64,000 nucleotides of DNA from Sphagnum magellanicum (Eukaryota; Streptophyta; Sphagnopsida; Sphagnales; Sphagnaceae). The DNA is taken from positions 1,673,958 to 1,737,957 of the forward strand of contig CM038913.1 in the NCBI GenBank assembly GCA_021904315.1, written 5' to 3'. Positions 1 to 64,000 of this stretch are shown in pieces. The notes below the pieces were generated by a model that did not search any database, was not told where the DNA came from, and saw only the letters and a program-made list of their open reading frames with translations. Each line of letters starts with the position of its first letter. Position 1 is the first letter of the stretch. Made by a program: the position numbers and the translations under genes.

Positions 1-89
1 ATATCTCAGATGATTTTCTGCAGTTTGCACTATTCAACTCACAGACTCAGATGCATAGAAATGAGATGTGTACAAGCGACAGGAAATTC

Positions 90-834
90 TTACAGAGTTC
101 TTCTGAAACTGTGCAGAGACTCGGTAATATCTCTGGACCAAGCAAATTGTAAAAGCTGATAAAATCTCAGGATGTGTTGTGGGTGGTAAGGATACCTGCA
201 TTGCAACAAATCTGGTTGTTGTTGGGTGTGGCGATCCTGCAATTCCTGCAATGCCAGAGGATCCATTGGTCTTCTTACTGATGATTTATCTTCAATATCT
301 CCTCTGATTCTCATCTTTTTCTGCTGCAGCCTGTCCACAGGTTGAGGTTTCTCAAATGTACCACCACAAGCTGCCTGCTCTGAAGTTGTATGCTCCGAAT
401 TTATCCTTTGTTCTAGAAAATCAATGTCCCTTGATGTCTCTATCCTTTCCTCTCCTCTACACCCATTTAAATCTAGGTGGGGGCTGTGTTTTGCTTCCAC
501 ATTTTCTCCTAGAGTGCCTTCATTAAGTACTCCTTCAGAATCCTCCCACATCTCTACAGCTGTCCTACAGACTGAAGGCTTCTTCACATTTGAACTGTGG
601 CAGTTTCCTCCTGGCACTGCACAGTGTGAATCACAGTTAATATTCTCCCTTGGAAAATTGTGTGCATCTTCGTCATCATCCACTGTTTTTCTTAACCACA
701 AACATGCTTGACATACATGGTCCAAGTTCCCATTTTCTTCAAGGACACATCCCAGGTCAAAAAAGTTGCCATTTTGCATCACATTGTGATCAGTAGTAAG
801 CTGGTTATTTGTTGCCACCAGATTAGTATGTGCG

Positions 835-865
<31 letters not shown>

Positions 866-1028
866 CTCCATTCACTTTCTGCACAGGAAGTTCTTCTACA
901 CATGGAATATAAAAAAACTCCATGTTCTTGCATCCTCTGTCCCTATCACCATTTACAAGTTCCAGGGTCCTGATGGGAGGATGATCTACATGGTTGATTA
1001 TACTGTTGCCTTCAGAACTCTGCCACAC
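90..1028 (-). CDS. Open block with poly-alanine tract, possible PP2C linker region
   Basis: This 312-residue open frame is on the same strand just downstream of the PP2C block. It has no motif I recognise. It contains a ten-alanine run encoded by a (GCA)n microsatellite, acidic stretches and Cys/His pairs that do not form a clear zinc-finger pattern. POL/PLL phosphatases carry a long variable linker after the GLLW motif, so this could be that linker, reached through an intron or a frameshift near 1030-1090. The linker is normally followed by a conserved helix (ALRKTEEAF-like) that I do not see before the stop at position 90. It may equally be a chance open frame in moderately GC-rich DNA. Confidence 0.3.
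835..872. repeat. (GCA)n trinucleotide microsatellite
   Basis: About eleven GCA/GCG units in a row. Read on the minus strand they encode the poly-alanine tract of the open block at 90-1028. Confidence 0.9.
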
Positions 1029-1086
1029 AATGATCCAAGGGCTTTGAATCTAGTTGTTGACAAAGAGAATTATTGCCACAAGATCC

Positions 1087-1611
1087 CTACTGCTGCCACT
1101 GGATCTCATCATCTCCCTCAACATCTGATCCCACCACACTGGGGAAGTCTACAGCTCCAGAGGCCTCTTTCTCTTCTGGGTTTCCTCCAGGACAAAAACT
1201 ATCAAACCCAATGTCATCCTGATCCCAGAGAAGGCCCTTGAGCTCCTGGTAGATTGCAGTATAAAGATTGCTCATGAGAAAGTCAGGTGCATCGGGGCCA
1301 TTGAAGCCATTGTAAATCCCCACGAACAGCCATCCATGCTCCTCAGACAGCACAACATGAACTCGGTCCTCACCAGCCTTGCCCTGTGCCCACTGCAAAT
1401 TTGCCTGCTCTTTCGTGTCAGGGTCTGAGCTTGCATCATAGTTGCCCACCATCATGTCTGGAGCTAAATCAATTGTATGTTTCATAACACAATCTCTATC
1501 CCGTCGTCCTCTTTTGAGCCCTCCCGCATCACAAACAGCTTCATGGGCACAAACAAGGACCAATGTGTTTTCTGCACAATGTGTTTTCAATGTGTTAATC
1601 TGCTCACACAA
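1087..1611 (-). pseudogene. POLTERGEIST/PLL-type protein phosphatase 2C, N-terminal catalytic block (partial)
   Basis: The minus-strand reading holds the hallmark of the POL/PLL clade of plant PP2Cs: [16 protein letters not shown] followed by [23 protein letters not shown] and ELKGLLWDQ. Known family members are Mn/Mg-dependent Ser/Thr phosphatases acting in receptor-kinase signalling (CLAVATA pathway in Arabidopsis). The residues in front ([12 protein letters not shown] and on) are not recognisable as the usual long N-terminal region. The metal-binding Asp of the family's YDGFNG motif is Asn here (IYNGFNG). An in-frame TAG ends the block at 1087, and the next open block (1028-90) lies in another frame. 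The rest of the catalytic domain (DSRAVL and later motifs) is absent or lies left of the window. I read it as a gene fragment or decayed copy; a real gene with an unrecognised intron is the alternative. Confidence 0.6.
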
Positions 1612-1650
1612 CCCTTGTCAGGGACTTCAGGAAATAGTGAAAGGACTCAC

Positions 1651-1856
1651 AAACTCGAGGTTGTCACTGCTTGGAAGAGCAGCCTTTGCCTTTTGCAGGT
1701 CATGCACACCTGCTCGCACCTGAAAGCCTTTTGAAAGTAACTCCTTCACAATGCGCTTGCCAGTGCCACCTGTTGCTCCAGCCACAAACACTGTCTTGCT
1801 GCTGTTGCTTGAGTTCATGAGGGGACTATTGGTACAGGTTTCTGCTTTTGCAAGAG
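1651..1856 (-). CDS. Tic62-like NAD(P)-binding protein, exon fragment
   Basis: The minus strand from an ATG at 1818 reads SSNSSKTVFVAGATGGTGK, then RIVKELLSKGF and VRAGVHDLQKAKAAL. FVAGATGGTG is the Rossmann dinucleotide-binding glycine motif of the atypical short-chain dehydrogenase family of chloroplast Tic62 and the At2g34460-type protein. The reading continues upstream of the ATG in frame (KAETCTNSPL), which would fit an internal exon behind a transit peptide. The block ends at LEF followed by GTGAGT, a good donor site at 1650-1649. The remaining exons (catalytic core and C-terminus) are not found next on this strand; PP2C sequence follows within 40-60 bp. Either the gene is truncated and joined to PP2C, or its other exons lie beyond the left edge. 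Confidence 0.55.
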
Positions 1857-2142
1857 ATGACCTCTTACTACCCTGTACTCACCAGTTCACAAGTTAACCT
1901 CAAAACAAATAATTCTTCCATACATGTTCCAGTAATACCCTGGAAAGAATTGGAGATCTCTGAAAAAGGCAGTACCCCATTCCAAACACAAAAGAGAACA
2001 AATTGGACTGACATTCCAAGCACTGAAACGACATGCGATGGTGGGAAGAACATGCAAGTAACAGATACTGACTGCTAGTGTCTGACTAGTCAAATGTCCA
2101 TCTGCAAGTGGATCCATACAACAGTGGGGGTTGCAATGACTC

Positions 2143-2145
2143 CAC

Positions 2146-2176
<31 letters not shown>

Positions 2177-2190
2177 TCATCATCATCACT
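2143..2190. repeat. (GA)n microsatellite followed by (ATC)n
   Basis: An imperfect AG dinucleotide run passes into four ATC units. It explains the Ser/Leu-rich small open frames on both strands here. Confidence 0.9.
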
Positions 2191-2449
2191 GAAATGGTCA
2201 GACGGAACAGAAGTTAGCACTCTCGCCTTTATTAAAGAAACCATGGTGAAAGAACAACAACAGAAAGACGAGAATGCTTTCATACAACAATTTGCTGCAG
2301 GGTGAGACTGATGTTCTCATTCATGCTTTAATTAGTGCACAGCAGGAATGAATACAACAATAAGAACCTCCGATAGGCGAACTAAGGCGTTAAATCCTGT
2401 TAGTGGGAGGGAAAGAAAATACAAGACAAGAACCATAAAGATTCGCTTG

Positions 2450-2616
2450 CTTCTTAGTTCTGTGATTATGCCGTGCAACAAGTTGCCGCTGCGGAGGGAA
2501 ACCCTAAAATTTTCGAAGAAGAGGATACATGGCTTTGGTTTGCCACAAAAAGCATGCAATCTAGCCCCGCCTATAGTTGAGGAAAGTTGTTGGAAAGACA
2601 GATTTTGTGACTGCAT
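2450..2616 (-). CDS. Possible transit-peptide exon for the Tic62-like gene
   Basis: A minus-strand ATG at 2616 opens a stretch rich in Ser, basic and hydroxylated residues with few acidic ones (MQSQNLSFQQLSSTIGG and on). This composition suits a chloroplast transit peptide, and the position, some 600 bp upstream of the Tic62-like exon, suits a first exon. There is no homology I can name and the 3' exon boundary is a guess, so this is inference from composition and position only. Confidence 0.2.
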
Positions 2617-2699
2617 TTGGTGCTGGCAGCGTTTGAGCGAATTGTATTGCCGAAGTTTTGTACCGTTATAATCACGGCTAAGAATGGTGAGGTTGCACC

Positions 2700-5600
2700 A
2701 GAGATGGTGAATTTGTCAATGCTGATCGTCCTTAATATTTTGGTGGGAAGTACAAGCAGATCTATTACAAAAATGGTGATTGCTTTTCTCAAATGGAAGA
2801 ATGTTCTTTAGACTAACTAGACCTAACCTTAGAACTACTGCAATGCAGTTGACTATGACAAATTTTATGGACAAACTGATGTGTGGTTTTCTTGTATTTG
2901 TCTTTCTCTGTCATGATGGAACAGCAACGGACATCTTGGCTTCATCAGCTGGGCCGGCATAGTCCACACTTTGGGGTTGATACTGAGGTACCTTCTTCTT
3001 TTGTTTCAGGGAATTGCAAAGAGTACAAACCCCTTTTGAATTATTGATAGTCATGGCAAAGTGTGCTGTTAGAGGATGTGAGCAGAGTTGACACACCGTG
3101 ATTAGTTTTGCATCAGTAAACATATTGCATGACTGTCTTGTCCTTCCTTTCAATCACGTCAACCTTATACACATTCTGTTTTATTCGCAGTAACTGGTAG
3201 TGGCCTTATCTGTACAATAGAAAATGATGTCTCATATTGGTATTTTGTTTTCTGGGAATACAGACAAGTTTAGATTGCAGGTTAGCATTGACTTGGTTGT
3301 TCTACTATTGGCACAGGTTGTCATGCCTATCCCCAAGCCTTCAGGCTTCTCAGATGATGATGCCTACACAATGTGAGTTATTTGTACTGGTGTCTTCGGC
3401 CCTCTCTTTTGCTAAGGTGAGCATTGTATTTCTCTGTGTATATCTGTCTTCCTGAGTTTGTGGATACAGTACTGCAATACACTATTCCAGGACTGGAGAA
3501 AACTCTACAGTGGGTGGATGTTTTACAGGACAAATAATTTTTACTTACTATTATTGGATGTCTGTTGGCAAAATGCATTTCTTAAGTGCAGAATGATTTC
3601 TGGAATGATCTATAGTGGTTGATGCAAAGCTTAATTGAAGTTGTGAACAGGATCATACAGTAGCCCCAAAAGAGGCATACCTAACCTTTTTCAGTCACCA
3701 TAATACTTTCCTACTTGCTATGGAGATGTGTGAAGTGAGGTCGGAAGGAAACTGATGAGGATATTAACATGATACATTAGGTTGCTCAAAGTTATGGGAA
3801 AGAAAATCTGTATTGAGTCTGTTACTTGAGTTGGGACTTAAAGGAGGCCCAAAGGGCATTTTCACCCTGGGGAGGAGACTCTTTGGAGGGAGGTTCACTT
3901 AGCTATGCATTCATAATTTTGTCCCTGCAGTTAATGCAGGCCACTTTTGCAATAACCAGGGTTGAGCCTAAAACCCTAGCATGCTTCTGAAATGCTTGCA
4001 GCTCGTTTCAACTGGGGAGAGAGAAATATCAAACTGTGAGCCATATGGATTTATTGGTCTTGTAGTAGTGGCAAACTGAATGCAGTTGCTCTTGAAGTTT
4101 GATATGCTGTTGGGTATTGTGTAGACCTGAATGAACATGAGGACATACAGAGGAAGTTCTTTGATAGGAATGATTGGCCCAAGTATGTGCTCGTGCATTA
4201 CACCTGGTACTCTACTGCCTCTCTCTAGTGGACTCCTAAACCAAAGATGGAAATTGAGCTTTGGATAAGATGCTTACCTTGGTTGACTGAGCAGAGGAAA
4301 TTTGTAACCACTGGATGCATCAGAGTCTTATGTTCTTCCAACTACTCCCAGGGTCAAAATTTCCCCACAGTTATCAAAACAGGGATATGTTAGGTTAAAA
4401 GGTTAACAGTAGTATAAATTCAATTGGTGGGCATCACCATGTCAAGTTTTCTACATTTCTGGCTGCTGCAACTGTGGGGAGTCCTCTGTTCCAATGGGAT
4501 GTCATCCATGAGTGATGGGATTAGAAATCTAGTGGATGCAGAACTTAGTTGCATAGAAGATCACACCTAAATCCATATTTAAGTGAACATCTGGAGCTGT
4601 TTTTGGGCATGTAGGTGTCATGATTTATTTTATCAATAACCCTTGCAATAGGCCTGTGTGTTGGATCAAAGTTTGGAGTGCTTGAAGAACTGAAATTTTT
4701 TTGTCCATTTAAGTAGTGGGACATGTGCTTGTGCTACATGTACAAATATGTGCAGTTGCTTGTGCTTTTCACAGTCTCCATGACTTCAGCAGTGACATAG
4801 TGCACTTTATTAGTGGAGGTAGGCCTGAGGGCTCAAAACGCAATCTAAATTTTCAGGGCGCCACGTGGCATCATTTAAAACACCTTCAAAGTAAAGATTT
4901 CAAACACCAGGGAATTAATCATTATAGTTTCAACTGTACTAATTGAAGAATTAGTTAGGATAAACTGTAATCAATACAAAAATCCTTGCACTTAATGAAA
5001 CAAAAGTTTATTGGATTGATCTGACCTTCCTGGAAACTTTTAATGGGAAGGTGGTAAGAGCAACTCCACTAGTGCTTAATATGATGCCCTGCAAATTAAA
5101 ATAGATGAGAGAAGTCAAAACATGCCCGTTTGGTGCAGCAAAATTGTTTTGGCACAGCATTTTTGTACATTTTGCTGAGGCTGCTAAAAGGCACAACAAA
5201 GCCTCGCACCTGCTGTTGATTGGCTAGATAATTCGATTGGTCCAGGTGGGTCGCTATTAGTACCCTTCCACCCATTTTCAGTGTTACTTATATGGGTATT
5301 TTTGGAAAAAATTGTAAACAACCAAAACTTGGATGCCATAAATATATTTTCAGGGTCACAAACTGAGCACCGCTGGAGATGCCCTTAAATGGAAAATCAT
5401 AACAAATTTTTATCCCAAAAATGTTGAAGACTGTTAACCACCATTGCAGGATGAACAGACACAACATGACGCATTCTTTGGATGTAAATAAGCAAAGGTG
5501 TATATGATGCCAGCAGACTGGCAGAGCTGGAGGGGAAGAAGATTTGCATCTGGCTTGAAGACTGGGTTTTAAAACTATAAAACATTGACTACAGTAGACT

Positions 5601-6150
5601 ACCAATGCATACCACTGCAGAGGAAAAGGCCGGAGTTTTACTTACTGAACAATGAAATGAAATGTGGTTGGTGGTTGGTACAAGCCGCCACCAGTTGTAC
5701 TGCAAGTCTATTGGCTAAGAATTTGCTTTTTATCTGAATTTTGGGTCAAGAATGGTGAGCCCTCTAGTCCATTTTCCAAAGCTAATATTGTGGCCACCAT
5801 TGTTTGATGAATACCCCACCTCATGGTGATCTCCAGAATGCAAATATATGCATATATTGTTAGCGCATGCAGAGCGTGCCAATAACAATGAAAACTTTGA
5901 AAAGTAGGCGTTGTCTTTTATTGGAACAACAACACTCTCATATATATACATTTTTGTCCAAATGTTTTTCCTGGATAAGACTCATCCAAATCTGATTGTG
6001 GGTATTGATGCTCTAAATAGATTATAGCAAATGTAATCTTACACCAAATTCAAGCTTACAAGTTAGAATTTTCAATAAACTTTGTAAAATGAAGCTCTTT
6101 ATTCAAACCTAGGGAAAGGGAAAACAAACAGGCCTTGGGTAAAGCTGCAG
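2700..6150. other. Intergenic stretch without recognisable genes
   Basis: I see no protein family, RNA gene or clear transposon in these 3.4 kb. Open frames are all under about 105 codons and match nothing I know. Base composition is more balanced than in the rest of the window from 10.8 kb on. The stretch may hold introns or UTRs of the genes at the left edge. Confidence 0.4.
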
Positions 6151-6179
6151 CTAATCTGGTAAAATGGCCAAGAAAAAAA

Positions 6180-6770
6180 ATCCAAATTGATTTTTATCAT
6201 TTCTAAACATTACAAGTATCCCAAGTTTTAATATTTAATGGGCTAGGGGTCTCAAGTCCAAATTTAAGATTTTGCAGGTTAAAATATATGCACTAAGAGG
6301 CCTCAATCAGGGGTTTGGATGAACTAATACCTGCAGTGGTAAAAACATTTATAAACATTATTGCTTCTAGACATTATAAATACATGCCTTGGATGAAGAA
6401 GCACCAACATTGGTACCATGGTAAAAATAGAAAAAATCATCTAAATTGTTTCTAAATATTATAAATATCCCATGATTAGACAAAATCAGGGTCTCTGATT
6501 CCAAATCTAATATCTCTTCGGTTTAATTTGGCCACTAAGCTGCCTCACTCAAGAGCTGAAGGTGACCAACCAGTCATCAGTGTAGGTGCCGCAAGTTGGC
6601 CAGGGTGAACCGGCACCCATGTTGGTACCTTGACCTTTTTGAGTGAGGCCTCTTAGTGGCCATATTAAGCCCAAAAAATGTTAAATTTGAACTCAGACAC
6701 CCTGATTTAGTCTATGCATAGGATATTTGTAATGTTTAGAAATAATTTAAATGGACTAGCTTGGGTTTGC
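6180..6770. repeat. Dispersed repeat with inverted ends (MITE-like)
   Basis: A segment near 6526-6560 reading GGCCACTAAG then GCCTCACTCAA returns inverted near 6635-6662 as TTGAGTGAGGC then CTTAGTGGCC. A related phrase (CACTAAGAGGCCTCAATCAGG) lies at 6290. The flanks on each side also mirror each other (AAATATTATAAATATCC on the left, GGATATTTGTAATGTTT on the right). Parts of the same family recur downstream of all three SABATH genes. The pattern fits a small non-autonomous foldback/MITE family; exact ends are uncertain. Confidence 0.5.
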
Positions 6771-8054
6771 CCAAAGGCTCTCAAGTAACTGTGCCCTTGT
6801 TGGCTGATGGAATATTATTGAAACTACTTAATAGCAAGATGGGAATTTGAAAAAGTTTCTCAGAGTCCACAATTTTTTTATAAAAACAATCAAGGCATTG
6901 AGGCTAGTGTTGCTCTGTTATTGGGGAATTGTTTTTAAATAAATATGTTGGGTACTAATAAAGGGCACAATGACAGGCTATTGCAACCTACATGCCGGTT
7001 CTCACAAGCAGGAATATTTATTTTGGGGAAAAAAAAAAGGTGAGCTAGAGTTGCACAAGAAGTCCAAGACCATATAATTCACAGGGCTCTTGTGAAAATC
7101 CCCTCCGATCTCATTTGTATCATTAAATCCAATCCATCAGAGACATGTCTGTGGACATCAGTTGCAGAAAGCGTCCAGGTGCTGAAGAAGACTTATGTAT
7201 GCCAGTGATTTTGCAGCTGCTGCTGGCTTGTTTATCCCCCCCCCCATGTAGTAGGCTAAGTAGTATTCAGTTTTCTGGGCAGCTTGGTCTACAACGTTAG
7301 AGAACAATAGTCTGTTAAGATCCTGTAAATAGTCCAACTGTTCCAAATTAGTACTGTTCTTTTTTCCAAGTCTCATACTGTGACTAGCAATCATTCACTG
7401 TGTTTGTAGTTGCTGGAAACAACAGGCTATGTGAAATTTTCGAAGTCCTCACCTCTTCTTAATAGGTAATGACTAGGTAATATTGCAGAGGAAGAGTGTA
7501 ATATCATCATCCGCTCTGTCTGTGTCTACTCTCTCTAGTGACCCAAGCTGACAACGTTTAGGTTAGTGCTGCAGGAGCAGTATTACTCTACTTGAGAGAG
7601 AGTCGGACATAGTCAATAAAAGACAGCGATAGGCCTACCTCCACTCCAGGTCCCAGAAGGGACCAACTAGTTTCACTTATGCAGGGTGGAAAAGTCAAAA
7701 ATCAATGTGGCAGGGCGCCTCTTTGTTCTCTTCGGGTCTGGTAAGTGGATAAACATCCTGTGGACTGTTCTGCACACTTTAAACTTTGTATCACCATGGA
7801 AAAGTTGCAACTTCTCATGATTCTGTTGTTGCAATGGCATAGATCTTGTTATAGAGTTTTGAGATCAGCTATACCTCTTGAGGTTCTGCAGCATCATAGC
7901 TGAGTTTTGTGGTACTTCTGTAATGTGGACAACTCAGGGCAGAGGGTTCTGTAATGTGTTCGGATGAATGTCATGGAACAAGGAAATCGATTTGTTCCTT
8001 ACTTTTATAAAAGAAAAAATTATTCCACAAAAAATGTTGAACTTGCTACGTGGG

Positions 8055-8655
8055 TATGGGTAGTGTGGGGAAAATGTGGAAAAGAATTATGTGGGGAAAC
8101 TGTGGAAAACAATAACATCGGAAAAGTGTGGAAAAACTGTGAAAAGAATAGTGTGGGAAAAATGTGGAAAACAATAACATGGGAAAACTGTGGAAAATTT
8201 GTGAAAAGAATAGTGTGGAAAAGAATAGTGTGAATAAAGTGTGGAAAAAATGTGGAAAAGAATACTGTGAGAAAAGTGTGAAAAATATGTGGAAAACAAT
8301 AACATGGGAAAATTGTGGAAAAACTGTGAAAAAGATAGTGTGGAAAAGAATAGCATGGGAAAAGTGTGGAAAATAATAACACATGGGAAAAGTGTGGAAA
8401 AGCTGTGGAAAAAAATAGTGTGAGAAAAATGTGGAAAAAATAACAAGGGAAACGTGTGGAAAATCTCTGGAAAAAAATGTGAAAAAAAATTCATAGAAAA
8501 AATGGGGAAAAAATGAGGAAACAAAGTGTCGGGAAAATGTGAAAAACCAAAGAGTGGAAAGAATGTGAAAAATTCACGTGGAAAATTTTTGGAAAAAAAT
8601 GTGGAAAAAATTGGCGTTGAAAAAACGTGGAAAAATGTCAGTGTGGAAAAAAGCG
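8055..8655. repeat. GTGGAAAA-rich minisatellite (period about 60-65 bp)
   Basis: The plus strand repeats GTGGAAAA, AACAATAACATGGGAAAA and AAGAATAGTGTGG words for 600 bp. The AATAACAT word recurs near 8111, 8171, 8299, 8374 and 8437, giving a higher-order period of about 60-65 bp. The plus strand is almost free of C, so the array is strongly purine-skewed. The open frames across it on both strands (Phe/His/Ser-rich or Lys/Asn/Trp-rich) are by-products of the repeat. It ends about 340 bp before the start codon of SABATH gene A, where genes B and C have a TATA-bearing promoter. Confidence 0.9.
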
Positions 8656-8699
8656 TGACAAATTTCCGTGGAAAAATATTACATATCTAGTTGTGATAA

Positions 8700-8992
8700 A
8701 TGCCTTGAGTTTATGAAAGATATAAGCAGTACCCAGTGCCCACAGCGGCCAGAGTTGAGGAAGTGAAAGAAAGAACGAAAGAAAGAAAGAAAGAGGCCGT
8801 TCTTGTATTTGTAAAGCAGTCTTTTGTGTTTTGTAACAGGAAAAACACAAGTCCTGAAGCAGAGTAGTACTACATGACCGTGAAGATTTAGGGAAAGACT
8901 CTCTTAGTTTACAAGTGGTGTATCTTAAAGGAAGTGTGTATAATTTTATTTTATTTTGTTTTCGTGATTGAAACGTTCTTGGATTTACAGCA
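8700..8992 (+). promoter_or_regulatory. 5' leader of SABATH gene A, TATA region not conserved
   Basis: From GATATAAGCAGTACC (about 8718) to the start codon this matches the leader of genes B and C, including the GAAA tetranucleotide run and GCAGTCTTTTGTGTTTTGTAAC. Just upstream the match stops: B and C have GTATAAAAAG and CTTTCACTTTAC, whereas A has unrelated sequence running into the GTGGAAAA array. I see no good TATA box at the equivalent place. The transcription start is inferred from conservation only. Confidence 0.5.
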
Positions 8993-10656
8993 ATGGTGAA
9001 ATCGGGAATGCAGGTGACCGACATGAAGCTGGGGAAAATTATTTCCATGGTGGGTGGTGATGGGGAATTCAGTTACCAGCGGATGGGGGTGCTACAAGCA
9101 TCTGCAATCAAGACGTTGGAGCCGTTAATGGCCGAAGCTGTTAAGCAGATGAGTCTGCCGAAACAAGGTCCCTTGCATATTGCTGATTTCGGTTGCTCCA
9201 CTGGGAGAAACTCCATAAGTTACATAAACTTCATCGTGAAGTGCATCATTGATAGGTACCTCGAAGCTAGCGAAAATAATGGTCATGTCACTTGCATGCC
9301 GGAGATGCTTGTTTCCTTCATGGACTTGCCTGGGAATGATTTCAATAACCTTGTTCAGCTATTGGCGTCAGAGGCCAAAAATGCCAAGGATTTAGCCGGA
9401 TCGGTCAATGGCGCCAATGTTGGAAGAGCTAGCAACTACTTCTCAACAATGATGGGAGGATCATTCTACAACCGTTTGTTGCCCAAGGAGAGCATGCATT
9501 TCGTAATATCGACGTTTTCCTTGCACTGGATGTCTCAGGTGAATTGATTGATGTTCAATTACTCCACCATTCTGATCCAATGTTTTGCGTCTTGAAGATT
9601 GCTAGCTCATGTACACAGGACTGTCTAGAAATATGCATTTTTAGATCAATTCACCATGCACATCTACACCAATTGAATATTAACAAATTTCACAATCGTC
9701 ATGGTGATTAACAAGTCATTGACGAGACTACTCTTGTTGGTTGTGCACATAGATACCTGCAGCAGTGACAGATCCGAATTCTCCACTTTACAACAAAGGC
9801 CGCTCTTGGATTCTTGGTAGCGACCCTGCTATTGCACGAGAGTTTGCTCAACAAAGCATGCTTGACTTGGACAACTTTCTCAGTAGTCGTGCTGTTGAAA
9901 TGGCACCTGGTGGTATTGTGTTCGCGTACTTCACTAGCCGTCAGGACGCAGCCAACCCTGAAAACCAAACCAACCCCGAATGTCACGATTGCTGTTTTGT
10001 TGGTACTGACTTCGAAAACGCTTGGAACGACCTCATTGACGACGTATGTAAAGAACACAATACTCTATGCTCTTGGTGAACCAATTTTTTGATGAAACAG
10101 AAGTAGAAAGTCACTGTCTCTGCCTTGCAAGACAAGGTGCAATCTTTCAAAAAGTTGTAGACTAAAAATCCATCGTGTTGTTCAAGTTCTCAATAGATTG
10201 ACGCTTCAAATCTTTTACAGCTTTTTGGATCATGGTTGTTTGCAAGCACAGGGAGTGATAACTGTTGAAACAAGAGACACATTTAACATCCCCATGTATC
10301 GTCGTTCAAAGGAGGAGGTGGAGGCATCAATCATCAAGTGTGGTGCCTTTGACATCCAATATTTGCAATTGTGGGATGACTACAGCATCTGCCCTCAGGA
10401 CGAACTAATGCACATGCTACAATTCCCCAAATCCTTCGCTACATTTTTGTCTGCATGGGTGAGGGCGATGCTTGGCCCAATCATGGAGGCACACATGGGC
10501 CGACACAACACCGACGAATTCTACGTTCGCTACCAGCGATGCATAACAGCTCGTGTCACGTCCCTCCTTTCCAACCCTAAAGCCCAACAAAAATACAAGA
10601 TTTTCAGTACGAGTTTCCTCCTTGTGGTCCTCAAGCGAAAAGTACTTAGTACCTAA
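8993..10656 (+). CDS. SABATH-family SAM-dependent carboxyl methyltransferase, gene A (3 exons)
   Basis: Proposed exons are 8993-9538, 9753-10043 and 10252-10656, giving 413 residues. Both introns (214 and 208 bp) are GT-AG and fall between codons. The first follows HWMSQ, a conserved SABATH intron site. Visible motifs: MVGGDGEFSYQ (19-29) in place of the usual GGxGxxSY start, Gln35 (equivalent to the carboxylate-binding Gln of salicylate methyltransferase), the SAM-binding ADFGCSTGRNS (64-74), DLPGNDFN (111-118), and SLHWMSQ (176-182) with the substrate-contacting Trp179. SABATH enzymes transfer methyl from SAM to carboxyl groups of small acids (salicylate, jasmonate, IAA, gibberellin, cinnamate) in the cytosol; the substrate cannot be read here. 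The ATG at 8993 was chosen because the frame upstream is not conserved; Met19 would also leave a complete domain. The copy is intact and the most diverged of three. Confidence 0.85.
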
Positions 10657-10724
10657 TCCAATCAACAGTATCTTCCCATTTTTCAATCATGAAGCCTCTT
10701 GGTAAACAGATCTAGTACCTAATC

Positions 10725-10890
10725 TAGTACCTTCCCCCTTCTTGAGTGTTGCATTTTAGTGGCCATATTCAACCCCAGAAATATTAAATTTGGAAATCAT
10801 ATAAACCTGTTTTGATTTTTTTTTTTTTTTGTCTCTAATTGATGGGGATGACATATTACCCAGCATAATTTTGTCCTCCTTTGTTTGAGG
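10725..10890. repeat. 3' flank shared by the SABATH genes
   Basis: CTTGAGTG..GCATTTTAGTGG, AGAAATATTAAATTTG and TTTGTCCTCCTTTGTTTGAGGGGTG recur downstream of genes B (28315-28475) and C (56340-56500). Homology between A and the others stops near 10890. The first part belongs to the dispersed family at 6180-6770. The 3' UTR may lie here. Confidence 0.6.
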
Positions 10891-13415
10891 GGTGTTAGAA
10901 ACAAGGTGTCACGACATTGAGGCCTTGCTGAATTAAGAACTTGATAATATATGTTTGAATAATCATGAATGTGATGGATATTATTTTGTATTATTTGGTA
11001 GGGTAAATTTTGGGACATGGTCCAGTAATTTGAATGCAATGTGTATGGGTTTATGATTTGTTCAATAAGCTTCAGTTGATAAAAATGCATTGTTGTGATA
11101 GCACATTGGTCGATATGTGATCAATTTGAATGTTATAAATAGTGATTATTTTAGAGGACTATTTGTAGATCATATTTATTCATTAATTTTTGTAGTTCCA
11201 TTGATTGTAATGTGTTTGTTAACATGTCAATATTAAAATCCCCAATTATTATATTTGGACAATTTGTAGGTGGTTTTTCAAGAATAAGTTTTAAAATAGA
11301 GATGAAGTAATATACCTATATTTTTGGCAATTTATAAATTATAATTACATGTATAGCTTCTCATGTATTTTCATTGAAGGTTGTGATAATGAATTTCACA
11401 TTTGAATTTTTTATTAAAGCTGTGTTTGACAAAGAAACCATTTCATCATGAAGTATTGAATTGTTTTATGTTGATTATAACAATATAAGATGTGCAACTT
11501 GTTATTTAATATGGGATGGTGAATTTCTTGATAGTATAAATGTTTTTTATTTTTGTCTCATTTAAACAAAAATTATGTGATGCAAGCAAGTTTTGGTCCA
11601 CAAGGATGTCTCCGAAATGTAGATTTACTGAATGAGTGTTAAAGGATTGTATGATAATAAATTCTTTTCAATAAGATTTCAAGTTAGGAATTGTTAGTTT
11701 ATATTGTGTTGTTTTTAAATGTAACATTTCTTGATCAACAATGGAATATACATGGAAATTTTTGTTTGATATTGGGAAAAGTAAATATATAAGTGTTCTT
11801 TTGAATGAATATGAAATATCATTGTGTATGTGAGGCTATGTTTTGTTACACCGAATGGATCAAATGTTGAATGACCAAGAATCAACCTTTGTGCATGATA
11901 TATAATGCACCCAACAACTAATTAAAAAGGGAATTGCATACTTTGTGCATTTGTGATTTTCAAATCTTTTGTTGATTCCAATTTGAAGGTTTTGAAAATG
12001 TATTCATATTAATGATTTTGAAAAGGTTTCTGTATAATCTTTAAAATTTCCATCTACACCATTTACAAAGTCATTGATGTTATGTAATTTTCTACACATA
12101 ATTCAATTAACATATCTTTTTTAATTGATAATTCCTAATCAAAACTAATTGTTTGGCTTGGTACTATTCATAATTTGAAATGTGGAGGACATGTTTCAAA
12201 ATGAATGTCTTTTGCATGAAATGTGAATGTTTGACCTAGTGTGTTTTGCAATATGATTTTGTTATGTTCAATTATTTGGCATTTGTGTAAAGCAAATGTG
12301 GCAAAATATTATCTATTGGTGGTGTTCTTAGACAAATTTGATTAATAAAACTAATATCTCCAAAAGTATGTGATGTTATTGAAAACCTATTTAGAATATT
12401 AATGAATTGAAGATCATTTTGGCACATGTCTTGTTTTAATTTATAACATTTTATGTTTTCATGCCAAAGATGTGTCCCAAAGATATTGAATCCATCAGTT
12501 CTTGATTTGAAAACCTTTGAATCTTGAATTGGTGGAATTTAGTAAAAATCACTTGTCATTATAACATCAAGACCACCCATAAAGTTGTTATGTTTTCTGG
12601 ATTTATCTAGAGTCTATGGCTTCAAACCATATATATTTGTGCGCTTTAAATTTTCTAAATAGGAAAATACACATCTTTGATTGAATTACATATGAAAAGA
12701 CACATTGTTGATTTTTTCTTTCCAAAATGTTTTTGGTTTTTGTGCATTCATCTTCTCTACATTGGTGAGGAGGAGGAGACAAGGACTTAAGCTTTTGTGG
12801 ATTTAGATACTTTTATTGTGATTTTTGTTATAGATTTGAGTAGGGGGAGGAATCAAGAGGGAGAGAGGGATAGAAAGCTAGCTTGTTTTGCATGTTGTGT
12901 GCAAGCATGCTAGTTTTGGCAAACCCTTTCTGGTAAATTATATTCCAATGTTCAATTCAAAATGATTATGAAAACCATGATAATGTAAATAACTCAATGG
13001 GAATAGATATGGATCTAGCTATGGGTGCTCTTTTCATGTTATTTGGAAAAGGAAGTTTTTTTTCCAACAACCACCCATCACCTTGTAAATCCATCTTCAC
13101 TTCACCCATCATATATGGAACATAGGAAATGGATTATTAAAAGATTGATCCACAATTTCGGAAATGACTAGTTAGTGTGGAGTAATGGTAGATTATCATT
13201 ACTATTCATGATGGTGGTCATAATGACATGACTACACTAGTTTTCATTAATGTGTTTGTTTTTGTTTAAACTAGTCCTCTAAATTTGAAATTAACTCTTT
13301 TGTTTCCTTCTATAACATTTTTTCACATTCCTAGTTGTTGATAACTAACACCATGTGTATGATCAAGAAAAAGCAATGATGTTAGTCAGCAAGAAACCTA
13401 GACCTCTCGTGCCTA
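10891..13415. other. AT-rich intergenic stretch, nothing recognised
   Basis: Very AT-rich DNA with scattered small open frames and no family I can name. It is not obviously repeated elsewhere in the window. The composition changes sharply here compared with the first 10 kb. Confidence 0.4.
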
Positions 13416-13857
13416 CACTACAACAAAATGCATCCTAGTTCACTCTAAGTTTCATCAGATTTTGAATGAATTTGGACATTTTTACTTGGTGAAATTCTTT
13501 AACCCCTTAGTGAACGGGGACCAGTTGCTACGGACAATGAATTGTTTCAGAATTATCTAGTGAAACAAGGTTACTATCAAGTGAAATACAAATTTGCCTA
13601 ACCATTCACTTATTATTTAATTAATTAGCAACATGGAAATCAATTAAAATTAAATTATTTAATATATAATATTATTGATAATTTCATGATTTTTCAACCT
13701 ATGATTTATTGACATGTGTCACTACCTAGGCTAAGTTAAAAATCTAACCTATGTAAATAGGCCACATAATCAACCTAAGCACCTATTCTAGGGAATTAGA
13801 TAAAAAAATATTCAATCAATTTACCATTATTGACCATACACAACACCACTCATGAAG

Positions 13858-13918
13858 TTTGATCCTTTGACCTTTAGAATGGAGGTACACACTCTTACCA
13901 TCAAGCCAACCCACTTGT
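13858..13918 (-). repeat. tRNA-like (possible SINE head)
   Basis: The minus strand reads TGGCTTGATGG, resembling a Pol III A box, and then GGATCAAACTT, a weak B box, spaced about as in a tRNA. The match is partial, so this is a possible tRNA-derived SINE relic only. Confidence 0.25.
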
Positions 13919-14559
13919 TGTTACATTACATTTTATTTATCAAATACTTCATTTTAAACATTATAAAAACATAAACTTTGGAAATTCATATTTTATTGAA
14001 ATTTTGTTCAAATAAAATGATTCAAGTTTACTTTTTAAAAATTTCAATAATGCACATAATTATTCATTTCCTTTTGAAAGTGCAAAATCATTTGAACAAA
14101 AAAAAAGTTGAATATCATTATTCAATAACATTTCAATGACCATTCTTTTGGAAAAATGTTTAATAAATGGATAATATTTGTGTTAAAATAATAATACTAC
14201 TTATGATAAGCTACTTTCAATTATTATATGATTATTTTTCATTAATTTAAATTATCTCCCCCCACATTATTTACAATTATTTATGGTTATTCTAAATTAC
14301 TTTTAGTTATTTTAGCTCATTTCACCTTAAGCTATTTTCAGCTATTATAAGTTTTTTTGGTTATTCTATATTATTTCACTTTAAGTTAGTTACTTGCAAC
14401 TATTATAATTTTTTTTTTAATTTTAAATTATTTCATTTTAGGTTTTTTTTTATTATGTGAGGCTATTATTGGTTACTTTTGGTTATTGAAGGCTATTTCA
14501 CTTTAAGTTATTTTTGTCTATTATAGATTATTTCACCTTACATTATTTTTGGCAATATT

Positions 14560-15765
14560 AAACAATTCTAATATATGGCTATTAGTTGTTGTTTTATTGG
14601 GACTATTAGTGGTTATAAATAGCTATTGGTACCTATTCTACTGGTGGCTATTAATGGTTATTTTATTAGTGGCTATTAGTGGTTATTCTATTACTAGTTA
14701 TTGGTGGCTATTGGTGGCTATTGGTGGCTATTTTATTAATGGCTATTGATGGATATTCTATTGGTGGACAATGGTGATTATTGATGGTTATTACATTAAT
14801 GAATATGAGTGGTTATTTTATTAATGGCTATTGGTGGTTATTTTATTAATGACTATTAATAGTTATTCTATTAGTGGATATTGGTTGTTATTCTATTAAT
14901 GGTTATTGGTGGCTATTTTATTAATTATTGTTAGTGGCTATTCTATCAATGATTATTAGTAGTTATTATATTAGTGTCTATTGGTTGTTATTCCATTAAT
15001 GGCTATTGGTGGCTATTCTATTAATGACTTTTAAAAGTTATTATATTAGTGGCTATTGGTTGTTATTTTATTAATGGCTATTGGTAGTTATTCTATTAAT
15101 GGCTATTAATGGTTATTCAATTAATGGTTATTATATTACTAGCTATTGGTGGTTATTATAGTAATGGTTATTGGTGGATATTTTGTTAGTGGATATTGGT
15201 GGTCAGTAATAGTTATTATATTAAGGGCTATTGGTGACTATTACATTAATGGCTATTAGTGGATATTTTGTTGGTGGATATTGGTCGTCAATAATGGTTA
15301 TTATATTAAGGGCTATTGGTGACTATTACATTAACGGCTATTGGTGGATGTTTTGTTAATGGATATTAATGGTTATTAATTGTTATTGTATTAATGGTTA
15401 TTGATGATTATTAATCGTTATTGTGTTAATGACTATTGGTGGTTATTAATTGTTATTATATTAGTCGCTATTGGTGGCTATTTTATTAATGGTTATTGGT
15501 GAATATTCTATTGGTGGATGTTGTTGGATATTAGTGGTTATTACTGGCTATTATATTAGTGGCTATTAGTGGATATTTTATTAGTGGATATTAATGGTTA
15601 TTAATGTTATTATATTAATGGCTATTAGTGGCTATTTTATTAATGGTTATTTGTGGTTATTCCATTACAAGCCATTGGTGGCTATTGATGGTTATTCTAT
15701 TGGTGTTATCAATGATTATTTTATTATAAATTATTGTTTGATATTCTATGTTATAATATCATAGC
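14560..15765. repeat. CTATTAATGG / CTATTGGTGG minisatellite array (unit 1)
   Basis: About 1.2 kb of imperfect 10-12 bp words (TATTAATGGC, TATTGGTGGC, TATTAGTGGT) arranged in longer blocks of roughly 50-75 bp separated by TTCTATTA or TTTTATTA. The plus strand is G+T rich with little C. The array is transcribable in theory, but its short open frames (Leu/Val/Ile/Tyr-rich) are repeat artefacts. The same array occurs at 44585-45295 in a shorter form. Confidence 0.9.
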
Positions 15766-16082
15766 TATTGGTAGTTATTATATTATAAGGTATTTTAAAT
15801 TATTTTTCATAGTTTATTCTTTTATATTTTAAGTTGTTTTACCTTAGGTCATTATATTATATTTTAAATTATTTTAAGTTATTATACCTAGAATAAAATA
15901 ATTTATAATAACGTAAAGTAGAATGACCATGAAATTTTTTAAATATAACTTGAAATAACATATACTAACTTAAAATAAAATAACTTAAGGTATAACCTAA
16001 GGTTAGTTGAATATTTTAATTAAAAATAATTTAAAATACCTTATAATATAATAACTACCAATAGCTATGATATTATAACATA
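15747..16082. repeat. Perfect 61-bp inverted repeat with 214-bp spacer
   Basis: Bases 15747-15807 (starting TATGTTATAATATCATAGC) return as an exact reverse complement at 16022-16082 (ending GCTATGATATTATAACATA). The arms carry the same 61 bases as far as I can read, and are AT-rich. The spacer is itself partly self-complementary. In unit 2 the left arm is kept nearly unchanged (about 45297), but the right-arm position (about 45570-45640) is quite different. Confidence 0.85.
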
Positions 16083-16399
16083 TAATAGTTTAAGGTACAA
16101 TAATTTATAATAACATAAGGTATAAATTAGAATAACTAAAATAGCTCAAAATAATATACGGTATATCATAAAGTAACATATATAGAATATTTTTAAAAAC
16201 ATACAAATAAAACTATTTACTACAATAAATTATAATAGTGAATTATGTTAATTAGTAATGAAACATGATGTTTACATACTCATATTATAGTGAAATAACT
16301 TTCACCAGGATGAAATCAATCAAATGTAATGAAATTATTTCATTTAAAAAATCCCATAGTGATTTAGGCTAATGAACTACACCCATTTTTGTGGTAGTC

Positions 16400-17535
16400 A
16401 ATTAGTACCAGTGTACAACATGAAATTGTAAAAAAAAACTTGGTGCGCATGAATTTGAGTCTCTTCAACTTGGGCAATTCAAAGGATTTATAATTGGAAA
16501 ATGGTTCAACTAGACTTCAAAATTTACACCCTTAATGATTTGACATGGAGTGGAAAAGACATGCACCTTTTACTTTTCAACTTCAAAAAATATATATCTT
16601 ACTTTTCATTGCACAAGATGTACAACATCTTGCACAACAAGTGTATAGATGGTCTAAAACCAAACTCTAGTGCTCCAAAGTCCCCGTGTTGATAAACTAA
16701 GTTGTTTTGTACAAAAGAGAATGTATATAAATTTTGGCACCAAGATCTAGGATCATAACATACATTATGTATAATGTTAGATGTAAGTTTCAATCATTAC
16801 CAAGTATTTACCATTCTTGCCACACAAGTCATAGAAAGGAATGGGATATGCATGGAGTGTGAATCCAAATGCACCCACTCTATCTCAAATAAGAAGCAAA
16901 TTGAACATTGCATGGTCTTCATGTTCAACTCTACACAGAGAGGAGCTAAGAGGTAGAAAATGGATTTTTATGAAGGGGGTGGCGACTCCTTTTACCTATA
17001 ATACACAACAACAAATAGAATACTCACCATGAACCTAAAGAACATTAGAATAAAAATTAATTACTACGATTCAAAATAACCTCAGGATTAAATCATTGTC
17101 CCATTTTGCACATTATTTTTATATTAAAACATGGGGGGAGAGAAAACAAAATGTAAGGGCAAATAGGTCGAACACTATAGCAAAAATATTATCTCCAACC
17201 TCTAAGCAATTTTAATCTTATTTTTAATTTTGTTTTTTCTTGTGTGAAAGCATATTCTCTATGTGAGCTTTTAAAATGTCCGCCAATGGCCTTTGTAACC
17301 CTACAATGTGTTTAGCAACTAATACAAACACAAATTTCACTTCCCACTAGAAGAAAGGAAACAAGACCATGAGAGGCTTCTTCTATTTTTCCAGCAATAA
17401 GCATTTTGTCAAGGACACCTAAACAAAATCCCAAATAAAATGTATTATTTATCAATGTGTACATGTAGACCCATGTTACAATGTTAACCTATTTTGGACA
17501 TTTCAATGTCAATAGAAACCACATGGTTATTAAAT
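16400..17535. other. Unit spacer between two CACTA-like elements, unit 1
   Basis: About 1.1 kb repeated at 45970-47106 with roughly 95% visual identity. Small open frames on both strands (plus 16501-16692, minus 16599-16793) are conserved only as far as the DNA is, with indels between copies, so I do not call them genes. No known family seen. Confidence 0.6.
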
Positions 17536-18112
17536 CACTACAAGAAATTTTAGTTCTTTTTACTGGGAACCTTTGTTGGAAAAAACCCCCATATGGTTTT
17601 TTTGCCCCCATGTTCAACTTGACCAAAGTGCCATTTTGGACAAGTTGATTTGGATTCGATTGTTTTGACTGGGTCCCTTTGGTTGGTATTTTTGACTGGG
17701 CTTTTTTTACTAAACCACCATGACAATAATATAATTTGGGCAACAACCAAATATATATATATTTAAATTATTTTTTATTAAAAATTAATATGAAAAATTT
17801 AATTAATTAATTACCCTACCTATTCTACTCTACCTTACTTTAACCTACTTACCAACCTACCTTATTAATAAACTTAATAATTAATGTCAAAAATAATTTA
17901 TTTATTTACTTACCAACCCTATGTCCTAGGCCTAAACTAAGCCACCTAACTTAGCCATCCAGGTTAAACCATGCCACTTAGGCTAAGCCAAACCCCCTAT
18001 AGGCTAAGCCTCATAAGCTAGGCTAAGTAGCTTAGGCTAGGTGGTTAAATAGGCTTTGCAACTTAGTCTACCTAATTATATCACCTAAATAACCAAGGTA
18101 GCCTAAGTTGCA

Positions 18113-18183
18113 AGTGTGGGGACTTGAACTCTTCGCCTCCACATTGAGAAGTCAAATCCTTAACCATTGCACCACCACCCCAT
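18113..18183 (-). repeat. tRNA-derived relic with Pol III A and B boxes (unit 1)
   Basis: The minus strand carries TGGTGCAATGG, an A-box match, then 33 bases, then AGTTCAAGTCC, a B box differing from the consensus at one base. Acceptor and T stems do not pair well, so a working tRNA is unlikely; a tRNA-derived SINE head or tRNA pseudogene fits better. The copy in unit 2 keeps the A box and has TCC changes near the B box. Confidence 0.5.
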
Positions 18184-18289
18184 CAGGTGATTTTTTTTGG
18201 ACAACATATTATCGTAAACATGATTTTGGATTAAAATATTATAATCAACTTCCATGAATTTTTTTCAACATATTACATTAAATGAACTT

Positions 18290-19560
18290 GAATTTTTTTA
18301 CACTACTTACAAAAATAGGTAGGTTATAAATAGGTTAACCTAGGTAGGTAGGAAATACCTATTAATAAATGCATGTACTTAGGTAACATGTAAGTTATAA
18401 TCTATTAAACCTTATAAGCACCTACTAAGTCTATGTTTATACCTACTTATGCTTATGATATTTAATAGGCTATGTAGGTACCTACCAACCTATAATTAAT
18501 AGATGTAGCTTAGGCATATTAAGTAAGTAACCTAGCTTATTAAGTAAGTATAGGGTTAAACAACCTACCTAATACTAGGCTAAACTACCTACTTAGTAAC
18601 CTAGGTGGCCTAGCCTAGATCAGTGACATACATACCTAGTAAACCTAAATGACTTAGGTAGCTTAAATTACATTACATACCTACATAATAGGCCTAGGTT
18701 AGGTTAATTTAAACTACTTGAGTTATGTACCTACCTAAGTAACCTAGGTTAGGCTATGTGCTTACCTAGTAGGCCTAGGTTAAATTAACCTAAGCTACAT
18801 AAGCTATACCTACCTAATAGGCCTAGGTTAGGCTAACCTAGGCTACCTAAGTTATGTACCTACCTAAATAGCCTAAGTTAAGTTACATACCTACTTAGTA
18901 GGCTTAGGTTAAGTTAATTTAAACTACCTAGGTTAAGCTACATACCTACCTAATAGGCTTAAATAACCTAGGTTAAACTACATACCTGCCTAAGTAACCT
19001 AGGTTATGATACGTACCTACTTGGTAAGCCTAGGTTAAATTACTTACTATGTACACTTGGGTGGCCTAAATTAGGCTACATACGTACCTAATAGGCTTCA
19101 GTGACCTAGGTTAAACTACTTACCTTATACGCCTAAGTGGCTTATGCTATGTACGTAACTACCAATTAAACTTTGCTAACCTAGGTTAAACTACCTTATT
19201 CTTAGTATGCCTAGGTGGCTTAAACCAACCTAATTAATAAGATAAGCTACCTACATACTAGGCCTAGGTTAATAGGCTAATAAGCTACCTACATGGCTAA
19301 TAGGTCTACCTAGTCAGCCTAGGTCACCTACGGCACCTACTTAAAAGGCTTACATTACCTAGTTATAAGCTACTTAGTATTCCTAAGTTACATATTAAGT
19401 AATTTATTAAATAGGTTTAGGCTAAATTATCTAGCTAAGCTACTAGTTAAGTTATAACTTAACAAATAATCTACTAACCTATTAATTATGCGACTAGAAA
19501 GGTAGTCTAAGCCTAGCTTAACCTATTATCTAGGTTAAGTTAGATAAGTAGCTTAGGTTT
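18290..19560. repeat. CCTAGGTTA / ACCTACCTA word-rich region (unit 1)
   Basis: About 1.3 kb made almost only of CCTAGGTTA, TAGGCTAA, ACCTACCTAA and GTAGGTA words and their complements, in both orientations. The palindrome CCTAGG recurs very often. The words are not a clean tandem repeat but a patchwork. Nearly all of it (about 18370-19490) is absent from the otherwise matching unit 2 element. Confidence 0.85.
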
Positions 19561-20419
19561 AAAAAATAGGTTTAGTCATCAAATGAATATGGTTCATTTG
19601 ACTAAATGCCAAATCATAATGGTTAATTTGACTAAGGGTTAAATTTGGATGGTCAATTTGATTAAACCCTATCGATTCAATATGGCCAATTTGATTAAGT
19701 CATGGCCATTTTGATGGACATTTGTCCATTTTGATAAATCTTTAGCTTAACACTTGGTCAAAAAGGTCACTTTAGTCAAATGTATTGGTCAAATGTAACA
19801 TGTGTTTTCATGCCCCAAACCTTTAGTCAAAATGGACATACCCCTGGGTCAATGTCGACATTTTAGTCAAGTTGGCCTTCTAAAAACCACATTTTCTTGT
19901 AATGGATGGAGATAGAACTTCTACTTTGAACTTGAAAAAAGAATCCTTAAACACATCAGGCTATAAAGGTGTCAATACGATGAATCGACAAAAGATCATT
20001 AAAAAAGTGTTACTAAAATGATAAACAACCCCATGATGAAAAAAAATTTGGAAAACAAGACACCAATTACGTATTCAAACTATTAAAATATTACAAAAAG
20101 ATGTAAACACTTCTACAATTTCTTTCACCAAGGTACCAAATATTTAAATGCTCTAAAAAAGAAAGGAAAACAAACATAATATGCCCTAATAATTATGTGA
20201 AAAAAAAAAACCATTAGCTTTTGAATTTTGTATAATTAGGAGTTTAAAACCAAAGGCTACAATGTGGTGTTTCACCATACCTCTTTGTTAGCAACTTTAT
20301 TGTTGCAAAAAAAACGGCAATGATAAAACTCCAATAATGCTACCACTACACAATCATTACGTCAATCTACAATGACATCAAACAAGATACCAAGGTGTTC
20401 ATTTTATAGCATATGCGCT

Positions 20420-22042
20420 AGAAGGGTTCCAAAGTGATCGAAGTTTTTGTGAACATTGAGCAAAAATTGCGCCTCTAGATTTGGGCCCCATGTAGTCGAA
20501 AAATTACGTACCCTTTTGGATCAACTTCAAGCATCATTTCACAAACATTTCCCTTGAATTAATGTAGTTTATCTTTGACACTGCTACATGCATAAATATT
20601 TCGAGCTAATATTTTACCCTTGGTTTTAATAATGTGCATTCCAATAAAAAATAATGAAAATTCCCCAAGAAATTGATAATTGCCAAAGGTGGCCCTACAC
20701 CATGAAAAGACATGCACACCTTGTACCCATGTGCCCCACACTTTTTAATAACACTCCATATGATTGAATATAGTTTTGAAGAGATAATGTCATGGAAAAC
20801 ATTGTCCACAAGTCCTACAAACTGATGACATGAAAAAATGAGAAAAAAAATACTTGACTAAGGGTGATAAACACATGAATAAAAACACGGGCATGTGGAC
20901 CAACAACCTTGAAATGGAATTGTGGGCTGAAGTGCCAAGTGTCAAAGTTTTGGCACCCTCCAACAATTGGACCTTGCCATTCACCATGTATAGAACAACA
21001 CATCTCTTGTGGATAAATTTGGCAAATGTAAAGGGATCGAAAATGAAGTTGGAAGTCTTGCCATGACATCTAGAATACACCCTCTACAACATGGTGTAAT
21101 CATAAGAATCAATTAGGAGACATCTTAGTAAGGCCAATTGAGATGTGGTTGCAAAATTGGTTGAACACCAACATGAAATAATTTGCAAAAATGTGGTGGT
21201 CAACACATTTGCAAGATTTGCACTTCAATGTGGAAAATCACGAATAGAACCACCTCTAGATAATGCCCCTACAAGAAATGATGCCTTGAACAATTATTTC
21301 ACTAAGCAACATTCGTGATGTCCACATATATATTATTGTTCAAATAACCTCCACATTAAATAAAATGCCAAATGTGTTTGTACCAATTGTACTTGAGGTC
21401 TATATCGAGTCCATTCTATAGACAACTTTAACCAAAGGCCATTCCACATAACCTCATTGACCCATGGATTGCAAATTTAAACAAGCTTGTGTCCATCTAC
21501 CTCCTGGACTTGGAATAAAAGGAATGAAACTCAATACACACCTCATACACAAACCACATACACACCTATTAAAAATATAATTAAGTGGTAGTATAAACAT
21601 AATGAAAAGGAACACAACAAATCCTGTGCAACACCACAAGGTCAGCAATGGCAAAAATAGGTACAAACAAACCATTCTAACCTACAACAAGGAGTATCCA
21701 TGGCCTTGCATGATTCCACTTGATGAAACATGCACATCAGAACTTAAAACACTATCAGCTGTAAGGAAAAACCCTTCTTGTTTCTACAACCAAAGATGGC
21801 CACTCACAAAATCCAACTATGAAGATTCATGAAACATGTCAATTTCTTCTCCCGGTCAAATCAACAAGTGCATCATGTACCACACCCCCTTCCAAAGCCT
21901 CATAGGAACCATACAATTTTGCATGAACTTTCTCCAAGATTGAAACCCATAATTCATTCCCGTTCTGACTTGTTGGAAAAGCTAGCTTACCTTGGCCTTC
22001 ACAAGGAATCCAATCATCCATAACCATTGGAATCTGCTCTCC
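20420..22042 (-). pseudogene. DEK1: DEK1 (phytocalpain) 3' gene fragment, decayed, unit 1
   Basis: On the minus strand, pieces in the right order match the C-terminal half of the plant calpain DEK1, a plasma-membrane cysteine protease needed for epidermal fate. Seen in order: VMDDWIPCEGQGK and NELWVSILEKVHAKLYGSYE (22042-21839); LDFVSGHLW, KQEGF and SSSGIMQGHGYS with the catalytic His (to about 21690); EVDGHKLV and CNPWVNEVMWNG with the catalytic Asn (21515-21410); VVEGVF then SWQDFQLHFRSLYICQIYP and GGCQNFDTWH to HVFITLSQ (about 21100-20854); FFIGMHIIKTKGK (about 20700-20570); CEMMLEVDPKGY and MFTKTSITLEP at the C-terminus (to about 20420). Intron-like gaps with GT/AG edges remain, so it is a DNA-level copy. 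It has internal stops (for example TAG where SWQDF is preceded by Trp), a frameshift after DLTG, and lacks the exon with the catalytic Cys. Not a working protease. Confidence 0.85.
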
Positions 22043-22553
22043 CTATGATACAAATTATATTTAGATAAGAAAATATGTTTAAATACCTATAAAATTTTAC
22101 TAGAATCAACCATTTAATGATTGGATTTTTTTTCACAATCTTGAAGGTTAAACAAATTTAATTTTTACAACATGACTTCATCAACTCATTGCTTAGAATG
22201 AAACATGAAGAAATGTATAATGATGTATGAAATTTATTGTTCAAAACTAATTGTTAAATAATTTGAAAAAAAATAAAAACTATTTGATACACATGTTTGC
22301 ATCATGCATTACACCATATACAAAAATATCTAGTAATACATTATATTATCCATCATTTTGAATTTTAAATTTTTAAATGAAAAAATAAATAAAATGAAGA
22401 TAAAATCATTATTTTTAATTTTGAGATTTTTGAATTGACATTAAATAACCTCTGATTAATATAGGGTTTTTTCCCTCAGTCATGAGGTTCTAGTATTTGT
22501 TTTATATCACATACTCTCCGATCAATAAATGTTAACATTCTATTACCTAGTAA

Positions 22554-25500
22554 CATTAATAAAAATAAGCCAAAGTGTAACCACTTTATTTGTCATGAAA
22601 TGCAACTATTGGTCATTTGTGACTACCTTTGTACATTTTTGCAACTATTTCTTGTCTTGTCATATTCGTAATTACACTATAACAAACTCTATAATTGTTT
22701 GTGATTATTTTGGTTTTCATCTTTCCATGTGACCAACATTTAATTTGGTTTCCATTCAAGAAAAACAACTTATGTCCCACCAGTTAAAGATGTGACCAAT
22801 TCAATTATAGCCCTATAGGTATACAAATGTGTATTTTGTGTATTTTAAGGAATATAATTAAGTATATTACAATTTACAAATATTACAATTCATATTACCT
22901 ATGTATTCAAGTTTTGTTATCAGCATAAATGGGCTCGATATCATATTTACACTAAATGTATATTTTGAGAACATTAAATTTCAACATAAGATATTTCTTA
23001 AATATATTGTGCCCATTTTCCAACTTCATGCAAGCTATTTTATTATACTTCTTAAAATTATTACAAAAGACATTTATAATTATTTATCTTATATTATATT
23101 ACATATATTTATTAATTACATGTATTAAGAAATGAATTTAAATATTAACTTTTATTTAAAATTTTAAATAATTTAATTAAATTACATTTTCAACTATGCA
23201 ATTATTATTTTAAAATATTGACATAACTAATAAATATATCTAGTAAAAATATTTGTATTATTAGTAAATTATTTTCAAAGGAATAACATATTTACTTATA
23301 TTAAATAATAATAATTTTAAATAGTTCATAAATAGGTATAATGAACGAAATAATCATATGGAAAGAATAAATAAAATATTTAACCTTACCTACCAACTAA
23401 CTACAATAATAATTCAATTGTTCTCATTTTTATTGCTAAATATTTATAATTGATGGTTATTAATAATTAATTATTGATTATTTCAGATATTATTTTAATT
23501 CATTTGGTCATGGAATATTAATTATTTAGTCATTAATGATTAATTAGTTATTTCCAAAGTTGACAAATTATGAACTATAATTCAGATCTTTCTTGAAAAT
23601 ATTATAATAATCTTAAAATAATGAAAAAAATTCATATAATTAATATATTAAAAAAGAGAATACATTAAATAATTTTATGTATTACTATTTATTTAATTAT
23701 TTATGGTAAATGGTTAATATAAAAGGATAAACTTTTACATTAGTAATTATTATTTTATAGTAACTTAAAATCCTTGTAAAATCAATGTAATCATTTAGTT
23801 TATTTGTGAGTAAGAATTACAATACTTGTAAAATTAATTTATAATTGAGATTTAATTGTTCATAATCTATAATATAAAAGCTATCAGTTTAGTTCTTCTG
23901 TAATTTTCTATAATAATCATAATTATTCACACAATTTATAATTTATAAGTTTAAATCTGAGTTAAAAATTCGGAAAAATTATAATGTAGTTAAAATAGAT
24001 ATTGTAATGATTGTAATTGAAGGAATTATTATTATTTTATTTTATTTTTTGAATTCTATAATTAGTTATCTATGATAAATATTTTTGGAGTATTTTTATA
24101 CTAATAAGAAGAATTAAAGTATGTTCAACAAATTATTGTATTTATAATTGGTAATTACCAATAAAAAGAAACAAGTGATTTGACTTATATGAATTTTTAC
24201 AATATTAAATGTAATTATATATTAATTACTATAATGAATTTGATATTAATTTTAAAATAAATGATTTTCCTAGGGATTTATTTCATAATAGCAATTGTTA
24301 TAATTAAACATGTTCTTGAAATGTTTAGAAATTTAAAAACTAACAACAAAAGGCATGAGGAAAATTTTGGAGTTACAATTTAATTTGTGAAGAAATTGCA
24401 ATTTCAAAACTTATCGATCCTAGATTATTTGTTGTTCATTTCTATTTCGAACATTATATTAACAAAGGATGTGGTCATCTAATTTCACATTAAGAAGTTT
24501 GTGCAAATGGGATGAACCAATCAAAAGGCTTAACCAAATGCAAAAAGAAAAATTGTGCATAATTTTAAATTACCTACATCCCCAACCTACTTATTTACCT
24601 ATTAAACTAAATATGTACCTAGGTTGACGTACCCACCTAGGTTGACTTATGTACCTACCAACTTAAATACCTACATATATAAATAGGTATTTTGTCTAAA
24701 AAGGTGGAACTACTTAATTACCTTTTCACCTAAGTAGGTATGTAGGTATGTAGCTTAAATTTATGGCATTTATTCATGTACCTGCAAACTTAATATTAAT
24801 ATTTTGTATTAAAATCATTTTAAAATGCCAAATGTGCCAAATCATTTACATTGGGCCACGTGCCATGATATAAGATCATTCAATCATTTGAATTGAATGT
24901 CCTAGATTATTTCAAAATTATAATAATATCTATATCTTAATTAATTAAATATTGGGACATGTCACATCCCATCATTTGCCTTCACTAGTGACCAAAATAG
25001 TTGCATCTTAATCGTATGTGACAATATGTATAAAATGGAATCAAAGGATGAAGTATATATTTGTTGATTTTTTATTTATTCAATACCCCTTATCGTTTGC
25101 TACTAATGTTACATGCGACTTAGTAAAGATGACTAGAATTTTCTTTGTCACAAATGTTGTTTGCGGGTAAAAGCATTATAAAGTATGTTAATGAAAGATA
25201 ATATTATTTTTTGGTGGAGAATATCCATAAGCTAAGACTTAATACATTCAACTCATGAATATTTTTCATTTTAATGATTATAAAAGGAAGATCGTTGACT
25301 TAAATGCAAAATATTTAATACTTGCATGTTTTAATATGCATTTAAGTATATTTTTTAGAAATACAAGTACAAAAAATAAGTGTCACTATCCTACTTCAAG
25401 TATATAAAAATGTGATGAAAGTACAATTATAATTGGATTTCTTATACTTTCAGATGGAAAAAGCACTATTATTTATTAATGTGTTTAATTTTTTTTCATA

Positions 25501-25829
25501 TCATAGTCATAATTTATTTAAGTTCTCATAGAAAAGTATGTTGGAAATTTTGAAAACTCAACTAATTTAAAAAACACTTTTCATCCATTTTTCTTAAATG
25601 AAAATTTGTTGCACTTTATGTGTAACTTACCATCAACTCTATGGAACGCTCCACTACTTCATAATGAAAGTTAAAGAAGTTTGGAATAGATTTTTTCATT
25701 TTTATGACATAAATATGATTGTGAGTACATGTTTGACCACTTTTCTAGCATACTTTACCATGTTTTCACCCTTGCGACTAATATTTAGTAATAAAATATA
25801 GTTAAACATACGTGTTTTTCTTCTAGTAG
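22554..25829. mobile_element. E1: AT-rich CACTA-like element, unit 1
   Basis: The left end reads CATTAATAAAAATAAGCC (CACTAATAGGAATAAG in the unit 3 copy) and the right end reads GTTTTTCTTCTAGTAG. Subterminal repeats such as CATTTGTGACTACC, GTGTAACTTACC and TTTGACCACTTTT sit near both ends. The 3.28 kb interior is extremely AT-rich and non-coding. The unit 2 copy (50911-54210) has almost the same length. The terminal repeat is short and imperfect, so the assignment to CACTA is moderate; the shared boundaries are clearer. Confidence 0.45.
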
Positions 25830-25939
25830 CAAGGGCCATCACCCCAGGGAACCAAACACACGTAGGCTACCACGTAATGCAACTACATGGTCATGAGCAC
25901 AGATGACGTGATGATGGCACCATTATGAAATGCCAAAAC

Positions 25940-26338
25940 GGTCAAACAAACATCACAAGGGTCATCATTTTTGACCGGGGCTAATCCTAGGGCAGAAATT
26001 CGGGAATGTCGTAAAGTTATCCGTGAAGTCAGGAAAACATGCCACCGGAACACCCCCTACTTGGTCAAAAGTTTGTGGACATAGTAAGTTTATCCATAAA
26101 CTGAGGAAAACATGCCACCTGAACCCCCCGGGTATGGTCACATAGGCGATGAGATTTTAAAACACAGGAGAGAAAAGTACACTGGGTGTTATTGCAGAAT
26201 TTCTTTTGCATATCTAGATTCAACCCTTGGCCCCATCCATCTTTTTCCGAAAGAAGATGGAACAATGGTCAATTACGTATGGTTCCTCACCTGCCCCCAA
26301 CATACTTGCACCACTTTACACCACGGTAGTATAAAAAG
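25940..26338 (+). promoter_or_regulatory. Promoter region of SABATH gene B with TATA box and four W-box cores
   Basis: TATAAAAAG lies at 26330-26338 in a conserved setting followed by CTTTCACTTTAC. Upstream, W-box cores (TTGACC) occur at 25971-25976 on the plus strand and, as GGTCAA, at 25940-25945, 26063-26068 and 26267-26272. An imperfect direct repeat of about 40 bp (AGGAAAACATGCCACC plus neighbours) sits near 26015-26060 and 26085-26130. WRKY factors bind W boxes, so defence-type regulation is plausible but inferred. The whole interval is missing from gene C. Confidence 0.5.
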
Positions 26339-26604
26339 CTCTTTCACTTTACGGAAAGATATAAGCAGTACCTACAGCAGCCTAGCTGAGGAAAGTGAAA
26401 GAAAGAAAGAAAGAAGCTGTTCTTGTATTTGTATAGCAGTCTTTTGTGTTTTGTAACACAAATAACACAACTCCTGACACCGAGTAGGACTCCATGACCG
26501 CGAAGATTTAACAAAAGACTCTCTTAGTTTACAGTGCTGTATCTCAGAGGAAGTGTGTCTAATTCATAATTTTGGGTTTTGTGATTGAAAGTATCCTGCA
26601 GGAC

Positions 26605-28237
26605 ATGGACCAGGCGAAATCTAATTCCATGGTGGGTGGTGATGGGGAATTCAGTTACCAGCGGATGGGGGTGCGACAAGCACACGCAAGCAGGAGGTTG
26701 GAGCCCTTAATGGCCGAAGCTGCTAAGCACATGAGTCTGCCGGAACAAGGTCCTTTGCATATTGCTGATTTCGGTTGCTCCACTGGGAGAAACTCCATAA
26801 GTCACATGAACTTCATTGTGAAGTGTATCACTGACAGGTATGTCGAAGCTGGCGAAAATAATGGTCATGTCACTTGCATGCCAGAGATGCTTGTTTCCTT
26901 CATCGACTTGCCCGGGAATGATTTCAATACCCTTATCCAACTATTGGCATCAGAGGCCAAAAATGCCAACGATTTAGCTACATCAATCAATGGAGCCGAT
27001 GTTGGAAGAGCTAGCAGCTACTTCTCAGCAATGGTGGGAGGATCATTTTACAATCGTTTGTTGCCAAAGGAGAGCATCCATTTCGCAATATCGATCTTCT
27101 GCTTGCACTGGATGTCTCAGGTAAATTGATTGGTGTTCAATTACTCCACTAGTCTGATCTAATGTGTTTCTTCTTGAAGATCGCTAGCTCATGTACACAT
27201 GACTACATAAAAATATGCATTTTCAGATCAAATCACCATGCACATCTACACCAATTGAATACTAATGAATGTCGCAATTCTCGTGTTGATTAATTAGTCA
27301 TTCACAGAACTACTATTGCTGGTTGCGCATGTAGATACCAGCAACAGTGACAGATAAGAGTTCTCCTCTTTACAACAAAGGCCGCGCTTGGATTCTTGGC
27401 GGCAACCCTACTATTGCACGAGAGTTTGCTCAACAAAGCATGCTCGACTTGGACAACTTTCTCAATAGTCGTGCTGCCGAAATGGTGCCTGGTGGTATTG
27501 TGTTCGCGTCTTTCTTTAGCCGCCATGACGCAGCCAACCCTGAAAACCAAGTCAACCCTGAATGTCGCCATCGTTTTTCTGTTGGTCCTGACTTCGAAAG
27601 CGCTTGGAACGACCTCATTGACGATGTATGTAAAGAACACGATACTCTATCCTCTCGGTGAACCAATTTTTTGATGAAACAAAACTAGAAAGCCATTGTC
27701 TATGGTCTGGAAGACTAGGTGCAATCTTTCTAAAAGTTGTAGACTAAAATTTCATGCTGTTGTTCAAGTTGTCAATAGATTGACACTTTAATTCTTTTGC
27801 ATATTTTGGGATCCCCTTGTTTGCAAGCACAGGGAGTGATAACTACTGAGACAAGAGACACATTTAACCTCCCGATCTATGCCCGCTCAAAGGAGGAGGT
27901 GGAGGCAGCAATCATCAAGTGTGGTGCCTTTGACATCCAATATTTGCAATCGCCGGTTGACGAGGACATGTGCCCTGAGGACGAGTTGATGCACATGCTA
28001 CAATTCCCCAAATCCTTTGCTACGTTTTTTTCCTCATGGGTGAGGGCAATGACTGGCCCGAGCATAGAGGCACACATGGGCCGACACAACACCGACGAGT
28101 TCTTCATTCGCCACCAGCGACGCATAACAGCTCGTGCCACCTCCCTCCTTTCTGACCCTAAATCCCAACAAGAATACAGGTTTTTCAGGGCGACTTTCCT
28201 CCATGTGGTCCTCAAGCGCAAGGTCTTTAGTACTTAG
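26605..28237 (+). CDS. SABATH-family SAM-dependent carboxyl methyltransferase, gene B (3 exons)
   Basis: Proposed exons 26605-27120, 27335-27625 and 27833-28237 give 403 residues. Both introns (214 and 207 bp) are GT-AG, frame 0 and collinear with gene A. Motifs: MVGGDGEFSYQ (9-19), Gln25, ADFGCSTGRNS (54-64), DLPGNDFN (101-108) and CLHWMSQ (166-172) with His168-Trp169. The start is the ATG at 26605 (MDQAKSNSMVGG); the frame upstream has no earlier ATG. Compared with A, the first 18 residues differ (MDQAKSNS against an 18-residue leader). Closely related to C (about 95% by eye). A full promoter with TATA box lies upstream, so this copy is the most likely to be expressed. Substrate unknown; the family allows salicylate, benzoate, cinnamate, jasmonate, IAA or gibberellin types. 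Confidence 0.88.
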
Positions 28238-28314
28238 TCCAGTCAACAGTATCTTCCCATTCTTGAATCATGAAACCTCTTAGTAAACATATCCAATACC
28301 TACTCTAATACCGA

Positions 28315-28620
28315 AGCCCTTCTTGAGTGCTGCATTTTAGTGGGTATATTCAACCCTAGAAATATTAAATTTGTAAATCATATAGACCTGGTTTGATTTT
28401 ATTTTTTTGTCACTAATTGATGGGGATGATACTTACCCAACATAATTTTGTCCTCCTTTCTTTGAGGGGTGTTTCAAAAAAAATAAATGCTCACTCTATT
28501 GTAATAACACCGGAAGTGACAAAAGAAAACCATCCATCATGTACCTAAACCTAGGTATTTTAGAGTAGACAAATATCACAATACCCTTGGAGAAAGTAGA
28601 AACCCATACAAACCACCTAA
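28315..28620. repeat. 3' flank of gene B, shared with genes A and C
   Basis: Matches 10725-10890 in its first part and 56340-56630 along its whole length. It includes the dispersed phrase AGAAATATTAAATTTG and TTTGTCCTCC. Likely includes the 3' UTR; no clear polyadenylation signal can be singled out. Confidence 0.6.
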
Positions 28621-28719
28621 AGTAAAATTTTGCATGTCTTGAATCTCTTGGTTGTGTGATCAAATGATGTGAAGATTGTTTCTCAAAATAGAAATTGTCT
28701 AATTATGATCCCCATGACT

Positions 28720-29645
28720 AATTGAAGGTCAAAAGAAATTTTGATATTTGTGTAAAAACCATCAAGTTGTGATATTGATTACAATCGCAAAACCATAATG
28801 CCTTGTGACACTACAATGTCATGTACAACTATGGAGTCATTAACATGAATTTGTACTTACACTTGTAATCAAAGAAAACAATAGTCGTTTTCTTAATGGG
28901 TTGTAAAACCTAAAATGTGTTGTTGTGAATCAAGTTCGACCTCACATTTTGAGAATGTCCCCCACCCATGGGCTTTACCTATCATAAATCACAAGGTAAA
29001 TTACATCATGAACCAAATTTAGAGGTCACAAAACATATGAATGGGAGGGTTCTTATGCCTACTCCTCAATAGTGGGAGGGTTCTTACACCTATAAATAGA
29101 CATATTTTTCTCGCATGCTTAACGAGTAGACATAATATCCTTCCCAATTTCTTTCTAAGAGGGAAATTCATGCATATAAGGTGTTCTCCACATAGATTAC
29201 AAATTTTCTTTGAGTGCTTTATGTTGTAGCACAACCTGATTTAATGACAATAATGGGGGCAAGGTTTGCAAACTATCATACATTTATTTTTTATCATTGA
29301 AAATCATGGTAACCATAGCAAGTTGTGTTAAATGACTAAATTCAATGTTAGGATATGCAAATTAAAAATTCATTTAATTCAACTTGAGGCTTTGACTTTA
29401 ATTTAAAAGTTTCAAAAATGAACAATAGATGCATCAAAAGAATGACAAATTTGTAAAAGATTATTTTATGTATAATATCATACAAAAAATTTATGATTTA
29501 AACAATTTAGATGATAAGAACTTGTTAGTTATAATAAAAAAAACATTCATAATCTTAAGAATGTGGAATTTTCAAAAAAATTAAGTTCAAAAAAAATCTC
29601 AAAATCTTAAAGTTTCAACAATCCTTTGAAAATCCTTGGATGATT
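28720..29645. repeat. Unit repeat downstream of gene B
   Basis: Matches 58660-59520 with small indels. Short complementary open frames (29019-29234 minus, 29041-29229 plus) are conserved only because the DNA is duplicated. No family recognised. Confidence 0.6.
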
Positions 29646-29892
29646 TTATATTATGACCCGTGGCCCAATGTAAATATGCCACATGGCACCTTAAGTTGAA
29701 TTGAAGACAAAATATTGTTATTACGTTAGTAATGCCTAAGTAAGTACATAAATACGTGCCCACAAACCTAGGCTACATATTTACCTACCTACCTATTTAA
29801 GTAAAAAGGTAATGAAATAGGTCTACCTTCTTAGGTTAAATACCTACTCATGAAAGTAGGTACATAGGTTGACCTAGATGGATAGGTCATAC

Positions 29893-30624
29893 TGTGATCG
29901 AACAACATGTCGCCGGACAAGGACTTCATGCATGTACTATTGGTGTGAACATGAAAATCCTGATTTGGATAATGTGACCGAGAATCTTGATTAGTGGCGG
30001 CGGATTTTTTCTTGAGGAGAGTGAGAGGGAAATCAGAAGTGCATGGGATGCATGGTAGTGGAAGGACAGGAAGATGACGGCGCGTTTTATGAGAAGCTGC
30101 GGCGCCTCATTGATGAGGATGGAGGGAACGGCTAATGGTGATGAGTACGAGGAGGAAGGGAAGTTCGGAGTTTTGGGTTTTTTTGGCAGAGAGATTAGTA
30201 GAAGCTAGGAGAACGGAGTGGTGTCGCTCTTCTTCCGCTGCTATTTGCGACCGATGACCTTTAGCTTCTATATTTTTGGTAGAGCTAATTAGAAAGTTAG
30301 AATGAAGAGGACTGCGGATAGAGATTTTGGAAGAAGAACAGTGCTTGTGCTGTCGGAATTGTTTCTCTGAAATCTAAGCCATGGAATGCTGGCACTTGAT
30401 TTTCTGCTTGTCTGAATCGAGTCAGTGTGAGCTAAGTGTGAGAAAGCTCAGAGGATTGCTCCTGTAGCTGGGTTATGAATTCAAGCTTGGAGACAAGGGA
30501 AGGTTGTCTGTCCTGTTGTGTTCTGGCCGTAAGGTGCCATTGTGCTTGATCAGTCAGAGCACGCGAGGGAGGAGAAAGGTTGCCGGCTGCCATGATTGTT
30601 CTGCGTCTCTCTGGTGTCCCTCCA
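29893..30624 (+). repeat. 5' LTR of the gag-only element
   Basis: Direct repeat of 32667-33398 with equal length and about nine differences, all transitions as I read them. Begins TGTGATCG; the common part ends CCCTCCA, followed by T-run and the primer-binding site. Confidence 0.9.
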
Positions 30625-30709
30625 TTTTTGGTATCAGGGCTTGTCGATCATGTGACTGTGGTGGGCTACAAATAGCTGTGCATTCTGTCAGAGGATGACA
30701 CACTAAGGG

Positions 30710-31365
30710 ACATGTCTTCCTCTAGCAACGAAAATATTCCTATAGAATTAGCACAGGAGATCAGAGAACGTCGCATAGTTAGGAGGTTTGATTTTAGCAC
30801 TGTGCCAGAGGGTCCTCATCGAGGAGCAGTGATTCTGAGAGCACTAGGATTTGGAGTGGTCAGGTTGGTTGGCATAGAACCCGATCATGCACGAACAGGG
30901 GATATTGCGGTGGAGGTAACCCACAGTGGGTACTTCACAAGGGCAAGGGTGTGGCTGAAGGTTGTTGATGGAGACAGGGGGTGGACATGCACCTCAGAGC
31001 TTCAATCCAGTTTCTATTTCACTTCCTGCCTTGCGTAGAGTGAATCCCGAGTTTGCAGAGAGACAGAGTAGCATACCTAGAGTAGGAGATGTCTGGATAC
31101 CCAGATCTGAGATATCACCGAATCATTTCATAAGATTGTATGTGCCCGGTGTTGAAGACCTGTTTGCGGAAGGAGATCGCCTAGTTCGGATTGAGCACAG
31201 CGGTTCTCAATCCCGCATCATCAGCTGGGGCATATGGCGGAATAGGGCCGGAGGGTGGCGATTCCAACAAATGTCATCAGATGAACAACGATTTTCGACT
31301 TTCCCCTCTAATTTTGAACCATTGTCGCCTGTGCATGAAGGCGTTCAATCGGAGTTCGGAGTGTA
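30710..31365 (+). other. Unrecognised coding block upstream of gag (LTR element)
   Basis: Coding-like sequence between the primer-binding site and gag with phrases such as SSSSNENIPIELAQEIRE and DVWIPRSEISPNHF. I do not recognise a domain. It is richer in GC than the surrounding DNA, like the rest of the element. It may be an extra protein carried by this element family; it looks broken. Confidence 0.4.
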
Positions 31366-31499
31366 GTTTGGCATCTGTGTCAGGGTCAAGTTGCAGCAAA
31401 TAGGCAGTTGGTGATTTTGTACATTCTTTCTTTTTCTGTAGGCCTTGAGTCTGTATATAGTTTTGCAATTGTCCTGTGATATTGACGCTTCTACAGAAT

Positions 31500-32320
31500 G
31501 ACTAGTCCACAGGGTATGGACGAGCTATTCTGGGGGCGTGAGCACGAAGACGTCAGCGACTGGGCTGAAAGGCTCACCATGGCCGCAGAGGTGCGAGACC
31601 TCAATGCGGACAAATTGTTCAAGATCGCGGAGCTCAACTTGAGAGGCCGAGTTCGAGAATGGCTCAGAAGACTGCAGCCAGCTCCGGTGGATTGGTCTGA
31701 GTTGAGGACGTCAATTTTGCAGAAGTATGGGAACATGGACGATGATGACATCAGAGCCAAGCTCGATGCCATCAAACAAGAACCCAGGGAGAGGGTTCAG
31801 AGATATTTCGAACGGTTGGACAGATTCTTTCGGAAAGGCAAAATTGTTGATGCCGAACAACGGAGAAGATTTCTGGCCAGGTTGAGGCCTGAAATCAGAA
31901 AATTGTGCGTTATTAGGAATTTTGCTGATATAGAGGAATTGGTGGGTGCAGCTAGTGAGGTGGAGCGAGTGCTGGGTGAGCTGGGAGAGACTCCATTCGA
32001 GCCTTTCAAAGAAGAGCAAGAGGAGGGAATGACTGAGATGTCCATGGAGCATCAAGTTGCCAATTTGAACAATACGCTGATCAATTTTTTTAAGGGAGGT
32101 GTGCCGAACTCTATACCACCCCTCTCTCCTAACTAGTTTAAAGAGTGCCGAATCTGTAAGGGAAGGGACCATGTAGCCACGTCGTGTCCGAGGCAAATTG
32201 AACCACGGCCAAAATGTGCCAAATGTGGCATGCTGCATAGGACCGAGAATTGTGGTATCAAGTGTTCTTTCTGTTCAGGCCTGGGACACTCAGAGGACAG
32301 GTGCTGGAAGAGATCTAAGG
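31500..32320 (+). other. gag-like region with zinc-knuckle segment (LTR element)
   Basis: The first part (to about 32100) reads as a retrotransposon gag domain: WGREHEDVSDWAERL, LRGRVREWLRRL, ILQKYGN and a YFERLDRFFRKGK-type helix. The second part carries three Cys-rich knuckles in the style of CRICKGRDH..C, CAKCGMLHRTENC and CSFCSGLGHSEDRC. Gag packs element RNA into particles. The gag is of the Ty3/gypsy-like plant type, which is a family judgement from the motif style and not from a pol gene, since none is present. A fossil copy; not intact over its whole length. Confidence 0.7.
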
Positions 32321-32666
32321 ATGGGAGGCCAAGTTCTGGAGCGGCGAATTTCCTAGAAGTGTTATTGGATGATGAAGCAGCAACTGCACAGCAACTTGAT
32401 AGGCTCTGTGGGAATGAGAATGTTTTCTCATACACCCGCATACCCAGACAAAGAATGCCTATGGAAATACCACCAACAGAGGTCAGAACTTCGACCGAGA
32501 CTGACGGGAAGGGCGATTTCAACTTTGAAGAAGGTTGCCGAATCTGCATTGTCCAAGATGCAGATGGGCGTCAATGGGAAAGGTCTCGGAGGGATCTACA
32601 AATCTTTTATGCTCCTCCAGACTAAGCTGAGGGACTCAGCTTTTTCAAAAAGGGAGGGGTTACATA

Positions 32667-33398
32667 TGTGACCGAACAACATGTCGCCGGACAAGGACTT
32701 CATGCATGTACTATTGGTGTGAACATGAAAATCCTGATCTGGATAATGTGGCCGAGAATTTTGATTAGTGGCGGCGGATTTTCTCTTGAGGAGAGTGAGA
32801 AGGAAATCAGAAGTGCATGGGATGCATGGTAGTGGAAGGACAGGAAGATGACGGCGCGTTTTATGAGAAGCTGCGGCGCCTCATTGATGAGGATGGAGGG
32901 AACGGCTAATGGTGATGAGTACGAGGAGGAAGGGAAGTTCGGAGTTTTGGGTTTTTTTGGCAGAGAGATTAGCAGAAGCTAGGAGAACGGAGTGGTGTCG
33001 CTCTTCTTCCGCTGCTATTTGCGACCGATGACCTCTAGCTTCTATATTTTTGGTAGAGCTAATTAGAAAGTTAGAATGAAAAGGACTGCGGATAGAGATT
33101 TTGGAAGAAGAACAGTGCTTGTGCTGTCGGAATTGTTTCTCTGAAATCTAAGCCATGGAATGCTGGCACTTGATTTTCTGCTTGTCTGAATCGAGTCAGT
33201 GTGAGCTAAGTGTGAGAAAGCTCAGAGGATTGCTCCTGTAGCTGGGTTATGAATTCAAGCTTGGAGACAAGGGAAGGTTGTCTGTCCTGTTGTGTTCTGG
33301 CCGTAAGGTGCCATTGTGCTTGATCAGTCAGAGCACGCGAGGGAGGAGAAAGGTTGCCGGCTGCCATGATTGTTCTGCGTCTCTCTGGTGTCCCTCCA
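32667..33398 (+). repeat. 3' LTR of the gag-only element
   Basis: Starts TGTGACCG directly after the polypurine tract at 32647-32660. Matches the 5' LTR over 732 bp; a short tail TTTTTTGGTTACA reaches the target duplication at 33412. Confidence 0.9.
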
Positions 33399-34538
33399 TT
33401 TTTTGGTTACAATACTATGTACTTACCTAGCTAGGTAGATAAGTAGGTTGGGGAAGTTGATAGTTTCAAATTGTGCATAACTTTTCTTTTTGTTTTGCGT
33501 TAAGACTTTTCATTAGCTCATCCCGTGTGCACAAATTTTTTAATGTGAAAGTTAATGACCACACCTTTTGTTTATATTGTGTTCAAAATAGGAATGGAAA
33601 AATAGATAACATGGAACAAGTTTTGAAATTGCAGCTTCTTCACAAACTAAATTCCAACTTCAAAACCTTCCCCATGCCTTTTGTTTTTAGTTTTTAGATT
33701 TTATAAACAATTCAAATAAATGGCTCACTAAATAATTAGATAATCATTTAATTACTAATGATAAAATTTAACATATATTTAAAATATAAACTAAACATTA
33801 AAAATATTAAGTATTCATTATCAACTACTTAAATAAATAATAACTTATAAATATTTAATTATCTAGCTATCTAATTTGTCACAGGTTGCTAATACATAAC
33901 TCAAAGATAAATAAATAACTAAATTATTTTATTACTTTTTTATATCTAGTCGATTTATAGATAATATGATTAATTAATTAATTTAATTTATTTTTTAAAA
34001 TATTTATTTAAAATTTATTTATAAATTATAAATAATGAATGAAAATTTGTTATTAAAAAACATTCCAACACGATTTTTTTTAAAAAAAAATTAAAACAGT
34101 TATATTAATTACTATATAATTACATTTATAATTGTAAAATTTTTTATCATAAATAAGTAATTACAAAAAAATTTAAAATACAAACTTCAATTACTTTATC
34201 ATAATTCTTGAAATTATAATCATTACAATAATGATTTTAAGTACATTATTATTTTTCCAAAATTTTAATTCATATTTAAAGTTATAAATTACAGGTTGTG
34301 AATAATTATGTTCAATTAAAAAATAATTATGCCTATACTATGATCAATTCTTCTCTGAAATAATTACAATGATTTTAAAATAATGTAACATTAAATACAG
34401 TAATTAGTTTCTTTTACTGTAAAAATACAAAATATATAATGTAAAAAACAATTTTAAGAAAAAAATTATTTCGTGTAACTTATAAATAATAACTATAATC
34501 ATTTATAATTATTTATAAAATTGATTCATTATGGAGAA

Positions 34539-35782
34539 CACTAGTAGAAAAAGCCTTAAAACTCAATCAATAAATTTTGGAATTGATATATTAATTTTTG
34601 ATTCCAAAAAAACAATTCAGAATTCAAATATCATTTTTTAGATGAAATAAGTCTTTGAATTTCAATTAAAAATTTCAGAATTGAAATGTCAATTTCAGAT
34701 TCAAAATTGAAATGTCCAGTTTTAAACTCAATTAATAATTTTCTGAATTGAAATATTAATTCTCAGACTCCAAACTAATATTTTGCAATTAAATTTTCCA
34801 GTTTCAAATCAAAATATTTTTTAAAATTTTAATTTTAAAAATTTTAATTGAAATATTAATTGTTAGAATCGAAAACAATAATTAAGAATTCAATTTTCAA
34901 ATTTTTGATCAAATAATCTTTTTGAATTTAAATAAATAATTTTAAAAGTCAAATAATATTTTAAGGAATTGAAATAGCAAATTTCAAATTCAAATAATTA
35001 AACAAAAAATTAAAATAACAAGTTTTATATTCAATTATTTTAAAATTATATATATATAATGAATTCCAACAGCAATTTTCAAAATTGAAACATCACTTTA
35101 AATGTTTAAATATAATTTTCATAATTTGAATTATATTTTTGAATATAACTAACAATTTTAAGAATTCATATTTAAAACTTCAGATTCAAATGAAATGTTT
35201 TAGAATTGGAATAACAATTTTTAGATGAAAATAATGATTTTTAATTTTTTTTAAAATTTAGAATGCAAATAGAAAATTCAAATTCACATAAATGTTTCTT
35301 AAATTCAAATATAAATTTTGAAATTCAAATATATATACATTTCATAACTAAAATATTAATTTTCAGATTTGGATAATAAATTTCAGAATTCAAAAATTAA
35401 TTTTTAGATCATTATATGAACAATATCCATACATACACATATTTAATGTACACACAAATTTATATTTATGATATATGTAATATATCGTAAATATAATTTT
35501 AATACATACTATGTCACGATAGAATACCTTTAGGATGTGACTAATTTGGTGACTATTGCGACTAATGGGACATATCACTATATTCATGGTTGAAAATAAA
35601 CCTAAAAGTCATCCAACCAATAGGATGAAATTTTCAATAGTTGCATCATAGTTGTAAAAGTGACCAAAATAGTTGAAATTTGATCTTATAGTTGTAAATA
35701 CTCCCAAACTTAGTCAGAAACGACTACAAGTCACATGTAGTTACAAATGAAGTAGTTACATTTTGGTTGATTTCTACTAATG
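34539..35782. mobile_element. E2: CACTA-like AT-rich element
   Basis: Left end CACTAGTAGAAAAAGCC; right end GATTTCTACTAATG, the complement of CATTAGTAGAAATC. The terminal repeat is about 13 bp with two mismatches. The interior is degenerate tandem AATTCAAAT / TTTCAGAATTGAAAT words with a period near 35-40 bp. Near the right end are GTGACCAAAATAGTTG and GACTACAAGTCACATG subterminal words similar to those in E1, so E1 and E2 are probably related. No coding capacity. Confidence 0.55.
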
Positions 35783-38700
35783 CATATTAAAAAATCCCAA
35801 AAGATTTAACAAGAAAAATTAGAAATCAAACCAAAAGATAGGACTTGCAATGATTAAAAACTAAAGGCCAAAAAAACCCACCTTGAATTTGATTTTAGTA
35901 GAAAACTTTGCTATAATAGTTTGCATGTAGATTTTGATCCAAACTTGTTGTTGCAAAACATGAGCAATAAAAGCTTTGTGGGGATCAATGGCTATGTATC
36001 ATAATTCAAGCTTTTGAAGGTAGAATGTTGGGTATAGTGCATGCAACTAAGCTTCAAATGCAGTTCTTGTATTGAACTTGAAAGAGGCAAAATTGATCAC
36101 TAAAGTGGAATTGCACTGGAGTTCTTATAAACACACAATGCCACATAACACAAATTGTAGCTTGTAGCAGTGCAAGATAAAGGGATGTAGCTACATGGCA
36201 TTATTCTATGATTGCTTCCCCTCTTGATGTGTTGAGCTTTGAGTGCACTTGTTGGTTCCAAGATTGTTGTGCATATGCCAAGGGGTTATTTCAAAATATA
36301 GGAAAGTATTAGAGCTAATTAGAAGACAACTATAGAATTCGGCCATTTCTGTTCTCATAAGGAAAATCACCCACAAGATAAATAAACAAAAAGAAAAAAA
36401 GAACTATCTATAAGAAGGTTCATGGTTTACAAAATCCTTTCATTTTATTAAATTAAATTATTAGAAACAAACATTTATTCAAACTCAATCCAAAAAACAA
36501 TGTTATGCACATAGCCTAGGCGCTTACTTTCAATTCAAATTCACGATGTTTTGAATGAAACTTTTCCATTATTGTCATCTCAATTGCTATGACTTTTAGG
36601 TTTACACTTTTGTTTCTTCAATAATTTATGTAACTCCAACATTCTTGGGACCAAAGTTCAAGAAGGCAGAATCGACAATGGGCCCACTCCTCACTACCAT
36701 CAACCAAGTTTTTCCATGCTTTGTTAGTGCAACACAACATAAAAAATAAAAGCATTCGATCCTCCCATGAAATAGATTTACATATTTGGGTCCAGATGTT
36801 GTTTATAACTATATCATTCAGCAAAATTGCAGAAACGTTCCCCATTGCATACTCATGAGCTTCTATTGTTGGTGTAAAACTACGTACAAAAAGGTAATCA
36901 ATTAGAATTTCAAGTTAGTAAATTTCAATTATCTTGAACCTCAACTTGTGAAAATAGAATAGGTTGATTAAATAAAAAAATCCAACATTCCTTTCAAGAC
37001 TTTTTAGTTCTTGGTTCTAGAAGAACAATCGACACAATATATTTCAAACAAGCTACAAAGGTAAGACATGTTATATAAAAAAATTGTCGTACTTGGATGA
37101 ACACCAAACTTGACTGTCTATTTGCACCAAAGTAGATTGGAAAAGTTTTTACAACCAAGGATTCTAACCTTCAGCAAGGACTTTCCACTTAGGTAAGCCA
37201 AAATTATTTTGAATGATAATGTGGTATAGGACTACACAATAATGGACAATGGTCCATTGATGCAACACTTAGGCGATGGTCCATATTTTTGACAATTTAA
37301 GCGATTTGGTGCGTCAACTTGATGCTTTGAGCGATCCAATTTAGGGTCTAGATTTTCGAATCACCCAGTCCAACAATACATTAATTTGATCAATGACATC
37401 AGATGTTCTATTTGGCACAAAAAGATCTCATTCAAATATTTCTTCTATGACATCTAAACCAAACCCTCAAATGTTTGTCAAAGAAAAGATCACAAAACAA
37501 CTTAAACATTCATGCCAGATACAATAACTATAAGAACATCAAAGGTCATAACTTGGGAGTGAAATATTGTGCAATTGACACTAAATATAAAATTTTGAAA
37601 TCTTGAGATCATTAGAGCATAAGAAATCACCTACAAAGAACAACTTTATATGTTATGGTTATGTGCCAGTGTGGCTATGTGCATTGAATTTCTTTCCCTT
37701 TTAGCTACATCTTATGGTTGAATAAGACAGCATAGGCATCAAGATATGTTGTTATTTTGGGATAGTTGTCACAATGTTGTTCACCAGTTCATTTGTTTGA
37801 ATGCTTAACACAACGCCTAGAATGTTATTTCATGCAATTGTAGTTATAATTTAATTCCTTACAAGTGACAAAAGACAAATCCAAAGATGATCTAAAAAAG
37901 TTTTTGTATAGCACCCAACTTGAACTTAGATTTACCAAACTCTACAAGCACAAAGACATCAATGACATGCCAAAAAATGCCAACAAGGGGAAAGAAAATC
38001 AATGCACATAACCACTTTGGCACACTCAAATGCATGTGATCGCACATTTTGTCTTGAGTTCTAGTGCGCATGATTGCCCTGAAAAACTCCAATGCACATG
38101 GTCTCCCTAGCAATTGTAACCTTCATTCAAGTAGGCTCAAAAACACATAGTCACTCAATAAAACTAAATGACACACCATTGTTCTCCAAGGTTTCACAAT
38201 TTTCTTCAGATGCCACAAGGAAAGAATTAATTATTGGTGGTGTAACCTAACAGTGTTGCTCAAAATGAAGCCAAGCCCACTTCGATGGAAAGAACTTGAC
38301 GAAGGTGCGTGATTGTGACTTTGGCAACTGAAAATAATAAAAACGTAATAAATTTCCAACTAAAAAATTTTCAATCAATCATTTTCAATCCAACTGTCCA
38401 AATCAAAAGAATTAGAAATATATGTATATATAACATATTTAAAATATTTACAATGTACATTTTAGATTCATTTGAATCAAAAAATGGGGGACTTTCATTT
38501 CAACCTTCAAAAAAATTATAAAATGAAACTGAAATGGAAAAATAAAACCATTCCCACTTGTAAAATTTCATCTTTTTTCATCTGGTAGTGGTTTTTTAAA
38601 AAATAAAACAAATTATTTTACCTTTATTGCTCAAATAGTGAAAAATAATAATTTTAAATTAATTTCCAACCAAAAAAAAAAACCTTTAAATGGTCCTAGA

Positions 38701-38960
38701 TTTAGTTGATGTATATCAATATTATTCATCACAAAAACATTCACTACAAATCTCCACTTGTAACCTTAGTTTTTAAGTATATTTGCATTTTTTTGTGACA
38801 AATATTATTTCGCTTCAAATATATTTCATATGTTCAAGTTTGTAAATGTTTGGTTAAGTTTTTTTACAAATAGATTAGTTTAAGTCTAAAGCTAATGCAA
38901 TATACTTAAAATGAACAAACACACTTCAAGATGTGATGTCCATATGTACCAAAAAAACTC
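35783..38960. other. AT-rich stretch, one weak F-box-like frame
   Basis: Mostly non-coding. The minus frame at 36618-36845 reads LNDIVINNIWTQIC, SWEDRMLLFFMLCC and NKAWKNLVDGSEEWA, whose spacing resembles an F-box (L..D....I...C....R.....C..W..L). It is only 75 codons with no C-terminal repeat domain nearby, so it would be a gene relic at best. Nothing else seen. Confidence 0.3.
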
Positions 38961-39216
38961 AAATGCATAATTTTTGCGTTTGTGACAATTTTTGGGAGGT
39001 GTAGCGTGCTTTCACCCATTATGCAAAAATATGCTCCAATATTACCATGGTTGAAGTTCAAACATGGACACCCTTGGAAAACAATACATTATGACAATAT
39101 TTTTGGCCCCCTCGTAGTGTGCTTTCACCCAATTATGGGAACAAATTGTATGATTTTGTCCAAATTTCACACAGATAGCTATGCACTATTTTGAACCAAT
39201 GTTGTCATAGCCAATT

Positions 39217-39627
39217 TTGTCATGGTCAATGAATGAAATTTCTTTAAAAGGATTCCCCAATATAGCCCATTGGCAATGGCAAATTGGGGTGGCCCATTAC
39301 ATGAAGCGTTTGGAAATGATACAATACATGTTGTACAGAGAGTTGAAAGTTGTGGAAAGTTTGGCAATAAAGGCAAATGTGATGAAATTCCCCCAATTGA
39401 TAATAACATACCTTCAAGAATCTTGCATGTGGGTTGAAATGCATAATGATTCAAAAGAGTTGTTGGGAGGTCTAAAGGAGGTTCTAATTTTTGCCTCATG
39501 GGCTCTAAAGGTAATTCTTATGGGAAGTATTTATGCAAGGATGATATGGGAACAAGATTGTCACAAACAACACATTGATTCATCCATTCCTGTTGTTAAA
39601 TACAATTTATCCATATCATATATCTAA
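39217..39627 (+). CDS. Unrecognised 136-codon open frame
   Basis: Reads SLKGFPNIAHWQWQIGVAH, then MLYRELKVVESLAIKAN, LQESCMWVEMHNDSKELLGG and SIYARMIWEQDCHK. The composition (Trp, Cys, Met, charged residues) looks more protein-like than the surrounding AT-rich frames, and it occurs once in the window. Another frame just upstream (38982-39194) has similar texture (IMQKYAPILPWLKFKHGH), so an exon pair or decayed gene is possible. I cannot name the family. The opposite strand is also open over part of it, which lowers confidence. Confidence 0.3.
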   Translation: MSWSMNEISLKGFPNIAHWQWQIGVAHYMKRLEMIQYMLYRELKVVESLAIKANVMKFPQLIITYLQESCMWVEMHNDSKELLGGLKEVLIFASWALKVILMGSIYARMIWEQDCHKQHIDSSIPVVKYNLSISYI

Positions 39628-39639
39628 TGAAGGCAAGGT

Positions 39640-42600
39640 GATTCAACAGGATTAGTAACAATTTCAACATCCAATGATTCGAGATAAACTAATAGGTCTA
39701 ATCTTCAAAAAAAATTGTTTTCAATTTTTATGTCATGTTGGTTTTGCATATATTTTTTTGATTGTTCAAGTGTTTGTTTTCAAATTATAACAAATTCTTT
39801 TGCATATTTCTTATGTGCATAATCATTTTGCTTAACCAGTCAACTTTCTTATTTGATAAAAGATTCATTTGCATGTTGTTTACGCATTCATCTCGTTGCA
39901 ACTTTAGGTGATGTTCATGACTCATACATGATTTAGATGAATCCATTGAGTTTGCAATGTGTGCACAACAAGGAATTGAATTTATTCAAATAAAAGATTG
40001 TAGCAAAGATTGTTAGCAAATTAGATTAAGGTCAATTGTTTTTCACAAATACAATCTCGTGAACATGAATGTAAATTAAATTGATTCATGAGTCATTTTT
40101 ATTATTTATTGTGAGCATGAAATATTGTTAATAATCAATGTAATCCAATTTACAAAATACATTCAAATACATTGAATAACATTAACATGAAGAGATTGAT
40201 TTGACCTAAAAAATATATTATCAACCAAAATGAGGAAAATGAATTATAAACATGTTGCAATTTAGCTTAACTACCTTATTCTTACATTGACATGAAAAGG
40301 CACATGAAAAGGCATATATGTTAATGAATTGTGGTGAATAATGGGGATGATACTCATAGGTTTTTGAAATAAATGATAAAATGAACCTATAATATCCAAT
40401 AGTTATTCATGGAATACCTTGAAATGTGCCTTCCTTATATAAATAAAATTAGAATAAATTTAAGATGAGTATTATGATAGATTGTAAATAATCAAGCTAT
40501 AAGTACATGTGAAACAAAGTTTAAGTTGTATTCCTTTGCACACACATGCACCCATGTATTAGTGTTTCAAATTATAATTTAAAGGAAGTATGATTAATTT
40601 TTGTAGACCAATAATTTCTTCATTTGCAAATACAAAACAAGTACCCCAATTGATTATGTGTATGGGTCCAAATTTTTTAAGGTGTACCAAAATCTTTTCA
40701 TAGTGTCATTTTTTTTTGTTTTTTTTACCTAGTCATTTTTTACCATGTAAAGACACATTTATGGATGATTATGATAGAATCTAGAATTGTAATGGTCTAA
40801 AATGTAATCATTCTAAAGTTTTCGAACACTTTTGGCTCATTATTTTTTATGGGGATCAAAATATAGGGTTAAAAAGGATTGAAGTAAGGACTAAGCCCTT
40901 TTCATCCTGTAGTACACCTTAGAGGATTTTCACCCATATTTCAAAGTTTACAATGGACAAACTAGGGTCACCACCTTGGTTTCATAATGTTTGGATTTAT
41001 GGTGTAAAAGTTATTCATTATTGAGTGATTTTTCACTAAAAATTAAATTAAAAAATTAGCTATAATTTTGAAATGAATTGGGTTGTGATTTTGGTGTTTT
41101 TGGAAAGATATCAATGAACAAGATTTAATGGGATTTATAATTTTTGGACCTTAGATGTAAGATATATTGAATTTTAAGTGATTTTTGTCACTAAAAGTTT
41201 ATCGAAAATCCAAAACGCGAATGGAAAGTGGATTAGGCCACAATAGTGGTATAGTTTTTGGGTTTTATTCAAAATCAAAATTACAAATAAATAAATATGA
41301 AATTACATTATAAATTTAAATTTTATTTTATTAGTGGATTTTTTTAAAGGAAATTTTAAAATATTTATAAATATTTATAAATGTATTTTTATTTTAATAA
41401 TTTAAATTAATTAATGATTTTGTAAAATGTGTTCACATCATCCTTACATTATGTAATTTGTATCACCAACATTGAGGAAGTTGATAAAGTTGAATTTTTA
41501 GTCATGAAGTTTTGTATATTTACCCATATTTTATATAAAATTGAATTGAATGCACATGTTGAAAAATAATTAAAATAATTGAACTTAATTTTAATTAATT
41601 TTTTTGTTTTCAAACTATACAAGTCCAAAATTTTCAAAACTTCTTAAACTTATAACTCGTTATGATTGTTCAAAAGGAGGGTTGTTTAGTTGATGTCCCA
41701 AAATGACATCCCATGATGGGATGTCAACCTACCAAACACTTAATCCAAGTGTCCTTGGTAAAAATCCGAATTAATGGAATGTTTAGTTTGAGAATGACCT
41801 AAAAGTTAGGTCAATGACAAAGACATACTTGAACAAAATCAATTTGATGACAAAAGATGACATCACAATAACAAAAAGACATGAAAACGAACAAGAAATG
41901 ACAAATTATTAATAACGAACAACAAGGGCCTTCAAACGGCACATCAAAATGCCAAGGATGTTAGGACATTGGATAAGATTTTTATTTTCATTTTTGGGCA
42001 ACATGAGGTGCCAAGGGGCACTAAGGGCACTAGATATGACATCAAGGACCACTCAAGTGTCAAAAAATAGATCAAGGAACATTAGGGGCATTAGGGTTCA
42101 AATTATTATTGTTCAAGTCAAATCATGAAAGGCATTAGGGGCCATTGAGAAGAACATTGGGAAAGTCTATCGGGAAGTGCTATAAAGGTTTTTAAAAGAT
42201 TTTTACATCAATTTGAAGGGGTGGGGTATAGATAGGATATCAAAAACAATAATGGTGTTGAGTAGAACATTGAGGAACATCATGGCATCCTTTGTTTGGA
42301 TAAATTCGACAACTTGCATTTTTTTCTTTAAATATCTAAAATTATGTGTTCAAAATTTAATCTAACCACCAAATTTCTCTATGGAATTGTAGTTATAACA
42401 AAAATTATAAAGGGGTTTTGGACACTTCAAGTTCATGTCATATTTATACCAAATTTGGCTAAATTATATTCTGTATGATTGACAATTTAATTACATCAAA
42501 AACATGAAAAAAAACCTTACATATCAAGGATTTTGAAAAGATTAATATTTTCAGTATGTGAAAATTAAATTTCATGTTCTAGATTTAATTGAAATGGAAA

Positions 42601-42655
42601 TATTAGTTACTAATAATATATTAATCATTTAAATATATTAATATGGTGTTACTAA
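39640..42655. other. AT-rich stretch, nothing recognised
   Basis: No gene, RNA or clear transposon end. Around 41.85-42.2 kb there is a purine-rich segment with repeated CATTAGGGGC / GGACATT words that might be a decayed repeat. Confidence 0.35.
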
Positions 42656-42659
42656 TGTT

Positions 42660-43366
42660 GTTTTTGGTCTAAATGGCTTATGTTCTATACATAGCTACCA
42701 AGTAGACTTCAATAGCGTAGGTTAAACTACCTTACAACTAATAGGCCTAGGCTAGTAGGTTACCTACATGGTTAATAAGTCTACGTAATAAGCCTAGGTC
42801 ACCTAGGATATCTACTTAAAAAGCTTACATTACCTAGTTATAGGCTACTTAATAGTCCTAGGCTACGTTCTAGGTAACCCACTAAATAGGTTTAGGTTAG
42901 GCTAACTAGCTAGGCTATTAATTAGGTTATTACTTAACAAATAGCCTATTAGCTTATTAATTATGCTAGGCTAAATAGGTAATCTAGGCCTAGCTTAACC
43001 TACTAGTTATGTTGAGTTAAGTACGTAGCCTAAGTTTAATAAATAAGTTAAATTATCAAATGAGTAGGGTTCATTTGACTAAGTGTTAAATCATAATAGT
43101 TAATTTGATTAAGGGTTAAATCAAGATCGTTAATCTGGCTAAATTGTATGCATTCAATATGGCCAATTTAATTAAGCCATGGCCGTTTTGATGGGCATTT
43201 GTCCATTTTGATTAGATCTTCAGCTTGACACTTGGTCAAATGTATTGGTCAAATGTAACACATGTTTTTAATGCCCAAAACCTTTAGTCAAAATGCACAT
43301 ACCTTTAGGTCAATGTGGAAACTTTGGTAAAATTGGCCTTCAAAAAAGCCACATTTTCTTGTAATG
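42660..43366. mobile_element. Right part of a CACTA-B copy (partial)
   Basis: Matches 19150-19904, with CCTAGG-type words on the left and the right terminus ACATTTTCTTGTAATG at 43366. The left terminus is absent. Confidence 0.6.
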
Positions 43367-43889
43367 GATGGATATAAAACTTCTACTTTGAACTTGTAAA
43401 ACCAATCTTCAAAGATATTAGGCTATAAGGGTGCCAATAGGATGAATCGACAAAGGGGCATTACGCCAAGATGAAAAAAAAGTTTAACACTACTAAAAAT
43501 ATAAACAACCCCATGATGCGAAATGTTTTGGCAAGCAAGACACCAACTATGTATTCAAACTACAAAAATATAAAGATGTAAACACTTCTGCAATTTTTTT
43601 CACCTAGGTAGCAAATATTTAGATGCTTTGAAAAAAAACAAAATAAAAAAACATAGTATGCCCTAAGAATTATGTGAAAGAACAAAAACCCTTAACTCTT
43701 GAATTTTGTACAATCAACAATTTAAAACAAAGGCTATAATATGGTGATTGACCGTACCTCTTTGTTAACAACTTTATTGTTGCAAAAAAGATGGCAATGA
43801 TAAAACTCCAATAATGTTACCATTATGCAAACTTCACACCAATTTACAGTGACATCCAACAAGATACAAAGGTGTTCATCTGGTAGCAT

Positions 43890-44580
43890 TTGTGCTAGAG
43901 GGGTTCCACAATGATCAAAGTTTTTGTGAACAGTGATCGAAGTTTTTGTGAAAAGTGAAAAAAAATTGGGCCTCTTGATTTGGACCCCATGTAATCAAAA
44001 AATTGTGTACCCCATTGGATTAACCTCAAGCATCATTTCACAAAACATTTCCCTTGAATTAATGTAGTCTATCCTTGATACTGCTTCATGCATAAATATT
44101 TTTAGCTAATCTTTTACCTTCGGTTTTAATAATGTGCATGCCAATAAAAAAAAGTGAAACTTCCCCAACAAATTGATAATTGCCAAAGGTGGCCCTACAC
44201 CATGAAGAGAAATGCACACCTTGTACCAATGTACCCCACACTTTTTAATAACACTCAATATGATTGAATATAGTTTTGAAGAAATAATGTCATGGAATAC
44301 ATTGTCCACAAGCTTTACAAAATTGATGACATGAAAAAAGGAAAGAGAAAATACCTAAGTAAGGGTGACAAACGCATGAATAGGAACACAAGCATGTGGA
44401 CTAATAGCCTTGAGATGGAATTGTGGGCTGAAGTGCCAAGTGTCAAAGTTTTGGCACCCACCAATAGTTGGACCTTGCCATTGACCATGTACAAAGGAAC
44501 ACATCTCTTGTGGATAAATTTGGCAAATGTAAAGGGATTGAAAATGAAGTTGGAAATATTGCCATGACATCTAAAATACA
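43890..44580 (-). pseudogene. DEK1: DEK1 3' fragment (fourth copy, truncated)
   Basis: Matches 20420-21080 of the unit 1 pseudogene. Minus-strand readings: SWQYFQLHFQSLYICQIYP, GGCQNFDTWHFSPQF and HAFVTLT (44570-44355), then the C-terminal pieces to about 43895. The upstream DEK1 exons (DDWIPC, GHGYS, NPW) are missing: at 44580 the sequence jumps into the CTATTAATGG array. In this copy and that at 61.5 kb the reading says SWQYF and CSFVHGQW where units 1 and 2 differ, so those two share a branch. Confidence 0.8.
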
Positions 44581-45969
44581 TCCAACATTATTGGGGCTAT
44601 TGGTGGTTATTAATAACTATTGGAACCTATTCTACTAGTGGCTATTAATGGTTATTTTATTAGTGGCTATTAGTGGTTATTCTATTAATGGTTATTGTTG
44701 GCTAATATATTAATGGCTATTAGTAGTTTTTTTATTGGTGGCTCTTCTATTAATTGCTATTGATGGATATTCTATTGGTGGATAATGGTGCTTATTAATG
44801 GCTATTATATTAGTGGCTATTAGTGGTTATTCTATTAATGGCTATTGGTGGTTATTTTACTAATGACAATTAATAGTTATTATATTAATGGATATTAATT
44901 GTTATTCTATTAATGGCTATTGGTGGCTATTTTATAATGGTTGTTGGTGGCTATTCTATTAATGATTATTAATAGTGATATATTAATGGTTATTGGTTGC
45001 TATTTTGTTAATGGCTATTGGTGGTTATTCTATTAATGAGTATTAAAAATTATTATATTTAATGGCTATTAGTTGTTATTTTATTAATGGCTATTGGTGG
45101 CTATTTTATTAATGATTATTAAAAGTTATTATTTTAGTGGCTATTGGTTGTTATTTTATTAATGGCTGTTGGTGGCTATTCTATTAATGACTATTAAAAA
45201 TTATTATATTAGTGGCTATTAATGGCTATTGATGGTTATTATATGTTATATTATGACTATTGGAGATTATTCTATTATAAATTATTGTTTGATATTCTAT
45301 GTTATAATATCATAGGCTATTGGTAGTTATTATATTATAAGGTATTTTAAATTATTTTTCATAAGTTATTTTTTTAATTTTAAGTTGTTTTACCTTAGGT
45401 CATTATATTATATTTTAGATTATTTTAAGTTATTATACTTAGAATAAAATAATTTATAACATCATAAAGTATAATGACCTTGAAAAACTTAAAGTATAAT
45501 TTGAAATAACATATATTAACTTAAAATAAAATAACCTAAGGTATAACCTAAAGTTAGTTGAATAATTTAATTTATAATAATTTAAAAACTTATAATAAAC
45601 TAGTTAAGATACCTTAAGGTAAAATAACATATAATAGTTAAAGGTACAATAATTTATAGTAACCTATAATAACTTTTAATAACATCAGGTATAAATTAGA
45701 ATAACTAAAGTAATTTAAAATAATATAGGGTATATCATAAAGTAACATATATAGAATATTTTTAAAAACATAAAAATAAAATTATTTATTACAATAAATT
45801 ACAATAGTGAATTATGTTAATTAGTAATGAAACATGATGTTTACATAGCGATATTATAGTGAAATAGCTTTCACAAGGGTGAAATTAGTAAAATGCAATG
45901 CAATTATTTCATTTTTAAGGTCCCATAATGATTTAGGCTAATGAACTACACCCCATTTTTGTAGTAGTC
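44581..45969. mobile_element. CACTA-A right part, unit 2 (left end missing)
   Basis: Matches 14.58-16.40 kb. The right end reads TTTTTGTAGTAGTC; the left terminus was lost at the junction at 44580. Confidence 0.5.
44585..45295. repeat. CTATTAATGG / CTATTGGTGG minisatellite array (unit 2)
   Basis: About 0.7 kb of the same words as 14560-15765, shorter and differently arranged. The array begins right at the break with DEK1 sequence at 44580. Confidence 0.9.
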
Positions 45970-47106
45970 AATTATCACCAAGGGTAAAACATGAAATTGT
46001 AAAAGAGACTTGGTGTGCATGAATTTCAATCTCTTCAACTTGGGCAATTCAAAGGATTTATAGTTGGAAAATGGTTCAATTAGATTTGAAAATTTACACC
46101 CTTAATGATTTGACATGGAGTGGAAAAGACATGCACCTTTTACTTTTCAACTTCAAAAAATATATATCTTACTTTCATTGAACAAGATGTACAACATTTT
46201 GTACAATAAATGTATAGATGGTCTAAAACCAAACTCTAGTGCTCCAAAGTCCCCATGTTGATAAACTAGGTTGTTTTGTACAAGAGAGAATGTATATAAA
46301 TTTTGGCACCAAGATATAGAATCATAACATACATTATGTATAGTTTTAGATGTAAGTTTCAACCAATACCAAGTATTTACCATTCTTGCCACACAATTCA
46401 TAAAAAGGAATGGGATATGCATGGAGTGCGAATCCAAATGCACCCACTAAGTCTCAAATAAGAAGCAAATTGAACATTGAGTGGTCTTCATGTTCAACTT
46501 TACACAAAGAGGAGGTAAGAGGCAGAAAATGGATTTTTATGAATGGGGGTGGCGACTCCTTTCACCTATAATACACAACAACAAATAGAATACTCACCAT
46601 GAACCTAAAGAACATTATAATAAAAATTAATTAATACGATTCAAAATAGACTCAAGACTAAATCATTGTCCCATTTTACACATTATTTTTTATATTTAAA
46701 CATGGGGAGGGAGAAAACAAAATGTAAAGGCAAATAGGTCGAACATTATAACAAAAATATTATCTCCAACCTCTAAGCAATTTTAATTTTATTCTTATTT
46801 TGTTTTTTCTTATGTGAAAGCATATTCTCTATGTGAGCTTTTAAAATGTCTACCAATGGCCTTTGTAACTCTACAATGTGTTAGGCAACTAATATAAACA
46901 CAAATTTCACTTCCCACTAGAAGAAAGGAAACAAGACCAAGAGAGGCTTGTTCTATTTTTCCAGCAATAAGCATTTTGTCAAGGACACCTAAACAAAATC
47001 CCAAGTAAAATGTATTATTTATCAATGTGTACATGTAGACCCATGTTACATTGCTAACCTATTTTTGGACATTTCAATGTCAATAGAAACCACATGGTTA
47101 TTAAAT
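45970..47106. other. Unit spacer, unit 2
   Basis: Copy of 16400-17535. The longest open frame (minus 46153-46443) is interrupted in unit 1, which argues against a gene. No family recognised. Confidence 0.6.
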
Positions 47107-48265
47107 CACTACAAGAAATTTCGGTTTTCTTTACCAAGAACTTTTGTTAGAAAAAACCCCCATATGGTTTTTTTGCCCCCATGTTCAACTTGACCAAAAT
47201 GCCATTTTGGACAAGTTGATTTGGATTCGATTGTTTTGACTGGGTCCCTTTGGTTGGTCTTTTTGACTGGGTTTTTTTACTGAACCATTATGACAATAAT
47301 ATAATTTGGGTAGCAACCAAAAATATATATTATTTAAATCATTTTTATTAAGCCTTAATATGAAAAAATTAATTAATTAATTACCCTGCCTATTCTATTC
47401 TACCCTACTTTAACCTACTTACCAACCTACCTAATTAATAAACCTAATAATTAATGTCAAAAATTATTTATTTATTTATTTACCAACCCTATATCCTAGC
47501 CCTAAATTAGGCCACCTAACTTAGCCATCTAAGTTAAACCAAGCCACTTAGGCTAGGCCAAGACCCCTAGGCTAAACCGAACCTCGTAGGTTAGGCTAAG
47601 TAGGCTAGGTTAAGTGGTTAAATAGGCTTTGCAACTTAGTTTACCTAATTAGGTCACCTAAATAGTCAAGGTAGCCAAGGTTGCAAGTGTGAGGACTTGA
47701 ACTCCTCACCTCCACATTGAGAAGTCAAATCCTTAACCATTGCACCACCACCCCATCAGGTGATTTTTTTTGGACAACATATTGTCATAAACATGATTTT
47801 GGATTAAAATATTATAATCAACTTCCATGAATTTTTTTCAACATATTACATTAAATGCACTTCAATTTTTTTACTCTATTGACAAAAATAGGTAAGTTAT
47901 AAATAGGTTAACCTAGGTAGGTAGGGGGTACCTATTAATAAATGCCTAGGCCTAACTTAACCTATTATCTAGGTTAGGTTAGATAGGTAGTTTAGGTTTA
48001 ACAAGTAGGCTCAGTCATCAAATGAATATGGTTAATTTGACTAAACCCTATTAATTCAATATGGCCAATTTGATTAAATCATGGCCATTTTGACTAGATC
48101 TTTAGCTTAACACTTGGTCAAAAAGGTCACTTTAATCAAATGTATTAATCAAATGTAACATGTGTTTTTCATGCCCCAAACCTTTAGTCAAAATGGACAT
48201 ACCCTTAGGTCAATGTTGACATTTTAGTCAAATTGGCCTTCTAAAAACTACATTTTCTTTTAATG
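47107..48265. mobile_element. CACTA-B, unit 2, shortened
   Basis: Starts CACTACAAGAAA and ends TTTCTTTTAATG, 1159 bp. It lacks about 1.1-1.2 kb present in unit 1 (about 18370-19490), i.e. nearly all of the CCTAGG-word region. The joint lies near 47943. Confidence 0.65.
47687..47757 (-). repeat. tRNA-derived relic (unit 2)
   Basis: Copy of 18113-18183, with the A box TGGTGCAATGG kept and the B box now AGTTCAAGTCC with neighbouring changes. Confidence 0.5.
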
Positions 48266-48784
48266 GATGGAGATAGAACTTCTACTTTGAAGTTGAAAAA
48301 AGAATCCTCAAAGACATTACGCTATAAAGGTGCCAATACAATCAACCAACAAAAGGATATTAGAAAAGTGTTATTAAAATGATAAACAACCCCATGATTA
48401 AAAACAATTTGGAAAACAAGACCCCAATTACATATTCAAACTATAAAAATATTACATAAAGATGTAAACACTTCTACAATTTCTTTCACCAAGGTACCAA
48501 ATATTTAAATGTTTTAAAAAAAAAGGAAAACAAACATAATATGCCCTCATAATTACGTGAAAAAAAAAAAACCATTAGCTTTTCAATTTTGTATAATTAA
48601 GAGTTTAAAACCAAAGGCTACAATACAGTGATTCACCATACCTCTTTGTTGGCAACTTTATTGTTGCAAAAAAAATGGCAATGATAAAACTCCAATAATG
48701 CTACCACTACGCAAAAAATATGGCAATCTACAATGACATCCAATAAGATACCAAGGTATTCATTTCATAGCATTTGCGTTAGAA

Positions 48785-50405
48785 GGGTTCCAAAGTGATC
48801 GAAGTTTTTGTGAACATTGAACAAAAATTGGGCTTTTAGATTTGGGCCCCATGTAGTGGGAAAATTGTGTACCCTTTTGGATCAACCTCAAGCATCATCT
48901 CACAAACATTTCCCTTGAATTAATGTACATTATCCTTGATATTGCTACATGCATAAATATTTTGAGCTAATATTTTACCCTAGGTTTTAATAATGTGCAT
49001 TCCAATAAAAAAGAATGAAGATTCCCCAACAAATTGATAATTGCCAAAGGTGGCTTTACACCATGAAAAGACATGCACACCCTATACTAATGTGCCCCAC
49101 ACTTTTTAATAACATTCAATATGATTGAATATAGTCATGGAAAACATTGCCCACAAGCCCTACAAAATTGATGACATGAAAAAATGAGAACAAAAATACT
49201 TGAGTAAGGGTGATAAACACATGAATAAGAACACGGGCATGTGGACCAACAACCTTGAAATGGAATTGTGGGCTGAAGTGCCAAGTGTCAAAGTTTTGGC
49301 ACCCGTTCGTAGTTGGACCTTGCCATTCACCATGTATAAAAGAACACATCTATTGTGGATAAATTTGGCAAATATAAGGGGATTGAAAATGAAGTTGGAA
49401 GTCTTGCCATGACATCTAGAATGCACCCTCTACAACATGGTGTAATTGTAAGAATTAGTTAGGAGACATCTTAGTAGGGCTAATTGACATGTGGTTGCAA
49501 AATTGGTTGAACACCAACATGAAATAATTTGCAAAAATGTGGTGGTCAACCCATTTACAAGATTTGGACTTCAATGTGGAAAATCACAAATGGAACCACC
49601 TCTAGATAATGCCTCTACAAGAAATGATGCCTCCAACAATTCTTTCAGTAAGTAACATTAATGATGTCCACATATATATTATTGTTCAAATAACCTCCAC
49701 ATTAAGTAAAATGCCAAATGTGTTTGTACCAATAGTACTTGAAGTCTATATCAAGTCCATTCTATGGACAACTTTAACCAAGGGCCATTCCACTCAACCT
49801 CATTGACCCATGGATTGCAAATTTAAACAAGCTTGTGTCCATCTACTTCCTAGACTTGGAATAAAAGGAATGAAACTCAGTACACACCTCATAGACAAAC
49901 CACATACACACCTATAAAAAATATAATTTAATGGCAGTATGAACATAATGAAAAGGAACACAACAAGTCTTATGGAACACCACAAGTTCAACAATGGCAA
50001 AAATAGGTACAAACAAACCATTCTAACCTACAACAAGGAGTATCCATGGCCTTCCATGATTCCACTTGATGAAACATGCACATCAGAACTTAAAACACTA
50101 TCAGCTATAAGCAAAAACCCTTCTTGTTTGAATGTTTACAACTGTAATCAAAGATGCCCATTCACAAAATCCAACTATGAAGATTCATGAAACATGTCAA
50201 TTTCTTCTCCCGGTCAAGTCAACAAGTGCAGCATGTACTACACCCCCTTCCAAAGCCTCATAGGAACCATACAATTTTGCGTGAACTTTTTCCATGATTA
50301 AAACCCATAGCTCATTCCCCTTCTGATTTGTTGCCAAAACTGGCTTACCTTGGCCTTCACAAGGAATCCAATCATCCATAACCATTGGAATCCACTCTCC
50401 ATATG
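48785..50405 (-). pseudogene. DEK1: DEK1 3' gene fragment, decayed, unit 2
   Basis: Collinear with the unit 1 pseudogene. Clear minus-strand pieces: VMDDWIPCEGQGKPVLATN and NELWVLIMEKVHAKLYGSYE (50385-50197), KQEGF-like and SSSGI..GHGYS pieces (to about 50045), DGHKL and NPWVNEV (about 49850-49790), EMCSFIHGEWQG, GGCQ-like NGCQNFDTWH and HVFITLTQ (about 49400-49190), FFIGMHIIKT (about 49050-48980), and the C-terminal piece to about 48790. Same missing Cys exon, same frameshift after DLTG as unit 1, so the damage predates the duplication. A few bases between exons are deleted relative to unit 1 near 49133. Confidence 0.85.
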
Positions 50406-50910
50406 ATACAAATTATATTCAGATAAGAAAATATGTTCAAATACCTATAAAATTTTACTAGAATCCACCATTTAGTGATTGGATTTTTTTTCACAATCTT
50501 GAAGGTTAAACAAATTTGATTTTTACAACATGACTTCATCACCTCATTGCTTAGAATGAAACATGAAGAAATGTATAATGATGTATGAAATTTATTGTTC
50601 AAAAATAACTATTAAATAATTTGAAAAAAAAAAAAATTGTTTGGTACACATGTTTGCATCATGCATTACACCATATACAAAAATATCCAATAATACATAA
50701 TATTATCCATCATTTAAAATTTTATTTTTTGAAATGAAAAAATAAATAAAATGAAGATAAAATCATTATTCTTAATTTTGAGATTTTTGAATTGACATTA
50801 AATAACCTCTGATTAATATAGGGCTTTTTCCCCTAGTCATGAGGTTCTAGTATTTGTTTTATATCACATACTCTCCGATCAATAAATGTTAACATTCTAT
50901 TACCTAGTAA

Positions 50911-53900
50911 CATTAATAGAAATAAGCCAAAGTGTAACCACTTTATTTGTCATTAAATGCGATTATTGGTCATTTGTGACTATCTTTGTACATTTTTGCA
51001 ACTATTTCTTATGTTGTTCATATTCGTAATTACATTGTAACAAACTCTATAACTGTTTGTGATTATTTTGGTTTTCATCCTTCCATGTGAACAACATTTA
51101 ATTTGGTTTCCATTTCACAATGTAATTTATGTCCCCCAGTTGGAGATGTGACCATTTCAATTATAGCCCTATAGGTATACAAATGTGTATTTTAAGGAAT
51201 ATAATTGGGTATATTACGATTTACAAACATTACAATTCATATTACATATGTATTCAAGTTTTGTTATTAGCATAAATAGGTTCGATATCATATTTACACT
51301 AAATGTATATTTTGAGAATATTAAATTTTTACATAAGATATTTTCGAAATATATTGTGCCCATTTCACAACTTCATCCAAACTATTTTATTATACTTCTT
51401 AAAATTATTACAAAAGACATTTATAATTATTTATCTTACATTATATTACATATATTTATTAATTACATGTATTAAAAAATGAATTTCAATATTAACCTTA
51501 TTTAAAATTTTAAATAATTTAATTTAATTACATTTTCAAATATGCAAGTACTATTTTAAAATATTGACATAACTAATAAAAATATCTAATAAAAATAATT
51601 GTATTATTAATAAATTATTTTCAAAGGAATAACATATTTACTTAAAATAAATAATAATAATTTTAAACAGATCATAAATAGGTATAATGAGTGAAGTAAT
51701 CATATGGAATAAATAAATAAAATAGTTAACCTTGACTACCGACGAATTACAATAATAATTCAATTATTGTCATTTTTATAGCTAAATATTTATATTTTAA
51801 ATTTATTCTAAATATAAAATTGAAAAAATATTGGGAATAATTATAATAAATTAGTTAGCTTAAGCTAGTTTTTAATTGTATTATTAGATTTTAAATAATT
51901 AATACTTAATATTTATAATTGATGGTTACTAATAATTAAATATTGAATACTTGAGTTATTATTTTAATTCATTTGGTTATGAAATATTAATTAATTAGTT
52001 AATAATTATTAATTAGTTATTTCCAAATTTGAGAAATTATGCCCTATAATTCAGATTTTTATTGAAAATATTATAATAATATTAAAATAATAAAAAAGCT
52101 CATATAATTAATATATTAGAAAAAGATAATATATTGAATAATTGTATGTATTACTATTTATTTATGGTAAATGGTAAATATAAAAGGATAAACTTTTATA
52201 TTAGTAATTATTATTCTATAGTATCATAAAATCCTTGTAAAATCAATGTATTATTTAGGTTATTTGTGAGTAAGAATTACAATACTTGTAAAATTAATTT
52301 ACAATTGAGATTTAATTGTTCATAATGTATAATATAAAAGTTATCACTATAGTTCTTGTGTAGTTTTCTATAATAGTCATAATTATTCACACATTTTTTA
52401 ATTTATAAGTTTAAATCTGAATTAAAATTTTGGAAAAATTATAATGTAGTCAAAATAGGTATTGTAATGATTAGAATTGAAGGAATTATTATAATTTTTT
52501 TTTCTATTTTTTATTTTTTGAATTCTATAATTAATTATCTATGATAAATAGTTTTAGAGTATTTTTATACTAATTAGAAGGATTAGAGTATGTTCAACAA
52601 ATTATTGTATTTATAAATAATAATTACCAATAAAAAAAAAATAGATTTGACTTATATGAATTTTTACAATATTAAATGTAGTTACTATAATTAAATTGAT
52701 ATTAATTTTAAAATAAATGATTTTCATAGGGATTTATTTTATAATAGTAATTGTTATAATTATGCATGTTCTTGAAGTGTTTAAAAACCCAAAAACTAAC
52801 AACAAAAGGCATGAGGAAAGTTTTGGAGTTGCAACTTAATTTGTGAAGAAATTACAATTTCAAAATTTATCGATCCCACATTGTTTGTTGTTCATTCCTA
52901 TTTTGAACATTATATTAACAAAGGATGTGGTCATCTACTTTCACATTAAGAAATTTGTGCAAATGCGATGAACCAATCAAAAGGTTTAACCAAAAACAAA
53001 AAAAAAAAATTATGCATAATTTTAAATTACCTACATCCCCAACCTACTTATTTACCTATTAAACTAAATATGTACTTAGTTTGACCTACCCACCTAGGTT
53101 GACTTATGTACCTACCACATTATGTACCTACATATATAAATAGGTATTTTGTCTAAAAAGGTCGAACCTACTTAATTAGCTTTTCACCTAAGTAGATATG
53201 TAGGTATGTAGCTTAAATTTGTGGGCATTTACTCATGTACCTACCAACTTAATATTAATATTTTGTATTAAAATCATTTTAAAATGCCAAATGGCTCATT
53301 TACATTGGGCCACCTATCATAATATAAAATCATTCAAGCATTTGAATTGAATGTCCCAGATTATTTCAAAATTATAATAATATCTATATCTTAACTAGTT
53401 GATTTTTTTTTTTTCAATACCCCTTATCGTTTCTGACTAATGTTGCATGTGACTTATTAAAGATGATTAAAAAATTATTTGTCACAAATGTTGTTTGCAG
53501 GTGAAAGCATGGTCAAGTATGCTAATGACGGATATTATTATTTTTTAGTGGAGAGGATCCATAAGCTAAGACTTAATACATTGAACTGATGAATATTTTT
53601 CACTTTAATGATTAATAAGAGGAAGATTTTTGACTTAAATGCAAAATATTTAATACTTGCATGTTTTAATATGTAATTCAGTATATTTTTTAAAATACAA
53701 GTACAAAAAATATGTGTCACTATCCTACTTCAAGTATATGAAAATGCGATGAAAGTACAATTATAATTGGATTTCTTTCAAGTATATGAAAATGCAATGA
53801 AAGTACATTTATAATTGGATTTCTTATACTTTCAAATGGAAAAAGCACTACTATGTATTAATGTGTTTAAATTTCTTTCATAGCATAGTCATAATTATCT

Positions 53901-54210
53901 AAGTTCTCAAAGAAAAGTATGTTGGAAATTTCAAAAACTCAACTAATTGAAAACACACTTTTCATCCATTTTTCTTAAATCAAAATTTGTTGCACTTTAT
54001 GTGTAACTTACCATCAACTCAATGGAGTGCTCCATTACTTCATAATGAAAGTTTAAAAAGTTTGAAATAGGTTTTTTCATTTGTATACCATAAATATGAT
54101 TGTGACTACATGTTTGACCACTTTTTTGGCATACTTTACCATCTTTCCACCCTTGCGACTAAAATTTAGTCATAAAAAATAATTAAAAATACGTGTTTTT
54201 CTTCTAGTAG
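50911..54210. mobile_element. E1, unit 2
   Basis: Copy of 22554-25829 with the same ends (CATTAATAGAAATAAGCC and GTTTTTCTTCTAGTAG). Contains indels, including absence of the segment matching about 24.95-25.06 kb and an extra piece near 51.79-51.90 kb. Confidence 0.45.
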
Positions 54211-54259
54211 CAAGGGCCATCACCCTAGCGAACCAACTACACCTAAGCTACGACATAAT

Positions 54260-54358
54260 GCAACTATATGGACATGAGCACAAATAACATGATGATCATG
54301 AGCACAAATGACGTGATGATGGCACCATTATGAAATGCCAAAACGGTGGTATAAAAAG
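54260..54358 (+). promoter_or_regulatory. Promoter region of SABATH gene C, shortened
   Basis: TATAAAAAG at 54350-54358 is kept. Directly upstream, AAAACGGT is joined to GGTATAAAAAG: relative to gene B, 385 bp are missing between two ACGGT words. All four W-box cores of B's upstream region are therefore lost. A 28-bp tandem duplication (ATGAGCACAAATGACGTGATG type) lies just before the deletion, near 54274-54325. Confidence 0.55.
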
Positions 54359-54625
54359 ATCTTTCACTTTACAGAAAGATATAAGCAGTACCTACAGCAG
54401 CCTAGCTGAGGAAAGTGAAAGAAAGAAAGAAAGAGGCTGTTCTTGTATTTGTATAGCAGTCTTTTGTGTTTTGTAACACAAATAACACAACTCCTGACAC
54501 CGAGTAGGACTCCATGACCGCGAAGATTTAACAAAAGACTCTCTTAGTTTACAGTGCTGTATCTCAGAGGAAGTCTGTCTAATTAATAATTTTGGGTTTC
54601 GTGATTGAAAAGTATCCTGCAGGAC

Positions 54626-56272
54626 ATGGACCAGGCGAAATCTAATTCCATGGTGGGTGGTGATGGGGAATTCAGTTACCAGCGGATGGGGGTGATACAA
54701 GCACACGCAAGCAGGAGGTTGGAGCCCATAATGGACGAAGCTGCTAAGCACATGAGTCTGCCGGAACAAGGTCCTGTGCATATTGCTGATTTCGGTTGCT
54801 CCACTGGGAGAAACTCCATAAGTCACATGAACTTCATTGTGAAGTGTATCACTGACAGGTATGTCGAAGCTGGCGAAAATAATGGTCCTGTCACTTGCAT
54901 TCCAGAGATGCTTGTTTCCTTCATCGACTTGCCCGGGAATGATTTCAATACCCTTATCCAACTATTGGCATCAGAGGCCAAGGATGCCAACGATTTAGCT
55001 ACATCAATCAATGGCGCCGATGTTGAAAGAGCTAGCAGCTACTTCTCAGCAATGGTGGGAGGATCATTCTACAATCGTTTGTTGCCCAAGGAGAGCATCC
55101 ATTTCGCAATATCGATCTTCTGCTTGCAGTGGATGTCTCAGGTAAATTGATTGGTGCTCAATTACTCCACTAGTCCGATCTAATGTTTTTCTTCTTGAAG
55201 ATCGCTAGCTCATGTACACATGACTACATAAAAATATGCATTTTCAGATCAAAATCACCATGCACATCTACACCAACCGAATACTAATGAATGTCGCAAT
55301 TTATCGTGTTGATTAATTCGTCATTCACAGGACTACTATCGCTGGTTGTGCATGTAGATACCAGCAACAGTGACAGATAAGAGTTCTCCTCTTTACAACA
55401 ACGGCCGCTCTTGGATTGTTGGCGGCAACCCTACTATAGCACGAGAGTTTGCTCAACAAAGCATGCTCGACTTGGACAACTTTCTGGATAGTCGTGCTGC
55501 CGAAATGGTACCTGGTGGTATTGTGTTCGCGTCTTTCTTTGGCCGCCATGACGCAGCCAACCCTGAAAACCAAGTCAACCCTGAATGTCGCCATCGTTTT
55601 TCTGTTGGTCCTGACTTCGAAAACGCTTGGAACGACCTCATTGACGATGTATGTAAAGAACACGATACTCTATCCTCTCGGTGAACCAATTTTTTGATGA
55701 AACAAAACTAGAAAGCCATTGTCTTTGGTCTGGAAGACTAGGTGCAATCTTTCTAAAAGTTGTAGACTAAAATTTCATGCTGTTGTTCAAATTGTCAATA
55801 GATTGACACTTCAATTCTTTTGCATATTTTGGGATCCCATTGTTTGCAAGCACAGGGAGTGATAACTACTGAGACAAGAGACACGTTTAACCTTGCGATC
55901 TATGCCCGCTCAAAGGAGGAGGTGGAGGCAGCAATCATCAAGTGTGGTGCCTTTGACATCCAATATTTGCAATCGCCGGTTGACGACAACCTGTGCCCTG
56001 AGGACGAGTTGATGCACATGCTACAATTCCCCAAATCCTTTGCTACGTTTTTGTCCGCATGGGTGAGGTCAGTGAGTGGCCCGACCATAGAGGCACAGAT
56101 GGGACGACACAACACCGATGAGTTTTTCATTCGCTACCAGCGACGCATAACAGCTCGAGCCACCTCCCTCCTTTCTGACACTAAAGCCCAACAAGAATAC
56201 AAGATTTTCGGATATACTTTCCTCCATGTGATCCTCAAGCGCAAGGTATTTAGTACTTACTCCAATCAATAG
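54626..56272 (+). CDS. SABATH-family SAM-dependent carboxyl methyltransferase, gene C (3 exons)
   Basis: Proposed exons 54626-55141, 55358-55648 and 55856-56272 give 407 residues; introns of 216 and 207 bp are GT-AG and frame 0. Motifs as in B: MVGGDGEFSYQ, Gln25, ADFGCSTGRNS, DLPGNDFN. The segment before the first intron is CLQWMSQ: the His next to the active-site Trp (His168 in B) is Gln. In known SABATH structures the neighbouring Trp and a Gln hold the substrate carboxylate, so this change may alter activity. The stop used by B (TAG after FST) is TAC here, extending the protein by four residues (YSNQ) to the next stop. Sequence is otherwise close to B, with no frameshift seen. Could be functional, altered or at the start of decay. 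Confidence 0.82.
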
Positions 56273-56339
56273 TAGCTTCCCATTCTTGAATCATGAAACC
56301 TCTTAGTAAACATATCCAATACCTACTCTAATACCGAAG

Positions 56340-56640
56340 CCCTTCTTGAGTGCTGCATTTTAGTGGGTATATTCAAGGCTAGAAATATTAAATTTGCAAA
56401 TCGTATAGAACTGCTTTCATTTTATTTTTTTGTCACTAATTGATGGGGATGATACTTACCCAACATAATTTTGTCCTCCTTTCTTTGAGGGGTATTTCAA
56501 AAAAACAAAATCCTCACTCTATTGTAATAACACCTGAAGTGACAAAAGAAAACCATCCATCATGTACCTAAACCTAGGTATTTTAGAGTAGACGAATATC
56601 ACAATACCCTTGGAGAAAGTAAAATTTACATGTCTTGAGT
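56340..56640. repeat. 3' flank of gene C
   Basis: Copy of 28315-28620; homology to unit 1 is interrupted after about 56740. Confidence 0.6.
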
Positions 56641-56739
56641 CTCTTGTTTGTGTGACCAACTGATGTGGAGATTGTTCCTGAAAATAAAAATTGTCTGACT
56701 ATCATCCACATGACTCATTGAAGGTTAGAAGAAAATCTT

Positions 56740-58660
56740 GTTTAGCTAATGGATTAGTTTTTGATTATGTCCATTGTCTTACTCCAAGCCAAGCATCCTA
56801 ATTGATGGTCGTGTCTCAAACTAATATATAAAGATTGTTAGGATCCCATTTGGACCACTTAATAAATACAAATCATCGGTTTCTATGTACATTCACCAAT
56901 TTTTTATATTGCACATGACAGACAATATTTGATTGATTTGTTGAACCCCTTGAGAACTAATCCATCAAAGATGCATTGACCCCAATCAATAACTCATAAG
57001 CACATCCTTGTGAGTGGGAAACTATAGCTTTCTAATCACTATATTGATTTGTTTAGATGATTGGTATGGGTGAGAAAATTGTAGACATAGATACCTATGA
57101 TTGTTCATTGAAGTACAATATATTATGATTGACACATTTTAAACATGACCGTAGTTTATAATTTTAAAACATGTAGAGTGCGCAATGGTTACACATTTTT
57201 TATTCATGTTTGATAATGTGTGTGCATTTGACAAAGACAATGACTATTAACATTTTTATTCATTTTTTAATAAACAATGTCATTGAACTTGCTAAAAAAA
57301 CAAAAGTAGGAAATTTATAATTTAAAAAAATCCCATATCATTTAGTTAAGTTCTATAATGTCTCTATGATCTATAAATGAAACTTTAGGGCAATTTATTT
57401 TATTTTGGTTTGTTATTAACCACCCAATTCATAATCAACTTTGACAATTTTTTTTACAATGTATAAGGGTAGGGTTTTTGAACCTTTTGTATTAGTCTTT
57501 TAAAAACCTATTTACGGAGTATCACCTTTACTGAATCCTAAGGATTAATACTTTGACAAACTAAAAGCCTCTTACAACCTAAATAAACTTGGATAATATC
57601 TTGATCAAGATTTATGTAATCAATTTACTAACTATTTGCATAATTGAATTTCCCAAATAAATTACAAGCACAACAAACATTATGTTTGAAAAATGAATGA
57701 GAGCTCTATGGGAACAAGCAAAGAAAACATTGATGAAGCCATTGAAAAAATTGATCAACCATGTACTCATGTCAGCTTGTTTGGACATAAGTCTTAGGCT
57801 AAGTCTATCCTTAGGTTGATTTAAGATGACTTAGTTTTTCAACCTTTACTTCTTACTAACCTAACCTAAATTAACCTAAGCATTCTTAAGCTAAAAAAAA
57901 ACCTTAGATAATTATGTCGCATTTAGTTGCACAAACTTGAACTGGTTACAAATTTGATAAAATATTTTGTAATTAGCTTTCCAAAAAATCTAAAGCTAGA
58001 AACCTAGACAAGTTTATGTAAGTTAACCTATTAGTAGGGTAACATATTCTAGGTACATAAATGTAGTAAATTTCTTATGTATAGTTCTGTAATTTACAAA
58101 GTATCATATATTATAAAGTAGGTTTTTACTAAATAACCTTCATACATAGGTTAACTTAATAGGTATGTTAACTTAAGCTAATGTGTTGGGTAGTTAAAAA
58201 GTCAAGGAGTTATGGGTCACCTTTGAAAATGACTTTTAGTATTGTAATCATAATTACAAGTTAACAATAGATTATTTAATACACATACACATGCATGTGA
58301 ATTCATGACTACAAAAACGTCATGGCACACAAAATCATGGATTGCAATGAAAATTTGTGACACCTCGTTGTTAAATAACATGCCATGTTATCATCACATA
58401 GATAACTGAGTCATTATTAATCGTAAAGGACAACAATAATTTCCACTAGCTAATAAATGAGATTAATTCATCATATCAATGACATAAATCATGGTGAAGT
58501 TAATGTTACAAGTCATGACGTGTTGCAATTACTAATCAACCTCGTTGCCATGTGGCATGCCACGTTAGCATCACATGACCATAAATTTGTATTATTCATC
58601 AAAAGTTGCAAGAACCAATGGAATTTCGTTATTACCTAATTTTGAATGATTAAAAATATT
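56740..58660. other. 1.9-kb segment present only in unit 2
   Basis: Unit 1 passes directly from the sequence before 56740 to that after 58660 (joint near 28730). The segment has no gene I recognise, and I see no clear terminal repeats at its two edges. A pair of similar phrases (CATGCCATGTTATCATCACAT near 58389 and CATGCCACGTTAGCATCACAT near 58556) lie within it. Either an insertion in unit 2 or a deletion in unit 1. Confidence 0.55.
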
Positions 58661-59676
58661 TTTTTGAAATTTTGATATTTGTGTAAAACCATCAAGTCGT
58701 GATATTGATTACAATTGCAAAACCATAATGTCATGTGGCACTACAATGTCATGTACAACTATGCAGTCATTAACATGAATTTGTAATTACATTTATAGTT
58801 GAAAAAGTCAATAGTTGTTTTATTAATAGGTTGTAAAACCGAAAATGTGTTGTTGTGAATCAAGTTGGACCCCACATTTTGAAAATGTCCCCCACCCATA
58901 GGTTTTACCTATCATAAATCACAAGGTAAATTACATCATGAACCAAACCTATAGATCACGAAGCATATGAATGGGAGGGTTCTTATGCCTACTCCTCAAT
59001 AGTGGGAAGGTTTTTACACCTATAAATAGACATATTTGTCTCACATACCTAACAAGTAGACATAATATCCTTCCCAATTTCTTTCTAAGAGGGAAATTCA
59101 TGCATATAAGGTGTTCTCCACATAGATTACAAATTTTATTTGAGTGCTTTATGTTCGGGCACAACCTAATTTAATGACAATAATGGGGCAAGGTTTGCAA
59201 ACTATCATAGATTTATTTTTTATCATTGAAAATCATGGTAACCATAGCAAGTTGTGTTAAATGACTAAATTCAATGTTAGGATATGCAAATTAAAGGCTT
59301 TTGAAAATGAACAATAGATGCATCAAAATAATGATAAATTTGTAAAAGATTATTTTATGTATAATATCATACAAAAAATTATGATTTAAAAAATTTAGAT
59401 GATAAGAACTTGTTAACTACAATAAAAAAAACATTCATAATTTTGAGAATGTGGAATTTTGAAAAAACATTAAGTTCAAAAAAAATCTCAAAATCATAAA
59501 GTCTCAACAATCCTTTGAAAATCTTTTATCACATGCAAATGAAATAAATGCACATGATTAGATATATATAAAACTTGTAATTTATAATATAAAAAAATGA
59601 TCTATCAAATAATGAACAAATTTTGAAATAATTTGAAATGATTATTTACCCAAGCATAAGTTACAAATGCCTACAT

Positions 59677-61268
59677 CACTAAAAGAAAAGCAGGTATTTC
59701 CGACTGGCCTTTACAAGTAAAATTTAGACGCAAATGGCATTTGGAACAAAAGCCTTGTTAGTCGCCTTGGAGAAGTCGCATGAAACATTAGCTGTAAACA
59801 ACAAGGGGTATTAGATGAAAAAAAAAGTCAACAAATACAAGTTCATCTTTTGACTACATTGTATACATATTGTCACATGCGATTATGATGCAACTATTTT
59901 GGTCACAATTGAAACAAATGATGTGTTGCCACGTGTTTTAATATTGAATTATTTTTTTAATTATTATTATTATTACTAAGAAATAATCTAAAACGTTTGA
60001 TTCAAATACTTAGATGATCCTATATTATGACACATGGCCCAATGTAAATATGCCATGTGGCACCTTAAGATGAATTTATTACAAAATATTAATCTTATGC
60101 TAATAGTGCCTACATAAGTACATAAATACGTGCCTACAAACCTAGGCTACATACTTACCTACCTACCTATTCAAGTAAACAGGTAGGTAGGTAGGTCTAC
60201 CTTCCTAGGCTAAATACCTACTCATAAAAGTAGGTACTTAGGTAGGTAGGTACATAGGTTGACCTAGGTGGATAGGTCATATTATGTACTTACCTAGTTA
60301 GGTAGATAAGTAGGTTGGGGAAGTTGATAATTTAAAATTGTGCATAACTTTTCTTTTTGTTTTGGGTTAAGCCTTTTGATTGGCTCATCCCATGTGCACA
60401 AATTTCTTAATGTGAAATTTGATGGCCACATCCTTTGTTTATATAGTGTTCAAAATAAGAATGGAAAACAACAATATGGGATAAGTTTTGAATTTGCAAC
60501 TTCTTCACAAATTAAATTGCAACTTCAAAACCTTCTTCATGCCTTTTGTTTTTCATTTTTTAATTTATAAACAATTCAAATACATGGTTCACTAAATAAT
60601 TAGACAACCATTTAATTAATAATGATTAAATTTAACATATATTTAAAATATAAACTATACATGACAAATATTAAGTATTCATTATCAACTACTTAAATAA
60701 ATAATAACTTCTAAATATTTAACTATCTAGCTATCTAGTTTTTCACAAGTTGTTAATACATAATTCAAAGATAAATAAATAACTAAAATATTTTATTACT
60801 TTTTTATATCTAGTCGATTTATAGATAATATGATTAATTAATTTAATTACTTTATTTATTTTAAATATTTATTTTAAATTTATTTTCAAATTATAAATAA
60901 TGAATGAAAAATTATTAACAAAAATTCCTACACGATTTTTTTTAAGTAATTTTTAAATATTTATATTAATTACTATATAATTAAATTTATTATTCTAAAA
61001 AAACTTTATCATAGATAACTAGTTATAAAAAAATTTAAACCACAAACATAGAATATTTTATAATAATTCCTGAAATTACAATCATTACAATAATTATTTT
61101 AACTACATTATAATTTTTCCAAAATTTTAATTCAGATTTAAAGTTATAAATTAAAGAATGTGAATAATTATGTTCAATTAAAAAATAATTATGCCTATAT
61201 GATAATTAATTCTTATATGAAGTAATTACAATGATTTTAACGTAATGTAACATTAGATACAATAATAA
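59677..61268 (-). mobile_element. Inverted E1-related element, unit 2
   Basis: Starts on the plus strand with CACTAAAAGAAAAGCAGG. As reverse complement, 59690-60560 follows E1 from about 25.15 kb back to 24.2 kb (GTGACCAAAATAGTTGCATC, TTACATTGGGCCA, CACCTAGGT, GGATGTGG.CAT, AAAAGGCTTAACC). It ends abruptly at 61268, where DEK1 sequence of unit 3 begins. Together with E1 it puts gene C between inverted arms. Confidence 0.6.
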
Positions 61269-62540
61269 GGTCCATGCATAAATATTTTGAACTAATCTTT
61301 TACCTTTGGTTTTAATAATGTGCATGCCAATAAAAAAGAGTGGAGCTTTTCCAACAAATGCTTCAAGGTGGCCTTGCACCATGAAGAGAGATGCACACCT
61401 TGTACCAATGTACCCCACACTTTTTAATAACACTCAATATGATTGAATATAGTTTTGAAGAAATAATGTCATGGAATACATTGTCCACAAGCCCTACAAA
61501 ATTGATGACATGAAAAAAGGAAAGAGAAAATACCTAAGGGTGACAAACACATGAATAGGAACATGGGCATGTGGACCAACAGCCTTGAGATGGAATTGTG
61601 GGCTAAAATGCGAAGTGTCAAAGTTTTGGCACCCACCAATAGTTGGACCTTGCCATTGACCATGTACAAAGGAACACATCTCTTGTGGATAAATTTGGCA
61701 AATGTAAAGGGATTGAAAATGAAGTTGGAAATATTGCCATGACATCTAAAATACACCATCTACAACATGGCGTAATCATAGGAATTAGTTATGAGATATC
61801 TCGGTAGGGCCAATTGAGATGTGGTTGCAAAATTGGTTGAACAATAAACATGAAATAATTTGCAAAAATGTGGTGGTCAACCCATTTGCAAGATTTGGAC
61901 TTCAATGTGGAAAATCACAAATGGAACCACCTCTAGATAATGCTTCTACAAGAAATCATGCCTCCAACAATTATTTCACTAAGTAACCTTAGTGATGTCC
62001 ACATGTCTACTATTGTTCAAAGGACATCCACATTAAATAACATGTCAAATGTTTTTGTACCAATAGTACTTGATGTCTATAGCGAGTTTATTTTAGAGAC
62101 ATTTCTAACCAAGGGCCATTTCACTCAACCTTATTGACCCATGGATTGCAAATTTGAACAAGCTTGTGTCCATTTACCTCTTGGACTTGGAATAAAAAGA
62201 ATGAAACTCAATACACACCTCATAAACAGACCTCATACACACCTATAAAAAGTATCATTCAGTGGTAGCATAAACATAATGAAGATAAACATTGTGAAGA
62301 TTCATGAAACATGCCAGTTTTTTCACCCACACATCTAATCAAATCGACAAGTGCATCATGTACTACACCCCTTTCTAAAGCCTAACAGGAACCATGTAAT
62401 TTTGCATGAGCTTTCTCCAAGATTTAAACCCATAGTTCATTCCCCTTGTGACTTGTTGCAAAAGCTGGCTTACCCTGGCCTTCATAAGGAATCCAATCAT
62501 CCATAACCATTGGTACCCACTCTCCTTACAATACAAATTA
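61269..62540 (-). pseudogene. DEK1: DEK1 3' gene fragment, decayed, unit 3
   Basis: Minus-strand pieces: SWQYFQLHFQSLYICQIYP, GGCQNFDTWHFS/NFDTSH and HVFVTL (61745-61530), FFIGMHIIKTKGK (about 61360-61300), NPW-type and DGHKL pieces near 62140-62180, and DDWIPYEGQG with NELWV-type sequence at about 62500-62400. The last exon (CEMMLEVDP to the C-terminus) is cut off at 61268. The region around 62290 lacks the GHGYS piece seen in units 1 and 2. Confidence 0.75.
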
Positions 62541-63020
62541 TATTTGAATAAGGAATATGTTGAAATACCTATAAAAATTTACTAGAGTCACCCATTTAGT
62601 GACTACAATTTTTTTCACAATCTTGAAGGTCAAACAAATTTGATTTTTACAACATAAGTTCATCACCTCATTGCTTAGTATGAAACATGAAGAAATGTAT
62701 AATGATGTATGAAAATTATTGTCCAAAACTAACTATTAAATAATTTGAAGAAAAAAATATTATTATTTGATACACATGTTTGCATCATGCATTACACCAT
62801 ATACAAGAATATTTAGTAACACATTATATTATCCATCATTTTGAATTTTTATTTTTTAAAATGAAAAAATAAACAAAATGCAAATATAATCATTATTTTT
62901 AATTTTGAGATTTTTGAATTGACATTAAATAACCTTTTTTCCCTAATCACGAAGTTCTAGTACTTGTTTTATATCACATACTCTCTAGCCAATAAATGTT
63001 AACATTCTATTACCTACTAA

Positions 63021-64000
63021 CACTAATAGGAATAAGTCAAAATGTAACCACTTTATTTGTGATTAAATGCGATTATTAGTCATTTGTGATTACCTTTCAA
63101 CATTTTTGCAATTATTTCTTGTGTTGATCATATTTGCAATTATATTAGTTTGTGATTATTTAGGTTTTCACCCTTATGTGTGAACAACGTTTAGTTTGGT
63201 TTTCATTCTAAAAGAATAACTTATGTTCCAATAGTGATAGATGTGACCAATTCAATTATACCCTTATAGGTATCCAAAGGTGTATTTTGTGTATTTTAAA
63301 GAATATAATTGCATATATTACGATTTACGAATATTACGATTCATATAAAATATGTCTTCAAGTTTTATATTAAGCATAAATGAGATCAATATTATAATTA
63401 CATTGATTGTATATTTTGAATATATTAAACTTCTACATAAAATATTTGCTAAATGTATTGTGCCCATTTTAAAGTTTATCCAAGTTATTTTCTTATACTT
63501 CTTAAAATTATTACAAAAACAATTTATAATAATTTATATTTATATAATATTACATATATTAAAAAATGAATTTCAGCATTATCTCTTATTATATTTTTAA
63601 AATAATATTAGTTAACTAAAATTAAAAATGTGCATTTTAAAACAAAAGCTTCTTCAGCTAAAAATTATTGTATTATTAATAAATTATTTTCAAAGGAATA
63701 ACCAATTTACTTCAAATATACAATAATAATTTTCAAATTTTCATAAATACGCATAATGAGTGATTTAATCATATGAAAAATAAAAATAAAATAGTTAATG
63801 TTGGCTACCAACTACCAATAATAATAATTCAATTATTATCATTTTTATTGCTAAATAACTATATTTTATATGTATTCTTCAGTACACAAATGAAAAAATA
63901 ATGGGAATCATTATTATAAAAAAGTTAGCTTCGGCTAATTTTCAATTATATTATTAGATTCTAAATAATGAATTACTAAATATTTCACTCATAACATTCA
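63021..64000. mobile_element. E1, unit 3 (runs out of the window)
   Basis: Begins CACTAATAGGAATAAG, a true CACTA start, and follows the E1 sequence of units 1 and 2 to the window edge. A fourth SABATH gene would be expected roughly 3 kb beyond the edge if the unit is complete; this is a prediction. Confidence 0.45.

What the first reader, a model, noticed from the sequence alone, without database searches (positions are those of the whole stretch)
20420..22042. Multiple decayed copies of the DEK1 calpain 3' end, carried in a transposon-rich unit
DEK1 is normally a single-copy essential gene. Here its last exons, with intron gaps kept, occur four times (20.4-22.0, 43.9-44.6, 48.8-50.4, 61.3-62.5 kb), always on the minus strand, between CACTA-B and E1. 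The catalytic His and Asn parts are present, the Cys exon is absent. Retained introns mean DNA-level capture, as in Pack-type CACTA elements or Helitrons, not retroposition.
Basis: partly seen in the sequence, partly recalled or inferred. Interest (0 to 1): 0.75.

Follow-up and report, generated by a model that had tools for sequence, protein, structure and literature searches.

The report
Jumping DNA carrying broken DEK1 pieces
In what is probably a peat moss, a rolling-circle (Helitron-like) jumping element picked up the tail end of the developmental gene DEK1, and broken copies were later multiplied as passengers of a duplicated methyltransferase gene cluster; it looks like genomic debris with a readable history rather than a new function.

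Summary
In detail: decayed DEK1 calpain 3' ends lie on the minus strand at 20.4-22.0, 43.4-44.6, 48.3-50.6 and 61.3-62.7 kb, with introns kept and the Cys exon missing. The genome has two DEK1 loci with open calpain exons (C18, C13) and nine decayed fragments. Eight fragments form one clade next to the C18 gene; all seven that reach it share one breakpoint, 173 bp into the intron after the Cys exon. The captured piece is C18:12552743-12556646 (3.9 kb, about half of it past the coding end). In the window and at C18:8.4 Mb it lies between two dispersed-repeat ends: a 5' hairpin motif, and a 3' hairpin followed by CTRR and T. Homology between these two sites stops at or within about 20 bp of those ends. 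The carrier is therefore most likely a non-autonomous Helitron-like element. It is not the CACTA, which inserted later: its site is empty at C18:8.4. Copies on C7 and C19 then grew by segmental duplication with SABATH methyltransferase genes. The fragments show no codon constraint and decayed largely by C-to-T change, above all at CHG sites, as expected of silenced transposons. New member of a known kind; moderate interest.

The parts
12594..22493 (+). Helitron-like carrier element, copy a, with nested insertions; host T at 12593 and T at 22494
   Evidence: Both ends belong to dispersed repeats; homology to the insertion at C18:8405515-8410092 begins at 12590-12596 and ends at 22475 by BLAST, 18 bp short of the 3' end
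12594..12853 (+). 5' end module (TYTYTGGATTTATCC...)
   Evidence: 34 dispersed places after dropping 8 of 42 rows (listed); 7 left ends aligned; hand-made consensus folds with z -5.4, this copy only z -0.4
22251..22493 (+). 3' end module ending hairpin-TT-CTAG, followed by T
   Evidence: end letters; fold z -5.0 here, -2.3 and -0.5 in two other copies
13271..13412 (-). outer part of the captured DNA downstream of DEK1; left chimeric junction near 13271
   Evidence: C18:12552744-12552888 at 80%; junction shared with C18:8406226
16392..17535 (-). captured DNA downstream of DEK1
   Evidence: C18:12553131-12554314, 75%, to 17512; to 17535 against C18:8.4
19905..22250 (-). captured DEK1 3' end: last exons and introns plus nearest downstream DNA; right chimeric junction 22250
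   Evidence: C18:12554324-12556644, two pieces at 80%
20427..22042 (-). decayed DEK1 exons, copy a
   Evidence: Pfam Peptidase_C2 for 21851-22042
13413..16393 (.). nested repeat with CACTA-like ends (motif recalled) and an internal 25-bp array; may be two elements
   Evidence: high-copy boundaries near 13416 and 16398; end letters; array
43367..44583 (-). DEK1 copy b, cut off at 44583; its unit begins at 42748 inside a CACTA remnant
48266..50850 (-). DEK1 copy c (48266-50603) with the carrier's 3' end to 50850
61273..62960 (-). DEK1 copy d (61273-62734) with the carrier's 3' end to 62960
44595..61269 (.). segmental duplicate of 15051-34407 (holds DEK1c and SABATH3), lying between b and d
8972..10656 (+). 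SABATH methyltransferase gene 1 (long ORFs)
   Evidence: about 84% DNA identity to genes 2 and 3
26563..28237 (+). SABATH methyltransferase gene 2 (long ORFs)
   Evidence: PF03492; PDB SABATH enzymes E 1e-24
54605..56272 (+). SABATH methyltransferase gene 3 (long ORFs)

Best explanation
A non-autonomous Helitron-like (rolling-circle) element captured, at DNA level, 3.9 kb from the C18 DEK1 gene: from 173 bp into the intron after the Cys exon, through the last exons, to about 2 kb past the coding end. The element lies in at least two unrelated sites, C18:8.4 Mb and an ancestral site on C7. Shown: both chimeric junctions shared, homology stopping at or near the repeat ends, flanks differing. Inferred: that a rolling-circle transposase moved it. 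On C7, CACTA-type elements then inserted into the captured DNA, and the site was multiplied together with SABATH methyltransferase genes by tandem and inverted segmental duplication, with one copy reaching C19 (direction inferred from the tree). The fragments show no codon constraint and decayed largely by C-to-T change, above all at CHG sites, which points to methylation as a silenced transposon (inferred from the mutation pattern; methylation was not measured). They most likely do nothing.
For: Single origin: 8 of 9 fragments form one clade (support 100), sister to the C18 gene (96). 7 of these 8 reach the 5' break and share it, C18:12556640-12556646; b is cut off before it. Carrier ends: 34 left and 43 right dispersed places (rows as listed; the window's own relatives, hits outside the module and second pieces were dropped). 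3 left-right pairs lie within 8 kb on the same strand in the right order, 0 on the same strand in reverse order, 0.015 expected with rough contig sizes. 3' ends at 11 places: 7 of 11 CTRR then T, 9 of 11 YTRR then T, read partly by eye. Host T before the 5' end in 7 of 7 copies, two of which share flanks. Two insertions: window and C18:8.4 share the element, not the flanks. Helitron_like_N: 150 candidates scored of 576, all 150 over the cut-off. No codon constraint: 8 of 8 fragment pairs tested (of 28 possible) p 0.17-0.8, against p 7.5e-16 for the two genes. C-to-T at CHG 41-49% against CHH 11-16% in 8 of 8 fragments; C18 gene's own branch CHG 4/73, CHH 9/410, and C13 branch CHG 10/78, CHH 46/493.
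Against: Only 2 of 7 left ends begin TC, 5 begin TT. The 3' hairpin stands 2 nt, not 10-12 nt, from CTRR, and the host context is T|T, not A|T. No empty site was found or tested for either insertion. A search with a whole short member (C7:12.75 Mb) scored 40 of 217 candidates, and apart from itself each matched only its right part, so no second full-length short copy was seen. One listed Rep domain lies near a listed family 3' end in the right order (C7:6484268 and 6491220); 0.116 expected by chance. The 3' ends of C18:8.4 (CTGA then G) and C7:12.75 Mb (ambiguous) do not fit cleanly. Hairpins: the window's 5' copy folds no better than shuffles (z -0.4), one of three 3' ends likewise (z -0.5). 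At C18:8.4 only 74 bases of left flank were read. CG decay (36-48%) is not clearly above the C13 gene's branch (6/19).
Confidence: 0.8

Rival explanations
1. Plain segmental duplication: an interchromosomal DNA copy landed by chance between old repeats and spread only by duplication; the end modules are coincidental.
For: Later copy growth on C7 and C19 is segmental. No empty site was found. Plants copy DNA during break repair (general knowledge).
Against: Homology between two unrelated sites ends at or within about 20 bp of family termini on both sides, and the two end modules pair elsewhere in the same order.
Confidence: 0.14
2. Pack-type CACTA capture: a CACTA transposase mobilised the DEK1 piece between CACTA ends.
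For: CACTA-type elements lie beside the fragment in copies a, c and C19 and, as remnants, in others.
Against: The element at 17.54-19.90 kb lies inside DEK1-derived DNA; its site is empty at C18:8407756-58 and beside the C18 gene, with an imperfect 3-bp duplication in the filled copies. C18:8.4 holds the DEK1 piece without it.
Confidence: 0.03
3. Retroposition of a DEK1 transcript.
For: Several dispersed decayed copies exist.
Against: Introns and about 2 kb of downstream DNA are copied, and the break lies inside an intron.
Confidence: 0.005
4. The fragments are kept because antisense or small RNAs from them tune the DEK1 genes (not exclusive with the best explanation).
For: The eight fragments share 3 to 80 21-mers with the C18 gene stretch, longest run 45 nt, and 0 to 15 with the C13 gene. 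CHG decay suggests they are or were methylated.
Against: No constraint seen, TE-like decay, no expression data here; the 21-mer counts include introns and downstream DNA.
Confidence: 0.05

Closest known systems
Helitron1-type elements with captured gene fragments (maize and others, recalled; Mothra of rice, passages of PMC4683698)
   Same: DNA-level capture of gene pieces, non-autonomous, 3' hairpin and CTRR followed by T
   Different: Hairpin 2 nt rather than 10-12 nt from CTRR; T|T rather than A|T context (PMC4683698 allows T|T sometimes); a hairpin motif also at the 5' end; absence of a target duplication not tested
Helitron2 / Helentron / HINE and DINE-1 (passages of PMC4067079 and PMC5148889)
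   Same: Hairpin motifs at both ends, a short inverted repeat between the 5' terminus and a 3' subterminal site (seen by eye), T-rich insertion context; gene capture reported for Helentrons
   Different: 3' end is CTRR as in Helitron1; no autonomous partner with these ends was shown
Pack-CACTA and Pack-MULE elements (recalled)
   Same: Carry host gene fragments with introns
   Different: Those have terminal inverted repeats and target duplications around the captured piece; here the CACTAs are later nested guests

Membership tests
Helitron1 | 3' hairpin followed by CTRR and host T | tested here: met
   7 of 11 places CTRR+T, 9 of 11 YTRR+T; the hairpin is 2 nt from CTRR, closer than the usual 10-12, and folded better than shuffles clearly in 1 of 3 tested, z -5.0, -2.3, -0.5
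Helitron1 | 5' end begins TC | tested here: inconclusive
   2 of 7 begin TC, 5 of 7 TT; C-to-T decay could explain it
Helitron1 | inserts between A and T | tested here: not met
   5' host base T in 7 of 7 copies, two sharing flanks; so it is called Helitron-like, not filed as Helitron1
Helitron1 | no target-site duplication | not tested
   no empty site was found or searched with joined flanks
Helitron2 / Helentron | asymmetric terminal inverted repeat and hairpins at both ends | tested here: inconclusive
   by eye, 7 bp match within C7:12.75 Mb (TCTGGAT / ATCCAGA), degraded in the other copies; consensus 5' hairpin z -5.4, window copy z -0.4
Helitron2 / Helentron | autonomous partner with Rep/helicase sharing these ends | tested here: inconclusive
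   Rep domains abundant; 1 ordered pair with a family 3' end, 0.116 expected
Pack-CACTA | gene fragment lies between the CACTA element's own ends | tested here: not met
   the CACTA is nested in the captured DNA, empty site present
Segmental duplication of a gene cluster (later growth) | long collinear paralogous blocks with shared flanks | tested here: met
   C7 and C19 blocks of up to 9.1 kb, 76-95% identity after a 400-bp and 76% filter, SABATH genes included

The most novel reading that the evidence does not exclude
The element-borne DEK1 fragments, probably methylated and spread over C7, C18 and C19, feed small RNAs that act in trans on the DEK1 genes, tying three-dimensional growth control in a moss to a transposon.
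Probability: 0.05. Interest if true: 0.75.

Novelty: new member of a known kind. Interest (0 to 1): 0.4.

Why it matters
It is a layered example of probable rolling-circle gene capture in (probably) a moss: donor gene, both chimeric junctions, two insertions, nested guests and later segmental growth can be read from one genome. It shows how pieces of a developmental gene can multiply merely as passengers of a methyltransferase cluster, and warns annotators that such blocks are not extra DEK1 genes. The CHG-directed decay is a trace of methylation history that bisulfite data could test.

Tried and rejected
Pack-CACTA as carrier: rejected by the empty site. Retroposition: rejected by introns and downstream DNA. 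A neighbouring DEK1 as source: rejected for the window, whose contig C7 holds no open DEK1; the C18:8.4 fragment is on the same contig as the C18 gene, 4.1 Mb apart. A possible recipient site at C9:7238693 was fetched but not analysed. The C5 fragment (422 bp) is 78% identical to both genes and outside the clade, so it is treated as a separate piece. b and d as two halves of one copy fits the map, but the tree joins b with C7:1396 and d next to them (support 99 and 96), so this is left open. A check for a target duplication at the nested LTR retrotransposon found no clean repeat at the boundaries assumed. Paper searches: Helitron with Sphagnum (7 listed), Helitron with moss and gene capture (4 listed), Helitron with Physcomitr and captured (10 listed of 11), DEK1 with calpain and pseudogene (3 listed), DEK1 with single copy (6 listed): no title or abstract opening describes this; these were seen as listings only. 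Passages were seen of PMC4067079, PMC4683698, PMC5148889, PMC9946827 and PMC4285852. The species name Sphagnum divinum is inferred from assembly size alone.

Full report
Setting. The window is C7:1673958-1737957 of a 439.0-Mb genome in 31 contigs. Its size equals that given for Sphagnum divinum (439 Mb; passage of PMC9946827); the name is my inference from size alone.

Observation. The four DEK1 blocks are real (for independent calpain matches). A genome search with a recalled 411-aa DEK1 calpain region gave 46 matches, 46 of 46 candidates scored. Grouped by hand, they make two loci with open calpain exons, C18:12554847-12556950(-) and C13:10723334-10725482(+), and nine decayed fragments: six on C7 (1396, 1446 and window a, b, c, d) and one each on C19, C18 (8.4 Mb) and C5. 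The C18 hit over the Cys exon carries two stops, presumably because it runs past the exon; the exon itself reads GDCWFL...FCIQ without a stop. Among the fetched stretches that exon is found only in the two open genes. The N-terminal parts of the genes were not examined.

One capture. Eight of the nine fragments match the C18 gene better than the C13 gene, in introns and downstream DNA as well. In a maximum-likelihood tree of 11 sequences they form one clade (support 100) next to the C18 gene (96). C18:8.4 branches first, then two C7 groups, (a,(c,C19)) and (((b,C7:1396),d),C7:1446). Seven of the eight reach the 5' break and stop at C18:12556640-12556646, 173 bp into the intron. On the other side the C18-derived DNA ends at C18:12552743, which is 13271 in the window and C18:8406226. 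Both chimeric junctions are thus shared by two unrelated sites.

The carrier. Outside the captured DNA lie two dispersed-repeat pieces. The left one starts at 12594 (40 of 88 candidates scored); the right one runs from 22254 to about 22500 (40 of 133 scored, 40 of 217 scored). In one search, 34 left and 43 right places were compared: three left-right pairs lie within 8 kb on the same strand in the right order, none in the reverse order, 0.015 expected by random placement with rough contig sizes; opposite-strand pairs were not counted. One of the three, a short member at C7:12.75 Mb, was used as a query; no other scored candidate matched both of its ends. Homology between the window and C18:8.4 begins at 12590-12596 and ends at 22475, 18 bp short of the 3' end. 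Beyond it, 74 bases of C18 left flank were read, and about 1.1 kb of right flank gave only a 47-bp hit elsewhere in the window. Left ends read T|TYTYTGGATTTATC in seven copies, two with TC; L061 and L064 share flanks. Right ends are a short hairpin, TT, then CTRR and T in 7 of 11 places and YTRR and T in 9 of 11. Folds were mixed: z -5.0, -2.3 and -0.5 for three 3' ends, -5.4 for a hand-made 5' consensus and -0.4 for the window's own 5' end. This is the anatomy of a rolling-circle element with traits of both Helitron1 and Helitron2 as described in PMC4067079, PMC4683698 and PMC5148889 (passages). DEK1 lies antisense to the element.

The CACTA elements. Window 17536-19904 interrupts the captured DNA. 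C18:8.4 and the C18 gene have the site without it, and filled copies carry AAT/GAT on its sides. Copies a, c and C19 hold it at the same place, and C7:1446 keeps its right end, so it came after the C7 insertion and before the C7 groups separated. A second repeat with CACTA-like ends (recalled motif) fills about 13413-16393.

Later growth. SABATH genes (PF03492) occur on C7 in two arms of opposite strand, on C19 and, six times, on C10, where one search found no DEK1 piece. Blocks holding SABATH genes and DEK1 pieces are collinear over up to 9.1 kb between the arms and C19. C19 nests within the a/c group (support 94), which suggests that it came from C7. No SABATH match was listed at C18:8.4 (28 of 28 candidates scored).

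Decay. Between the two genes substitutions concentrate at third codon positions (0.047, 0.039, 0.191; p 7.5e-16). In 8 of 8 fragment pairs tested, of 28 possible, they do not (p 0.17-0.8), nor between the C18 gene and C18:8.4 (p 0.36). Against the base shared by both genes, C-to-T changes hit 41-49% of CHG, 36-48% of CG and 11-16% of CHH sites in the eight fragments. Controls: C18 gene's own branch CHG 4/73, CG 1/19, CHH 9/410; C13 branch CHG 10/78, CG 6/19, CHH 46/493. So the CHG excess stands out and the CG excess does not clearly do so. Changes shared by six long fragments: CHG 20/43, CG 5/13, CHH 21/286; after separation, window a CHG 12/51, CG 0/14, CHH 42/451 and C18:8.4 CHG 14/52, CG 2/17, CHH 27/417 (all). 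Methylation itself was not measured.

Judgement. Capture by a Helitron-like element followed by passenger growth explains what I saw; the assignment rests on end anatomy, without an empty site. It is a new instance of a known process.

Noticed in passing
window 29888-33403: LTR retrotransposon with 98.7% identical LTRs and a gag domain, nested between blocks that are contiguous at about 60.28 kb
   Followed up: partly
window 44583-44595 and 61269-61273: DEK1 pieces b and d overlap by about 490 bp (92.5%) on either side of a 16.7-kb duplicate; mechanism unexplained, an assembly join is not excluded
   Followed up: partly
C5:11203269-11203690: A ninth, 422-bp DEK1 piece about 78% identical to both genes and outside the main clade; probably a separate, older event
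   Followed up: partly
C10:7790012-7867299: Six further SABATH genes at 82-85% identity on one strand, with no DEK1 piece there
   Followed up: no
window 14300-15700 and 44600-45300: Arrays of a 25-bp TATT-rich unit, the first inside the repeat with CACTA-like ends
   Followed up: no
window 12930-13270: Lower-copy stretch inside the carrier between its 5' module and the DEK1 flank, with short hits on C9 and C12; perhaps a second captured piece
   Followed up: no
window 90-1617, minus strand: Long ORFs that look by eye like a PP2C phosphatase gene (recalled); Pfam gave no match for the 1087-1617 ORF
   Followed up: no
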